A stretch of DNA of 53,560 nucleotides from a virus: positions 1-53,560 of IMG/VR virus record IMGVR_UViG_3300007765_000007. One strand, written 5' to 3'. The notes under the pieces were generated by a model. That model saw only the letters and a list, made by a program, of their open reading frames with translations. It was not told the origin of the DNA and made no database searches. The translations under genes and the position numbers were made by a program. Shown here piece by piece: positions 1 to 53,560 of this stretch; the stretch's first letter is position 1; each line of letters opens with the position of its first letter.

Positions 1-146
1 TTTATAACTTTAACCTTTATAGGTACTTTGAAAAGTTTTTGTAAATATGGTTTTAATTTTCTTGCGTATTTTGGATATTGTGCCCATTCTTCTTTTGAAA
101 TTTTTTCAAGTAAGGATTCGTTTAATATTTTTTTTAACTTAATCAT
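1..146 (-). CDS. Partial hypothetical protein with capsid-targeting-like N-terminus
   Basis: The first ~48 codons of a gene that runs off the left edge. The ATG at 146 overlaps the stop of the upstream gene as ATGA, so translation is probably coupled. The protein begins MIKLKKILNESLLEK, a short amphipathic helix ending in L-N-E, then a basic stretch rich in Lys, Tyr and Pro. The opening closely matches the next gene (MIKLKDIIKES) and the P-loop kinase near 13.7 kb (MIKLQNIIEG). In T4, short N-terminal tags ending in (I/L)xE target internal proteins to the prohead and are removed by gp21. I infer the same role here. Function of the rest is unknown. Confidence 0.65.
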   Translation of the reverse strand, partial: MIKLKKILNESLLEKISKEEWAQYPKYARKLKPYLQKLFKVPIKVKVI

Positions 147-598
147 TTTAAAAGTGTCCAATCTGTAGGTTTACCATATTTTGCTTTATAATACCATTTC
201 TTATCTTTCATACTAAAAATATAAGCAAACTCTTCACCACTATGAAATTTTACTGCATCTCTATTCTTCCACTTACTTGTAGCATTACTTTTCTCTCCTC
301 TATCTCTACCATAAAATACAGTTTCACCTTTTTTTGGACTATCAAATGAATGGTCTTTTCCACCCTTCATACTTTTATCAATAGAAGAAATACCTTGTTG
401 TCCAAGTTTTAATAGTTGTTTAACTTTCATTGGATTATTATAAAATCTTTTTAAATATTTCCCTGCCCATTCTGGATAACCATCCCAATGTCCGTAAGTA
501 CTTACTATTTGTCCATTAGGTGATTCAATACCAACTAACCATCTTGTACCTTCAATAATTAATCCACTCTCTTTTATTATATCTTTTAATTTAATCAT
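143..598 (-). CDS. Hypothetical protein with capsid-targeting-like N-terminus
   Basis: 151 residues, not assigned to a named family. It opens with MIKLKDIIKESGLIIEG, which contains two possible gp21-type sites (I-K-E and I-I-E). The body has a GHWDGYPEWAGKYLKRFY segment (about residues 36-53) and a basic, Lys- and Trp-rich C-terminal half. There is no signal peptide or membrane segment. It lies in the head-gene block with 10 bases to the gene upstream and a 4-base overlap with the gene downstream. A small internal or head-associated protein is my inference from the tag and the position. Confidence 0.7.
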   Translation of the reverse strand: MIKLKDIIKESGLIIEGTRWLVGIESPNGQIVSTYGHWDGYPEWAGKYLKRFYNNPMKVKQLLKLGQQGISSIDKSMKGGKDHSFDSPKKGETVFYGRDRGEKSNATSKWKNRDAVKFHSGEEFAYIFSMKDKKWYYKAKYGKPTDWTLLK

Positions 599-608
599 CG
601 TATTTTCC

Positions 609-1418
609 TTAATAGTTTGTTGTTAATTCAATTCCATTTTTAGGATTTCCCCAAAAACCACGCTGTCGAGTTAATTTGTATTGAGCTTTCATTTTTTTTA
701 CAAACTTCTTAGCCTCAATTTCAGTTTTAAATGTTTCCTTTTTAAACTCTTTATCATATTTAGTAAGAGTAACTGTTGGAACAAAGCTCTTTTCACTCAA
801 TTTCTGAATTTCTTCTCTTATGATTTCTCTTAGTTTTGTTTTTGTTATTTTCATTTTATTATCTATTTCGTTTATCTTACCTTCAGTTATTTTACTCTTT
901 GCAAGTTTTTGCATGAATTGCATTATCTTAGCGGATTCCTTAACAAACTTCAATTCAAACTTATATAGTTCACCCTCTAATTTAAATATCCTTGGGTCTG
1001 TTCCCATATCACCTAATTTCTTTCTGAAGTCTCCCCATGATATTAGAAAGTCTCTACGAGTTTTATAAACTTTATCAAAACCTTTAGTTGCTCTTTTACC
1101 TTCTTTTAAATCTCTATCTTCTGGACCAGTTCCACCGGGTGATTTTAATTTTCTTTTAGGATTCTCTGCCGACATAGTATATCCACAACTCTCTACTTCT
1201 TGACGAATGATTTCACTAACTTTTCTAATTACTTCTTTTGCAACCTTTTCTGGTTTACCTTTATGTTTAGTAGATGCAAAATCCTCTGCATCTTTCTTCT
1301 TCATAGATTTTGCTGCATCCTTTACTTTATCAGAAACTTTGGATGGTGAGAGTTCACCTTTCTGAACAGCATGAACCATTCCCATGAATCGTTGTTGGGA
1401 TTTGGATTTGGCAGGCAT
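609..1418 (-). CDS. DUF3008-like protein fused to a second basic domain
   Basis: 269 residues. Residues 1-55 (MPAKSKSQQRFMGMVHAVQK and the SMKKKDAEDFASTKHKG segment) match my memory of the DUF3008 family, small basic proteins of unknown function that usually stand alone. A linker with the motif SPGGTGPEDRD follows (about 93-103), then a helical region, then from Met189 a helix MKITKTKLREIIREEIQKL and an ~65-residue basic C-terminal domain ending in TTNY. ITEG at 177-180 fits the gp21 cleavage rule. Start: GAGGAGAATAACATG gives a strong ribosome-binding site. It sits directly after the protease gene. It may be a fusion of two small head proteins that the protease separates. An internal start at 854 is less likely because no ribosome-binding site is near. 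Confidence 0.75.
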   Translation of the reverse strand: MPAKSKSQQRFMGMVHAVQKGELSPSKVSDKVKDAAKSMKKKDAEDFASTKHKGKPEKVAKEVIRKVSEIIRQEVESCGYTMSAENPKRKLKSPGGTGPEDRDLKEGKRATKGFDKVYKTRRDFLISWGDFRKKLGDMGTDPRIFKLEGELYKFELKFVKESAKIMQFMQKLAKSKITEGKINEIDNKMKITKTKLREIIREEIQKLSEKSFVPTVTLTKYDKEFKKETFKTEIEAKKFVKKMKAQYKLTRQRGFWGNPKNGIELTTNY

Positions 1419-1419
1419 G

Positions 1420-2043
1420 TTATTCTCCTCGGATTATTTTATTGATTATATCCTCAGCCTTACAATACGAACCACAAGTTCTACCCTGAGTTTGTGCTTT
1501 ATCAACATTCTCACTTAATGGATACATAAATGCACCATGTGTGGATGGATTGGATACAAAATCAAATGCTATTAATTCAAAATCTTTACCTACCTTTAAC
1601 ATTGGTTGGTCATTATCATCTTCGTGTACTGCTTCTACCGAACCCATACCACGAGAACTGATACCTAATTTGATACCATTCTTAAATAATTCTCTTAAAA
1701 TGTTTCCACTTGGTGTAGTTAGAATTTCTACTGTCCCTAACAAATTCTCACCTTCGAAATGCATTTCAGTAATATTATGAGATACATTTTGTAAATTCAC
1801 TACTGAACTATCTGGATGGTCTAATTCACCAAGTGCTCTTTTTTGTTTTACATATCCTTCAGCATAATTCTTTGCTTCTCTCTGTAATATTTCCATAGGA
1901 TACACTCGACCATTTTGATTCTTTGCATCTGCTCTTTGTAATACACCTTTAACAACTAACTTACCATCATTTTCTTTTAATGATTCATTAACTTGTCGTT
2001 TTGATATCTCAAAAGGTATATAATCTACTAATAGTTCTCTCAT
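1420..2043 (-). CDS. gp21: Prohead core protease, T4 gp21-like
   Basis: 207 residues, the usual size for T4 gp21-type maturation proteases (peptidase family S77/U9). These cleave scaffold, capsid and internal proteins inside the prohead after (L/I)xE. Visible features: NGRVYPMEIL near residues 44-53, the catalytic His region GELDHPDS (His76), and the Ser region KLGISSRGMGSV (Ser129/Ser130), followed by a conserved DFVSNPSTHGA segment at 161-171. The C-terminus (NENVDK-like to IIRGE) is variable and may be self-cleaved; QVNES near residue 20 is a possible self-processing site. It lies two genes upstream of the left-edge genes and downstream of the portal, as in other T4-like head modules, so the major capsid gene is probably just beyond the left edge. 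Confidence 0.93.
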   Translation of the reverse strand: MRELLVDYIPFEISKRQVNESLKENDGKLVVKGVLQRADAKNQNGRVYPMEILQREAKNYAEGYVKQKRALGELDHPDSSVVNLQNVSHNITEMHFEGENLLGTVEILTTPSGNILRELFKNGIKLGISSRGMGSVEAVHEDDNDQPMLKVGKDFELIAFDFVSNPSTHGAFMYPLSENVDKAQTQGRTCGSYCKAEDIINKIIRGE

Positions 2044-2044
2044 T

Positions 2045-2503
2045 TTATTTCATCCCTTTAACCATTAAAACACTATCTCTCATAAATTTGGTTACACCAT
2101 CTTTATAAGATTTCTTTATATCTTTTGCCAACTGATCATTTCCTTTTGTTGGGTCTTGTAAAAATACTTGTTCTAATGCAAACATTTGTTTTCTAAATTT
2201 TTGTTCTTGTTTCACTACCATCGATAATGCCTTTTTAGCATCTTTTACATCGGAGGGTCCTTCTGTTATAGATTCACCAGTAAATTGTTTTTTATAATGT
2301 GCATCATCTTTAGTTTTTTGCATCATAGCTTTCTTTTCAATATCTTTTGCCGAACCCTTTTCTGGTTTTGGTCCACTTCCTGGCCCACCTTCTTTTTTTA
2401 ATTTATGGGCTTTCATAGTATCTTCAAGAGTAGGTAATGGTTGTCCAAATTCTCTATTTAGAATATCAAGACCTTCTGCTAAATATTTGTCATTCTGTTT
2501 CAT
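2045..2503 (-). CDS. Probable prohead core or internal head protein
   Basis: 152 residues, highly charged and mostly helical. Not recognised as a named family. It opens MKQNDKYLAEGLDILNREFG, with an L-A-E|G site at residue 10, and has a second I-T-E|G site in the middle (GESITEGPSD), both matching the T4 gp21 cleavage rule. A Gly-Pro motif, KKEGGPGSGPKPEKG (about residues 36-50), is one I recall from head-region proteins of marine phages; its role is unknown. The C-terminal half looks like a coiled coil. Its position directly upstream of the protease (the T4 gp67/gp68/gp21/gp22 neighbourhood) suggests a scaffold core component. Confidence 0.7.
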   Translation of the reverse strand: MKQNDKYLAEGLDILNREFGQPLPTLEDTMKAHKLKKEGGPGSGPKPEKGSAKDIEKKAMMQKTKDDAHYKKQFTGESITEGPSDVKDAKKALSMVVKQEQKFRKQMFALEQVFLQDPTKGNDQLAKDIKKSYKDGVTKFMRDSVLMVKGMK

Positions 2504-3114
2504 TATTGTAATTTCCCAACTTTATTAGCTAATTTAACCAATCGTTCTGAAATTTTGTTCATTGCTTTATGAGTGTTCTTCCAATAAGATTTTGAATCTA
2601 TCTTTAACTCATTTTTCAATTTAACATTCATATCGATTAACTTACTTAATTCATTTAATTTATCTCTAACTTCTCTCATCGATACACCAATCTTTTGTCT
2701 CGGTGTTAATGTGTCATCATTACGATATTTTGTATAACGAGCTTCTTTTATTTCTGTTTTCTTATCAATCTGTTTACCGAATGCAGTTTGAACTCTTGTT
2801 ACACTTGTAATACCCTTTAAACCTTTTTTCAATTGTCTACCAACCATCGTCTTTGCTTGTCCAGCACCCGATGCATCAACTATAATTTTACCAACACCAT
2901 CAACACTAACTGCCCATTTAGCTTCTACAACTTTGAACTCTGTTCCTTTTTCAGCAGTTTTCTTTCTTTTCTCATTCCCTTTAGATTGAAAAGCGTTTGG
3001 TGTAGAATATTCACCACCAGCTGTTGCAGTAGTGGAAACTTCTTTAATTTCTTTTTTGATTATTGTACGAAGTAATTCTGTAAACTTTTTTCTACTTATC
3101 TTTGTGGACATCAT
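2503..3114 (-). CDS. Hypothetical head-region protein with LRxIIKKEI helix
   Basis: 203 residues, unrecognised. It starts MMSTKISRKKFTELLRTIIK; the helix continues KKEIKEVS, followed by TATAGGEYSTPNAFQSKG (about residues 30-47), a Gly/Tyr/Thr-Pro motif I recall next to such helices in other marine phage head proteins. The middle is a small basic mixed domain, and the C-terminal third is a predicted coiled coil. GGGGAG precedes the double ATG at 3114/3111, so either Met may start it. It overlaps the upstream gene by 23 bases and the downstream gene by 1 base (stop/start TAATG). Probably a structural or core head protein. Confidence 0.68.
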   Translation of the reverse strand: MMSTKISRKKFTELLRTIIKKEIKEVSTTATAGGEYSTPNAFQSKGNEKRKKTAEKGTEFKVVEAKWAVSVDGVGKIIVDASGAGQAKTMVGRQLKKGLKGITSVTRVQTAFGKQIDKKTEIKEARYTKYRNDDTLTPRQKIGVSMREVRDKLNELSKLIDMNVKLKNELKIDSKSYWKNTHKAMNKISERLVKLANKVGKLQ

Positions 3115-3964
3115 CTAACTCCCCTACCAATTCATAATATCTCATCAACGAAACAACATTAGAATCTTTTACATGAGTTCCTTTTGTTGTAGTATCCGTA
3201 TGAGTAATTGCTTCGGTTAATTTAATTTTAGTAATCTTATCATCAACTTTTTGTAAATGTGATTTTAAGGTTTTTTTAATTTTTATAACTTCAGCATCCA
3301 TGAATTCTCGTAAAGAGTTAGTATTTGAAAGATTATTAATATACTCTTTCAATAAATTTCTTTGATTTTCATTTAATGTGCTGTATTTTTTATTGAACTT
3401 ATCAACCAATAACTGGTATGTTAACAATCTTAAATCTTTATCTTGTTTATTTAAGTTCTCTTGAACACCACCTTTAGTTTTCTTGGAGCGTTTGACTTTA
3501 GTGATATTTTCGATAATTGTTACTTTACTATCAGTTTCTTCTACTGGAGATATTTTTTCTTTTAAAGATTCACCTTCAAATACATTGTAAATTGAAGCCA
3601 AAAGTTTATATCCTGGAATTCGTGTATTAAAAAAATCTGAAGAATTATAACATTCTTTAATTGTTTTAATTAAATTATATTTTTCATTTCGTAGTTTACG
3701 ATTTGATAATTTTCTACGATTTTTAATTACTGCAGAAAGCAAAATATTTGCTTGTTCATTAGTTTTATATGTTTTTTCCGTCAAAATCTTGTAAAGTTCA
3801 TATTCTTTCCCAAGTTCTGAATTTTGTTTAAATGTTTCTTTTAAAATCTTAACTGCCTTACTATTTTCTGTACCATTAAGTACATCAACAGTTATTTGAC
3901 GAGTCAGCAATTCAAAAAGAATACCAGTATTTTTTATTTTACTGTGCTTCTTGTTATAATTCAT
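3092..3964 (-). CDS. Conserved head-region hypothetical protein
   Basis: 290 residues from the ATG at 3964. I prefer this start to the upstream ATG at 3976, because GGAG inside ATGGAGTGTTTGATG is placed to serve the second ATG. The N-terminal part (KHSKIKNTGILFELLTRQIT, continuing VDVLNG) is a compact helical domain. A basic linker (KVKRSKKTKGG, near 160-170) separates it from a second helical domain of charged coiled-coil character that ends near the C-terminus. It has no membrane segment or catalytic motif. Its position between portal and prohead protease fits a scaffold or core protein, but the sequence alone does not prove this. Confidence 0.72.
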   Translation of the reverse strand: MNYNKKHSKIKNTGILFELLTRQITVDVLNGTENSKAVKILKETFKQNSELGKEYELYKILTEKTYKTNEQANILLSAVIKNRRKLSNRKLRNEKYNLIKTIKECYNSSDFFNTRIPGYKLLASIYNVFEGESLKEKISPVEETDSKVTIIENITKVKRSKKTKGGVQENLNKQDKDLRLLTYQLLVDKFNKKYSTLNENQRNLLKEYINNLSNTNSLREFMDAEVIKIKKTLKSHLQKVDDKITKIKLTEAITHTDTTTKGTHVKDSNVVSLMRYYELVGELDDVHKDK

Positions 3965-4023
3965 CAAACACTCCATTCATGATAAGTTTATACATAAATA
4001 AATATAAAAACTTCAAATAATCG
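3965..4023 (-). promoter_or_regulatory. Intergenic gap with ATATTTAT motif
   Basis: A 59-base gap between the portal stop and the next start, the longest gap in the left half of the window. On the coding strand it contains TTTTTATATTTATTTATG, with the octamer ATATTTAT at 4005-3998. The same octamer occurs in five other gaps. Candidate promoter or processing signal; its direction is not certain, because the complement resembles a T4 late promoter box. Confidence 0.35.
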
Positions 4024-5859
4024 TTATTTATCTTCCGTAAAATCTTTATATTCTTTATCTATTTCTTCACTTTCAATTGTTTCTTTTAATATTTCTCTTG
4101 CTTTACTCCCAAATGATTTTTTTAATCTATCAAAATGTGCTAAAGCCATAGGTATTTTTGGTCTACCAAGTGGATCCCGTCCTCTTGCACTACCATCTTT
4201 ACTATATTTACTTCCCTCTTTTGGTCTACCAGCTCCCTCAAAACCACCTTCAGGTGCTCCACCTTCGTCATCAAAGATAGAACCCGCTAAAGTTTCAGGT
4301 GGTTCTGCCTCATCATCGGCTCCCAATCCAATTGCAGCCATATCACTTGGTGTTCCAACTGAATCACCACTATCTGCTGGATCATTACCCTCATTTTCAA
4401 TTTGAGAATATCTAAATTTTTGTTTCTGGTCTTCTATTAATTCTTTTTCAAGTATTTCTTGTTCTCTTGGTGTAAAATTGAAAATGTGTTTATACACCCA
4501 ATCACTTGACATTAAACTATTGTCTTTTACATCACGAGCTAAATTAACTTTATTACTCCACAATTCAATCTTCTCTTGTTCATAAATTGTAGATGGATTA
4601 GTTAATTTCAATTCAAAGTTTACCAATTCTTCATCTGTATATCCTTGTGCGTATAAATGAACAACTGCAATCTTTGTCAATTCACTTGTTACAATTCTTT
4701 GTATTCTTTCAATTGTACGAGCAAATCTAACATCCTCTGCTGCTAATGTTGCTTTACTTCCAAGACTTTCTTCATATCCAAGAAATGCTTTTGGTATTCT
4801 TAAAGCAGCTAACATACGATTTTTTAAATACTCAATGTCTTCTGTAGTTTCATATTGCATTCCTGGTAATGATTCAACTTGTGTTCCACTATCTCCACCA
4901 CGAACTGGCATAAAGAAGTCTTCTGTAAGATTCTGTATGTTAAATTTCAAATTATAATCACCAGTAGTATCATCCATAAAAGGTGTCTTCTTCATTTTGT
5001 TGATTATTCTTTGCATATAATTGTCAACTTCGTTTGGTGGAATATTTCCAATATCAACTTTGAATACTCTCTTCTCAGGTGCTCTCATGATTCTATGAAT
5101 CAACATAGCATCTTCCATCAATGTAATTTGTTTCCATACTTTACGAGCACTTTCAATCATTGATTTTCCATAAGGTAATAAATTACTATCATTGGCTAAT
5201 CTAAAGTGTGCTATTTGAAAGTTCTCAAATTCAATCTTTTTATTTGTAGTTGAACGAGCAAAATAAGGATGAGCTTGTTCCATAGCTTCTAAATAAAATT
5301 TTGTATAATAAGGATTCTCTGGGTCTTCTCCCTCTGAACGAATTAGTTCATAAGCTGACATTGGAACTACATTATGAATTCCATACTTATCACTAATATC
5401 TAAGTACAAAAAGAAGTCTCCATACTTACACATATTTCTTACCCACGGCCATAGATTAAATTCTATGTTCATAATGTCATAGAATAAGTTATGTAGTATT
5501 TGTTTTATTTGATCATTATCACTTTGTATTTCTAACGACTCACCATACGCACTTTTCATTGTTGATTCATCTGCGTATGTATCAAGTGCAGATGCAATAA
5601 TTGAATCTGCCTCCATTGATTCATAATCTTTAAATAACCCAAGTCGTGCAGCCTGCATTTGTGCGTGAGTGGAATATCCACTATTCGCCATATCCAACCC
5701 ACTATGTAATTTAGAATACCTGTCAACCAAATGTGATTTAACTTGTGATTGAACTTGTTCTGTATCGGCTATTTTTAGTTTCCTACCACCAACATTTCTT
5801 ACAATTACATTTGTACTAAATAATCGTTGTAATCGACTAAATAATGATTTATCTGCCAT
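4024..5859 (-). CDS. gp20: Portal vertex protein, T4 gp20-like
   Basis: 611 residues, slightly longer than T4 gp20 (524). This family forms the dodecameric ring through which DNA enters and leaves the head and on which prohead assembly starts. Diagnostic parts: MEADSIIASALDTYADEST near residues 80-98 (the conserved helix around the wing), NLWPWVRNMCKYGDFFLY near 137-154, the stem and crown region with VFKVDIGNIPPNEVDNYM near 265, LGYEESLGSKATLAAEDVRF near 362, and a low-complexity acidic and Gly-rich C-terminal tail (about 490-560) followed by a basic segment. The start MADKSLFSRLQRLF has GAGG upstream. It lies 12 bases after the terminase, the usual order in T4-like genomes. Confidence 0.95.
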   Translation of the reverse strand: MADKSLFSRLQRLFSTNVIVRNVGGRKLKIADTEQVQSQVKSHLVDRYSKLHSGLDMANSGYSTHAQMQAARLGLFKDYESMEADSIIASALDTYADESTMKSAYGESLEIQSDNDQIKQILHNLFYDIMNIEFNLWPWVRNMCKYGDFFLYLDISDKYGIHNVVPMSAYELIRSEGEDPENPYYTKFYLEAMEQAHPYFARSTTNKKIEFENFQIAHFRLANDSNLLPYGKSMIESARKVWKQITLMEDAMLIHRIMRAPEKRVFKVDIGNIPPNEVDNYMQRIINKMKKTPFMDDTTGDYNLKFNIQNLTEDFFMPVRGGDSGTQVESLPGMQYETTEDIEYLKNRMLAALRIPKAFLGYEESLGSKATLAAEDVRFARTIERIQRIVTSELTKIAVVHLYAQGYTDEELVNFELKLTNPSTIYEQEKIELWSNKVNLARDVKDNSLMSSDWVYKHIFNFTPREQEILEKELIEDQKQKFRYSQIENEGNDPADSGDSVGTPSDMAAIGLGADDEAEPPETLAGSIFDDEGGAPEGGFEGAGRPKEGSKYSKDGSARGRDPLGRPKIPMALAHFDRLKKSFGSKAREILKETIESEEIDKEYKDFTEDK

Positions 5860-5871
5860 ATTTTACCTCAC

Positions 5872-7446
5872 TTATAAGAGCCACTTTAACGACTCTTTTT
5901 TTCTTTCGCGGCCTACTTCCCAATCCCATTCACCATTATCATTGTCTTCGGGTACATATAGACCATCTATATCTTGAAATCTATCAAGAGTTTTCTTTGT
6001 TAATTCAATTCCTTCTGTTCGTAATCTTAAAGCAGTATCACGAACCCATAAACCAATAGCAAAAGACATAACTAAATCATCATTATATCCCCTCATTGCC
6101 TCTGCTCTATTGTTTAGATAAATAAATGTAAATAATTCATCTATCAATCTATTGGAACGAACCGTTACTGACTCATCCCTAAAATATTCCTCTAACTTTG
6201 CAATAATCAAAGGTCGAGTTTTCATAGTGGTACTGAATCCAGCCACCATTTTCTTTTCTTCACTTCTATATCGATTGTTCATTTGATGAGCAATATCGAC
6301 ATATCTTAAATCTTTACTTGTATAAAATAAATTAGGATAATCCCTATCTATTACTTGTTGGATGGTTGCCCAACCAATATTGTTGTTTTCTATAATTAGT
6401 AAAGCATCGTTATATTCTGTTGCAATACTAACTAACATATTACCAAAATCTTTAGTAGGAACTCTACCTTTATACTCTGCCACTTGTTCTACTTTTTCAA
6501 CATCCATAACATGAAATGCACTATAGTCTGCACTATCACCTCTACCAACATCTGCCGTTACCACATAACTCTTTGTATAATTTGGTGGCTCCCACACCCA
6601 TAAATTATTATCAACACCTCGTTTTTCAATTGGTTCTTTCACTTGAGTTTCTCTACAATTTTCCAATATAACACCATCAATTACTGAAGTACCAGAAGTA
6701 ATAAAATCACAATCACACTCTTGTGCTGCACTCTGTATTCCTAACAATGTATCTTGTTCATCTCTCCACTCTTGATTTCTATCTGGATGAACCGTCCAAT
6801 GTAATTTAATAAAATTAAACATTCCACGACCTTCTTCTGCCTCAACCCAATTTTTATGAAACCAATTACCAACTCCGTTTGGTGTAGAAAGTGCAATACA
6901 ACTACCACCAGTAGTTAGTGTTTGTTGTGAAGCAGTCCATATATCATCAATCTTATCAACAAAAGCAGCCTCATCTAATATCAATAATGATAGAGCTTCA
7001 GAACGAGCTGCTTCAGGTCCTGAAGAAACTGCCTTAATCTGTGAACCATTCATATATCGAAGATTTAATTTGTTATCCTCAACACATTTTTGTTTCAACC
7101 AAGATGGTAAATTTGAATGCATAACACGAACTTTCGTTACTAAGTTTTTAGCAACTTCTTGTTTTGTAGCAATAACCAACACATTCTTATCTTGATGAAA
7201 TGTCATCATCCATAAAGAATATCCAGCGGTTAATGTACTGATACCAAGTTGTCGTGCCTTCAAGATAATATTAAATCTATTTTTTTGAAACTCATTTACA
7301 GTTTTCTCTTGAAAATCATATAAAGAAAATGGAATTTTACCCTGTATTGGATGTTGTATTACACAATACTTCTTCATAAAATATGCAGGATCCTGAGCAC
7401 ACTTTACATACTCTTGTTTAATTACTTCTTTAATTTGAGTTGCCAT
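5872..7446 (-). CDS. gp17: Terminase large subunit, T4 gp17-like
   Basis: 524 residues. The DNA-packaging motor: an N-terminal ATPase and a C-terminal RNase H-fold nuclease. ATPase motifs: an adenine-binding Gln region near FSLYDFQEKTV (40-50), a P-loop at 63-71 reading KARQLGIST, Walker B LLILDEAAFV (154-163), and coupling motif ALSTPNG (185-191). Nuclease: TADVGRGDSADYS (297-309), LIIENNNIGWATIQQV, and YNDDLVMSFAIGLW near 480. The P-loop lacks the usual GK(S/T) lysine and instead has Lys63 at its start, a deviant Walker A also known in other terminases. Start ATG overlaps the upstream stop by one base (TAATG) with AGGTG upstream. The small subunit is not identifiable; one of the genes between 8.1 and 8.9 kb may be it. 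Confidence 0.96.
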   Translation of the reverse strand: MATQIKEVIKQEYVKCAQDPAYFMKKYCVIQHPIQGKIPFSLYDFQEKTVNEFQKNRFNIILKARQLGISTLTAGYSLWMMTFHQDKNVLVIATKQEVAKNLVTKVRVMHSNLPSWLKQKCVEDNKLNLRYMNGSQIKAVSSGPEAARSEALSLLILDEAAFVDKIDDIWTASQQTLTTGGSCIALSTPNGVGNWFHKNWVEAEEGRGMFNFIKLHWTVHPDRNQEWRDEQDTLLGIQSAAQECDCDFITSGTSVIDGVILENCRETQVKEPIEKRGVDNNLWVWEPPNYTKSYVVTADVGRGDSADYSAFHVMDVEKVEQVAEYKGRVPTKDFGNMLVSIATEYNDALLIIENNNIGWATIQQVIDRDYPNLFYTSKDLRYVDIAHQMNNRYRSEEKKMVAGFSTTMKTRPLIIAKLEEYFRDESVTVRSNRLIDELFTFIYLNNRAEAMRGYNDDLVMSFAIGLWVRDTALRLRTEGIELTKKTLDRFQDIDGLYVPEDNDNGEWDWEVGRERKKESLKWLL

Positions 7447-7832
7447 TATTCACCTACTAGCTGACCTGTCAACCAAACTGATGTTGATGTGGCCACTACT
7501 CCATAAGTAAACCATAACCACTTGTTCTCATGCCATTTCGGTTTGACAACTTTAATTTTTTCTTTATAAAGTTCATTAGTCTCTTTTAATAAATCAATTT
7601 GATGTAATCTCGTTGAAATTATTAAAGAATCTAAAGCAGAATTTTCTTCTAACTTTTTAACTTGAAGTTCTAAATCTGAAATTAAACTTGTTTGTAAACT
7701 ATCCGATGTTTCGTATTGTTTGAGTTTGTTTGCCCACTCAATTACATCCGATTTAGGTACAGGTATAGTTTCTTCTTCAGATTGTCCATAAAGAAACCCA
7801 ACTAATAGTAATATGTATATAATATATCTCAT
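7446..7832 (-). CDS. Exported or membrane coiled-coil protein
   Basis: 128 residues, unrecognised. The N-terminus, MRYIIYILLLVGFLYGQSEE, is a signal-peptide-like or anchor segment. Residues ~25-90 form a heptad-rich coiled coil (SDLELQVKKLEENSALDSL), and the C-terminus has a second hydrophobic segment (WFTYGVVATSTSVWLTGQLV, about 106-125). No good ribosome-binding site precedes the ATG, which follows an AT-only gap. The two membrane segments with a coiled coil between them could serve lysis (holin or spanin-like) or anchor a virion part. I infer envelope location only. Confidence 0.65.
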   Translation of the reverse strand: MRYIIYILLLVGFLYGQSEEETIPVPKSDVIEWANKLKQYETSDSLQTSLISDLELQVKKLEENSALDSLIISTRLHQIDLLKETNELYKEKIKVVKPKWHENKWLWFTYGVVATSTSVWLTGQLVGE

Positions 7833-7847
7833 ATATATAAATATATA
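7833..7847 (-). promoter_or_regulatory. Short AT-only gap with ATATTTAT motif
   Basis: A 15-base gap holding ATATTTAT on the coding strand (7844-7837), immediately upstream of the membrane protein gene, which lacks a ribosome-binding site. The complement reads TATAAATA at 7836-7843, identical to the T4 late promoter box but pointing against the genes. Candidate regulatory site only. Confidence 0.3.
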
Positions 7848-8129
7848 CTACTTAGAAAATTTCTTCAAATATTTTAAAGCCTCATCACTATCGTCAAATT
7901 CGACAGCTTTCTTAGCTTCAGCAATATGTTTCTTTGTAGTAGTTACCTTTCGTTTAAGGGATGCTACCTCTTTTTTGTTAACTTTCTTCTTAGATTCGAG
8001 TGCAGTAACTTTCTTTTCAAGTTCTTTAGTTTCTGTCTCTTTTACCTTTATTGCCTTGTCTAACTTTTTGACTTCTTCTTTTTTCTTTCCGCCAAAAAGA
8101 AATTCAAGAATCCAATCTATGATTCCCAT
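7848..8129 (-). CDS. Small coiled-coil protein with amphipathic N-terminus
   Basis: 93 residues, unrecognised. It opens with a short hydrophobic or amphipathic helix, MGIIDWILEFLFGGKKK, and continues as an almost uninterrupted Lys/Glu-rich coiled coil (KVKETETKELEKKVTALESK) to about residue 70, then a short acidic and aromatic tail. AAAGGAG precedes the start. It overlaps the upstream gene by 26 bases. The membrane-touching N-terminus and the neighbouring two-segment membrane protein suggest a pair acting at the inner membrane, but this is inference. Confidence 0.68.
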   Translation of the reverse strand: MGIIDWILEFLFGGKKKEEVKKLDKAIKVKETETKELEKKVTALESKKKVNKKEVASLKRKVTTTKKHIAEAKKAVEFDDSDEALKYLKKFSK

Positions 8130-8385
8130 TGTGTTCTCCTTTACTTGGTAAATCTATACCAACTTCGTTACAAATTTCTTCTAATGATAAATATCCAGTT
8201 CTATCATGTTCATCTAAATCCATCAATTTTTCTAATATCATTCTATACACTCTCGTTACTTTATCTGTATCTTCATTATTAACCTTCATGTGATACTCAG
8301 CAGCAACATTACCTAATTGGGAAACCATTTCCATTAATTCAATTATTACACTTTCAGGCAGTATCAAGTTCCTTTGATTCTTCAT
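8104..8385 (-). CDS. Small helical hypothetical protein
   Basis: 93 residues, unrecognised. It contains a helical, acidic segment (PESVIIELMEMVSQLGNVAA, then KVTRVYRMILEKLMDLDEHD) and a Ser/Gly/His-rich tail. AGAGG lies six bases before the start. The gene overlaps its upstream neighbour by 32 bases and its downstream neighbour by 26 bases. Its position one to three genes before the terminase large subunit makes a small-terminase-subunit role possible, but no helix-turn-helix is evident. Confidence 0.65.
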   Translation of the reverse strand: MKNQRNLILPESVIIELMEMVSQLGNVAAEYHMKVNNEDTDKVTRVYRMILEKLMDLDEHDRTGYLSLEEICNEVGIDLPSKGEHNGNHRLDS

Positions 8386-8908
8386 CTATGGCCTCTTCTA
8401 ATTTAGTTATATATTCTCGGGCCTCATCAATTACTTTATTAAATTGATCCTCTCCCATTTCCCATTTTTCTTTTTCAAGTTCAATATCTTTAACACCTAC
8501 CGAATTAAAAAATTCTGCCTTACCCTCTGTTTGTTCAAATTCATCAATACTTTGTTTTAAATCTTTTAAATATGCCTTTTTATTCTCATTAATCTTCTTC
8601 TTAGCATATTGTTCATATTCACCATTGATACGAAGCTTATTCTCCATCTCAATCTGACAATCGAAACAATGTCCATTTATTCTCCAAAACTTATTATCAA
8701 GTTTTTTCTTCATTGTTTTTTTACAAGATGGGCAAAACCAAGGCATTCTTACTGTTGCCATAATATCAGTTAATTCTGATTTTACATCTCCTTTTTCTTT
8801 TTGTTTACCCTCATATCCAACTTGAATATATTTTTTTGTATGTTCTTTACCTGAAAGTAAATCTTTTAATACTTCATTTTGTCTTTCTGATTCTTTACTA
8901 TATCCCAT
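8354..8908 (-). CDS. Zinc-ribbon coiled-coil protein
   Basis: 184 residues. A CPSC...CFDC zinc ribbon (Cys59, Cys62, Cys81, Cys84) sits in the N-terminal half, followed by a long charged helical region (about 88-180) that looks like a coiled coil. No catalytic motif. TTAGGAG precedes the start. It lies just upstream of the terminase block. The zinc ribbon plus long helix could bind nucleic acid or serve as a packaging or head accessory protein. I recall similar zinc-ribbon proteins near terminase genes in marine T4-like phages but cannot name the family. Confidence 0.72.
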   Translation of the reverse strand: MGYSKESERQNEVLKDLLSGKEHTKKYIQVGYEGKQKEKGDVKSELTDIMATVRMPWFCPSCKKTMKKKLDNKFWRINGHCFDCQIEMENKLRINGEYEQYAKKKINENKKAYLKDLKQSIDEFEQTEGKAEFFNSVGVKDIELEKEKWEMGEDQFNKVIDEAREYITKLEEAIDEESKELDTA

Positions 8909-8916
8909 TGTAACTC

Positions 8917-11900
8917 CTAACCGAACTTTAAAGTACCAAGTATTTGATTGATTGGTGCAAAACTTCCAGTAAATTTATATACCTTACCCTTGTATTTAAA
9001 TACAATACCTTCACTTGGAACAATTGCATCTAATCCACCGATTGCATTTAATTTCTCAATTTGTATTTTTAACTTTTTTAATTTATCTATATTACCAGGT
9101 TTTTGTAAATCTTTCATCGCACTAATAACTTCTTTTCTCATTTTCTGTACTGATTGTTTTGGTGATGCAGCCATATATCCTTGAATATTTTTTAATATTT
9201 CTGCACCTACACCAAAGAACAATACTTCAAATGGTTTTATATTTTGTTTAAAAATCTTTTGATGATCCATTTTATCCGTACTTAATATCCAATCTAAAAA
9301 TTTAGGATTATCTTTATAATCTTTTTTAATATCTCTTACCTTATATGATTTATCAAAGAATGCCCATCTATTAACCAAACTAACAAATTGGTTTGGTTTT
9401 AAACTAACTTTAAATTGTTTAGATGCATTGAATACATACTCTCTCCACCATGCTTCATGGTATTCACCTAACCTATCATTATCTTTCAATCCATACTGAG
9501 ATTGTAATTTTTTCAATTGTCCTAAAAATTTATTTTTCATCTTATTAAAATTTTGATGTTTAGGTACAGTTAAGAAATTTGGTTTTCCAATTTTAAACAT
9601 TGATTGTATATGTTGATTCATTTGTTTAATCATACCTGCCAACATACGAGCTGAATCTTTTGGTTGTCCAATTGGTTTTCCACTTTCATCATACTCTAAT
9701 GTACCATGAAATACTATTTCTGCCACATCATAATCTACTACATTTGCAGTTTTAGGATACATAACCTCTAAATTCATCCACTTACTACCATTTCCAAAAA
9801 CTTTTTCTTTTTGTTTATCACTTAAACTACCAATGGCTTTTTCTAAATTTTTCATCGCACCTACAAAAGCCTTTTCAATTTCACCTCTACCACTAAACAT
9901 ACTTTTTATACCACTCGTGGTAGGTGCAGTTTTACCATGATTTTTCAAATGTCCTTTATTTCGAGCTGCTCTTAACTTCCCATCAACCCAACTTACCATT
10001 AAGTTTTGTCCGTCAAGTTTCTCTGTAACTCCATCTTCTCTATCAAGAGTTCCACCTAACCCATCAATAATTATCTGTTTCAAATCTGAAAATGTAAGAT
10101 TATTGTCATCAAATGGATGACTCATATGTCCATAGGCTCCGCCCATAAGTAGTAACTCCTTTGTATCTTTTGTTATATCTATTTGTTCTTGTAATTTTTT
10201 AATTTTTTCAACACCTTTAGTAATATCTTTCATATCAAAAGTAGTTGAATCTTTAACTTTGGCTGTAGGTTTACCGAAGAATTTAACTATTTCCCAACCT
10301 AATTTATTTGCCATATTTGTCATATGTGCTCTGTACTTTGGATATGGATTATCAACACTATCTTCGTTTGATGTTTTTTGATTTATCGTTTTACCAAATG
10401 TAACTGTATCAACTCTATCTGCTACATATTGAAAATCGTATGCAGGGTCTGTTGCTCTCTTATAGTTTACAATATCACCAATTACTTCCCATCCCAATAT
10501 ATCTGCATGTTTTGGTGATACTCTTTTATAATCATCAAATGAATTAAAGAAATCATACAATCCCTCATCATCTAATATAGCAGCACTAAAGTGATGTCCA
10601 AGTGCACTTACTTCTTTTATTATATTTTTTATGTCTGGTTTATGATAAAACTCATATAATTTTTTAAACTTATTTGTCATCATTTGGTACACACCTTTAT
10701 TATAATATCCAAATAATTTCTTAAATAATTTTTCTCTTTGTGAATCGTTTAACTTAGGATGTCCTAAGATATCTCTCATTGTAGTTCCAGAAACTTCTTT
10801 ACCACCAACATTCATACTAATATGTGGAGCAGTTAAAATATATCCATGTTTCCACGCTGGTTCCAGATTACCTTTATTCTTTTTAAAATCTTGATAATAA
10901 GTTTTTCCACCACTTTTCTTCTTACCACCAGCCAATCTTCCTGCATCTTTTTTACCAAAGATATAAACCACTGCAGTAGTATCTTTATCAAACTTTTTTA
11001 ATGTATTGGATGCAACATATGGTACTTTTTCTTTTATAATTCTATTTGCAGGCACACCCATTTTAACCATATGACGAACTTTTTCTGTATAGTTCATGGG
11101 GTGTCTTGGTGGTTTTTTAATATCTGATGTAGTTATATACGCTACATCAACTTTGGATTGTAACCATTTAAAGGTTTTCAAATGGTGGGGCCCAAACGGC
11201 TGAAACCGTCCACCGTAAATACCTACGATTTTTTTAATTTTTGTTTTATCTTCTATCACATTGGATGTAAAATCCCCTTTCTCACTAATAGAATATACAA
11301 CATTTTCCATATATAAGTCAATCGTTTTTTCAAGATTTTCCATTTTTTTACTCGTATCAGTTTTCATAAATGGGCCTCTACGAAGTGTTCTAAATTTTAC
11401 TGGAACTTTTTGTCCAAAAAATTTTTTAGGTGCCAAGATTTTTAATGTAACCATATCTGTTTTATTATCAATTTTGACTAACTCAAAATCTATTTCTTTA
11501 TATTTTCTACCTTTATGTTTAAGATTAAATCCTGTTATATATCTATGAACCTTTCTACCTGATACTGCTTGTTTTGCTCTTTCATTTACATTTTCTGAGA
11601 ATTTTAACCTATTTTTTGCTAATGGTGATAACCATTTTATTTTAGCTCTTGATAATTTTTGTAAATTTCTTATTGTCATATTATCTAAATAATCAATTAA
11701 ATTTTTATATGCACTTCCTGATGGATTTATTCCTTTAACAGATGCATACATTGTTCTTAACATTTCTATGTGTGTAGGTGAAATATCTATTTCTTTTAAA
11801 ATCTCTTCAGTTCTTTGTTGTCTTAATTTTTTCTTCCACTTCTTTCTACCTTTTGCACTTGGTGAGGGTATCACTCCTGCAGGTGCTCCAAACTCTTCTT

Positions 11901-12099
11901 CAACATTTTTTTTAATTATTCTGAATTTTAACGCGGGTCTCCCATTGATGAGTAAATCACCCTTTTCATTCCAATCAATAGATTTAACTACAACGGGCTT
12001 GTTTTTGAATCTACCCATTTTAACAGTATCACCAATCTCAATTGGTAAGTCTATACCTTCTAATAGTGGTTTGGTTAGCCATTTTGTTAATTGGGTCAT
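8917..12099 (-). CDS. Cytidylyltransferase-fold and ligase-type nucleotidyltransferase fusion
   Basis: 1060 residues with several domains. Residues 1-14 (MTQLTKWLTKPLLE) look like a capsid-targeting tag ending in L-L-E|G. Residues 20-62 (IEIGDTVKMGRFKNKPVVVK, then INGRPALKFRI) form a small beta module. Residues 290-450 are a nucleotidylyltransferase of the NMNAT/cytidylyltransferase fold: GRFQPFGPHH at 297-306, VYIFGKKDAGRL near 378-389 and VSGTTMRDIL at 436-445, matching the HxGH and SxTxxR elements. Residues ~640-1060 carry ligase-type motifs: VTEKLDGQN (Lys694 as motif I KxDG), WMNLEVMYP (774-782, motif III-like), and SEGIVFKYKGKVYKFTG (1029-1045, motifs IV and V). It may make or use NAD or nucleotide adducts and seal RNA or DNA ends. 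The substrate is unknown. The tag suggests packaging in the head, as for T4 Alt. Confidence 0.82.
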   Translation of the reverse strand: MTQLTKWLTKPLLEGIDLPIEIGDTVKMGRFKNKPVVVKSIDWNEKGDLLINGRPALKFRIIKKNVEEEFGAPAGVIPSPSAKGRKKWKKKLRQQRTEEILKEIDISPTHIEMLRTMYASVKGINPSGSAYKNLIDYLDNMTIRNLQKLSRAKIKWLSPLAKNRLKFSENVNERAKQAVSGRKVHRYITGFNLKHKGRKYKEIDFELVKIDNKTDMVTLKILAPKKFFGQKVPVKFRTLRRGPFMKTDTSKKMENLEKTIDLYMENVVYSISEKGDFTSNVIEDKTKIKKIVGIYGGRFQPFGPHHLKTFKWLQSKVDVAYITTSDIKKPPRHPMNYTEKVRHMVKMGVPANRIIKEKVPYVASNTLKKFDKDTTAVVYIFGKKDAGRLAGGKKKSGGKTYYQDFKKNKGNLEPAWKHGYILTAPHISMNVGGKEVSGTTMRDILGHPKLNDSQREKLFKKLFGYYNKGVYQMMTNKFKKLYEFYHKPDIKNIIKEVSALGHHFSAAILDDEGLYDFFNSFDDYKRVSPKHADILGWEVIGDIVNYKRATDPAYDFQYVADRVDTVTFGKTINQKTSNEDSVDNPYPKYRAHMTNMANKLGWEIVKFFGKPTAKVKDSTTFDMKDITKGVEKIKKLQEQIDITKDTKELLLMGGAYGHMSHPFDDNNLTFSDLKQIIIDGLGGTLDREDGVTEKLDGQNLMVSWVDGKLRAARNKGHLKNHGKTAPTTSGIKSMFSGRGEIEKAFVGAMKNLEKAIGSLSDKQKEKVFGNGSKWMNLEVMYPKTANVVDYDVAEIVFHGTLEYDESGKPIGQPKDSARMLAGMIKQMNQHIQSMFKIGKPNFLTVPKHQNFNKMKNKFLGQLKKLQSQYGLKDNDRLGEYHEAWWREYVFNASKQFKVSLKPNQFVSLVNRWAFFDKSYKVRDIKKDYKDNPKFLDWILSTDKMDHQKIFKQNIKPFEVLFFGVGAEILKNIQGYMAASPKQSVQKMRKEVISAMKDLQKPGNIDKLKKLKIQIEKLNAIGGLDAIVPSEGIVFKYKGKVYKFTGSFAPINQILGTLKFG

Positions 12100-12248
12100 T
12101 TTTTTAACTCTTGTTTAATTATTTCTCTAATCTTTTTAACTACAAGTCTTTCAGTTAAATTATCTTTAAGTTCCATTTTATCCCTTGAAGACATTCTTAA
12201 TCTTTTCTTTCCGATTTCTCTCGGTTCATCTATATGAAATGTTTTCAT
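12096..12248 (-). CDS. Small basic protein ending in IREIIKQELKK helix
   Basis: 50 residues from the ATG at 12248, chosen because it starts just after the upstream stop with GAGATAA in front; a longer reading from 12284 would overlap the upstream gene by 34 bases. The protein is very basic (MKTFHIDEPREIGKKRLRMS) and ends LVVKKIREIIKQELKK, the same short helix seen inside the DUF3008-like protein and near the N-terminus of the 2503-3114 protein. Its stop overlaps the start of the large fusion gene as ATGA. Unknown function; the helix suggests a head-associated or packaged peptide. Confidence 0.6.
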   Translation of the reverse strand: MKTFHIDEPREIGKKRLRMSSRDKMELKDNLTERLVVKKIREIIKQELKK

Positions 12249-12250
12249 AA

Positions 12251-12565
12251 TTATCTCGGTGGTTTTGATTCCCAAGGCCCCCAATGTGCACTTTTAACCA
12301 TTAATTTTGCTGCCTCTAAATATTTGTATTTATAAAGTGGATATCCTTTAACTGGTATTCCACCCAATTCATAATACCTTTTTTTAGATATTTTAATTTT
12401 ATTATCATTACTAAAATCTAATACCGTATTTCCCTTTTCAATCCAACAATGTCCAAATGGTTTCCCATCTCTCGCCATAATAGCAACTCCATGAACCAAT
12501 CGATAAGAATTATCCTTACCAATCATCCACCTACCATTTGCTGCGTAACAATCACCTTTAGGCAT
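12251..12565 (-). CDS. Small protein with Cys/His pair, possible cysteine-hydrolase-like fold
   Basis: 104 residues. It begins MPKGDCYAANGRWMIGKDNS (Cys6), continues LVHGVAIMARDGKPFGHCWI with His38, and has TVLDFSND (Asp50). The order Cys, His, Asp/Asn with a C-Y-x-A-N start and an HxW(I/V)E segment resembles small NlpC/transglutaminase-like proteins that I recall from phages. Enzyme activity is not proven. It directly follows the GH108 lysozyme (one base shared) and could be a cell-wall accessory hydrolase or an unrelated small protein. No signal peptide. Confidence 0.65.
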   Translation of the reverse strand: MPKGDCYAANGRWMIGKDNSYRLVHGVAIMARDGKPFGHCWIEKGNTVLDFSNDNKIKISKKRYYELGGIPVKGYPLYKYKYLEAAKLMVKSAHWGPWESKPPR

Positions 12566-13047
12566 TATACTGACAACGCTCTCTTAAACCAACCAAACAA
12601 AAACTTCTCTTGTTCAGGTTTCTTATTTACTAAATCGTAGTAATGTTTCATTCTGTAACATCTTACTCTATCTAATGATGGTTTATATGTATCGAGTGCA
12701 CTTTTTGTACCTGGACCAAATCCACCATCAACTGCTAAATCAGCACCTTTACCATTACATGCTCGTTGTAAAATTCTTACGGCAGTTCCTCTACCTTGAT
12801 TCACACACATATCAAAAAAGATATGTTTTAAATCATCAGATAAATCATCTACCTTATTCTTATCCCAATAATCTCTTTTATAGATTTCTTTAGCACCTTC
12901 TTTAGTTAAATTCTTTATATCTACATCGGGATAGAATCTACCCGCGATACCAAAATTAGTCTCTCCACCTAAATCTTTTGGGTCGTGAACATAACCGCCT
13001 TCATGATGTAAAGTTACTTCTATAATTTCATCGAATGTAGTTAACAT
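12565..13047 (-). CDS. GH108 N-acetylmuramidase endolysin
   Basis: 160 residues from the ATG at 13047. This start has AGGAGAAAATAAAATG and lies just after the upstream stop; an upstream in-frame ATG at 13155 would add 36 residues that overlap the kinase gene. The family hydrolyses the glycan backbone of peptidoglycan. The catalytic motif is HHEGGYVHDPKDLGGETNFG, with Glu16 as the expected catalytic acid, followed by the Tyr-Trp-Asp segment KRDYWDK and the C-terminal peptidoglycan-binding-3 type region (GGFGPGTKSALDTY). There is no signal peptide, so it needs a holin or an export route, which I could not identify with confidence. Most likely the host-lysis enzyme. Confidence 0.92.
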   Translation of the reverse strand: MLTTFDEIIEVTLHHEGGYVHDPKDLGGETNFGIAGRFYPDVDIKNLTKEGAKEIYKRDYWDKNKVDDLSDDLKHIFFDMCVNQGRGTAVRILQRACNGKGADLAVDGGFGPGTKSALDTYKPSLDRVRCYRMKHYYDLVNKKPEQEKFLFGWFKRALSV

Positions 13048-13048
13048 T

Positions 13049-13783
13049 TTATTTTCTCCTAAGTAGTTTTTGTTTACTAACCCATAATCTTCCGATTTGG
13101 TTTTTGATGGGTTGGTTAACAAACTTTCTAACAACTTTAGTAACCAATGGAACAAATTTTGCCTCCGCTTGTTTTTCGTCTAAATGAACTGAATTGTCAA
13201 TTATCACGAAATTGTTTTTAAATAATGATTGGAAAGCACCAAGATTCTTCTGTACATCTTTCCAACTCTTCTCTAATAAATCTTCTGGTAAAACTCTATC
13301 TCTCAACTTGTTTCTTTTTTGTGCCACCTCTAATGATGTGTTTACCATACACATATAGGTATCATATCCCTCTGCTTCTAACTCTTTTTTCATAGAGTGT
13401 ATCTTACCAAAGTGATGTCCTGTACCATCTATAACCATTCCTAACTTACCTTGTCGATATAATTTCATTCTTTGTTTGGTAAGTGATTTTGAATACTTTC
13501 TCAATCCACTTGCATCTGGCCCATCACCTGTTAAGTTCTGAAATACTTCATCTGGCATCTTATCTAACTCTGTACCAAATCCGTATTTGTTTAATAAGTG
13601 TTTTAACTCTTTATCAGAATTAACCATTTTCATACCACTCATTGCTATATTAAATTTATCTGGAATACCAAATAGATTTTTTGCAATATAAGTTTTACCA
13701 CTTCCTGGACCACCTGCAAGAAATACTGCTTTGAATATACCTTTGTCTTGTACACCCTCAATAATATTTTGTAATTTAATCAT
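13049..13783 (-). CDS. P-loop kinase (zeta-toxin-like) with capsid-targeting-like N-terminus
   Basis: 244 residues. After a short leader, MIKLQNIIEGVQDKG, comes a P-loop FLAGGPGSGKTYIAKNLFG (Walker A at 24-31). A Mg-binding MVIDGTGHHFGKI segment and a lid with Arg/Lys (VAQKRNKLRDRVLPEDLLEKS) follow, as in small-molecule or zeta-toxin-type kinases. The leader closely matches those of the two left-edge genes and contains I-I-E|G. A zeta-like enzyme would phosphorylate a sugar nucleotide or other small substrate; the substrate is unknown. The tag suggests it is packaged in the head and injected. The C-terminus is basic (WVSKQKLLRRK). Confidence 0.78.
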   Translation of the reverse strand: MIKLQNIIEGVQDKGIFKAVFLAGGPGSGKTYIAKNLFGIPDKFNIAMSGMKMVNSDKELKHLLNKYGFGTELDKMPDEVFQNLTGDGPDASGLRKYSKSLTKQRMKLYRQGKLGMVIDGTGHHFGKIHSMKKELEAEGYDTYMCMVNTSLEVAQKRNKLRDRVLPEDLLEKSWKDVQKNLGAFQSLFKNNFVIIDNSVHLDEKQAEAKFVPLVTKVVRKFVNQPIKNQIGRLWVSKQKLLRRK

Positions 13784-13822
13784 TTAAATTTCCTGTGTAG
13801 TTTTACACTTATAAATATGAAT
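13784..13822 (-). promoter_or_regulatory. Intergenic gap with ATATTTAT motif
   Basis: A 39-base gap between the ParB-like gene and the kinase gene. The coding strand reads TTCATATTTATAAGTG (octamer ATATTTAT at 13818-13811), followed ~25 bases later by the ribosome-binding site CAGGAAA. The distance would allow a promoter to supply a leader for the kinase and lysozyme genes. Candidate only. Confidence 0.38.
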
Positions 13823-14212
13823 TTACCAAGTTTTAAGTCTTAATCTTCTTTTTCCCTCAAGTCCTTTTTTCCAACAAAAACCATGATTTCTCCACAATTT
13901 ATTACGATAGATTGGAACGATGGTGATACCAGAATAATAGTATGCGTGAAATCTATGCCACCCATCCATTATTTGATTCTTACCATTCACATAAATTGGT
14001 AATTCAATACCTTGATTGAGTAATTTCATAAAATATTCAAACAATGCCTTGTTTGTATTCTCACCAACACACTCACAAACTGGCCCGTCTTCTTCAGTTC
14101 GTGGTTTATCCCAATATTCTAATGGTTCTGTAATTTCTATATCAATATTATTTATATTCAAATAATATGGTGTAAATGGAAATAACTCTTCAAAAAATTC
14201 TTTCTCGTTCAT
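13823..14212 (-). CDS. ParB/Srx-fold-like protein
   Basis: 129 residues. The core LPIYVNGKNQIMDGWHRFHA (residues 71-90), followed by GITIVPIY, matches the DGxHR signature of the ParB N-terminal/sulfiredoxin fold, which can bind nucleotides or act as a nuclease or ATPase. There is no helix-turn-helix, so it is not a full ParB partition protein. Two Cys (CECVG, 46-50) precede the core. It has GAGG upstream and overlaps the previous gene by 4 bases (ATGA). It ends the glycan-island operon. A small ParB-like nucleotide-using enzyme is likelier than partitioning. Confidence 0.75.
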   Translation of the reverse strand: MNEKEFFEELFPFTPYYLNINNIDIEITEPLEYWDKPRTEEDGPVCECVGENTNKALFEYFMKLLNQGIELPIYVNGKNQIMDGWHRFHAYYYSGITIVPIYRNKLWRNHGFCWKKGLEGKRRLRLKTW

Positions 14213-14982
14213 TTGTCATTACCTCTTGTAAGTTCAAGTATACGACTAGCATGTCCATAACCACCAGCAATTTTTGGCCTTTCAATATGAATATCTTGAT
14301 TGAAATTCAATTGTTCCAATAAACATTTTTCTTTTGTATCATCTTGTACATAAATATATTTCTCTTCTAATCTGTCCATCTTTATAAAATTTAAAATACA
14401 ATCTATCTGTAAATTTGTTAATGGTTTCCAAGCTTGAATTTCCCAATAACATTTATGCATACACCGATGGTCACCACATTTAACAGGACATTTGGAAGGT
14501 TCAACTGTATCTGGTGTTCTCTCGCCCTTTTTGTGGGCCTTGTACACAAGCTCCTGTGCTGCAATATAACTTGTTCTTACTAATCCTAAATCAAAACAAA
14601 TATGATGCATAAATGTGTCATTATGATTTTCTCCTGTTATATTTACAGTTGATTTATAAAATTCTTTAGGAATTCTTGGTATACGGGTTGATGGAAATTT
14701 ACATTTAAAATATTCATCTGATAGTTTTGGGTGAAAATATTTTTTTCTTAACATATTTTTTTCAATATCACCACATTGTTGAAATAGATTTATAAATGTT
14801 TGCTGTAACATTCTATGGTGATCACTTTCACTGGATCTATCACTTTTACCAAGTTCAAGTGTAAGATTCTTATGGTACTGAAAAATAGGATTTCCATTTG
14901 GTGTTATCCATCTTAAATACCTTATAGTGTTACCCTCATCCACATAAATTTCTTCCAGTGAATTTATTATCCTATCATTCAT
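14209..14982 (-). CDS. Cys-rich hypothetical protein
   Basis: 257 residues, unrecognised. A Cys-rich cluster near residues 162-180 (SKCPVKCGDHRCMHKCYW) has CxxxC and CxxxC spacing that could bind zinc or an Fe-S cluster. The rest is mixed: a His-rich segment (SSESDHHRMLQQ), FMHHICFDLGLVRTSYIAAQ, and a C-terminus IAGGYGHASRILELTRGNDK. There is no P-loop or GT motif. It overlaps both neighbours by 4 bases (ATGA) and so belongs to the aminotransferase operon. A role in synthesis of the same compound is inferred from context. Confidence 0.68.
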   Translation of the reverse strand: MNDRIINSLEEIYVDEGNTIRYLRWITPNGNPIFQYHKNLTLELGKSDRSSESDHHRMLQQTFINLFQQCGDIEKNMLRKKYFHPKLSDEYFKCKFPSTRIPRIPKEFYKSTVNITGENHNDTFMHHICFDLGLVRTSYIAAQELVYKAHKKGERTPDTVEPSKCPVKCGDHRCMHKCYWEIQAWKPLTNLQIDCILNFIKMDRLEEKYIYVQDDTKEKCLLEQLNFNQDIHIERPKIAGGYGHASRILELTRGNDK

Positions 14983-16019
14983 ATCAATAATTCCTTCATA
15001 AACTTTTCTTTAGTTATATTTGGTTGTATCGTTAATCTACACCAATTTTTTCTATTATCGTGTGGTACTGAACAATACTTAACCAAAACTTTATGTTTTT
15101 CAAAAATTTTAATTGTATCTATATTATCAACTTCATTATTAAAATGTATCCAATTACAATTAGAATCTATAACATCATAATCACTTAACATTGAAATTAA
15201 TTTTTTCTTTTCCTCAATAACTTGCTCAATATAATCCTTGACTATATTTGGATTATTTAATATAAATTCACAATACTTCATAGATACGCCTGTAATTTCA
15301 TACATTTGTCTAAATTTTGAAATCAATTCAATATTATCTTTGTGTGAAAATACCACCCCAACACGACAGCCTGCTGCTCCAAATGCTTTTGAAAATGTTC
15401 TCGTTACGATTAAGTTTGGATAATCATCAATATACTTTATCATACTTTCATTATTCGTGAACTCTATATAAGCCTCATCAATCACAACTGGTAAATTATA
15501 TTTCTTTACAAATTGATTATCAAAAATACTTAAAATTTCTTCGTGAGATTTAAGTTCACCCATTGGACTATTTGGATTTGCCAATACTACAAGACCTGTA
15601 TGATTATTAATCGTATCCTTAAACTTTTCAATGTCAATTGTATAATCTTTTTCGTGTTCAACTGTTTTTACATAACATTGTTCAAGTTCAGTATAAACTT
15701 GATACATCGGAAAACTCGGTGTTGTTGATACTATATTTTGATAGTCATCTAAAAAAGCTTCAAATATACACCTCAATCCAAAATCAGAACCATTACATAA
15801 AAATAACTGATTTACATCTACTTGACAGTAACTACTCAGTTGTTTTTTAAATTTTTCTGTATTTGGATAATACATAAAATCTTCTTGAGTTATAGTCTGT
15901 AGAAATGCTTTAAAACCAGGTATTGGTGTGGTTCGTTCACTTTGATTCAATACATAATCATATTCAGATTTATCTATTGTATCGTATTTTCTTACTACAT
16001 CTTTTATATACTTTTTCAC
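14979..16019 (-). CDS. HisC-like PLP-dependent aminotransferase
   Basis: 346 residues, the usual length of histidinol-phosphate aminotransferase or threonine-phosphate decarboxylase-type enzymes (fold type I, class I/II). Motifs: FLCNGSDFGLRCI near 73-85, VVLANPNSPMG at 144-154 (PLP contact), VVIDEAYIEF at 178-187, TFSKAFGAAGCRVG at 208-221 with Lys211 as the Schiff-base lysine, and a C-terminal CRLTIQPN segment with the phosphate or carboxylate Arg. The start is GTG and overlaps the preceding small gene (GTGA). A single HisC homologue without other histidine genes is more likely to make an amino-sugar or aminoalkyl phosphate for the island. Confidence 0.88.
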   Translation of the reverse strand: MKKYIKDVVRKYDTIDKSEYDYVLNQSERTTPIPGFKAFLQTITQEDFMYYPNTEKFKKQLSSYCQVDVNQLFLCNGSDFGLRCIFEAFLDDYQNIVSTTPSFPMYQVYTELEQCYVKTVEHEKDYTIDIEKFKDTINNHTGLVVLANPNSPMGELKSHEEILSIFDNQFVKKYNLPVVIDEAYIEFTNNESMIKYIDDYPNLIVTRTFSKAFGAAGCRVGVVFSHKDNIELISKFRQMYEITGVSMKYCEFILNNPNIVKDYIEQVIEEKKKLISMLSDYDVIDSNCNWIHFNNEVDNIDTIKIFEKHKVLVKYCSVPHDNRKNWCRLTIQPNITKEKFMKELLI

Positions 16020-16120
16020 TTGTAGATAAATGGGTCTTTCTTACGAAGTTCTCGTAACTTTTTTTTAAATAGTTTATCTTCTCTACGCTTTTTAAACCAA
16101 TTTATTATTTTTTTAATCAC
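16016..16120 (-). CDS. Small basic peptide ending in KKDPFIYK
   Basis: 34 residues, starting GTG at 16120 with GGAGATAGCA in front. The protein reads VIKKIINWFKKRREDKLFKK and ends KLRELRKKDPFIYK. It fills the ~93-base gap between the aminotransferase and the large glycosyltransferase, shares 4 bases with the former and 8 with the latter. I recall small marine phage proteins with the same (R/K)(R/K)DPFIY(K) ending, which supports its being a true gene. An amphipathic basic helix is the only visible feature; function unknown. Confidence 0.7.
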   Translation of the reverse strand: MIKKIINWFKKRREDKLFKKKLRELRKKDPFIYK

Positions 16121-17831
16121 TGCTATCTCCTTTAAATATTTTTTGGATTCCTTCTTTACTTATTTTTTCATTTATAAGATTTTTTTCAGATAAAACATTT
16201 ATCTCCTTTTCATATTCAAGATAAGTAGATTTATTGTTATTCATACTATCCCAAAAATCATTATGACTTATATTAGGAAAATCATCTGGTTTTACCATCA
16301 TTATTTTTTTCTCTATATTCTCAACGAAATAATATTCCATTACTTTAAAACTTTTTGCATTTAGTCTACTACGAAGATTCAAATCATAAAAGTTATTCAT
16401 ATTTAATTCATCAACTATAAATATAACATCGGTATGTATCCACCTACATCCCAATTGTTTTAAGTAATGTTCTAAATGTGTTAAATACCCAAGTTTCTCA
16501 AACAAAAAATCCTTATCTCTACAATCAATAACCATTGTTCCTACAAACGATTCTGAAAATCTTAGAGTGTTTATTTCACGAATTATGTTTGTTACATCAT
16601 GCCAATTAAAACTTTTTAACTTTTGTAACCATTGATACAAATTAGTGTTTCTAATAATTTCGTAATCATTACTCCCACCAAAATTTAAAATATTGTAATA
16701 ATCCAATACAAAAGCATTTACTTCCAATGAGTGATGTATTTTTTTGAATAAATCTTTGTAATAAAAAAAATGTATATTTGAATACACATCACTCGTCATT
16801 GAATTTGTAATTAAAAAATTATCATCTATGAATTTAAAAGTATCATTATACCTTGCGGTATCAGGAAACATAGTAGTGAATGTATCGAATTTTCTTCCTG
16901 ATACATTATTTTGATATTTAACAAATAAGTCATTTTCATCCCATATAGTATCCAATCTACTAATCAAAACCACATCATATACAAAATCATTTTTAATTTC
17001 ATGTCTTTGTTTCAATAAATTACACCGTTTCATTAAAAATGAATATCTATGATTATTAGAAAATACATTAGGTTGAACCTTTATTTGATGAATAAAAGAA
17101 TCCTCGTCTAATATTTCAATATCTTTTAAATTAGGAATAGTTTTTAAAGCATCCTCATAATTTGTTTCCCAAGTAGAAATAAAAAAGTCTATGTCATAAT
17201 CTGTATTTTTTATTACATAATCATAAAACTTTTTTGTAACTTCTAATGAACGAGATTCACCACTCAAACAGATAGCAACTCGTTTCTTATCCCTATAATA
17301 TCGTGGTGGAAAAGTCGTTTTTTCTATTTTTATTTCTCCAACATAATCTATATTTAAGTACACTCGTATTTTTGCTAACCAATGAATAAATATATCAGTT
17401 AGAGTTTGAGTTTTAGCGTGCACATTTATGTATCGTTGTTCACATATAGCTACAAAATTTGATTTCCAAAACTTACCAACTATATCGAAATCTATACTAT
17501 TACAATACCAAAATTTAAGACTAACCTTTCCATCTTTCGTTCCAAACATCTTTATATTTTTTAAATTTATTTGATTCAGATTTTTTGGATATGATAATTC
17601 TTCTTTAATGTCTGTTGATAAGAAATAGCAATATCTGTACTCTACTGGAGTTTCCAATTGAAGTTTATTTTTTATATAGATTGCCTCATCCAATCCTTTA
17701 AAAATATTTTCATTTTCTATATGTACAATGTTTAGTTCTACACCAAATGATTGTTTTATAAAATCAGCATACCGTTCTACTTCGCTTGAATTCTTAGAAC
17801 CACATACTATAAGTAAATCTCGTTGTATCAT
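16113..17831 (-). CDS. Two-domain glycosyltransferase-like protein (family member 1)
   Basis: 572 residues. Residues 1-170 form a domain (MIQRDLLIVCGSKN ... FWYCNSIDFDIVGKFW) that resembles the separate protein at 19943-20575. Residues ~180-460 form a domain beginning KKRVAICLSGESRSLEVTK, then YDIDFFISTWE and YDVVLISRLDTIWDEND, which repeats in three other genes here. The pattern RVA(I/V)CxxGxxR, (F/Y)F(I/V)(S/H)TW, YDxVxxxRxD suggests a sugar-nucleotide-using transferase (DxD-like end). A C-terminal tail of ~110 residues follows. It is the largest of four paralogues. GGGGAGACATTATG supports the start. The donor and acceptor are unknown. Confidence 0.72.
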   Translation of the reverse strand: MIQRDLLIVCGSKNSSEVERYADFIKQSFGVELNIVHIENENIFKGLDEAIYIKNKLQLETPVEYRYCYFLSTDIKEELSYPKNLNQINLKNIKMFGTKDGKVSLKFWYCNSIDFDIVGKFWKSNFVAICEQRYINVHAKTQTLTDIFIHWLAKIRVYLNIDYVGEIKIEKTTFPPRYYRDKKRVAICLSGESRSLEVTKKFYDYVIKNTDYDIDFFISTWETNYEDALKTIPNLKDIEILDEDSFIHQIKVQPNVFSNNHRYSFLMKRCNLLKQRHEIKNDFVYDVVLISRLDTIWDENDLFVKYQNNVSGRKFDTFTTMFPDTARYNDTFKFIDDNFLITNSMTSDVYSNIHFFYYKDLFKKIHHSLEVNAFVLDYYNILNFGGSNDYEIIRNTNLYQWLQKLKSFNWHDVTNIIREINTLRFSESFVGTMVIDCRDKDFLFEKLGYLTHLEHYLKQLGCRWIHTDVIFIVDELNMNNFYDLNLRSRLNAKSFKVMEYYFVENIEKKIMMVKPDDFPNISHNDFWDSMNNNKSTYLEYEKEINVLSEKNLINEKISKEGIQKIFKGDSSD

Positions 17832-18607
17832 AATGTCTCCCCTATAAATTCATATAGTTCTTTTGCAAACCAATCGTGTGATAAGTGTGATGGATGAGTA
17901 CAACTTGTTTTCCAATTTTCACCTGATGATTGTTTTATCCAATTATATTCTTTCCAATAATTTTTTTCACAAGGAAAGTTGAAAAAATTAAAATAATCTT
18001 TATCTTCTATATAGTCATAAATTGAATTAAATAAAATTAACTTTCCACCACATTTACTTATAAATGAATCTAACATTTTATATTGTCTTTCTACTTCTCT
18101 TCCTCTTTCGTGCTCATCATAAAAATATTTTATATAATTAATAAACCATTCCAATCCATCATCAATATCAATAGTATCCGTTCCAAATAATCTTGGTATC
18201 ATATATTCTGGTGAATAGCCTGTGTGTTCGTGTTTTTTAATATTATATTTATTTTCATAATTTGATACTACCCAACTCATTCCAGATGTCTGAAAAGTAT
18301 TAAGATGTGTTAAAAAGAATTCTATTCGTGATATTTCAGTAACACCTAAGATAAACAAAGTTTTATTTACTTTATCTTTATTATTTTCAATCCAATCAAA
18401 AGTAGTTCTAATAGAATAATCGTTTGACTCACCACCTTTTGCTAAATTTATTTCCTCAACCTCAAGTTTATCTGAAAGTAATTTTGAAAAACGAAAATCT
18501 TTTACTCTCTCATCATCTTGACCTATACCAAGATATTCTCCAGCATTAACACCCTCTACAAAACTACATCCATTAACAAACAAATATTTTATATCATTTT
18601 TTTTCAT
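17828..18607 (-). CDS. SGNH/GDSL-like hydrolase (1 of 3)
   Basis: 259 residues. Block I is FVNGCSFVEG (Ser15 as nucleophile, C replacing D of GDS), block II is LAKGGESNDYSIR, block III FILGVTEISR, and the catalytic Asp/His pair would be in THPSHLSHDWFAKEL near the C-terminus. Members remove or add acyl (often acetyl) groups on sugars and can also be peptidoglycan or lipid esterases. No signal peptide, so it acts in the cytoplasm or at the virion. It overlaps both neighbours (4 and 14 bases), placing it in the island. Related proteins are at 25686 and 30504. Confidence 0.82.
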   Translation of the reverse strand: MKKNDIKYLFVNGCSFVEGVNAGEYLGIGQDDERVKDFRFSKLLSDKLEVEEINLAKGGESNDYSIRTTFDWIENNKDKVNKTLFILGVTEISRIEFFLTHLNTFQTSGMSWVVSNYENKYNIKKHEHTGYSPEYMIPRLFGTDTIDIDDGLEWFINYIKYFYDEHERGREVERQYKMLDSFISKCGGKLILFNSIYDYIEDKDYFNFFNFPCEKNYWKEYNWIKQSSGENWKTSCTHPSHLSHDWFAKELYEFIGETL

Positions 18608-19082
18608 CTTTTAATTCCGATATTTTTTTGTAAGGTGTCTTTTCCCATACTGATATCTCTCCAATTTCAATATGTTTTGGTTGGTTGATACACCACACCA
18701 CTATGTCTGATATTTCCTTATAAGTAAGACTTGGTAAATCTGATTCAAGTAAACCACAATTAATATCTATGATTCTACAAGTCTTATCACTATTTAATCT
18801 TAAATTATTTGATAAGTGGTTTAGTGCTGCCTTTGAAGCTGAATACATAAACCCCTTTGATATATTTGGATATTTACTCCTACTCCCAATATTAACAATC
18901 GTCTTATCGGTATCTTTCCACTTATCAAATGCACTCATAAGTAATTTACTCTGATTGAAACTATTGTGTCTGTTATTTATAAAGACATCACTATCTTCAG
19001 AAAATCCCTCAACTACATTATCAAATCTACTTGATAATTCTTTTCCCAATCCTCTATGTTTATTTGTTATCGATACTTTCAT
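18594..19082 (-). CDS. Short-chain dehydrogenase/reductase, compact form
   Basis: 162 residues from the ATG at 19082, preferred to the ATG at 19091 because GAG precedes it at good spacing. The SDR pattern is present: SITNKHRGLGKELSSRF for the cofactor loop (T6...G11-L-G13), VFINNRHN for the NNAG strand, IVNIGSRS with Ser67, and the catalytic YSASK (Tyr80, Lys84). At ~160 residues it is about 90 shorter than a classical SDR and lacks much of the substrate domain. It would be an NAD(P)-dependent sugar or alcohol oxidoreductase. Overlaps with both neighbours tie it to the island. Confidence 0.82.
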   Translation of the reverse strand: MKVSITNKHRGLGKELSSRFDNVVEGFSEDSDVFINNRHNSFNQSKLLMSAFDKWKDTDKTIVNIGSRSKYPNISKGFMYSASKAALNHLSNNLRLNSDKTCRIIDINCGLLESDLPSLTYKEISDIVVWCINQPKHIEIGEISVWEKTPYKKISELKDEKK

Positions 19083-19953
19083 AATACTCATTTATAATTT
19101 TAAAACTCGTTTCACCAAACAATTGTCCATTTACTGAACAATTTTTACAAGGACTAAAATCTCTATCTCCTTTTGATAATTTTTTTCTTATTTCATACAT
19201 CTTATCACTAAACCAAACATCAAACAATTTTTCTTTTACCAAATTACCAACTATGATTTCTTTACCCCAATCATTTGAGCAAAATAAAACATCTCCGTTC
19301 CAATCTACAAACAATTTGTAAAATGGATAATGACAAGGTTTCCCTTTCAATGATTCAATATCACTTTCATCGAATCCTAACCAATCTATATTACCACCTC
19401 TGTTGTTAACAAATAACCCATAGTCGTCTTGGGAATAATGTGCTCTATATTTATATTTAGAATCATCAATATCTGACATAATATCTTCAAACTTTTCTCT
19501 CTGTTCTATTCCATCATATAAATTTATGTACAATAAGTCTAACCCACTTTCAAAAAATTTTCCTATTTTTTCTTTTTTCAAAAAATCTCCATTGGTATTA
19601 CATTCAAACAAATTATCTTTCAAATGTTTTCTCATTACTGAAATGATGTCTACAAACTTTTTATTTATAAAATTCTCACTATAACCACTATATGATATTT
19701 TACCTTTGTAGTTATGATTTGATAAATTTTTTGCAATACTTTCAGCGTCCTCAACACTCATATTTAAATTTCTATTTGGATAGACTTCTGGATTATATCT
19801 TGGACAAAAAACACAAGTTCGATTACAAAGTTCTGTAGTGTTTAGTTCAATTGTTAATATTGAACTCAATGGATTATCACTATCAACTTTATTGAAAAAT
19901 TCTTTTTCTTGATTTATTCGGTGGTTGAGAAAATCTGTTTTATTAGTTTGCAT
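19060..19953 (-). CDS. Radical SAM/SPASM enzyme (1 of 3)
   Basis: 297 residues. The [4Fe-4S]-SAM motif is TELCNRTCVFCPRY (Cys43, Cys47, Cys50), followed by typical barrel elements (ISYSGYSENF, LFECNTNGDFL, DLLYINLYDG). The C-terminal part has SPASM-type Cys: KPCHYPF, VLFCSNDWG, and FSPCKNCSVNG. Such enzymes modify peptides, sugars or cofactors by radical chemistry; the second cluster suggests a peptide or an unusual substrate, but sugar dehydrogenation and epimerisation are also possible. It is next to the compact SDR and one gene from a glycosyltransferase. Confidence 0.92.
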   Translation of the reverse strand: MQTNKTDFLNHRINQEKEFFNKVDSDNPLSSILTIELNTTELCNRTCVFCPRYNPEVYPNRNLNMSVEDAESIAKNLSNHNYKGKISYSGYSENFINKKFVDIISVMRKHLKDNLFECNTNGDFLKKEKIGKFFESGLDLLYINLYDGIEQREKFEDIMSDIDDSKYKYRAHYSQDDYGLFVNNRGGNIDWLGFDESDIESLKGKPCHYPFYKLFVDWNGDVLFCSNDWGKEIIVGNLVKEKLFDVWFSDKMYEIRKKLSKGDRDFSPCKNCSVNGQLFGETSFKIINEYYESIDNK

Positions 19954-20575
19954 AAATAAAAGTGAATCCTATTTTTCTGATATAATTAAAAAAGGTTAAT
20001 TCTTCGCTTAAAAATTTAGAACGGAGTTCTTTTTCAAATTCTCCTGGAAATGTGTGTTCCCATTTTTTTTTATTATTTAAAAATTGGTTTCCCTTATAGT
20101 ATTTAGAAACAACACTAAATATAATAGAATTACTATACCAACAAGAAGTTGATACAATAGTAATATATTCCTTTTCGTTTGGACGGAATCTTCCACTATC
20201 TAATTTTTTAGAATCAAAAGTTACTATTGATCTATCATGTGGATAGATAAACTCTTTTGGGAAATCAAATTTATTAATATCATTTACATCAACAAAAAAA
20301 CACAAATCATATAATAAATTATTATATAATTCATACTTATCCTTTTTATGATTTGCATATTCAAGACATTTATATGAAAATATTTTATCATTATTACAAT
20401 CATCTATAACGGATACTTGTATTAAATTATTACACTTTAACCACTTAACATCTTGTTCTTTATCTGATGCAACAATAACATCACAATCTTTTAAATCAAA
20501 TGGTATATATTCTATAAATGGTTTTAAATCTGTATTAGATAGCCACTTACCGCACAAAACTATTAAATTCTTCAT
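19943..20575 (-). CDS. Hypothetical protein, related to N-domain of 16113-17831
   Basis: 210 residues, not a named family that I can assert. It starts MKNLIVLCGKWLSNTDLKPF and has a segment CWYSNSIIFSVVSKYYKG that lines up with FWYCNSIDFDIVGKFWKS in residues 107-124 of the large protein at 16113, with a similar overall order and a hydrophobic C-terminus. It may be a WavE-like or other sugar-transferase domain. The separated and fused forms suggest the two parts work on one pathway. AGGGGGAG is a strong ribosome-binding site. It overlaps the radical SAM gene by 11 bases. Confidence 0.65.
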   Translation of the reverse strand: MKNLIVLCGKWLSNTDLKPFIEYIPFDLKDCDVIVASDKEQDVKWLKCNNLIQVSVIDDCNNDKIFSYKCLEYANHKKDKYELYNNLLYDLCFFVDVNDINKFDFPKEFIYPHDRSIVTFDSKKLDSGRFRPNEKEYITIVSTSCWYSNSIIFSVVSKYYKGNQFLNNKKKWEHTFPGEFEKELRSKFLSEELTFFNYIRKIGFTFIYAN

Positions 20576-20589
20576 AACTCCCCCTTAGT

Positions 20590-21513
20590 TTATGGATGCC
20601 AATTTTCATGTTTATTTTCAATTCTGTTAGAGCCCCAGGCATATTTTGTAATTTCTTCCCATCGAGTATTAACCCACTCACCATCATTAAGTTGTTGTTT
20701 ATATGGTCTTAAACTTAATCTTGGAACAACTGGCAAACAAACTTTTATTCCATCTGCTCTCGGTATTCGTAACTCCCACAGTCCTGTGTGTCTCATGTGA
20801 AATGGATTAATAGAAGTGCCAGCCGTTATCATATTATAATTTTTACTCATATAAGCATATCGATACATTCCAGTATAAATATCCATTGTGGATGACATAC
20901 CAAAAGAAAAAACATCTCCTGCAGAATATACATAAGCTAAATTTCTATCATCACATGCCCTGATCTGTTTATCTAAAAATATTTCTAGCGTATCATGATT
21001 AAAAATATTATCATTTAAAAAATACTTTTTTAATGTAAATAAAACTTCTGCCTTTATTAAAACATCTGGTCTTGTATTTATAACAGCATCATATATGAAA
21101 TTATTTTCTAATTCATATTTAGATTTTAACAAATTAACATTCATTAATAAAAATGCATATTTCTTAGTATTCCAATGTATATTAACACCTACCTCTCGTA
21201 TATTTCTAAAATTATTCTTGTTAAGTTCAACTTCATCATTTTCATTTATTAGTTTAAACGATTTCAATTGACCATTATCAAAATCATCTACAAAATGGTT
21301 AGGTGTAACAAGAGCAATCTCCTTTTTAACCTCTTTTGATTTTTTATCTTGGTTGAGATATTGTGTCTCGTCCCAGGTAGAAATAAAATATTCAAATGAA
21401 ATATTTTTATGTACCTTCTCCCAATAACGAAAACTTGCCCTACATAAATCCCAATTTCTAAACAAACCACTAAGACAAACTGCAACCCTATATTTTTTAT
21501 CCATATTCATCAT
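20590..21513 (-). CDS. Glycosyltransferase-like protein (family member 2)
   Basis: 307 residues from the ATG at 21513, which overlaps the upstream stop as ATGATGA; alternative Met codons at 21510 and 21504 follow. A longer reading from 21558 would overlap the radical SAM gene. Family motifs: YRVAVCLSGLFRNWD, EYFISTWDETQY, YDAVINTRPDVLI, then VYSAGDVFSFGMSSTMDIY, typical of this four-member set, in which a donor-binding loop begins with the Gly-Arg loop and ends in (R)xD. Probable glycosyltransferase. Flanked by a radical SAM gene upstream and the N-domain relative downstream. Confidence 0.75.
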   Translation of the reverse strand: MMNMDKKYRVAVCLSGLFRNWDLCRASFRYWEKVHKNISFEYFISTWDETQYLNQDKKSKEVKKEIALVTPNHFVDDFDNGQLKSFKLINENDEVELNKNNFRNIREVGVNIHWNTKKYAFLLMNVNLLKSKYELENNFIYDAVINTRPDVLIKAEVLFTLKKYFLNDNIFNHDTLEIFLDKQIRACDDRNLAYVYSAGDVFSFGMSSTMDIYTGMYRYAYMSKNYNMITAGTSINPFHMRHTGLWELRIPRADGIKVCLPVVPRLSLRPYKQQLNDGEWVNTRWEEITKYAWGSNRIENKHENWHP

Positions 21514-22424
21514 ACACCCAAATACTCTAACATTGGTGCTAATTCTTTGTATGAACAATTCTTACAATGTGATGTAGGTTTGTTTATATTACAACCTCTT
21601 TTAACATTTTGATAATCTTCCATTTCTCTTATTTCATCAATTGTGTTTTCAAATAAATTACCAAATGGTTCTGCACCTGTATTCATACAACACATTTTTA
21701 CATGACCTTCGACTGTAATATATAAACCATTCTTTACCCAAAAACAATCTTCAAAATCCCATTTCGATTTACCTTTTATATTATCTTTCCAATTATCTTT
21801 TAAATAATCTAACTGATCTTTTGTATAACCTGATGTTGCCAAGTCATCATTCATTTTTATATCTTCATCCCAAATCTGTGCAATGTTTAATCTCAACTTT
21901 CCTAAATTATTTTCTTTTCTTAATCTATCTATCTTTTCAATATCTTCTATATTATAAGCATTTACAACATAGTTCACAACCACATCACAATCATAACGAT
22001 TAATTGTTTCAAAATCTTTTAAGAACTTTATTAACTTACTCCATTTTGCTGGTGCTCTATCTCGTTCATAACTTTCATCATATCCATCAATAGAAAAGTA
22101 CAACATATCAATATACTTCATACATTCATGAAATTTATCATTAATATTATACTGACAATTTGTTGCTACGATTAACTTACATTTTGGAAATATTTCTTTG
22201 AATATTCTACAAACTTCATCAAAGTTTGGATGTAAAAATGGTTCACCCATTCCCATAAGTTTTGCCTCTTCAATTGGATGATGTTTTATACCATTAAGTA
22301 ACTTACCCCAATCCTCTAAACTCATATGTTTTAGTGGGCCAATTACATCCATTCGATTGCAAAAACTACAATCTAAATTACAATAGTTGGTTGTTTCTAA
22401 ATATGCGTATGTTATTTTGTCCAT
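21510..22424 (-). CDS. Radical SAM/SPASM enzyme (2 of 3)
   Basis: 304 residues. The SAM cluster motif is TTNYCNLDCSFCNRMD (Cys15, Cys19, Cys22), followed by the MGMGEPFLHP segment (the GGEP motif, SAM amino group binding) and YFSIDGYDESYERDR. The C-terminal SPASM part has DCFWVKNGLYITVEGHVKMC, CMNTG, and SHCKNCSYKE. Substrate unknown; the SPASM cluster favours a peptide or nucleotide-sugar. GGGATA precedes the start, which shares one base with the upstream gene. It is followed by family member 2 and preceded by member 3 of the glycosyltransferase-like set. Confidence 0.93.
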   Translation of the reverse strand: MDKITYAYLETTNYCNLDCSFCNRMDVIGPLKHMSLEDWGKLLNGIKHHPIEEAKLMGMGEPFLHPNFDEVCRIFKEIFPKCKLIVATNCQYNINDKFHECMKYIDMLYFSIDGYDESYERDRAPAKWSKLIKFLKDFETINRYDCDVVVNYVVNAYNIEDIEKIDRLRKENNLGKLRLNIAQIWDEDIKMNDDLATSGYTKDQLDYLKDNWKDNIKGKSKWDFEDCFWVKNGLYITVEGHVKMCCMNTGAEPFGNLFENTIDEIREMEDYQNVKRGCNINKPTSHCKNCSYKELAPMLEYLGV

Positions 22425-23101
22425 TAAGAAATATCCCTATACGACTTGATATCAGTTTGTATTCCACGAATAAAGTTGGAGTCAATTCTGTGATTTATAG
22501 GATAAGGTCTATGATTGAAGAAATTACTATTTTTTTTGATTATATATCCGTGGTAAGAATGACCACTATGCATTGCGTCTAATGATGGTGTTCTTTTAAA
22601 AAAAGATTTCCAACCTGTTGCATATATATCAAAAGTTTCAGTTTTTCCTGCAAAAAAGAAATCTTCTGATAAAGTTAACATTCCATTTTTTGCTGATATA
22701 AGATTGCAACTTGTATTTATTTCAAAATTTAAACTTGAACTTATCTTTTTATTAAAAAACTCTTTTAAAGTATCTATATCATAAAAGACCTCGGTTCTTG
22801 TCCACATTACATAGTCATACAAAAAACCTTCATTTAATTCTGTTTGCGACTTCAGTATATTTACTCTATGAATACAATATGCTGCTCTTTCAGTATTGTT
22901 TACAAACTCTCTAATGTTCGGGTCTATAAACTCTTTTTCTTTACAAAAATCAAATTGAGATTTATCTTGAAAGTCATCCCAAGTCGAAACAAAAAAGTCA
23001 AATTCAATATTATCGTCTTTTAATTTTTTAAATATAGTATTTAAAACTTGAAAAGTTCTTGTTTGTCCATAAAAACAAATCGCTACTCTTTTTTTATCCA
23101 T
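22424..23101 (-). CDS. Glycosyltransferase-like protein (family member 3)
   Basis: 225 residues, the shortest of the four paralogues. It has KKRVAICFYGQTRTFQV, DFFVSTWDDFQDK, NEGFLYDYVMWTRTEVFYD and a final LSEDFFFAGKTETFDIYATG segment. The position of the Gly-Arg loop, the STW segment and the TRTE motif are conserved with the other members. It lacks extra domains. Translation couples to the nucleotidyltransferase upstream (8-base overlap). Probably a sugar transferase, donor unknown. Confidence 0.74.
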   Translation of the reverse strand: MDKKRVAICFYGQTRTFQVLNTIFKKLKDDNIEFDFFVSTWDDFQDKSQFDFCKEKEFIDPNIREFVNNTERAAYCIHRVNILKSQTELNEGFLYDYVMWTRTEVFYDIDTLKEFFNKKISSSLNFEINTSCNLISAKNGMLTLSEDFFFAGKTETFDIYATGWKSFFKRTPSLDAMHSGHSYHGYIIKKNSNFFNHRPYPINHRIDSNFIRGIQTDIKSYRDIS

Positions 23102-23819
23102 TGAGATATTCCTGTAAGTCTTCTGGTGTTCCTAACGAATAACATTTATCCACCATAAATACTCCAACTCTTTTTCCGTCACGAACTGCCCAATTGTAAA
23201 CCGGTGCAACATAAAACTCTCCGTTGGTTCTACTATTGTCTTTAATCATTTGTTCTGCATATTTTACGAAATCACTACCTTTTTTCCAATAGTAATATCC
23301 TGCCGTTGCATACTTTGATATTTGTTTCTTTTCTGCTACCTCTTGAACATATCCATTATCGAGTGTTCTGGCATAACTCCAAGCATTTCCTTCCCCGTAA
23401 AAACAAGGAATTACTCCGTCAAATTGTTCACACATTTCAAACAATCTTTCTATATCCCAATCTACTAATTGGTCTGAGTTCATAGTCATCAATGGTGTAT
23501 CGTCGTTGATTAAATGTTTTGCTGTCAATACGGTTTGTGCCGCTCCCTCAGTTACATCATCTAATATTACGACATCATAAGAATTATGTCCGATAACTTT
23601 TTCAAATTCTGTAAAATCGTATTTATCATAATCTTCCTGTAAACAAATCAATATAAACATATATTCTTTGTCAAACTCCATACCTAAGTTTTCTATCACT
23701 CTGTGTATCATTGGTTTTCCATTTACATCAATAAATGGTTTTTTGTCCGTATAACCTTGTTCTTCAAATCGTGAACCACGACCTGCCATTGGTATCAATA
23801 TATTACACTTTTGTTTCAT
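23094..23819 (-). CDS. Sugar-1-phosphate (or phosphocholine-type) nucleotidyltransferase
   Basis: 241 residues. Classical NTP-transferase signature ILIPMAGRGSRFEEQGY at 8-23, with KKPFIDVNGKPM (26-37, Lys for the phosphate) and a metal site near MTMNSDQLVDWD. It would charge a sugar-1-phosphate or an alcohol phosphate with UTP, GTP or CTP. The small size (no C-terminal beta-helix) is near that of LicC-, RmlA-like and mannose-1-phosphate guanylyltransferase cores. It overlaps the HAD phosphatase by 17 bases, a pairing often seen in capsule and phosphoryl-headgroup pathways. It ends with a C-terminal SLGTPEDL segment. Confidence 0.9.
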   Translation of the reverse strand: MKQKCNILIPMAGRGSRFEEQGYTDKKPFIDVNGKPMIHRVIENLGMEFDKEYMFILICLQEDYDKYDFTEFEKVIGHNSYDVVILDDVTEGAAQTVLTAKHLINDDTPLMTMNSDQLVDWDIERLFEMCEQFDGVIPCFYGEGNAWSYARTLDNGYVQEVAEKKQISKYATAGYYYWKKGSDFVKYAEQMIKDNSRTNGEFYVAPVYNWAVRDGKRVGVFMVDKCYSLGTPEDLQEYLNG

Positions 23820-24114
23820 TGAAAAAATCTCCTGCGTTTATTCCTCTATCATCGATGAAGTAATCTCCATTATGTCCTTTGAAACATAATTCGTGATATT
23901 TACAACCCCACTCTTTTAATTGTTGTTCTGTGATTGGACGATAATGTTTTTCTCCCCTACCACTCTTTAATCCACGAGCAGTATAATAAACTATTGTGTG
24001 TCCATCATCATATAATCTATTAATTTTTTCTATTCTATCTTTATAAGGTTTTCTTCCTATAACCTTACCTTCTTCTTTACAAATTGTTCCATCAATATCT
24101 ATAACATATTTCAT
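23803..24114 (-). CDS. HAD-superfamily phosphatase, capsule-type
   Basis: 103 residues. The HAD motif I is YVIDIDGTICKE (Asp6, Asp8), motif II Thr in VYYTARGL, and motif IV YFIDDRGINA. This small capless type is usual for capsular-polysaccharide biosynthesis phosphatases. It probably removes a phosphate to supply or drain the substrate of the nucleotidyltransferase that follows (17-base overlap). AAGG precedes the start. Confidence 0.86.
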   Translation of the reverse strand: MKYVIDIDGTICKEEGKVIGRKPYKDRIEKINRLYDDGHTIVYYTARGLKSGRGEKHYRPITEQQLKEWGCKYHELCFKGHNGDYFIDDRGINAGDFFNETKV

Positions 24115-24998
24115 CCTTGTACCACTCCTATTTTTTCTTCATTCAAAAACAATGTATATTGTTTTTTATCTAAATCTATATCCATTTTTAAATTACTACT
24201 ATTTTTAAAATTTTTTTCTCTACCAACAACAGTAAATTGTCTTTTACCTTTTGGTATTTGAGTTAGTATAGGATAATCATTCCCACTCATAGCACACATA
24301 AACATCCTATGTGTACCAGCAACTAAAATTTTAGTAATAAAAAAATTTGTATTGGGAAATAATAACCCATTCTGTAAAACACTTTTAAATCCTAATATTG
24401 GAAAGTCGTGATTCCAATTTGGATACCTTTTATCAAACTCATCTATTTTTGTTTCTATTTCTTTTAAATCATTCCAATCGTTTATTTGACTGATAAACTT
24501 TCTTGGAATTTCCATACTCCATCTATTTCCCTCATCATCCCTATTTGATGTAGTTTCCATATATTTTAATAGAAACTCATTCGGTATGGTTATATATAAA
24601 TATTTAGACTCTATGTTATTCTTTAAAATTTCTAAATAATGATGTTCATACAAACATAAATGCTCAAAAGGTGATTTTAAAGCACAATCTCTATATTGAT
24701 AATTACAAGTTCCACCTATTTTATAATCACCATACTTTTCTCTAAATAAAGGTTGTCCATCAGGATAAATACATACTTGATTCTCAGAATTATCTATATT
24801 GAATTTATTGTATAAGTCTTTCATTGCAGGTATATCTTTATACTCATCACTATAATAAATCAAAGAACCACTATTATATTCTTTGAATTCTTTGAAAGTA
24901 GCTTCGGCCCGATAAAGTAATTCATATAAAGAAATCTTATCAAAAATCTTTAAATCAGAAAAATGTGGTTTCCAATATTTAATTCCTTTCAAATTCAT
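24111..24998 (-). CDS. Hypothetical protein with ParB-like C-terminal motif
   Basis: 295 residues from the ATG at 24998 (AAGAGAG in front); the ATG at 25019 would add seven residues. Not recognised. It contains KYWKPHFSDLKIF, a middle Cys pair (GTCNYQYRDC), and near the C-terminus ILVAGTHRMFMCAMSGNDYP, which resembles the G/DGxHRxxA motif of the ParB/Srx fold seen also in 13823-14212. If the resemblance is real, the C-terminal half may bind a nucleotide. It overlaps the GT8-like gene upstream by 20 bases. Confidence 0.62.
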   Translation of the reverse strand: MNLKGIKYWKPHFSDLKIFDKISLYELLYRAEATFKEFKEYNSGSLIYYSDEYKDIPAMKDLYNKFNIDNSENQVCIYPDGQPLFREKYGDYKIGGTCNYQYRDCALKSPFEHLCLYEHHYLEILKNNIESKYLYITIPNEFLLKYMETTSNRDDEGNRWSMEIPRKFISQINDWNDLKEIETKIDEFDKRYPNWNHDFPILGFKSVLQNGLLFPNTNFFITKILVAGTHRMFMCAMSGNDYPILTQIPKGKRQFTVVGREKNFKNSSNLKMDIDLDKKQYTLFLNEEKIGVVQG

Positions 24999-25689
24999 AA
25001 CATACTCTCTTATATACATTTACCCAATGATGTTCAAACTTACCATTCCAAGTTTTGTGCCAAGGGCCACCATTAGTAAAATGAATAACTTTTGGATTTT
25101 CCATATGCTCATAATCTCCCTCTAAGTAATTGTAAGTCAACGGAATACTACCAACCTCATCCGTCCAAGACATCCTATGCAAATACTTCGGACTTTCAGT
25201 ATTGACTACCTCTACTGATAATTTTTGTGTATCTGGATGTTCACAATTAAACATCATTAAACTTGACCAGTTCTTTCTCGGATACGATGTTTGAACAACT
25301 CCATCCATTTTAGTATCAGATTTTGGAATATAGTCGTGTTGAACACAAGATACTGCATACTTTTCATTATAAAACCCTAAAACTTCTTCTACATCACATC
25401 TCCATAAAAAATCAGAATCACAGAATATTGCAATTCCTTTATAATCATTTAAATATGGAACTAAAAATCTACTATAAGTAAACTCTGTTGATGCCAACGG
25501 ATCAATATCCCTATAATATATTCCCTTATCTATCAGTTCATCTAACTTTATTGGTTGAATTTCAACATTCTTATTATATTTCAATATAGAAGATTTGCAC
25601 ACCTCATAACAAGGATTTTTTACCTTGTCGTATTTCGGGGGATAATCTTGCCTACTATCATATCCTATATATATTTTAATATTTTTCAT
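24979..25689 (-). CDS. GT8-like glycosyltransferase
   Basis: 236 residues. A GT-A enzyme: the start KIYIGYDSRQDY, the nucleotide-binding DxD in IFCDSDFLW (Asp91, Asp93), and a C-terminal HFTNGGPWHKTW (HxxG...KxW) match retaining family 8-type transferases. It would transfer a hexose from a nucleotide sugar with Mn. No signal peptide. GAAGGTGAAAAGATG supports the start. Coupled to both neighbours by overlaps (20 and 4 bases). The acceptor is unknown. Confidence 0.87.
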   Translation of the reverse strand: MKNIKIYIGYDSRQDYPPKYDKVKNPCYEVCKSSILKYNKNVEIQPIKLDELIDKGIYYRDIDPLASTEFTYSRFLVPYLNDYKGIAIFCDSDFLWRCDVEEVLGFYNEKYAVSCVQHDYIPKSDTKMDGVVQTSYPRKNWSSLMMFNCEHPDTQKLSVEVVNTESPKYLHRMSWTDEVGSIPLTYNYLEGDYEHMENPKVIHFTNGGPWHKTWNGKFEHHWVNVYKRVCYEFERN

Positions 25690-26510
25690 CTTTTCACCTT
25701 CATTATAAATTCAAATAATTTTTTTGATATTAACTTATGTCCATTTATATTAGGATGCTGTGCTCTACGAAATTCTTTATTATGTATAGGTTTTTCATAT
25801 ACATCTCCACCATCATCATCAAGTATATCTAAAGCAGTCTTATCCCTATAGTAAAAGTTTGTATCAACTAAGTTTGTATCAAAAACCAGTTTATCAAATG
25901 CATCACACATAATATATTTTTGATTTTTCCACTTAAAATACTTTTGTAAAAAAACAATATAATTCGTACTCAAAATTTTATAATAAGATTCATCATATAA
26001 ATTTTTCATATAGTATTTAAAATAACTATCATTAAAAAAATTAAACAAATCTGATTCAACAAATTTTTTTACACCAGTAAAACTGGTACCAAGTGTAGAT
26101 TTCTTATGTTTCTTTTCAAAATATCTTTTAGAAAATGACTCCATTGATTCAGGAGAACTGAATTCTTTCAATGACCACCCTAACCCAATTGGGCCCGATG
26201 TTGACCACATATTAGGAAAAAATGGTAAATGATCTCTTATCGGTGAACTCCACATTATAATAATTAAATCATCTTCTTTTATTCTCTCTATACTATATTG
26301 TTCAAATATATTTGAAAATATTCTATAATTAGTAGAACCAACTTCTCCATTGTTTACATAATCAATTTCCATTAAGTCTGATAAATATTTTGGCCAAGAA
26401 TGAGACCTTTGATATTTTTCCTTCTCTTCAAAAATATCTAAAGTCTCGGTATAATCATAATCAGTTCCTTCTCCTGCCGTAAAGCTATCACCAAATGCTA
26501 CAATTCTCAT
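25686..26510 (-). CDS. SGNH/GDSL-like hydrolase (2 of 3)
   Basis: 274 residues. Block I is RIVAFGDSFTAGEGTDYD (Ser9), block II is YVNNGEVGSTNYRIF, block III has IIMWSSPIRD, and the Asp/His dyad lies in RRAQHPNINGHKLI near the C-terminus. This is the most canonical of the three. It could be an O-acetyl esterase or transferase for the island glycan. GGTGGGGTTATG supports the start. It overlaps neighbours by 4 bases on each side. Confidence 0.86.
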   Translation of the reverse strand: MRIVAFGDSFTAGEGTDYDYTETLDIFEEKEKYQRSHSWPKYLSDLMEIDYVNNGEVGSTNYRIFSNIFEQYSIERIKEDDLIIIMWSSPIRDHLPFFPNMWSTSGPIGLGWSLKEFSSPESMESFSKRYFEKKHKKSTLGTSFTGVKKFVESDLFNFFNDSYFKYYMKNLYDESYYKILSTNYIVFLQKYFKWKNQKYIMCDAFDKLVFDTNLVDTNFYYRDKTALDILDDDGGDVYEKPIHNKEFRRAQHPNINGHKLISKKLFEFIMKVKR

Positions 26511-27355
26511 AACCCCACCTTTTTACAAAAGTTATTAAAATCTAATAAATCATAATTATCCCAACTATACTCTTCATAAGTATCTCTTACACTTTCAATA
26601 TCAAACTCTTTCCAATCATCAACCAATACCATTGGAAACAATTTAGAGAAATACTCTGTCATAACATTCCTATCAACTATCGGTATCACCTTTAAATATA
26701 AACTTTCCCATGTTCTAAATGAGTCGATACCATTTCCCTCAGGACAAACTTGAAACTGATATTTAGATAAATTCTTTATATAAGTTTTATAACTTACCTT
26801 ATCAATCCATTCTATTCCTTGTGATGAAATACTTTCATAACAATCTGGTCTTTTGACATCACGACAACCACCTTCTAATTCAAAATAAAAATAAATAAAT
26901 TCACTTCTTTCTCTAACTGATAATAATTTGTTATTTATCCATACTGATAAATCTCCCCATTCCCAACAGATATTTGCTATTCCAATTGGCAGTGGTATTA
27001 CTCTCTCATCATATGTGGTAACATTTTGTGCACATATTTTTTTACAATTTGGTATATCAAAATATTTTAATTCATTGTCTCCAAATGGTGAATCATTATT
27101 ATGTAAAATTAAAGTAAATGGATTTTTAAATTCTGATAATATTTCAAACATATTTATATCTGTTAGTTCTGGTATTAAATCATTTACTAAGTCATTATTG
27201 ATGTGAATATATTCTTTATTATTAAAACCTGTAAAATCAAAATCCCTCACATCAATATGTTTATATGAAGGATAAAGTTCAAATGGCATAAATTCTTTTA
27301 TACTCAAATGATGACTACATAAATTTTGAAATTTTTCACCTGTAATTATATTCAT
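26507..27355 (-). CDS. Exostosin/GT47-like glycosyltransferase
   Basis: 282 residues from the ATG at 27355, which overlaps the upstream stop as ATGA; a GTG at 27367 would add four residues. The key segment YQFQVCPEGNGIDSFRTWES, followed by LYLKVIPIVDRN, is the acidic donor-binding region of the exostosin-like GT-B fold (PEG...R..E...G.IPI). It has no membrane anchor, unlike the animal enzymes. A sugar transferase for a polysaccharide chain is likely; donor unknown. Confidence 0.82.
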   Translation of the reverse strand: MNIITGEKFQNLCSHHLSIKEFMPFELYPSYKHIDVRDFDFTGFNNKEYIHINNDLVNDLIPELTDINMFEILSEFKNPFTLILHNNDSPFGDNELKYFDIPNCKKICAQNVTTYDERVIPLPIGIANICWEWGDLSVWINNKLLSVRERSEFIYFYFELEGGCRDVKRPDCYESISSQGIEWIDKVSYKTYIKNLSKYQFQVCPEGNGIDSFRTWESLYLKVIPIVDRNVMTEYFSKLFPMVLVDDWKEFDIESVRDTYEEYSWDNYDLLDFNNFCKKVGL

Positions 27356-28155
27356 TTTTGATACCACTCAAAATGTAATTTTGATAATTTCCTAAAATCC
27401 TTTGGTTTCAGTAAATCTAAACTTGGATCAAATCCCATTCTTAATATAACCTCAATAAAAGCATACCTGTGTGGTTGGATAGTATTTGGTGTTATCCCAT
27501 ATTCCATAAAGAATCCGCCCATCATTGTTCCTGGACCAAGAGACTGTATATTTAAATAACCCTCTGGATTATCTAAATTACCATTTATATGAACTCCCTT
27601 TTCTCTATATTGATATAAATCAACTATCATATCCATTGTATATGAGTTTGCATAAAAACAACAATCATTAATATTTATCAAACCACATTCACCAAGCTGT
27701 TCACCAGCGTGTGTGGTATACAAAAATCCATCACACATATAATCTTCTGTAAAATGTGATCTTGGATTAAAAACAATATCTGGTCTTGATTTAATAACTA
27801 CATCATATTCAAAATTATTCTCAAGTTCATATTGTCTTTTTAACATTATTGATTGCGAAAGACTATAAAACAAAGACATCCAATGGTCATTTTCATAAAA
27901 GAAGTTTTGTACTTTATTATCAAAAATATATTTCTTTGGTTGATACCACTCAACTATTTGATCAAATTCTTTTTGTTCTACTTTTCTCCATATATATGGT
28001 TGTGAAACTCCTTCTCTATCACCACTATAATTCCAAGTATGTATAAAATAATCTACCTCACCTCTATCACCTATTGATTCCCAAAATTGCTTTTGATTTT
28101 CTTTAGCCCTAAACCACTCTCTTAATTGTCCACTAATACAAACTGCTATTCTCAT
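27352..28155 (-). CDS. Glycosyltransferase-like protein (family member 4)
   Basis: 267 residues. It has MRIAVCISGQLREWFRAKEN, VDYFIHTWNYSGDREG, NFEYDVVIKSRPDIVFNPRS and INDCCFYANSYTMDMIVDLY, in the same order as the other three members. The GQLR loop and the RPD motif are the most typical of the set and match my memory of a glycosyltransferase group in viruses and bacteria. GTTGAGGCAAATATG supports the start. Overlaps of 4 bases on both sides. Confidence 0.77.
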   Translation of the reverse strand: MRIAVCISGQLREWFRAKENQKQFWESIGDRGEVDYFIHTWNYSGDREGVSQPYIWRKVEQKEFDQIVEWYQPKKYIFDNKVQNFFYENDHWMSLFYSLSQSIMLKRQYELENNFEYDVVIKSRPDIVFNPRSHFTEDYMCDGFLYTTHAGEQLGECGLININDCCFYANSYTMDMIVDLYQYREKGVHINGNLDNPEGYLNIQSLGPGTMMGGFFMEYGITPNTIQPHRYAFIEVILRMGFDPSLDLLKPKDFRKLSKLHFEWYQK

Positions 28156-28625
28156 ATTTGCCTCAACTTTATTCTATGAAATCTCGTAGACTCATATAAA
28201 CTTTTTTGTCTTTTTAATCTTACTCTATTTGAAATAATCCACAATACAAATGAACCACAATATAAAATTCCATCATCACAATAACAATGGTGTGTTGGAT
28301 ATGGTTTTGGCACTTCAATTAAAGTAATGTTAAAATATGGTGTGTGTTTAAATGAATTGGTATATAATACATTATCATCTAATGGTTTTGTAATGATTTT
28401 TGAAACCTTTGAAGAATAAGTGTCATCATTTAAAATAACATTACCAGAAAATACCTCATCATTATCAAGTTCATATTTTTTTATATCAAAACAAATTTGT
28501 TGAAATGATAGTTCAGTAGTTACTTTATGTACTTTAAATTTTTTAGGAAGAGTCTTAACAAACTCATCGTCAACTTTTTTTCCTAATATCAAATTGTATT
28601 TTCCATTAAAATATTTTTCGTTCAT
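28152..28625 (-). CDS. Hypothetical protein
   Basis: 157 residues, unrecognised. It begins MNEKYFNGKYNLILGKKVDD and has a Cys/His-containing stretch THHCYCDDGILYCGSF (about residues 112-127), then a basic C-terminus (RVRLKRQKSLYESTRFHRIK). AGGATATTTTAATG precedes it. It shares one base with the upstream gene and 4 with the downstream one. It may be part of a sugar pathway by position only. Confidence 0.6.
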   Translation of the reverse strand: MNEKYFNGKYNLILGKKVDDEFVKTLPKKFKVHKVTTELSFQQICFDIKKYELDNDEVFSGNVILNDDTYSSKVSKIITKPLDDNVLYTNSFKHTPYFNITLIEVPKPYPTHHCYCDDGILYCGSFVLWIISNRVRLKRQKSLYESTRFHRIKLRQI

Positions 28626-29881
28626 TAAAATATCCTATCGTATAAATTTGTTTTTAAATCATAGTTTTCTATTAAATCAACATTATGTTTAAGTGTATCT
28701 TCCATTTCCTTATACATACTCAACATTTCACTTGTTGACAATTTAGATAATTCTAATACTACTTTCATAACTTTATATAATCTTTTCAAATGGTTCGGTT
28801 CGGTATCATAACTTTCATCCCACCATTTATCAAAAGTTTTAAATCCATAATCTCTCATTACCTTTAGAGATTTGTATGGCCCGAATTGAATTATTGGGTG
28901 TCCACAATAGATTGGATTAAAAGTAGAACTGTGTAAGTGATAACCATTTATATCAAATGGAAACGCACACATCACAATACTAATAAAGGAATTTCTATAA
29001 TGTATTGGATTGAAAGGTAAATCTGCATTAAACTTACCCTTTCCAAATCCCGCAGGGCCGTGATTAGTTTCATCCGTCTTATCGATATCAAAAGGAACTT
29101 TATTCCTAAGTTCTTCAATATTTTTATTTGTAGTATATTCATCAAATCCTGATGGATAGCTTTCTTTTGGAAAAAAAGGAAAACTTATTAGTGATTTATC
29201 TAATAACTTATGATAATTCATAAATAACATAAATAAATTTCTCTCAACTCTATTTGTTCTATTAACTTTTAAAAAATGTTTTATATTATTTTTTGATTTA
29301 TAGTTTATTTCATTTTTTATATTAACTCTACTGGGTAAGTGTCCTTCGTGTATTAATCTCTTTACATCAAAAACATTCCACATAATTGAAATTACATTTA
29401 CTTTATCTTTTCTGTCATAGTTACTATGTGTTTTTTCTGCAACCAAATCGTTAGTTATAAAATATATATTTTTTGTTGGTAATTTTAAATCGTCTATACT
29501 TTTATAAAATGGATTTAAAAAATGTCCATCATCTATTCTTCTTCCCTCTAATGTGTTGTCAAATATTAATTTACAATTACCTTTCCTAACTTCATCTAAT
29601 ATTTTTTTAGGTATTAAGTTAATATGTCTTGGCCACAATCTTTGATTATGATGAACATGCACAAAATAAAAAAATTTACTTTTAAAATCAAAGTTATCCA
29701 CTTCAACTACATCTAAATCTAAAATGTTTGGTAAACTTGAATTACTAAACAGAGGCCTACAGATAGAAAACCCACGATTATCTACTTCATTTATTTCTGG
29801 TACATTTTTGTAAAGTTTGATAATATCTTTACTTGGATTTACCATATCTACTTGATTAAATTCATCTATTAGTGCTATCAT
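28625..29881 (-). CDS. Uncharacterised GT-B-like viral protein
   Basis: 418 residues from the ATG at 29881, which overlaps the HAD stop as ATGA; an ATG at 29896 is possible. It has HFLKVNRTNRVERNLFMLFM in the middle (R...R repeats), and a C-terminal segment STFNPIYCGHPIIQFGPYKS, then YGFKTFDKWWDESYDTEPNH. I recall this C-terminal pattern (YGxKTF...(D/E)ESYD) from viral glycosyltransferase-like proteins. The fold is a guess. It shares its first bases with the beta-phosphoglucomutase-like gene. Confidence 0.68.
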   Translation of the reverse strand: MIALIDEFNQVDMVNPSKDIIKLYKNVPEINEVDNRGFSICRPLFSNSSLPNILDLDVVEVDNFDFKSKFFYFVHVHHNQRLWPRHINLIPKKILDEVRKGNCKLIFDNTLEGRRIDDGHFLNPFYKSIDDLKLPTKNIYFITNDLVAEKTHSNYDRKDKVNVISIMWNVFDVKRLIHEGHLPSRVNIKNEINYKSKNNIKHFLKVNRTNRVERNLFMLFMNYHKLLDKSLISFPFFPKESYPSGFDEYTTNKNIEELRNKVPFDIDKTDETNHGPAGFGKGKFNADLPFNPIHYRNSFISIVMCAFPFDINGYHLHSSTFNPIYCGHPIIQFGPYKSLKVMRDYGFKTFDKWWDESYDTEPNHLKRLYKVMKVVLELSKLSTSEMLSMYKEMEDTLKHNVDLIENYDLKTNLYDRIF

Positions 29882-30507
29882 TTTATATAGTTCCATTCAT
29901 TTATAAAAGTTTTAATCTTTTCATAAGTTACATCATTTGAATCTTCAATATCTAAAACATAGGCGCCTGTTTGTCTTGCACCCGCTCTACCCAATTCAGA
30001 ATCCTCTAATATAATTGTTTCTTTTGTATTCACACCAGCTTTTATAATACATCTTAAATATATTTCTGAATATGGTTTTGGGTTCACTACATCTTGATTA
30101 GAATATACAAAATCTAAATGTTCTAAAAATCCTCTACGAATTAATTGTAATTTTGCACTATCACGAATTGAATTAGTAGCACAAGCAAGTATGTATCCTT
30201 CATCTTTTAATTGTTTTAAAACTTTTATCAATCTTTCATCTTTCTCTAATTCATCAATCATTTGAATAGTTATATTTTGTTTATCTTCCCAAATTGTATC
30301 ATGTAATTCATAAGGTAATCCTTTATTTTTTGTTAAAAGATTTAACTTTGTAATTGAAGTGTTGCCATCATATGTAGATAGATGTTCTTCTCTATTGATA
30401 ACATATTTCTTATCAACATTAGAAAGTGCTTTATTAAGTGCCTCATAGTGTATTTCTTTTGCATCAACTAATACACCATCTAAATCAAATATAATTAATT
30501 TAATCAT
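29878..30507 (-). CDS. HAD hydrolase, beta-phosphoglucomutase-like
   Basis: 209 residues. IKLIIFDLDGVLVDAKEIHY (Asp8, Asp10) is motif I with a C1 helical cap (residues ~17-80), then ACATNSIRDSAK as motif II, KPYSEIYLRC as motif III (Lys), and ILEDSELGRAGA as motif IV (Asp). This subclass acts on sugar phosphates as mutase or phosphatase. It may supply a sugar-1-phosphate to the nucleotidyltransferase. AAAGGATATATTATG supports the start; a 4-base overlap exists on each side. Confidence 0.88.
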   Translation of the reverse strand: MIKLIIFDLDGVLVDAKEIHYEALNKALSNVDKKYVINREEHLSTYDGNTSITKLNLLTKNKGLPYELHDTIWEDKQNITIQMIDELEKDERLIKVLKQLKDEGYILACATNSIRDSAKLQLIRRGFLEHLDFVYSNQDVVNPKPYSEIYLRCIIKAGVNTKETIILEDSELGRAGARQTGAYVLDIEDSNDVTYEKIKTFINEWNYIK

Positions 30508-31367
30508 AATATATCCTTTATATTTTTAAAAACTACCTTTGACCAGAATTGATGTCCTTTTCTATTTGGGTGGTGGCCGTCTATTTCAAAATATTCTTTT
30601 TCAATTTGGTTATTCCACCCAAACTTTACATCATCACTTATTGTTCGTAAGTAATTTCTAAAAGATTCTTTTATAAAAATTTTATCATAGATTTTTGAAA
30701 ATTGCTTTATAGTGGATTTGTGTATTGTGTGCTGTGATGTTAAGTCATCCATTAAATCATTTTCGTTAAATATTCCTTTTCCAATACCATTTACTGCTTT
30801 TAGAAATGGTGATTCTTCTCCAGGTATCTCCTCGTAGAATGCATTAAAAAATTTGTGTTTTATATTATTTCCTTTTAAAAAATAATGTAAGAATAAAATT
30901 TGTTCAATATATCTTCTAATGTATTCTTCTGGATTCCAAAATACCTTAATATAAGTTTCATAAAAATTTAACAATTTAGGATCATAATCAAACTTTTGAT
31001 CTAATTGATTAGGATACATCGTTTCCCACCAATTCTTATGTTTATCTAATGACCTATAATAAAAATCTTTTCTTTCTGGTGATGAAAATCCAATTATAAC
31101 AAATAAATCCTTTGATTTATTTTTTTCTGTTAAATAACTAATATTATCTATAACTCTCCTAACTATGCCATCATTTGAACTACCTGCCCTTGAATTATTA
31201 ATAACTTTTATATTTGTTAGTTTTTCTAAATCATATGGCCATACTTTTGGTAATCTATAATCAGTATTAAGATTATGATTTACATCTGTAATGTGTGTTA
31301 ATTTAGGATCAATCATATCCCCTGCAGTCCAACTATCACCATCACAATATATCAGTTTAGTCTTCAT
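30504..31367 (-). CDS. SGNH/GDSL-like hydrolase (3 of 3)
   Basis: 287 residues. Block I is LIYCDGDSWTAGDMID (Ser12), block II VINNSRAGSSNDGIVR, block III FVIIGFSSPERKDF, and the Asp/His dyad is in FEIDGHHPNRKGHQFWS. The same fold as the other two, but divergent outside the blocks, so the three likely act on different groups. It overlaps the sulfotransferase-like gene by 11 bases. Confidence 0.85.
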   Translation of the reverse strand: MKTKLIYCDGDSWTAGDMIDPKLTHITDVNHNLNTDYRLPKVWPYDLEKLTNIKVINNSRAGSSNDGIVRRVIDNISYLTEKNKSKDLFVIIGFSSPERKDFYYRSLDKHKNWWETMYPNQLDQKFDYDPKLLNFYETYIKVFWNPEEYIRRYIEQILFLHYFLKGNNIKHKFFNAFYEEIPGEESPFLKAVNGIGKGIFNENDLMDDLTSQHTIHKSTIKQFSKIYDKIFIKESFRNYLRTISDDVKFGWNNQIEKEYFEIDGHHPNRKGHQFWSKVVFKNIKDIL

Positions 31368-32286
31368 CTTCTACAAGGCCCCATTCTATTGCAAGTTCTT
31401 TTACTATCTTATCAAAATAATCCACATAGTCAGAATGTATATAAGGTATTTTTTTATCACTATCTGATAATACCTCTTGTACAATTTCGTGTTCGTGGTG
31501 TGGAAAGAGTTTTTCTAAATTATATGCACTACCCTCAAATTCCTCATAGTGAATTCTAAAAAGAGCATATTTTCGTTGAATTGCGTCTAATATAAAAATC
31601 TCTTGCTGAAATAATCTTAACATATTATGTAAAAATCTTTTTAATTTTACTCTGGAAACTTTTTCATCACGAACTGCAGTTCTATCAACAAATCCATTTT
31701 CCCAACCAAGAGTAATATCAGTTGCAGGTATTGGTTTTTTAAGTAACTTTTTATGAATCTCAATCATATAATTCGTTACTTCTAATTCACTATTAAAAAG
31801 TTCAGAATTATCATAATTCATACCACGATGAATAGTTCCAGCTTTTTCTTTAATCAATCTTTCCCATAATGGCAATGATGTGATACATTGTATTTTATTT
31901 TTCCTCGTTAAAACAATTACTTCAAACTCGTTACATAATAATCTCATTTGAGTATCTTCATAAGCTGATTTAGTACACTCTAACCAATTAATAACAATTG
32001 GATTATTTATTAACATTAGTTTATAATCCTTTCCTTTATTCCAATCATCGTCTACTATACTTTGCCATTGTGATAGTAATGTTTTATTACTTTCCAAATC
32101 AAAGTCTACTTCACCAATAACATTCAAACTATAATCTTTTTTTAATATACTTTCACATTCAGGTGAATTTTCTTCTGATTCAATTACACCTCTTATCGCG
32201 TTAAATAATTGTGTTCCCCCTGAACGATAGTGTGATAATATTATTGTTCCTTTTTTTGCTGGATTTACAACATTATGCAGATGCAT
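31357..32286 (-). CDS. Sulfotransferase-like protein
   Basis: 309 residues. A P-loop-like 5'-phosphosulfate motif GTIILSHYRSGGTQLFNAI (Arg21-Ser-Gly-Gly-Thr) near the N-terminus and a 3'-phosphate motif FEVIVLTRKNKIQCITSLPL (about 125-145, Arg and Ser) follow the Stf0-like PAPS-dependent sulfotransferase pattern. It would put sulfate on a sugar or other acceptor. TAGGAGATTATAAAAATG supports the start. No PAPS synthesis genes were seen in this window, so PAPS would come from the host. Confidence 0.8.
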   Translation of the reverse strand: MHLHNVVNPAKKGTIILSHYRSGGTQLFNAIRGVIESEENSPECESILKKDYSLNVIGEVDFDLESNKTLLSQWQSIVDDDWNKGKDYKLMLINNPIVINWLECTKSAYEDTQMRLLCNEFEVIVLTRKNKIQCITSLPLWERLIKEKAGTIHRGMNYDNSELFNSELEVTNYMIEIHKKLLKKPIPATDITLGWENGFVDRTAVRDEKVSRVKLKRFLHNMLRLFQQEIFILDAIQRKYALFRIHYEEFEGSAYNLEKLFPHHEHEIVQEVLSDSDKKIPYIHSDYVDYFDKIVKELAIEWGLVEDED

Positions 32287-32704
32287 TTTTATAATCTCCT
32301 ATATAATCCGAACATATCCCTGCAATTTTATCAGAAACCTTTTCCTTTGGTAAAACTGCTATAGACTTACTTGTTAATTGTTTACCTGAATAAGTCCATA
32401 AATATCCCCTTGATGTTAATGTTACATCATCTTCTTGATGCCAAAAACAATGAATATGATAATTCATATTCATAACATACAACGCATCAATATTTTTTGC
32501 ATGACACCATAAATTTGGATGTTCTAAGAATCCCTCTGAAACTTTATATTGTGGTTTATCATGTCCTAACCAAAATTGATTATCAATATACCACACATCA
32601 ATCTCTACATCATATCCAGAGTTTAATGCTTCTTCGATATACTCAGGAGAATTTTCTCTATCTGACTTACCATTTAAATTTCCTCTATGTGATATTAGTA
32701 TCAA
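32273..32704 (-). CDS. GDPD-like phosphodiesterase, short, possible TTG start
   Basis: 143 residues from a TTG at 32704, which overlaps the preceding stop as TTGA and has GGGGAG five bases before it. A GTG at 32716 would add four residues but lacks a clear ribosome-binding site. The N-terminus ILISHRGNLNGKSDRENSPE (His6, Arg7), then GYDVEIDVWYIDN and WLGHDKPQYKV, match the start of glycerophosphodiester phosphodiesterase (PLC-like TIM barrel: HR...EN...E-D). It is about 100 residues shorter than full GDPD, so it is a reduced or partial barrel. A role in cleaving or forming a phosphodiester on the glycan is possible. Confidence 0.76.
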   Translation of the reverse strand: MILISHRGNLNGKSDRENSPEYIEEALNSGYDVEIDVWYIDNQFWLGHDKPQYKVSEGFLEHPNLWCHAKNIDALYVMNMNYHIHCFWHQEDDVTLTSRGYLWTYSGKQLTSKSIAVLPKEKVSDKIAGICSDYIGDYKNASA

Positions 32705-33492
32705 TATACTCCCCACTCTCTTTTATAAATTATTGGATGATTTCCATTACCACTAAAATCAAATGCCTTATATGGTGTAGTGGTTTTAAAATTAGTAAAT
32801 GCTAATGGTCTCATCTTTTCAAAATTATATACTTGTCTTTTATGTGCATTTGATCTAAAATATTTTGGAATACCTTTAAACTCGTGATACTCTTTATAAA
32901 ACTTATCTCTATCCTTTTCACTCAAAACGGAATTAAAAACTCCAAGACATCTAATATGACCATAATAAAATTGTGGTTCTGGACAAGATTCAAATGCATT
33001 TGCACAACCAACCCAAACATGAGAACCTGAATAATCAATTATCTCTCCATCGAGTTTTGAAACTTGAGTATCCCAAACTTGTCCTTCTTCTCTCATAGAA
33101 AAAATCATCATTGATTTTTCTCTATTATAAGATATAATTATATCTATCCAACCATCTCCAAATACTCTCTTTTCCAATAATGCAATTTTTACTCCACCCT
33201 TTGGTGTATCATACCATATCTCACCTTTAATAAATTTTAACCACCCATCTCCTGTTTCTGTTGGCCAAAGTACATTAAATAGTCCAGAATGTCTTCCATT
33301 TCTAACTAAAATTCCACCTCGATATCCTTTATCATCAATATTTAAAGTTAACTTATCAGGATTCCACTCTGGCTTTACACTCGTACAGAATGTCCAATCC
33401 CCTGTATTAATAGATTCAACAACCTTACCACTAATATTATGTTTATTAGTATAACTAATAACCCAACCATGTGTACCATCAAGTGTAATCAT
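32701..33492 (-). CDS. LamG/concanavalin-like lectin domain protein
   Basis: 263 residues. The region GDWTFCTSVKPEWNPDKLTL, then GDGWIDIIISYNREKSMMIF and HVWVGCANAFESC, follows the beta-sandwich order of LamG (strand, ligand loop, strand). The segment AFDFSGNGNHPIIYKREWGVY near the C-terminus closely resembles LDLSGNENHGELILGNGR in the LamG insert of the GT7-like protein next to it. It is a stand-alone version of the inserted domain and may bind the same sugar. TTTGGAGATGAAATTATG supports the start. Confidence 0.8.
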   Translation of the reverse strand: MITLDGTHGWVISYTNKHNISGKVVESINTGDWTFCTSVKPEWNPDKLTLNIDDKGYRGGILVRNGRHSGLFNVLWPTETGDGWLKFIKGEIWYDTPKGGVKIALLEKRVFGDGWIDIIISYNREKSMMIFSMREEGQVWDTQVSKLDGEIIDYSGSHVWVGCANAFESCPEPQFYYGHIRCLGVFNSVLSEKDRDKFYKEYHEFKGIPKYFRSNAHKRQVYNFEKMRPLAFTNFKTTTPYKAFDFSGNGNHPIIYKREWGVY

Positions 33493-34925
33493 AATTTCAT
33501 CTCCAAACTTCTATGATAAAAATCAGCTAACTCAGGAAATGTTTTACAAAAATCTGTTCCTCTTCGTTTGTCATGTTCTTTAAAAAACTTACCAAAATTA
33601 AATCTATGTTCTTTAACTTGTTGTTCTTTACCTTCCCAGTTTGCAATTCTCCAATCATATATTCTTTTAATTTTTTGTATCTCAATATCTGAATACCCAA
33701 CATAATTATGATCAAACAATGGTACTCCATAATAATCAACCAACTGAGCATGTTTCAATATGTAAGAATTCCACTCATCAGGTAATACTTGAACGGTTTG
33801 GTGTGTTGGATATCGTAAATAACTTGAATCCAAAAATACTGCAGATTTCCAATATCTATCTGCTGAACCAAACTTTGTTTTTAAATCATACATACCTTTA
33901 ATTAATTTATGATAATTTGGAACTGAAAGTGCATTGTAAGTTGCCATATTAGTTACATTTACTTTAGAAGAACTTTCCAAAATTCTATTTACATTATCCC
34001 AGAAATAATTAAAATCTAATCCATGTCTAATATATTCTGCTTGTTCTCCCCAAGACTCAACTGAAGTAAACACAATAAATTCTCTAACTCTTTCTTCATC
34101 TTCTATTCTTTTAATCTTATCAATAAATTTATCAATCAATACTTTCGGACCTCCCAAATTAGTATTTACAGCAAATTGTAAATTTTTATTTGGATTAGGA
34201 TGGTCTATAATGTAATCCAATACTTTAAAAGTATCGTTTGCTAATAATGGTTCTCCGCCTGTTATTCTAAATGTGTGTAAATCTTGATACAAATCAGGCC
34301 ACCATTTCCAAAATGCCTCTTTATAAGGATTTGTCTCACGATGTGGAATGGGCATTTTATCTTCAATTTTATTATACTTAAAATCATTAAAGTGATCAGT
34401 TGTTGGATAACCACCATGTTGTTCTATCTCTTGAAACCACTCTGAAGAATAAGCAGGTGCACAATAACTACATTTAAAATTACAAGCGTTTGAAAATGCA
34501 ACCTCTACATATCTTGGATTAAAATCTTCTCTCCAATCTAATTTTTTTATCTCATCATAATGTGGTAATGACCAACTCTCTTGTGATTTAAAAACTCTAT
34601 CAGAAAATCTATCTGAATTATCTTCTACATTCCAACAATAATCACACTCTTTAGGTCTTCCACCCTGTAGCATTTCTTTTCGTCTTTTCTTTTTAAATAT
34701 AGTATTGTGTAGAGCACTCGGATTTCTCTTTAATTCCTCTAAAGGAATTTTATGTGTTTTTGGATGGTGGCAACTATGAGTGTGCCCTGTTTGTAATTGT
34801 ATTGTAACTTGAGTCCACTTTGCTAAACACATCCCACATCCAATATCATCAAGTTTCTTTTTTGTTTTTACAAAATGTTGATTTTCTATTGAAAGTTCAT
34901 TTTTTTCTTTGACTGCTTCTGACAC
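33489..34925 (-). CDS. Twitch-domain radical SAM enzyme (3 of 3)
   Basis: 478 residues starting GTG at 34925, preceded by GTGAGG. The N-terminal Cys/His region (CGMCLAKWTQV, HTHSCHHPKTHKIP, ECDYCWNVED; Cys30, 33, 52, 94, 97) is an auxiliary-cluster (twitch-like) part. The SAM motif is FSNACNFKCSYCAPAYSSEW (Cys148, Cys152, Cys155), then FRITGGEPLLANDTF and NLQFAVNTNLGGP. This family of twitch radical SAM proteins, with the same SCHHP...HKIP pattern, is one I recall from marine phages and bacteria with polysaccharide genes; its function is unknown. It has a long C-terminal region ending LADFYHRSLEMKL. Confidence 0.9.
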   Translation of the reverse strand: MSEAVKEKNELSIENQHFVKTKKKLDDIGCGMCLAKWTQVTIQLQTGHTHSCHHPKTHKIPLEELKRNPSALHNTIFKKKRRKEMLQGGRPKECDYCWNVEDNSDRFSDRVFKSQESWSLPHYDEIKKLDWREDFNPRYVEVAFSNACNFKCSYCAPAYSSEWFQEIEQHGGYPTTDHFNDFKYNKIEDKMPIPHRETNPYKEAFWKWWPDLYQDLHTFRITGGEPLLANDTFKVLDYIIDHPNPNKNLQFAVNTNLGGPKVLIDKFIDKIKRIEDEERVREFIVFTSVESWGEQAEYIRHGLDFNYFWDNVNRILESSSKVNVTNMATYNALSVPNYHKLIKGMYDLKTKFGSADRYWKSAVFLDSSYLRYPTHQTVQVLPDEWNSYILKHAQLVDYYGVPLFDHNYVGYSDIEIQKIKRIYDWRIANWEGKEQQVKEHRFNFGKFFKEHDKRRGTDFCKTFPELADFYHRSLEMKL

Positions 34926-36346
34926 TAAAACCTCACATTAATTAACTTATGTCTATTATAAATATCATCTTTAGATACTATTTTGTATTTCATTTCACTT
35001 AACCCATTTTCTTCTATATTAACTTTTTCTTTTTGCATTTCTTTCTTATAAAATATTTCATTTACAGAAGTTTGTTCAGGGTCTCCTGCAAAACTCTGAT
35101 TAACTATTCCCTCATCATCATGATACATACATTCCATTGTTCCATATCTTCTATCGGGTGTAATTGTTTTTGCTATCTGTACATTATCTTTGGTAATTCT
35201 TCCGTTACCAAGTATTAATTCACCATGATTTTCATTACCACTTAAATCTAATAATGTATCTCTTCTCCAAGACTTACTCATATCATAATGTAATACTAAT
35301 TCTTTTCTATCATTCCACATCTTTATAGAATACATCTTACCTTTAAATGGACGATTTCTATCTCTCATTGGATCATATTTATTTGGTGGATTCTTACCAA
35401 TATAAAATGGTGTTGTTCCATACCGTTTCAATTTTCCCTCAAATGGTAATACCGATTTTTGGGGGCCAAATTTCTCATCATACAACTCATCATTAATAGT
35501 AATTGTTCTCTCTTGTGTTCGTGTATCAACTTTGAAATTAACTTTACTCCATTGATTTGGATATCTCATCATCCAACCATAATTTAATTCATTTTTAACT
35601 CCCCATAAACAATAAGAAAATGCTTTAGAGTTATTATACGATATATCGAAATCCCAACCTTTTCTGGATACTATTGGATATTTTAAATGTCCTACTTCAT
35701 TACCAATTAAAAATTCTTTATCTTCACTTTCTATTTCTGAATGTACAATTGCTTCTATCTCACAAGATTTATTTGGTATGTTCATTATACTATTTGAAAT
35801 TGGAACTTTAATATGGGTTTCCTCACCATCAAATTGTAAAACTTTTGTATTTCCTGGTGATTCAATATATTCTGATTTAAAATATCCTTTTCTTATACAT
35901 CTCCAAAACAAATCATCATCTTCAAATCCCCAACCCCAATAATCTGCTGAATATCCGTTAACTTTTTCAAATTGTTCTATAGTGAATAAAACTACTCCAC
36001 CAAAATAATGTATATCTCTTAATGTATTATCCCATTGTGATAACCAAGTTGCAATATGTTTAGGTGTATCACCAGGATGAGAATAATCACAATCATCTTG
36101 TGGTAACATATCTACATCGTGAAATGCCACATAATCACATCCATCTTCTTTAGCAGCAAGAAATGCAACATTCTTCGTACCACTTCGGTTAAACTTCTTT
36201 TCATCAACTTGGTGTCCTATGTACACTCTGAAGTCTATATTCCTATCGCCAAGGAACTTTTCTAAATGTGGTACTAATGTATCTAAGTGTTTCTTTCTTA
36301 CACCATCTCCATTATCTCTATATGGAATACAAACTCCTAACTTCAT
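34925..36346 (-). CDS. GT7-like glycosyltransferase with LamG inserted in the catalytic domain
   Basis: 473 residues. The GT7 (beta-1,4-galactosyltransferase type) core begins MKLGVCIPYRDNGDG, has KKFNRSGTKNVAF (donor site, 50-62), FHDVDMLPQD (DxD, Asp77/Asp79), and YWGWGFEDDDLFWRC (137-150). Instead of the usual ~20 residues to the conserved tail, a LamG-like beta-sandwich of ~230 residues sits between about 165 and 395 (IESPGNTKVLQFDGEETHIK ... LHYDMSKSWRRDTLLDLSGN). The GT7 tail then resumes, RRYGTMECMYHDDEG and NGLSEMKYKIVSK to the end. This is a nested fusion, not an N- or C-terminal one. It may let the enzyme bind its own acceptor. The start has AGGGGTTTG in front. A paralogue is at 40313. 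Confidence 0.85.
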   Translation of the reverse strand: MKLGVCIPYRDNGDGVRKKHLDTLVPHLEKFLGDRNIDFRVYIGHQVDEKKFNRSGTKNVAFLAAKEDGCDYVAFHDVDMLPQDDCDYSHPGDTPKHIATWLSQWDNTLRDIHYFGGVVLFTIEQFEKVNGYSADYWGWGFEDDDLFWRCIRKGYFKSEYIESPGNTKVLQFDGEETHIKVPISNSIMNIPNKSCEIEAIVHSEIESEDKEFLIGNEVGHLKYPIVSRKGWDFDISYNNSKAFSYCLWGVKNELNYGWMMRYPNQWSKVNFKVDTRTQERTITINDELYDEKFGPQKSVLPFEGKLKRYGTTPFYIGKNPPNKYDPMRDRNRPFKGKMYSIKMWNDRKELVLHYDMSKSWRRDTLLDLSGNENHGELILGNGRITKDNVQIAKTITPDRRYGTMECMYHDDEGIVNQSFAGDPEQTSVNEIFYKKEMQKEKVNIEENGLSEMKYKIVSKDDIYNRHKLINVRF

Positions 36347-37194
36347 AATTCATCAAACCCCTTTAAATTTTCTCTGTATGTATTATAAAATCTTATATTA
36401 TGCATCGACCAAGGTTGAAAGAATTGATAAAAATGTTGTGCTATTACACCATCTTCTTTATACTCATTTTCATCATAGTATGGTTTTATCAACTCTTCAT
36501 ATTCCCATTCTAATTCATTTGCTCTTTCATAAACATTCAACCACTTATCACCAAGTTCTTTCCATTTTTCTATAAACTTTACATTTATTATTGCCTGTTC
36601 TTCTAATAAATCATGTATTACTAAATCTAAATCAATATAATATTCATTATGTAACTCTATTAACTCCTCAAATATTACTTCACTTACCATATCACTATGA
36701 AATAACATAAAACAAGTTTGAAAGGATGGCACCGACATCCAATTCTCTCTCATCCAATCATATTTTTTCAATTGTTTTTTATTAAATTTTTCTAATTGTG
36801 GTTCTCTATATTCAAACTGATAACAAAGTGGTGTATAATTTGAATCGTTTGCATACATTACATCTTTTTTTCTATTATTTAAATCTAAATCAATTTCATT
36901 AAAAAATATAACATCTAAATCACAATAAAAAATCCAATCCCATTTTTTAAAATATTCTGTCCACATATAATATTTGTAATAATGTGGTCTTGGATTTCCA
37001 GGCAATGTTTCACCATAAAAAAACTTAACACCTTTATCAGTAAATTCTTTCTCATCAAACTCACCTTTATCTGATTCAGGCATTATCAATACAAAATCAC
37101 CATCCCACTTTCCTACGGTGATTGCACCAAACAACAAACTTTTATAATGTTGTAAATAATTTTTATCAGCTAATGCTACGAAAACATTTTTCAT
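36343..37194 (-). CDS. GT-A glycosyltransferase with DLD motif
   Basis: 283 residues. MKNVFVALADKNYLQHYKSL and FYCDLDVIFFNEID (Asp92, Asp94) show a GT8-like or nucleotide-diphospho-sugar transferase fold; WMSVPSFQTCFMLFHSDMV is the acceptor-loop region. It lacks a clear C-terminal HxxG...KxW, so the exact family is uncertain. AAGAGTTTTAAATG supports the start. It overlaps both neighbours by 4 bases. Confidence 0.8.
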   Translation of the reverse strand: MKNVFVALADKNYLQHYKSLLFGAITVGKWDGDFVLIMPESDKGEFDEKEFTDKGVKFFYGETLPGNPRPHYYKYYMWTEYFKKWDWIFYCDLDVIFFNEIDLDLNNRKKDVMYANDSNYTPLCYQFEYREPQLEKFNKKQLKKYDWMRENWMSVPSFQTCFMLFHSDMVSEVIFEELIELHNEYYIDLDLVIHDLLEEQAIINVKFIEKWKELGDKWLNVYERANELEWEYEELIKPYYDENEYKEDGVIAQHFYQFFQPWSMHNIRFYNTYRENLKGFDEL

Positions 37195-37802
37195 TTAAAA
37201 CTCTTTACTAAATAACCAACCATTAAATCCTCAACAGGAAAACTTTCACTCATTCTTTTTGCAAAATTTTCCTGTTCACCTATAAATATACTTAACTCCT
37301 TAGAAACCATGTAAAATTTTCCCTCAAAGAAATGAAAGTATGTATCAATAAAATCTAAATTATATTCATATCCCTCACCATAGTGATTATCAAAATATAT
37401 CTTAAATTCATCTGGTGATACTCTGATATAATTCAATCCCCAATAATGTTTATTATCATCCTCATCAACCACACTCCAACTCTTATCACCCCATCTATCA
37501 CAAGTATATCGATAACCATCTCTTTCTTTTCCTAATCTTGATTTATAGAAATCCCAAGTATCATTAAAAATAGTATCATCACATTTTATTAAATAATCAT
37601 ACTCTTTATTCTCACTACACCACTTCATCATTTCTTGAGTTTTAGATGGTAGTTTATTATACTCTGTATGATAATCTGCACCCCATTCTATAACCTCTAT
37701 ATTTGGATTATCAGATATCTCTTTATAGAACTCTTGTTTCTTAAAATAATCTAAGTGTTCTTTATATTGTGAATCAGTATATATTACGAAAAGATATTTC
37801 AT
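37191..37802 (-). CDS. GT31-like galactosyltransferase
   Basis: 203 residues from the ATG at 37802 (GTGAGGAAGATG). A longer reading from 37856 would add 18 residues that lie inside the upstream gene. It has KYLFVIYTDSQYKEHL, YDYLIKCDDTIFNDTWDF (DDx metal site), HYWGLNYIRVSPDEF, and a final FPVEDLMVGYLV (E/DD-x-x-x-G, as in GT31). A small inverting galactosyl- or N-acetylglucosaminyl-transferase is likely. It overlaps the upstream gene by 29 bases. Confidence 0.8.
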   Translation of the reverse strand: MKYLFVIYTDSQYKEHLDYFKKQEFYKEISDNPNIEVIEWGADYHTEYNKLPSKTQEMMKWCSENKEYDYLIKCDDTIFNDTWDFYKSRLGKERDGYRYTCDRWGDKSWSVVDEDDNKHYWGLNYIRVSPDEFKIYFDNHYGEGYEYNLDFIDTYFHFFEGKFYMVSKELSIFIGEQENFAKRMSESFPVEDLMVGYLVKSFK

Positions 37803-38394
37803 CTTCCTCACTCCATATACTTGTGTATAAATGTAACCCATATGCATCACCATCATATGTAAAAATATCTTTATAGGATTGCCATACTACTGGACAAAAA
37901 TATTCTTTAGGTAACACATACTCTTGATATTCATATTGTTCAACCAATGGTGTTAACAAGTTTGGCCCTAAATCTCCATGTGTAGATTCTTCACCAATTC
38001 TTCTTATACGATTAGCCCAATCTTTAAAAATTTGTTTTCTACTATGTTCACTATAAATAATACAACTTGCAACATGATAATCCCAACCAGTATCGAATTG
38101 TTCTGAAAATACAAATCGTTTATTAAAATCATATGGTTTCAAACATAACATATCCAAATCAACATACAAACCACCTCGTTGATATAAAAGTTCTGCTCTA
38201 AACAAATTAGAGAATGCTATAGGTGTTCCCTTTGAATGACCATGTTTATAAGTAAAATATTCATCGGTAGAAATTATTTCATCACAATTACTCTCATTCC
38301 ATAACTTAAATTCATAACCATTCTTTTCCCATGAATCAATACACCTTTGTTGTACTTCACCTATTTCACCAAACCAAAAACCATTTACAATCAT
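37774..38394 (-). CDS. GT32-like sugar transferase with DXD motif
   Basis: 206 residues. IVNGFWFGEIGEVQQRCIDS and GGLYVDLDMLCLKP (Asp79, Asp81) are the hallmark of the Gly_transf_sug (GT32-type) family; GTPIAFSNLFRAELLYQRGG precedes it in the same order as mannosyl- or galactosyl-transferases of capsule loci. Also THGDLGPNLLTPLV, the His/Gly acceptor loop. No membrane segment. GGGGATTATATG supports the start. Confidence 0.88.
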   Translation of the reverse strand: MIVNGFWFGEIGEVQQRCIDSWEKNGYEFKLWNESNCDEIISTDEYFTYKHGHSKGTPIAFSNLFRAELLYQRGGLYVDLDMLCLKPYDFNKRFVFSEQFDTGWDYHVASCIIYSEHSRKQIFKDWANRIRRIGEESTHGDLGPNLLTPLVEQYEYQEYVLPKEYFCPVVWQSYKDIFTYDGDAYGLHLYTSIWSEEDEISFRNIY

Positions 38395-39356
38395 ATAATC
38401 CCCAAATGTTTTAATACCGATGTTTGTTGTTTATATGCCCATTCATGAAATGATATTGGTTTTTCTTTCCATTTCATTTTATCTAAATCATAGTAATTGT
38501 GTTTCATCTTATTTGCAAGTGGAAAAGAAGCACCATAGATATAAGAAAATTCTAAAACTTTATTATCCATAATATCAAATTTAATATTTGGTGCATTTAA
38601 TTTTTTTTGAATAGTAATTAATTTCTGAATAAATTCATCTGAAAAATCTGTAGGTTCTATATCTTTTACTAAAGGTTTTTCTCCTCTTCCCACCCAATGT
38701 TCTTTATTGATATTTTTTATATGTGGGAATGAATTTGGTTCTTCAAAATATGTATTAGTTTTTTGTTTGAAACCATACAATTGATTATCAGATATAAAGA
38801 TTTGATATTCATATTCTACCTCTATGTAATCTTGTACTAAACATGGAAAGAAGTCTTCCCAATTATAACATTCTGAAATAAATTTTTGTATATCTTTTAA
38901 ATGTTCTGGTTTCCACATAAAAAAAGAACTTTCAGTACCAGCACCATATGTTGATTTTACTACTTTATTTAATGGAAAGGTCTGTATTAACCCTTTTATA
39001 TTATTACAAACCACACTCGGTGCATGTATATCGAATTTTTTTAATAACTCATATTGTCTTACTTTATTATCATAGTAATAATATGATTTTTTATTTGGCC
39101 ACATTTTTTCACCATAATGATTATATAATTTATCAAAACATTTAGAGTGAAGTTTTTTATCAGGTAAAGCATGTGCGAATCTACCTATATAGAATTCACC
39201 ATCATAATTTTCATAATCTATTAATTTATAACTTATATTTTTTGATTTAAATAAATCTTCAAACTTTTCACAATAGAATTTATTTAATGTATTTTGTTGT
39301 TTATTTAAACCATCTGGTATATGATAAATTGAATTATCTTTATGTAATGCAACCAT
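38391..39356 (-). CDS. ATP-grasp-fold enzyme
   Basis: 321 residues. KVVKSTYGAGTESSFFMWKP (Lys and flexible Gly loop), PCLVQDYIEVEYEYQIFISD (the acid/hinge region) and IKFDIMDNKVLEFSYIYGAS (metal-binding D/E residues) match an ATP-grasp core. Such enzymes join a carboxylate to an amine or thiol (peptide-like ligases). Here the partner might be a sugar amine or a peptide. It sits between the GT32-like gene and the tandem Hint gene. GAGGGTTAATG precedes the start. Confidence 0.82.
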   Translation of the reverse strand: MVALHKDNSIYHIPDGLNKQQNTLNKFYCEKFEDLFKSKNISYKLIDYENYDGEFYIGRFAHALPDKKLHSKCFDKLYNHYGEKMWPNKKSYYYYDNKVRQYELLKKFDIHAPSVVCNNIKGLIQTFPLNKVVKSTYGAGTESSFFMWKPEHLKDIQKFISECYNWEDFFPCLVQDYIEVEYEYQIFISDNQLYGFKQKTNTYFEEPNSFPHIKNINKEHWVGRGEKPLVKDIEPTDFSDEFIQKLITIQKKLNAPNIKFDIMDNKVLEFSYIYGASFPLANKMKHNYYDLDKMKWKEKPISFHEWAYKQQTSVLKHLGII

Positions 39357-40288
39357 TAACCCTCGACTAAAATATTATTCACAAAATGATATCCTGCTAA
39401 TGTGTGTGGATGAACTACATCTACATCTGATTCAAGTGATTTAATTTCTTCTATCTTAACAATAGGTTTTCTTGTAAATCCATTATCATTTACAATAAGT
39501 TCATCACCTACTTGTAGGGCTCCTAAATTATCTTCTAATATTGCACCATCTCGATAAAATGGAATTAAGTGAGTAGATGTATATAATATATGATTATCAT
39601 CCGTTGATATTTTTAAAATTATTCCACCAGTATTATTCCCTGTCATTATAGAAGTAACTTGTGTATATATTATTTCTTCTGTATCTATCAATGCAGATTT
39701 TATGATATCTCCCACTTTAACTATTGAAATATCAATTTCTCCACTTTGTTCTTGTACTTTCATCTCAATTAATTCTTCAGTTCCACCAATAACAGCAGAA
39801 CTATTATGTGTTACTATATCATCCGCAATAATTGTTTCGTAATCTTGGTTTACTAAATTGTAAGTTTCGTGTTCTCCTTCGATATGAATTATATTCACAA
39901 CCTCTATCCAAGTAGAATCAATATCATTTACATAATCACCAACTTCAAGTTTTCCACTACCACCAGCATGATTTGGATTATGTCCATCTATTGTAACCCA
40001 ATCTTTATTTCTTTCAATAAAAGGATGGTTACCTGTTGGATACAAAATTTTTCCATTTTCTAAATGTAATTCATAAACATCATCATGTAATACTTTTTTG
40101 ATTTCATTTACTTTACCATTTCTGATTTCATCATACTCTTCATCCCAAACTAAAACCGAATCGTTTAGGTTTATTTCAGAAATTGGTTTCAATGTACCAT
40201 CTGACATATTTATTAATTGTTTTGGCAAAAAACAATCTGGGTTTACCATTTTAAATTTTGTATCAGTTTTCCAAATTAATTTTTTCAT
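39356..40288 (-). CDS. Tandem Hint (intein/hedgehog) protein with intact mini-intein-like half
   Basis: 310 residues. Residues 1-18 are a short leader. The first Hint is Cys19-Asn162: DCFLPKQLINMSDGTLKPIS with Cys19, PTGNHPF (His88, block B type), and IVTHN|SS at 159-164 (His161-Asn162, +1 Ser). These are all the elements needed for protein splicing or cleavage, at ~144 residues a mini-intein size. The second part (163-310) is also Hint-like: SSAVIGGTEELIEMKVQEQS with a Ser in the first position, then STHLIPF (His240) and VHPHTLAGYHFVNNILVEG. It lacks the final HN. The start AGGAGAAAACTATG is strong. It may self-cleave or attach itself to a target. Confidence 0.88.
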   Translation of the reverse strand: MKKLIWKTDTKFKMVNPDCFLPKQLINMSDGTLKPISEINLNDSVLVWDEEYDEIRNGKVNEIKKVLHDDVYELHLENGKILYPTGNHPFIERNKDWVTIDGHNPNHAGGSGKLEVGDYVNDIDSTWIEVVNIIHIEGEHETYNLVNQDYETIIADDIVTHNSSAVIGGTEELIEMKVQEQSGEIDISIVKVGDIIKSALIDTEEIIYTQVTSIMTGNNTGGIILKISTDDNHILYTSTHLIPFYRDGAILEDNLGALQVGDELIVNDNGFTRKPIVKIEEIKSLESDVDVVHPHTLAGYHFVNNILVEG

Positions 40289-40312
40289 AGTTTTCTCCTA
40301 TATTTATAAATA
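40289..40312 (-). promoter_or_regulatory. Palindromic ATATTTATAAATAT element upstream of the tandem Hint gene
   Basis: The gap holds a perfect 14-base palindrome at 40300-40313 (ATATTTATAAATAT, its last base being the final A of the neighbouring TGA stop). TATAAATA is present on both strands. Two bases lie between it and the ribosome-binding site AGGAG on the coding strand, so a T4-type late start on that strand would fall in the ribosome-binding site. Candidate binding site or promoter; not conclusive. Confidence 0.4.
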
Positions 40313-41740
40313 TCATAAATCCAAGTTTACAGATAAAAATATATAATTATTATCTTCCGTTTTTGATATTGTTTTATACTTTAATGTAGTTAATCCATCA
40401 GAAATTAGATTGGATTTATTATTTAGAATTTGATCATAATATCTGATTTGATTTAATCTTGTTGATTCGTATTTCCATCCACCTTGACCATAACCTTCTT
40501 CATTGTGTTCCATCATTTCAAATGTAGAATCTCTTCTTGCAGGTAATGATATTTTCTGTTGTTCTAATTCATTATGAAGTCTTGGTATACAATTATATAT
40601 AGTACCATAAATTCTTGGATGAACTAAATCCATAACACTTCCTTTAGAATAATCATATGAATTATTAAATTTAGAATGTTTAAAATCGTAATATATTTTT
40701 AAATTATTAGAACTACTATATTGATTATCATCATTTAAAAAACTCATACCAGAATTTTGATACAATCCTTGAATTTCATTTCTCTGTAATGTTTTATCCC
40801 AATAGGCAAAATCACTTACATATCCACGAAAACTTTTTCTATCATCTTCTCTTTCAACTGATGCTATACCAATATAGAAATTTTCTTGACCAGAATTAAA
40901 TATTTTTCTTGTTATTATTTTATTTCCAACCAACTTACCATCTTGATACATTTTTAACCTACGATTTGATTTATCATAAGTTACGGTAATTTTTGTTAAT
41001 CTTGGATAACTATAATCGGAAGTGATTTGATGACACTCTTTACCAATATCCCAACACTCAAATTTATAACGATTAAATGAATTATAACATATCGTTGTAT
41101 CCCAACCTGGAATACTAAATACGCAATATTCATCAAACGACTTATCATAATCAGGAATTATTTCATCTGGTTTAAAAGTACAATGAATAGTAAAATCTTC
41201 ATGAATATTAATTGTATTTTTACATTCTATATAACTTTCATCTCCATGTATATATAAACCTGAAGTATTTTCTTTTGGTATTTCATAAATATCAAAATCA
41301 GTAAATACATTTTGTTCAGTTAACCGTAAAAGTAAATCATCATCTTCAAATCCCCAGCCCCAATATTCATTTGAGTATCCATTTACTCGTTTGAATAATT
41401 CAACTGGAAATAAAGTTACTCCACCAAAGTATGTATCAAATACTTCTCTTTTGGAATTGGTAAAGTTTGTTGCAAGATGTAATGGAACTTCTGAATAAGA
41501 ATAATCCACATCAATTGGCAGCATATCAACATCGTGAAACGCAACATAATCACATTGTTTTCTTAATGCGGTTTTAAAACCAATATTTAATAATTTACCT
41601 CGATTAAAAGGCAAATCATCATTTTGTTCAACTACAATTAAATCATAATCATAGTCTTTTAAATACTCTGATATAGATTCACGAAACTTTCGAAGATGTG
41701 TTGGCCTGTTACGATACGGGACAATTACACCAAGTTTCAT
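40313..41740 (-). CDS. GT7-like glycosyltransferase with LamG inserted in the catalytic domain (paralogue)
   Basis: 475 residues. It begins MKLGVIVPYRNRPTHLRKFR, has PFNRGKLLNIGFKTAL (donor site, 44-59), FHDVDMLPID (Asp70, Asp72), and YWGWGFEDDDLLLRL (126-140). A LamG-like insert runs from ~160 to ~385 (ESYIECKNTINIHEDFTIHC ... FYIGIASVEREDDRKSFRGY). The GT7 tail follows: DSTFEMMEHNEEGYGQGGWK, SDGLTTLKYKTISKTEDNNY and LSVNLDL at the end. The tail matches the animal GT7 end (DGL..L.Y). Same nested structure as 34925, with little identity in the insert. GAGAAAAAATAATG supports the start. Confidence 0.87.
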   Translation of the reverse strand: MKLGVIVPYRNRPTHLRKFRESISEYLKDYDYDLIVVEQNDDLPFNRGKLLNIGFKTALRKQCDYVAFHDVDMLPIDVDYSYSEVPLHLATNFTNSKREVFDTYFGGVTLFPVELFKRVNGYSNEYWGWGFEDDDLLLRLTEQNVFTDFDIYEIPKENTSGLYIHGDESYIECKNTINIHEDFTIHCTFKPDEIIPDYDKSFDEYCVFSIPGWDTTICYNSFNRYKFECWDIGKECHQITSDYSYPRLTKITVTYDKSNRRLKMYQDGKLVGNKIITRKIFNSGQENFYIGIASVEREDDRKSFRGYVSDFAYWDKTLQRNEIQGLYQNSGMSFLNDDNQYSSSNNLKIYYDFKHSKFNNSYDYSKGSVMDLVHPRIYGTIYNCIPRLHNELEQQKISLPARRDSTFEMMEHNEEGYGQGGWKYESTRLNQIRYYDQILNNKSNLISDGLTTLKYKTISKTEDNNYIFLSVNLDL

Positions 41741-41940
41741 TATTTTTTCTCTTTTTCTTCTACATATTTAGAGTAATACTCTGCTAAATACCATTGAAGT
41801 CTATCACTCCACTCAGTTTTCTCGATTTCTTCGAACCAAATCGTTAGAGCATCTAAAACATTAGCAATCTTTTCTAATGCTTTTACTTTTCGCTCTTCTA
41901 AGAGTAGTGAATCATCTGGTGTTTTTGCTTTAGTAGCCAT
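41740..41940 (-). CDS. Small helical protein, acidic/basic
   Basis: 66 residues: MATKAKTPDDSLLLEERKVK, then LEKIANVLDALTIWFEEIE, then DRLQWYLAEYYSKYVEEKEK. A single long amphipathic helix with aromatic residues, no membrane segment. I do not recognise the family. AAGGAGTTATAATATG supports the start. One base is shared with the next gene. Sits between the GT7-LamG gene and a GT2-like gene. Confidence 0.65.
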   Translation of the reverse strand: MATKAKTPDDSLLLEERKVKALEKIANVLDALTIWFEEIEKTEWSDRLQWYLAEYYSKYVEEKEKK

Positions 41941-41982
41941 ATTATAACTCCTTATTGTTATATAACTTTATAATAAATATCA
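41941..41982 (-). promoter_or_regulatory. Intergenic gap with ATATTTAT motif
   Basis: 42 bases upstream of the small helical gene. The coding strand reads TGATATTTATTATAAAGT (octamer at 41980-41973), then an AT-rich spacer and AAGGAG. The distance of about 25 bases between motif and ribosome-binding site would fit a promoter for the operon that follows. Candidate. Confidence 0.38.
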
Positions 41983-42831
41983 TCATAAATCCTTAATCTT
42001 CAATATTTTTTTAGTAAGAATTTTCCATTTTCTATACTGTGAATAATTTGGTGTTTCTATTCTTTCAAACATAAATTCTCTTTCATTTAAATCAATTGTA
42101 TAATCTCTATCTTTAATTGATTTTAACATTTTTTTATATTCATGTGCAAATGTATAATTTGCCATTGATTTACTGACTTCTTTCAATCTCTGTAATACCG
42201 TATAATCCCATTTAAAATGATGTACTTGTGTAAAATTCTTTTCTACTGGATACCTTAATGGATGTGATTTTCCCCATGAAGTTTTTCCTCTTCCCAAATC
42301 AATAAAATGTTGTCCTGGAACTACATTGTGTTTTCCTTTTAATAATGTAACTTTATTTGCTTCTGCTCTACTCAATGGATAACGAAAGAATCCAGCGTTT
42401 GGCATTTCTTTCCATACATTACTTTCTTTTGTAATCACTGGAAACTCTCCATCTTCACCAATTCTATCAAGAAATCCACCTGTTACAAATTCCCAATTAT
42501 TTTCTTCACACTCATCTATAATTTCTTCTATTGGTTTAGAATATAATTGTAATTCATCATCATCTGCAACTATCCACCAATCATCTGGTTTTAAAGATGT
42601 GGTTTCATTATAGTGTGATGTAACCTTATGCCAATTGAATGGTTCTTCTATTGCAACTTTATATGGTTTTAAATTAAATTCATCCAATATAGAAGTTGTC
42701 TCTTCTATAATTGGATCATTCCACCATGTGGCATAAATTATTACAAAAAAATCATTGACAATTGGTTTATAATGTTGTAACATATGATGTAACATTGTGG
42801 TATTGTGGCCACATACCGTAACTAAATTCAT
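41983..42831 (-). CDS. GT2-like glycosyltransferase
   Basis: 282 residues. MNLVTVCGHNTTMLHHMLQH, VIIYATWWNDPIIEETTSI and DWWIVADDDELQLYSKPIEE (Asp90-92) show a GT-A core of the GT2 type with a DDD metal site. The C-terminal half has KHNVVPGQHFIDLGRGKTSW and a basic end (KWKILTKKILKIKDL). It overlaps the methyltransferase by 4 bases. GTGAGGAAAAAATG supports the start. Retaining or inverting activity cannot be told. Confidence 0.83.
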   Translation of the reverse strand: MNLVTVCGHNTTMLHHMLQHYKPIVNDFFVIIYATWWNDPIIEETTSILDEFNLKPYKVAIEEPFNWHKVTSHYNETTSLKPDDWWIVADDDELQLYSKPIEEIIDECEENNWEFVTGGFLDRIGEDGEFPVITKESNVWKEMPNAGFFRYPLSRAEANKVTLLKGKHNVVPGQHFIDLGRGKTSWGKSHPLRYPVEKNFTQVHHFKWDYTVLQRLKEVSKSMANYTFAHEYKKMLKSIKDRDYTIDLNEREFMFERIETPNYSQYRKWKILTKKILKIKDL

Positions 42832-43553
42832 TTTTTCCTCACTATTGTTAATCCTGTAGAACTTGGGAAATCTTTTCGAATTCCATGATTAAAAAAATTA
42901 ATAACTTCAAATTTATCTTTATCTATAGTTTCAATAAATTGACTCGGCCCATTTAAAGTATCACCTTTATGGCCTTCAATTTCTACGAAATTATCCACAT
43001 AATTTTTATCTGTATCGTGTATTGTAATAATACCATTTGGCATCAATTTTTCTGAATACAATTCAAAATCCTTTTCCACTCCCTCTAAAGTGTGGTCAGC
43101 ATCTATATGAATTAAATCAAACCAAATATCTTGTTTTACAAAATGATTATAGTATGCCTCTTCCGTAGTTTCTTTTATAAACTTTGGTGTAAAATGTTTT
43201 CTAAATAAACTATTTTTATCTTCCCAATCAACCTCACCATTAAAACCATTACACGCATCAACCACATAAGTTGTTCCACTATCACCCCATTCCATTTGAA
43301 TATCTTTATAAAATCCCTCTTGTGCTAAATCATATCTAGCTTGACTCATTATTCTCGGAATATATCCACCACCACTTCCTAAACAAACTAATGTTTTTAA
43401 TTTAAAAAAATTAATTAAAGTGTAAATGATTAAACCATCACCGAGATGCATCCATGTTGCGCCATGAGTCCAACGATAAGGTACTTCATCTTCACCTGCA
43501 TTCGTTGTTATATAATTTTTTATATAATCATAATTTAATATTGAATCTTCCAT
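42828..43553 (-). CDS. SAM-dependent methyltransferase
   Basis: 241 residues. Class I Rossmann fold: LKTLVCLGSGGGYIPRIMSQ (SAM loop at 55-66), FDLIHIDADHTLEGVEKDFE (acidic loop, as in the O-methyltransferase/Methyltransf_24 family) and GIITIHDTDKNY. It probably methylates a sugar hydroxyl or carboxyl. Few other modification enzymes precede it, so it may act late in the pathway. AAAGGTTTTATG supports the start. Confidence 0.86.
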   Translation of the reverse strand: MEDSILNYDYIKNYITTNAGEDEVPYRWTHGATWMHLGDGLIIYTLINFFKLKTLVCLGSGGGYIPRIMSQARYDLAQEGFYKDIQMEWGDSGTTYVVDACNGFNGEVDWEDKNSLFRKHFTPKFIKETTEEAYYNHFVKQDIWFDLIHIDADHTLEGVEKDFELYSEKLMPNGIITIHDTDKNYVDNFVEIEGHKGDTLNGPSQFIETIDKDKFEVINFFNHGIRKDFPSSTGLTIVRKK

Positions 43554-43571
43554 AAAACCTTTATATTATTA

Positions 43572-44609
43572 TTAGAATGGATTCGAATTACTTCCTTTAT
43601 TATGTACCAAAAATGTTTTACCAAAATAAACATCCAATGGTTCTACATCAATCTGTACTACTTCGTATCCCTCATCATTATCAATTAAATTTTCTAATGA
43701 TGTAATCTCAACTTCATTTCCATTCTTATCCATTACATGAGCACCAACTTTCATATTTGGAACTAATTGCCACATCCAAGTATTTTCATTTATTGGTTTA
43801 TATAACATTTCATGTTCACCTGTAATTTTTTCCATTCCATCATTTATATTCCAATAATTATATGCAAAATCAAAATTAATATCTTGAACACTTGCTGAAT
43901 GTTGTGTAAATGTTTCTGTTTTCTCATCAGCAAATCTACAACTTCTCCAATCATCATTATCCTCATCAAGTTGTCCTGGCATATTCATGGACATAACCCA
44001 ATCACCTATTTCTAAATCTTCTACAAGTTTAGTAGTACCATCTGCCATTTCAATTGGTGTTCCCTCTAATAAACAACTTGGTGAACCACCATAACTATCA
44101 ACAACCGTTACTGACTTAGTTAAATTAGAATTATAATTTGTTGCGTGATCATTATATCCATCTGATTGTCCGTCTTCAAGAAATTTACCAGTTAAAGTAA
44201 CACTTGCATTATTTGTTCCTGCTGCAAACCAATCACTATCATCACCTGTACCAGTATTTGCATTTGATATTGCACCTGCAGTTAATGTACAAGTATAATC
44301 ACCTGCTACTGAAGTAACTCCACTATTTTCACTCCAAGCAAAATTTGCATCTCTATTTGCAATCTTACTTAAAAATAAACTTCCATTATTTGAAAAATTC
44401 ATCGTATAGGTTTCTGCAGTTTGTTCCCATAAATAAGTATATCCTGTAACACTATCTACAGAACTTATTGAAAAATCCGACATTTTAGTTTGACTTGAAC
44501 CATCATTTTGAGCACCCAAAGAAGTATTGGTAGTCGTATATGAATCAGTTCCATCTACTGCTCTCTTTAATTTTCCTAATGATAAGTTTTGTCCTGATGC
44601 TGTTGACAT
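43572..44609 (-). CDS. Structural/adhesin protein with C-terminal Hint domain (A)
   Basis: 345 residues. The N-terminal part (1-170) is Ser/Thr/Gly-rich beta structure, beginning MSTASGQNLSLGKLKRAVDG, a phage fibre-like start. A Hint domain starts at Cys179, SYGGSPSCLLEGTPIEMADG, has GEHEMLYK (His266) and ends FLVHNKGSNSNPF with His336-Asn337. The block order C, HxxH-like, HN matches self-cleaving or splicing BIL/hedgehog-type domains. The leader is likely a virion or surface protein released or cross-linked by Hint. AGGAAAAAAAATG is upstream. Confidence 0.86.
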   Translation of the reverse strand: MSTASGQNLSLGKLKRAVDGTDSYTTTNTSLGAQNDGSSQTKMSDFSISSVDSVTGYTYLWEQTAETYTMNFSNNGSLFLSKIANRDANFAWSENSGVTSVAGDYTCTLTAGAISNANTGTGDDSDWFAAGTNNASVTLTGKFLEDGQSDGYNDHATNYNSNLTKSVTVVDSYGGSPSCLLEGTPIEMADGTTKLVEDLEIGDWVMSMNMPGQLDEDNDDWRSCRFADEKTETFTQHSASVQDINFDFAYNYWNINDGMEKITGEHEMLYKPINENTWMWQLVPNMKVGAHVMDKNGNEVEITSLENLIDNDEGYEVVQIDVEPLDVYFGKTFLVHNKGSNSNPF

Positions 44610-44640
44610 TTTTTTTCCTATATTAATTCAATAATAAATA
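44610..44640 (-). promoter_or_regulatory. Intergenic gap with ATATTTAT motif
   Basis: 31 bases between the GT-B gene stop and the first Hint gene. The coding strand reads TGATATTTATTATTGAATTA (octamer overlapping the TGA stop, 44641-44634), then TATAGGAAAAAAAATG. The spacing to the ribosome-binding site (~13 bases) is shorter than at 41941-41982. Candidate regulatory site. Confidence 0.36.
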
Positions 44641-45804
44641 TCAATTGTTGTAAAGTTTTAACATTTTTTCTATCCATTCTTCTTTATTGTCGAATTTATT
44701 AGTTAAATATTCTCTAAGTGGCCATAATAAGTTTCTTCTACCATCAAGTGATACTTCACATAACTTATTATATTGTTCTCTAAACTCTATAGGATTAGAA
44801 GCTCTAAATGGATATTCATATTCTGTTAACCAATCACCTGCTAATATTGGAACTTTACCATAATCTATTGCCTGAAATATACTATATCCAAATGGTTCAA
44901 CAATATGAGCAGAATGACTTATACCCCAATCTCTATGATAAAATCTATCTATATTATCATACTTGAATGTAAATATTTTCCACTTTGAAGTATCAGTTCC
45001 TATATTTCTTCTCCACCATTTAACATCTTTCGGGTCTGTAAAAAACTCACTATCAATACCTGCAAGAAAATGTGGACATTTACGAGTTTCACATCGAGAA
45101 GCAAATCCTACCGTATTATTATCTGTAACATCATAATTATGTTTAAATTCATAAAAATTTGGTATATGTAATATTTTATCATTATGTTCATTATCTAAGT
45201 TAGGTTTATCCACACCAATCCAAAATGAATTTTTAGCATATCCTACTATTTCAGTTTCCCAATTAGGCGACATAGCAAAATTGAACCCAGTTTTTAAACC
45301 TAAAAGAAATGGTGCTTTTAAAGCACTACTAACATTACAATGAACGGCATTTGTATATATCTTATCTTTATTATCTCTTATATATCTATGTGGATGATAG
45401 TAACCATGTAGTATATGTATTCTACGAGCCCCATTTAAAATCTCACCAAACTCTTCTGGATCATCACCTTGCCAATAATGTTTTAATTCTGTTTTTAAAA
45501 CATCTTTATAAGTTCGTTTCTTTTTATCAAAAGTTTCCTTAAAAGTACTTTTTAAATTTTTATGAACTTGTCTACCATTATTTCCTGATTCACCTCTATC
45601 AACTCTTTTTTTAAAATCTTTGTGTTGTTCTTCAGTCCAGTCAACTATAGGTTTGTTTCTATGTATCATTAATTTTGGAACAACTTTAAGTTTTGGTGCA
45701 ATCTCTTCTATCCAATGATTCACCCAAACATCAGCACCACCACCAACTAAACTTCCACCTCCTGTGGAATAGTATACATCGTATTCTTTATTTGTCGTGG
45801 ACAT
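44641..45804 (-). CDS. GT-B glycosyltransferase
   Basis: 387 residues from the ATG at 45804, preceded by GGGGGAG at ~12 bases; the ATG at 45852 would add 16 residues inside the upstream gene. It has YDVYYSTGGGSLVGGGADVW (sugar-acceptor loop), IHILHGYYHPHRYI, VGFASRCETRKCPHFLAG (the Arg/Lys phosphate contact) and AHIVEPFGYSIFQAIDYGKV (donor site: E...G...E-like). It is a GT4/GT1-type enzyme. Its position between two Hint-bearing virion proteins suggests that it glycosylates them or builds the sugar they carry. Confidence 0.82.
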   Translation of the reverse strand: MSTTNKEYDVYYSTGGGSLVGGGADVWVNHWIEEIAPKLKVVPKLMIHRNKPIVDWTEEQHKDFKKRVDRGESGNNGRQVHKNLKSTFKETFDKKKRTYKDVLKTELKHYWQGDDPEEFGEILNGARRIHILHGYYHPHRYIRDNKDKIYTNAVHCNVSSALKAPFLLGLKTGFNFAMSPNWETEIVGYAKNSFWIGVDKPNLDNEHNDKILHIPNFYEFKHNYDVTDNNTVGFASRCETRKCPHFLAGIDSEFFTDPKDVKWWRRNIGTDTSKWKIFTFKYDNIDRFYHRDWGISHSAHIVEPFGYSIFQAIDYGKVPILAGDWLTEYEYPFRASNPIEFREQYNKLCEVSLDGRRNLLWPLREYLTNKFDNKEEWIEKMLKLYNN

Positions 45805-47104
45805 TATGTACCAATACTCCCCCTGCAAAATAAACATCATTTGGTTCAACATTTAAATTTACCGTTTCTAATTCTTCTTCTATCTTTTCTATACTTGTTA
45901 TTGTTTCAAAAACAAAACTACCAGATGTATCAGTAAGAATTTCATCTCCAGGAATTAATTCTTCTGTCTTTTTAAATTCATACTTATTATTATGTTTTAT
46001 AAAAAATGGATGTTCAAATGTAACTTTTATTCTGTCATTAATTTTATAATATTCATCATACCAATCAAACGTAATATCAGTTAATTTAGTAGTTGTATAT
46101 TCTGCCCCATCAAGTGTATCAGTTTCCCAATCTACCCAAGTATCTTTATCATCAAAATCTAATGGCATAGTTGGTAAAGTTAATGTTAATACCTCTTCAC
46201 CAATACTTAAATCTTCTATTCTTTTCGTATAACCATCTGCCATAGTTATCGGTGTATCTACTGAAAAACATCCACTTCCACCATATGCATCAATCGTAGA
46301 ACTAAAGAATTCATCAAACCTAATCGGGTGTGGAGAATCAGTTGCATAAAGTGGGCCTACTCCATACCAATCAAAATTCTTTTTCGATGCTCTTGCAACA
46401 GTATTGAATGCTTGATATAAATCATGAATATCATTATTTCCTTGAGAATCCCCATTTTCAGTTCTAATTGAATCTACATCTATATTATTAGCATAACCAA
46501 TTGTAGGAACTATTAGTGAACCTGATCCTGGGCCCGCAAGAGTAATTGTAGTATATGATCCAGGAGTTCTTATTTCACTTCTCTGTACATTATATACTGA
46601 AGCACCATTTGGAGCTGCAGGATATGAACCAGCAGCAATAGTATATTGTCCAGATGATGAAACTTCTGGTGGAAATGTTCTCCATCCAGTTACTCCACTA
46701 AAATAAGATGGGCCTCCACCTGTTTGTGATGTATAAGTTAAAACTTGTAAATATCCCCATCCATCATAAAAACAAAATTTATTATTAGTAGTGGTTACTG
46801 ATGCATTAGTATATACTGTAGTAGCACCATAATTAACAGCCTGTGGATATGTTGTACTATAAAGAGTAGTTATTGCTGAACCAATTGGTTCATATGACCA
46901 ACTACCACTTGAATAATTTGCTCCACCTGCAGTAACACTAACACCAGTTAATTTACCATCTGGATTGGATGTCCAAGTACCTGTAAATCCACTTCCTTGT
47001 CCTGGATCACTTGCAGTTAAAGGTCCAGATGTATCCGTAGCATATCCATCACCTCCTTCAAGAAGAGTTAATCCCGTTATACTGAATCCACTATTTAGAG
47101 CCAT
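45788..47104 (-). CDS. Structural/adhesin protein with C-terminal Hint domain (B)
   Basis: 438 residues. Residues 1-275 are a Gly/Ser/Thr/Tyr-rich beta region (GGDGYATDTSGPLTASDPGQ and others), fibre-like. A Hint domain starts at Cys279, AYGGSGCFSVDTPITMADGY, with FEHPFFIKH (His365) and the end GGVLVHNVHDK (His433-Asn434). The residues around the junction (SYGGSPSC / AYGGSGC) are conserved with the other Hint gene, which suggests a common leader. It overlaps the GT-B gene by 17 bases. Confidence 0.88.
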   Translation of the reverse strand: MALNSGFSITGLTLLEGGDGYATDTSGPLTASDPGQGSGFTGTWTSNPDGKLTGVSVTAGGANYSSGSWSYEPIGSAITTLYSTTYPQAVNYGATTVYTNASVTTTNNKFCFYDGWGYLQVLTYTSQTGGGPSYFSGVTGWRTFPPEVSSSGQYTIAAGSYPAAPNGASVYNVQRSEIRTPGSYTTITLAGPGSGSLIVPTIGYANNIDVDSIRTENGDSQGNNDIHDLYQAFNTVARASKKNFDWYGVGPLYATDSPHPIRFDEFFSSTIDAYGGSGCFSVDTPITMADGYTKRIEDLSIGEEVLTLTLPTMPLDFDDKDTWVDWETDTLDGAEYTTTKLTDITFDWYDEYYKINDRIKVTFEHPFFIKHNNKYEFKKTEELIPGDEILTDTSGSFVFETITSIEKIEEELETVNLNVEPNDVYFAGGVLVHNVHDK

Positions 47105-47519
47105 TTTCCAACTCTTCCACTCGTTTGGTTAATTCTTTAATACTCTCAACCAACAAAGGTACAACTTTTTCATATGCAATTGCCTTAATACCATCTGGTC
47201 TCAACACAACTACTTCAGGTAAAACCTTTTCAACTTCTTGTGCAATCAATCCTACATCATGTCCTTTATCTTGTTGAATCTTACTTGACTTTTCATTCCA
47301 ATCAAATGTAACTCCGTTAATTTGTTGAACTTTAAAAAGGGCACTTTCTATTGGTCTGATATTATCTTTAAGATTTATATCTGAACTATAGTATGCAGTA
47401 ATATTATTTGTACAATATATTTGTCCAGTTACCTTTAATTCTATTGAAGGATTACCTGTAGCTCCAATATGTACATTTTCACTTGTTTCTAAGTAACTCC
47501 CTTGATCTGTAAACGCCAT
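47091..47519 (-). CDS. Stand-alone S74 intramolecular chaperone
   Basis: 142 residues. The S74 endosialidase-type chaperone domain: AYYSSDINLKDNIRPIESAL (Ser46-Asp47 autocleavage site and Lys51), VTFDWNEKSSKIQQ, HDVGLIAQEVEKVLPEVVV and YEKVVPLLVESIKELTKRVE. Such domains usually sit at the C-terminus of trimeric tail spikes and cut themselves off after folding. Here there is only a ~45-residue N-terminal beta segment (IELKVTGQIYCTNN) and no large fibre. It may act in trans on the giant adhesin or fold a short fibre tip. AAGGAGATTAAGAAATG supports the start. Confidence 0.87.
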   Translation of the reverse strand: MAFTDQGSYLETSENVHIGATGNPSIELKVTGQIYCTNNITAYYSSDINLKDNIRPIESALFKVQQINGVTFDWNEKSSKIQQDKGHDVGLIAQEVEKVLPEVVVLRPDGIKAIAYEKVVPLLVESIKELTKRVEELENGSK

Positions 47520-47531
47520 TTCTTAATCTCC

Positions 47532-48338
47532 TTAAATTTGTATGTGGATACTTGATCCATCACCACCTGTCTGTGCACCTCCTGTTGTTCCAGCATCTGG
47601 AGCATCTGCATCATTCGTACCAGATCCACCATCTGCACCAACAGTTCCTGTAACAGTAATTGTTCCTACACTGGACGAAGTTGTAATTATTACTACAGCA
47701 CCACCAGAACCACCTCCTCCGCCTCCGCCAGCACCACTATAATATTCTTCCGGATCAATTGTCATTGCCCCTGATCCACCATCACCACCATCAGCTGATG
47801 TTGATGTTACGATACAATTATTAACAGTTGCATCTACACTTGAATCATACATCTGTGGATGAACATCTGCGCCAGATCCTGCATTTGGTGTCCATCCCTG
47901 CTGAGCGGTTACTCCTGTTGCATCCGAAGAAACTGCACCACCACCGCCTCCGCCTCCTGCGGATCCGCATACTTTTAATCGTACGGCAGTATCTGATGCG
48001 TCCATAACATCTCTCATCATTATAACAAGATGGGGATCAATTACCTCTAATCGAGATACTGCACTTGCTCCACTACCTGCACCACCTGCACCTCCAGGTG
48101 ATCCATATGCTGGAGCCATTCTAAACATAGTGTTTGATATCCATCGTGGTGGTTTAATTTCTGTATTATCATCTCTAATACAATCTATATGTACTTTATA
48201 TTTTTCATCAAACAAAATATTCTTATCTATAGAGATAACTTCTCGTGTTTCTATTTTTTGTTTTTGATTATCAATAGTAATACTTTTAGGTATTATTTTA
48301 CCGTTACCGTATACTTCTCCTCTGTCTCTTTTAATCAT
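47532..48338 (-). CDS. Glycine-rich adhesin/tip protein
   Basis: 268 residues. The N-terminal ~80 residues are a small mixed domain (MIKRDRGEVYGNGKIIPKSI), the rest is rich in Gly: YGSPGGAGGAGSGASAV, GSAGGGGGGGAV, GAGGGGGGGSGGAVVIITTS and GADGGSGTNDADAP. Blocks of Gly with short turns resemble the glycine-rich receptor-binding tips (gp38-like) of T-even-type phages. The end of the giant gene upstream has the same kind of block (GGGGGGSGGIIFISARTVTN). It probably caps the fibre and binds the host. TTAGGAGAATGAAATG supports the start. Confidence 0.8.
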   Translation of the reverse strand: MIKRDRGEVYGNGKIIPKSITIDNQKQKIETREVISIDKNILFDEKYKVHIDCIRDDNTEIKPPRWISNTMFRMAPAYGSPGGAGGAGSGASAVSRLEVIDPHLVIMMRDVMDASDTAVRLKVCGSAGGGGGGGAVSSDATGVTAQQGWTPNAGSGADVHPQMYDSSVDATVNNCIVTSTSADGGDGGSGAMTIDPEEYYSGAGGGGGGGSGGAVVIITTSSSVGTITVTGTVGADGGSGTNDADAPDAGTTGGAQTGGDGSSIHIQI

Positions 48339-48365
48339 TTCATTCTCCTAATATTAACTTGCAAC

Positions 48366-51300
48366 TTACGCGGCTTGTGCTGAGTTTTGGCCTACTCCAC
48401 CAGTTCCACCAACTGAACGGATAACTCCATTATTAGTAACTGTTCTTGCTGAAATAAATATTATTCCACCAGAACCACCTCCCCCGCCGCCTTTCCTTCC
48501 TGCAGCTGATGTACTATTTGGTATTCCAACTATACTACCACCATCTCCACCAAATACTCCATCAGTTCCTGCTGATAATGTTCCGCCTGCTCCGCCTGCT
48601 CCACCGTTTCCACCACCTGTTTGGCCACTCCCAGCTTGGCCAGCTGATCCATCATTATGAACAATACAAGTTGAATCTATGGTTAATGTTCCTTTAACAA
48701 ATATTCTATATCCATTGGTTACTAATGTTGTTGCGGCTACACTACTATCTACTTCTAAACTGTTAGTGTACCAATCACCTTGCATCGTCCAAGTAGCACC
48801 ACTTCTGGAACATACTACATCTCCTCTGTCATCTTTAATAGAATCGTTACTAACTTTTGTTCCACCATTGGCTACGGTACAATCATTTGATTTCAATACA
48901 ACATCACCATCAGAACCCGCACCAAACAATCTACTTCTTTCAATTAAATAATCTTGTGATGTAATTGTTCCATCAGCTTCAAATGTAAGTGCAGGTGTTT
49001 TTAATTCAAATGATGAAGCTCCAGGTGTTCCACTTGCATCAAATTTTAAATAAGATTCAGTTCCAGTAGCACCACTTGTTCCACCATCCGAAATAAAGAA
49101 ATCACCAGTACCATCCATATAGACACCAGCCCTTCCCTGTCCAGCTGCATTACTTGTTGGGCCTCCACTTGCCCCTAATCTAATATTACCACTATTAACT
49201 CCACTATCTATAATAATAGTATTTGTAAGTAATGAAAATGTATTAGATTGTAAAACAATATTTCCATTTGATGTGAATTGAATTCTATTACCACTTGAAG
49301 CACCAACTAAGAATGTACCATCACCACCTAAAAATATACCAGTTCCACTTGTTGCACTTGAAGGTGGTGATGCACCCAATCTTATCTTACCATCACTTGT
49401 ACTATCTAAAATTACTTTTGAGTTTACACTTTCTAATGTGTTACTAACAATATCCCATCCACCAATGTTACCACTATCAGCAGTTACATTACCAGTTATG
49501 GTTAATGTTCCAGCACCATCCCAAGTCAAACTATCAGAAGCACTCTTTAATGAGAATTTATAAACTCCACTACCATCTTCACCTAAGAAAATTCCTGATG
49601 AATCATATGTTACTGCACTACCATCAGCACCTAAAGCAATTCTTTTATTGGCACTTGAAATATAAAGCTCGGTTGCATCAAGGGCAAATTCTGTTGCAGT
49701 AATGTCAATATCCGAAGATTTAATTACTAAATCACCACCTGATGTAAACTTTAAATAATCTGTTCCACCACTCGTTGCATCTCCCATTCGGAAATTACCA
49801 GCACCGTCCATAAAGATACCTTCTCCTAAATCAACAGTAGTAGCAGAACCTAATAATATTTTAGCATCAGTAGTAGTCATTTGCAGTTTTGGTGTAGTAT
49901 TTTCAAGTATGAGTTTACCACTACCTGCATTTAAATTAAATGTGTTTGCAGTAATATCCATATTACTACTTACAATCGTAAGAGTACCACTACCACCATA
50001 TTGTATTCTATCACCACCGTGTGCACCAAGTAAGAATTCACCATCTTTATTAACAAAGAACCCAGTTCCACTATTGTATGCAGTTGGTAATGTATCACCA
50101 AGTGCTATTCTTGTTGTGTTCACTCCCAATTCACCACTACCAGCCGAACCAGCAGATAAATCAAAGTTAGTAGATTTTATTTGTAATGAATTACTACCAT
50201 TGAAATAAATAAAGTTATCACCACTTGTGGCTTCACCAACTCTAAATACTGCTCCACTATCCATAAAGATACCAGTATTTGCTGTTGCTGTTATATCATC
50301 TGCACTTGAACCTAATCTTAATTGTGAACCACCACTGGCATCACTCTTTCCATGTAATCTAAATGTATCACTACCAGATATTTGTAAATCATGTGAAGCT
50401 AATCCTAATCCATTTGCATCATGTCTAATATAATTGTATTGGTCTTTTTGGAAATTAAAATATCCACTACCACTTAATATAATTCCATTTGCTGTAAATG
50501 TATCTACTGGTGGTGAAGCACCCATTGAAATTCTTTGAACAAGTGAATTAAATATAATATCACCTTTGGCAGTATCAAGACTAAAATCATCAGTTGCCAA
50601 TGCCATTGAACCCCCATCTACAGTCAAGAAGTTTGTAGGATTACCAAATACTCTAAATGCACCACCATTATCCATATAGACTCCAGCACCATCATCATCG
50701 GAATCACTTTGGATTTCTCCGAGATACATTCTCGTGTTATTGAGTGCCATATTTGTACCTTGTAAATCAAAGGTATCAGTTCTTATAGATAAATCACCAG
50801 CTGATGAAAATGTTAAATAATTACTTTCATTTCTATACATTTCAAGTTTATAAGTACCATTATCACTACCAAGTATTATACCCGTTCCACTTCCAAAATC
50901 TCTTGAACCAATTTTTAAATAATCATCAGTAGTAGTACTACTAAGTTCCATATTATAAGCACCTTTTGGTCCGAATCCAATTAAACTTGGACTTCCACCA
51001 ATAAATGTCATTCCTGCATTTGCATTAGTATCATAACCTAAACTCATTGATGGTGCAGTTGAATCTATTTGATAATCATCAGCATCTATCTTCATTATTC
51101 CTGTTGAAATATCAACATTAGATGCAGTAACTTGAATGTCATCACTTGCTATTTGTAAATTACCTGTTCCACTATTAAATTTAATATATTGTGTAGCAGT
51201 ACCAACATTGAATTCTTGAACACCATTACTATTTGCTATCCAAAATCCTGCAGTATTATCGGTGAAAGAATCTTTAACACTTCTAATTGAACCTACCGTA

Positions 51301-53560
51301 TTCGAACCAGTTATCTGAATTGCCTTTGTGATATCTTGTCCGACTTGTAAATAACCAACTCCACTTCCTGCACTTGTTGCACCAATCTTAATGGAATTGT
51401 CAGCAAATGACATAGATGTATTACCACTCGATAGTTGTAAATCACCTGTTCCTGCATCTAATTCAAAAGTTTGTGTAGTCATTGATAATGCACCACCATC
51501 ATATTTCATAAAGTTTGTTGAATTACCTAAATGAAATTCTGGATCAGTATTATTATTTGCTAACCAAAATCCTGCAGTTGTATCAGTAACATTTGCTTTA
51601 CCACTATAAATTGCACCATGATATTGTGAACCACTTATTGTTATTGCTCTATCTACATTTCTACCAACTTTAATATGTGAACCACCACTATCTTTTGCGT
51701 GTATTAAAATATCATCATCATTAAATGACATAGAATGTTCAGTAGAAGATATTTGTAATTCTCCAGTATCAGCATCTAATTCAAATTTTTCTACCTGTAT
51801 GGATAAATCATTTCCAAGATTACCACCACTACCACTTAAATGAATATAATTAGTTGCATCTCCTACTCTCCATTCTGCATCCGTAAACCAATAGTTATTA
51901 TTATTTATGTAAATACCATCTTGTGTACCATCTACATTTCTACCAATAGAAATCTTTTGGTTAGTTTCTATACCACCTTGTTGTGTAGCAACATGAAGTA
52001 TTCCATGAATACTTCCTGTCATTGCATGTAAAGTTCCTCTAAAGAAACCATTTTCTGTATATAAACCAAATCCTGGTTCTTCATCACCATACAAATAAGC
52101 ACTACTTAATCCACTTAAATCACCAAGTCTTGTTCTTAATTGTAAATCATAAACTCCACTACCAGTTCTCTCAACAATATCCATATATGGTGTTGAAATA
52201 TCATTTGGATTTGCATTCATCAATATATAACCACTTGATAAATCTGCAGAAGCATCATATTTACCAGTCGATACAAAAACTTGACCTTCATTGTATTCTA
52301 CAGGAGTTGAAACTAATCCTTGTAAAAATTCATTATCTCCATTTATTTTATATACGGTGGCACCATTCGAATGTGAATCTGGATCTGTATTGTGAAAATC
52401 TCGTAATACTTCAATTGTTTGATTGGCCCCCGTATTACCAGTAATCGAACCAGAAATAATTTTAAATTTCTCTGTATCAATTTTTATTACATCTTGTATA
52501 TTAACTACATTACTACCCAAATCTAAAACAATACTTTGACTTGTACTATATGTAGCCGTATCTGACATTGCACCATCTAATGTACCAACTGATGATGAAA
52601 TATTAGTAATTTGACCATATCCTCTACCAACATATATTTCACCAGACAACCCATCTGGGTCTATTTGTGAACCTGTAATATGTGCCAATGCCGGATCACT
52701 TGAATATCGTTTTGAACCTGTTACTTGTAAATACTCAACTGAAAATCCAGTTTGTCCAACTTTTTTAGCCTTTAAAATTTCTCCTGAAGCAAATCCACTA
52801 ACATTCGCAAAACTCATCGTTACATCGGTAGCCGAAGAACCTGAATTGCCAGCTATTATCGCACTACCACTTCTTAATGGTTGTAGTGTTGTTGAGTTTG
52901 CAACCATTAATTGTCCACCAACTACATTAACACTCTCTTTCTCAAATACAGCGGTTGATAAAGTACCTCTAATTCTTGCGTTTTCAAATTCTGCTGTACC
53001 ATTTCCTAATGTATCAATTCTCCAACCTTTTAGATTAGTTGCAAAATCTGCACTTTCCAATCTACCACTTGAATGTAATATTAATCCATTTTCACCTTCT
53101 GCAAATTGTCCACCTAATCCTGCATCAGGTATACTTCTAAGTTGTGTTCCAGTTATTTCCCATCCTGCAATTTTATTACCTTGTTCACCAAACATTGCAA
53201 TTAAATCTGTAGCATCATTTGTTCCTGTTCCATCGTAAACTTTTATACCATATAAATCACTTGCGTCTGTAGAGATTTCACCAATTCTTACCCACTCTGT
53301 TGTTCCATCTGTATCGAAAATGGTTATTCTTCTATTGGTAGAACTTATATCAAGAGTTGTGGTATCTAATTCAAATTTATCAGTTTTAATATCCACACCA
53401 CTTCCATCTATTCTAAAATAATTGTCATTACTCGAACCAACAGTAAAATCAAATTTAGCAGTTCCATTATCAATACCCATAATAAAACCAGCTGTACCAG
53501 TCTGGTCAAAATCTGTCTTACCACCAAACTTTAAAAATCTATCATTACCAAGACTTTGTA
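48366..53560 (-). CDS. Giant repetitive tail-fibre/adhesin protein, N-terminus cut by the right edge
   Basis: At least 1731 residues; the frame stays open through the right edge. An in-frame Met lies at 53480 but the codons upstream (FLKFGGKTDFDQTGTAGF) continue the same repeat, so it is internal. Most of it is a run of repeats with GIF(L/M)(G/D)xxGxF(R/L)(V/M)G, KFELDAGTGDLQLSSG and YIKF/YLKF segments, Gly/Ser/Asp-rich beta structure typical of long fibres. Near 52.4 kb is a non-repeat domain (YKINGDNEFLQGLV, DVIKIDTEKFKIISGSI). The C-terminus is Gly-rich (GNGGAGGAGGTLSAGTDG, RKGGGGGGSGGIIF). It is the likely distal fibre and host-binding protein. Confidence 0.85.
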   Translation of the reverse strand, partial: QSLGNDRFLKFGGKTDFDQTGTAGFIMGIDNGTAKFDFTVGSSNDNYFRIDGSGVDIKTDKFELDTTTLDISSTNRRITIFDTDGTTEWVRIGEISTDASDLYGIKVYDGTGTNDATDLIAMFGEQGNKIAGWEITGTQLRSIPDAGLGGQFAEGENGLILHSSGRLESADFATNLKGWRIDTLGNGTAEFENARIRGTLSTAVFEKESVNVVGGQLMVANSTTLQPLRSGSAIIAGNSGSSATDVTMSFANVSGFASGEILKAKKVGQTGFSVEYLQVTGSKRYSSDPALAHITGSQIDPDGLSGEIYVGRGYGQITNISSSVGTLDGAMSDTATYSTSQSIVLDLGSNVVNIQDVIKIDTEKFKIISGSITGNTGANQTIEVLRDFHNTDPDSHSNGATVYKINGDNEFLQGLVSTPVEYNEGQVFVSTGKYDASADLSSGYILMNANPNDISTPYMDIVERTGSGVYDLQLRTRLGDLSGLSSAYLYGDEEPGFGLYTENGFFRGTLHAMTGSIHGILHVATQQGGIETNQKISIGRNVDGTQDGIYINNNNYWFTDAEWRVGDATNYIHLSGSGGNLGNDLSIQVEKFELDADTGELQISSTEHSMSFNDDDILIHAKDSGGSHIKVGRNVDRAITISGSQYHGAIYSGKANVTDTTAGFWLANNNTDPEFHLGNSTNFMKYDGGALSMTTQTFELDAGTGDLQLSSGNTSMSFADNSIKIGATSAGSGVGYLQVGQDITKAIQITGSNTVGSIRSVKDSFTDNTAGFWIANSNGVQEFNVGTATQYIKFNSGTGNLQIASDDIQVTASNVDISTGIMKIDADDYQIDSTAPSMSLGYDTNANAGMTFIGGSPSLIGFGPKGAYNMELSSTTTDDYLKIGSRDFGSGTGIILGSDNGTYKLEMYRNESNYLTFSSAGDLSIRTDTFDLQGTNMALNNTRMYLGEIQSDSDDDGAGVYMDNGGAFRVFGNPTNFLTVDGGSMALATDDFSLDTAKGDIIFNSLVQRISMGASPPVDTFTANGIILSGSGYFNFQKDQYNYIRHDANGLGLASHDLQISGSDTFRLHGKSDASGGSQLRLGSSADDITATANTGIFMDSGAVFRVGEATSGDNFIYFNGSNSLQIKSTNFDLSAGSAGSGELGVNTTRIALGDTLPTAYNSGTGFFVNKDGEFLLGAHGGDRIQYGGSGTLTIVSSNMDITANTFNLNAGSGKLILENTTPKLQMTTTDAKILLGSATTVDLGEGIFMDGAGNFRMGDATSGGTDYLKFTSGGDLVIKSSDIDITATEFALDATELYISSANKRIALGADGSAVTYDSSGIFLGEDGSGVYKFSLKSASDSLTWDGAGTLTITGNVTADSGNIGGWDIVSNTLESVNSKVILDSTSDGKIRLGASPPSSATSGTGIFLGGDGTFLVGASSGNRIQFTSNGNIVLQSNTFSLLTNTIIIDSGVNSGNIRLGASGGPTSNAAGQGRAGVYMDGTGDFFISDGGTSGATGTESYLKFDASGTPGASSFELKTPALTFEADGTITSQDYLIERSRLFGAGSDGDVVLKSNDCTVANGGTKVSNDSIKDDRGDVVCSRSGATWTMQGDWYTNSLEVDSSVAATTLVTNGYRIFVKGTLTIDSTCIVHNDGSAGQAGSGQTGGGNGGAGGAGGTLSAGTDGVFGGDGGSIVGIPNSTSAAGRKGGGGGGSGGIIFISARTVTNNGVIRSVGGTGGVGQNSAQAA
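49000..53560 (-). repeat. Protein-level repeats of the giant fibre gene
   Basis: Imperfect coding repeats, seen as recurring segments GIFLGGDGTFLVGASSGNRI (near 49.3 kb), GIFMDGAGNFRMGDATSGG (near 49.8 kb), GFFVNKDGEFLLGAHGGDRI (near 50.0 kb), GIFMDSGAVFRVGEATSGD (near 50.2 kb) and a longer unit with FELDA(D/G)TG(E/D)LQ(I/L)SS (51.4-51.8 kb). The unit length is about 230-330 bases. Units differ in sequence, so this is old duplication and not a recent array. Confidence 0.6.

Follow-up and report, generated by a model that had tools for sequence, protein, structure and literature searches.

Candidate capsid-targeting sequences on enzymes and other head-module proteins of an uncultured phage and its relatives

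Introduction

The internal proteins IPI, IPII and IPIII of phage T4 are diverse cargoes carried behind a shared ten-residue N-terminal helix that ends in hydrophobic-x-E, in a genome with the gp21-type protease. T4 ipII and ipIII begin MKTYQEFIAE↓A/S (arrows mark cleavage points, predicted ones included), and T4 genetics has assigned targeting to residues 4 and 7 and processing to residues 8 and 10 (PMC9026906). The T4 enzyme Alt is likewise head-carried, processed by gp21 and injected, as is predicted here for other enzymes. Many ejection proteins of phiKZ, 201phi2-1 and SPN3US are head-internal and are cut after Glu by a relative of gp21.

The window analysed here is the whole 53,560 nucleotides of IMG/VR record IMGVR_UViG_3300007765_000007. 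A preliminary description, made from its letters alone, had proposed a gp21-like protease and T4-like targeting tags on proteins that would be injected. The principle is already established by T4; the tag dialect, the range of cargo and the polyprotein arrangement described below appear to be new.

Results

Protease, capsid site and tags

The protease named in the preliminary description is confirmed by a match to Pfam Peptidase_S77 (E = 4.5e-26) and by His and Ser motifs, GELxHP and G(I/V)SSRG, that are common to T4 gp21. An S77 protease was found in 14 of 28 tagged contigs and in 0 of 17 control contigs (1/18 if G001 is counted). The half of the tagged contigs in which none is visible consists mostly of fragments. 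The capsid protein of this phage lies beyond the window edge and was read in relatives only, where its site QLIDE↓AS aligns with FLTE↓AE of T4 gp23.

All six N-terminal (L/I)xE sites read as previously claimed (Table 1). The tags are N-terminal, about 10 residues long and end in (L/I)xE, and the residue after the Glu is often, though not always, small. Relative to the MIKL tags, that of the kinase is one residue shorter and that of the fusion enzyme is longer. The consensus decapeptide kept in this phage and its relatives, MIKLK(D/N)(I/L)(L/I)xE, matches T4 MKTYQEFIAE at residues 4, 7, 8 and 10 (here L4, I/L7, L/I8 and E10). MIKL tags thus have hydrophobic residues at 4 and 7, a hydrophobic residue at 8 and Glu at 10, a position-by-position agreement with the T4 targeting sequence that bears out the proposed likeness. 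Tags of identical type are found on unrelated proteins within one genome.

Table 1. Features of the head module and their tags
Feature	Position	Strand	Remarks
Left-edge tagged gene, open at contig end	1..146	-	Tag MIKLKKILNE = 117-146, then ↓S
Tagged array protein, PHROG 1987	143..598	-	Tag MIKLKDIIKE = 569-598, then ↓S
Second site of 143..598 protein	residue 16, 551-553	-	SGLIIE↓G, follows first site
DUF3008-type protein	609..1418	-	Lacks an N-terminal tag; tag-like helix MKITKTKLREIIREEIQKLSE inside the protein
Prohead protease, Peptidase S77 (T4 gp21 family)	1420..2043	-	
Tagged protein	2045..2503	-	Tag MKQNDKYLAE↓G, 2474-2503
Probable prohead core protein, gp67/68 position	2503..3114	-	Conserved (I/L)xE↓(A/V)S site at residue 25, here ...KKEIKE↓VS
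Portal protein	4024..5859	-	Reference point of position tests
Terminase large subunit	5872..7446	-	
Fusion enzyme	8917..12099	-	Tag MTQLTKWLTKPLLE↓G, then KOW-like stretch (weak)
Fusion: cytidylyltransferase/NMNAT-like domain	residues 290-481, about 10657-11232	-	
Fusion: RNA-ligase-like domain	residues 652-1060, about 8920-10146	-	
Fusion enzyme tag	12058..12099	-	In relatives MNKLTxWLxxxxLxE
Polynucleotide-kinase/zeta-like P-loop kinase (predicted)	13049..13783	-	Tag MIKLQNIIE↓G
Kinase tag, residues 1-9	13757..13783	-	Sole stretch with pLDDT below 50; fold starts directly after tag

Tags against chance and codon effects

Of the 42 window genes that do not belong to the head module, 8 have a bare [LI]xE motif in residues 6-25, and so do 23% of 20-residue internal stretches; a motif this common by chance is therefore weak evidence for any single protein. 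In the head module, such motifs are found in 12/18 genes (p = 6e-4), and when A, G, S, V or C is required at P1' the counts are 7/18 in the head module and 2/42 in other window genes (p = 0.002). About six of the 12 head-module matches are probably due to chance, namely those in the protease, 3092-3964, 7848, 8104, 12096 and the lysozyme. The six sites named in the preliminary description are backed by conservation in the sequences of relatives, and it is on the conserved decapeptide that the case rests.

The strict tag was found in 13 of 87 gene families located 1-8 kb past the portal gene and in 2 of 569 far away (p = 1e-10), though in this count and those that follow related loci are statistically non-independent. 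A DNA pattern for the tag returned at least 120 stretches, and 135/138 of the matches listed are at the starts of ORFs of at least 50 aa. A permuted control pattern returned 39 stretches in the whole collection, with 10 of them at such ORF starts. That the preliminary reading simply picked out a frequent (L/I)xE motif is suggested by the motif's presence in residues 6-25 of around 20% of unrelated genes; however, the enrichment tests and the permuted control refute this for MIKL-type tags, leaving chance a negligible explanation overall. For individual weak sites, chance is still possible.

MIKLK could also be a feature of the mRNA, such as an A/U-rich start region or translation coupling, and carry no peptide signal. 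The genomes are AT-rich, codons for K and I are A/U-rich, and many tagged genes begin beside or within the preceding stop codon. Against this, synonymous variation is free: codons differ from tag to tag across no fewer than 80 unrelated clusters of cargo, with six Leu codons at position 4 and, for D6, equal use of GAT (29) and GAC (28). Moreover, hydrophobic-x-E comes next in 48 of the 51 portal-proximal genes that begin MIKL, which were picked without regard to it, and the MIKL tag is seldom seen in other parts of these genomes. A purely mRNA-level origin is thus highly improbable. Upstream of tagged genes, the T4 late promoter TATAAATA was not enriched (0/80 vs 16/505); TATATTTAT, one of six motifs tried, was (9/80 vs 11/505).

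Conservation of tags and replacement of cargo

Comparison among related phages revealed that the tags are conserved, those of the kinase and the fusion enzyme included. In the nearest relative, L002, the left-edge tag is identical in DNA sequence and is followed after E10 by unrelated cargo, so that DNA identity spans the tag and ends at the cut point. Among the loci, there are 34 such matches with replacement of the cargo right after E10. The second site of 143-598 is retained as ITE↓G or ITE↓A in L002 and L059, and members of the 2045-2503 family in relatives bear MIKLKKIMSE↓A in place of MKQNDKYLAE↓G. A helix nearly identical to the internal one of the DUF3008 protein opens its own gene in L071. 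The DUF3008 protein was considered as a gp22 scaffold and rejected, as in relatives the scaffold immediately precedes the capsid gene.

The 2503-3114 protein had been listed as a less clear tagged protein. Its site is conserved, recurring in about 20 relatives, but the gene occupies the gp67/gp68 position and its product is therefore better read as a core protein, probably not an injected enzyme. Alternatively, the tag might serve only to build the prohead core: the tagged proteins would be scaffold or core components, broken down by cleavage and then lost or retained in the head, and would do nothing in the host. The 2503-3114 protein, the 2045-2503 family and the DUF3008 protein are indeed among core genes, and T4 gp67, gp68 and gp22 are cut likewise (PMC9026906). 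However, tagged cargoes include NUDIX, RNase_T-type exonuclease, RimK-type ATP-grasp, kinase and peptidoglycan hydrolase classes in relatives as well as the fusion enzyme, none of which a core needs, and cargo turns over fast behind the tag. A role confined to the core is accordingly improbable.

Tagged cargoes (76) were not depleted of [LI]xE[AGS] (20 sites vs 17.4 expected), while the ligase domain was (2 vs 15.5). This was the one sequence-level expectation that failed. With cargo undepleted, and with the portal and mature capsid proteins inconsistent, protease avoidance was rejected as a general test of packaging. When tagged cargoes were compared with annotated phages, no close tagged relative was found in a cultured phage, and the peptides MIKLKDIL, MIKLKDLL, MIKLKNIL and MIKLKNLL were found printed nowhere in the literature searched.

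The kinase and the fusion enzyme

The modelled kinase has a P-loop fold of the PNK kind, and its nearest matches by fold and by sequence are polynucleotide kinases and zeta toxins. It is predicted to be polynucleotide-kinase/zeta-like, and its sequence fits zeta toxins too. The EG pair is kept even where the kinase is internal to a longer protein, and the pair could therefore belong to the fold.

The fusion enzyme joins several disparate enzymatic domains in one polypeptide near the packaging genes. Its cytidylyltransferase/NMNAT-like domain scores 17 bits against CTP_transf_like in the window protein, below the 21-bit cut-off, and 28.7 bits, above it, in the L047 orthologue. In the ligase-like domain, EKLDGQN (a KxDG motif) is conserved in the consensus. 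The top four matches in a fold search were T4 Rnl1/Rnl2, with non-significant E values of 0.3 to 1.5; there was no Pfam match, and a ligase-profile sequence search of PDB returned only chance-level matches. Fusions in relatives carry added CCA-adding/HD or kinase modules, and their sequences suggest that the fusion is part of a longer polyprotein whose enzymes are separated by candidate cut sites. Fusion linkers contain 27 [LI]xE[AGS] sites where 9.8 are expected (2.75-fold), and the D, K and T controls gave ratios of 0.9-1.1.

NadR combines NMNAT and kinase in a bifunctional arrangement. The pairing of an NMNAT-like domain with a P-loop kinase is similar to it, and relatives have tagged NUDIX enzymes, so the same packaging might deliver enzymes for NAD salvage, not RNA repair. 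This is unlikely, as the kinase lies nearest to polynucleotide kinases and zeta toxins by both fold and sequence, and in relatives CCA-adding and HD domains join the RNA-ligase-like one. We tentatively favour a delivered RNA-repair kit, made up of the kinase, the fusion and the CCA-adding/HD domains of relatives and directed against tRNA- and RNA-cleaving host defences, in which the NMNAT-like domain may supply NAD or another nucleotide.

Discussion

Conserved tags, their match to T4, the protease, the capsid site and the unrelated cargoes together support the capsid-targeting interpretation at the level of sequence. By analogy with T4, from which packaging, cleavage and ejection are extrapolated, these N-termini are very probably T4-type capsid-targeting sequences with their own dialect, and their cargo would be packaged, cut and delivered with the DNA. 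As the head assembles, the tag, a short amphipathic helix with the sequence MIKLKDILxE (MNKLTxWLxxxxLxE on the fusion), would bind the prohead core; the S77 protease would then cut after the Glu to release the cargo within the head, and at infection the cargo would leave through the tail with the DNA and act before any phage gene is expressed.

It is plausible, though we hold it with some reserve, that the fusion is a head-delivered polyprotein of RNA-repair and nucleotide enzymes (KOW-like, CCA-adding/HD, kinase, NMNAT and ligase) with a single tag, diced at its linkers by the prohead protease into separately injected enzymes and, more broadly, that the portable decapeptide marks a large and fast-changing injected arsenal of environmental myoviruses. 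If so, a ten-residue pattern would be enough to identify, straight from sequence, which proteins an uncultured phage injects. Most tagged proteins have no known function and belong to a cargo-swapping array, which, with T4 IPI as the precedent, makes them prime anti-defence candidates. An RNA-repair polyprotein carried in the head would let some phages counter tRNA- and RNA-cleaving immunity at time zero, not after enzyme synthesis as in T4.

Compared with T4 IPI-IPIII, the peptide here is MIKLKDILxE, many cargoes are recognisable enzymes, and the head operon holds the tagged arrays, placed between its protease and scaffold genes. Alt is an ADP-ribosyltransferase, whereas the predicted enzymes here are a kinase, an NMNAT/ligase fusion, CCA-adding, NUDIX and others. 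Polyvalent proteins of phages (PMC5512222) also have several domains and are presumed to be injected, and many belong to portal-terminase phages, but they are not defined by a capsid-targeting tag, and here there are candidate prohead-protease sites between domains. The published descriptions consulted for the phiKZ, 201phi2-1 and SPN3US ejection proteins contain no shared decapeptide of this kind. The polynucleotide-kinase-like and RNA-ligase-like activities predicted here resemble those of the tRNA repair enzymes Pnkp and Rnl1 of T4, which are made after infection as separate, untagged proteins.

Microcystis phage Mel-JY01 has the same gene order and an NMNAT-ligase fusion (start MGKLINILLSE) but few MIKL tags, with two genes so tagged near 60.3 and 62.1 kb, and was not taken as direct support. 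Nor was HTVC008M, where the comparison is neutral because the related enzymes are separate genes adjoining replication genes and the kinase starts MIPFILKE↓G. In Agrobacterium phage Atu_ph07, gp53 contains a homologous kinase, and the eleven consecutive genes for gp53-gp63 open with short tag-like sequences in another dialect, for example MRWEQLTE. That kinase homologue is part of a cluster verified by MS, in which 29 of 46 gene products, counted across the cluster, were found in virions.

A tagged head module at the left end of the window

The window, a 53.6-kb virus record with a G+C content of 30%, has no close relative among annotated phages, and a T4-type head module occupies its left 13.8 kb (see the table). 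A gp21-like protease had been claimed in the preliminary description, and the module does include an S77 protease in which the T4 His and Ser motifs are kept. Six N-termini had also been said to contain (L/I)xE sites, and in the window sequence all six have them where they had been placed. As the bare motif occurs by chance in approximately 20% of genes, it is little proof for a single gene. Across the head module it is enriched, in 12/18 genes vs 8/42 other window genes (p=6e-4). By eye, a long consecutive gene run in the window resembles glycan/surface-modification functions, and three proteins have Hint/intein-like C-termini.

Features of the window and of loci (L-numbers) of related phages
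Feature	Location	Strand	Content
Head module, in order	Window, left 13.8 kb	minus	P-loop kinase, GH108-type lysozyme, fusion (NMNAT-like plus RNA-ligase-like), small genes, terminase, portal, core genes, S77 protease, DUF3008 protein, tagged genes continuing beyond left edge
Recognised tagged cargo			NUDIX, RNase_T exonuclease, RimK-type ATP-grasp, M23 peptidase, lysozymes, AAA_33/zeta kinase, DUF5824
Surface-modification-like run	Window 13823-47519		Glycosyltransferases, radical SAM, SGNH hydrolases, among others
Hint/intein-like C-termini	Window 39356-40288, 43572-44609, 45788-47104		e.g. NVEPNDVYFAGGVLVHN
CECGGxCCS proteins	L002:11570-12784, L045:14229-14540; also L009, L012, L059, L155, L202
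(W)(D/E)RxFGxPLPTL proteins	Window 2045-2503, L044:13568-14391, L047:16884-17255; also L215, L218
RpsU-like small gene	L044:17763-17951, L045:17500-17688, L047:18642-18836

The tag in related phages

Comparison of the tags among 80 related loci, returned by a search with the portal, bore out their recurrence: both the fusion start and MIKLKxIIxE are found across loci. The fusion repeatedly begins MNKLTxWLxxxxLxE (MNKLTEWLIDDLLTE, MNKLTKWLVESILTE, MNKLTQWLIDPYVKE, MSKTLTEWLVKPLLE). From protease to scaffold, small genes that are mostly unrelated form an array, and MIKLKxIIxE opens many of them, including five in a row in L002, the nearest relative. MIKL starts are present on 46/237 genes at +2.5 to +7.5 kb of the portal gene vs 5/611 at >15 kb, and hydrophobic-x-E follows MIKL in 48/51 near-portal genes. 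With genes merged into families, the strict tag, MIKLK(D/N)(I/L)(L/I)xE, was found in 13/87 near the portal vs 2/569 far from it (p=1e-10), though p-values of locus counts are guides only because loci share descent.

Many array proteins have a Cys motif, CECGGxCCS, behind the tag, often with a second (I)TE site next; could it bind metal inside the head? A second common module, (W)(D/E)RxFGxPLPTL, lies directly behind the tag in otherwise differing proteins and may extend the packaging signal. A protein of 62–64 residues, annotated as RpsU (ribosomal protein S21) in Mel-JY01, is encoded in the interval from the tagged array to the scaffold gene. The sequence TATATTTAT, found ≤60 nt upstream of 9/80 tagged genes vs 11/505 other genes (L124–L242), is a possible late-promoter variant.

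A peptide signal with changing cargo

When the back-translated tag pattern was used to query 2.9 million viral contigs, at least 120 stretches were returned and, among the matches listed, 135/138 open a frame of at least 50 residues. A permuted control of equal degeneracy (MKLIK...) returned 39 stretches in the whole collection, 10 of them at starts of such frames. Also among the matches listed, the tagged proteins form 80 cargo clusters without detectable mutual similarity, and synonymous codons within the tag vary freely. The tag is a peptide signal. An S77 protease was found in 14/28 tagged contigs >30 kb vs 0/17 control contigs (1/18 with the known G001 included; p=0.0015). Judged from sequence, these tags very probably serve as capsid-targeting sequences, in a new dialect.

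Identity between the window and L002 is 97.6% across gene 143-598 and on over all ten codons of the left-edge gene's tag; past the Glu codon the two sequences are unrelated. Among 223 tag instances, DNA identity starting upstream stops ≤45 nt from the ATG in 34 hits and in the following 155 nt in only 6. Replacement may have occurred by recombination at the tag or by a swap of whole genes with similar tags; by either route, the cargo at this slot changes. The 2045-2503 family has two tags, MKQNDKYLAE|G in the window and MIKLKKIMSE|A elsewhere (vertical bars mark predicted cuts).

The kinase and the fusion

Fold comparison matched the kinase to polynucleotide kinases (C. thermocellum Pnkp, T4 Pnk) and zeta toxins, and sequence comparison matched it to adenylate kinase, tRNA-Sec kinase, zeta and Pnkp. 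In its AlphaFold model, pLDDT is <50 solely at residues 1–9, and the fold begins past the predicted cut. The NMNAT-like domain of the fusion scored above the profile cut-off in L047. The C-terminal domain contains the motif EKLDGQN, and its top fold hits, T4 RNA ligases 1 and 2, were not significant. RNA repair as the purpose of the two proteins is a reasoned guess, to which we give somewhat less than an even chance, and NAD salvage is its main rival.

In L044 and L045, the kinase is within the fusion polypeptide, and that of L007 includes a CCA-adding enzyme (PolyA_pol E=1e-30) and an HD domain. Linkers of eleven fusions contain 27 candidate [LI]xE|[AGS] sites vs 9.8 expected, the effective number being smaller because homologues share sites. 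Control motifs (D, K and T) gave ratios of 0.9–1.1, and candidate sites are almost missing from the domains. We infer that the fusion would be a polyprotein, separated by the prohead protease. As the window fusion has only the tag as a full-consensus site and a weaker IIKE|V at residue 496, past the NMNAT domain, such dicing is better supported in the relatives than in the window.

Comparison with Atu_ph07 and T4

The kinase homologue in Agrobacterium phage Atu_ph07 is gp53 (numbering verified via RNR, gp122/123), which falls within CDS 31-76. For these CDS as a whole, 29 products were detected in virions by mass spectrometry (PMC6102473). Tag-like starts, e.g. MRWEQLTE, are on eleven genes in a row in this cluster, where early [LI]xE is also overrepresented (26/45 vs 11/76, p=9e-7). 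The locus gp53-gp63 (L084) is a paralogue array with MRWEQLTE as its own tag dialect; by eye, paralogues have ADP-ribosyltransferase-like YRGM motifs, and the kinase is fused to one. The kinase and fusion of the window are very probably packaged, as the preliminary description had proposed, and their delivery into the host would follow by analogy with T4.

T4 gp23 is cut at FLTE|AE, and QLIDE|AS, conserved in the capsid protein of the relatives, aligns with that site. The T4 ipII and ipIII N-termini are MKTYQEFIAE|A/S. In T4 mutagenesis, as reviewed, residues 4 and 7 serve targeting, and 8 and 10 processing (PMC9026906). The environmental tag has L4, I/L7, L/I8 and E10 at the same positions.
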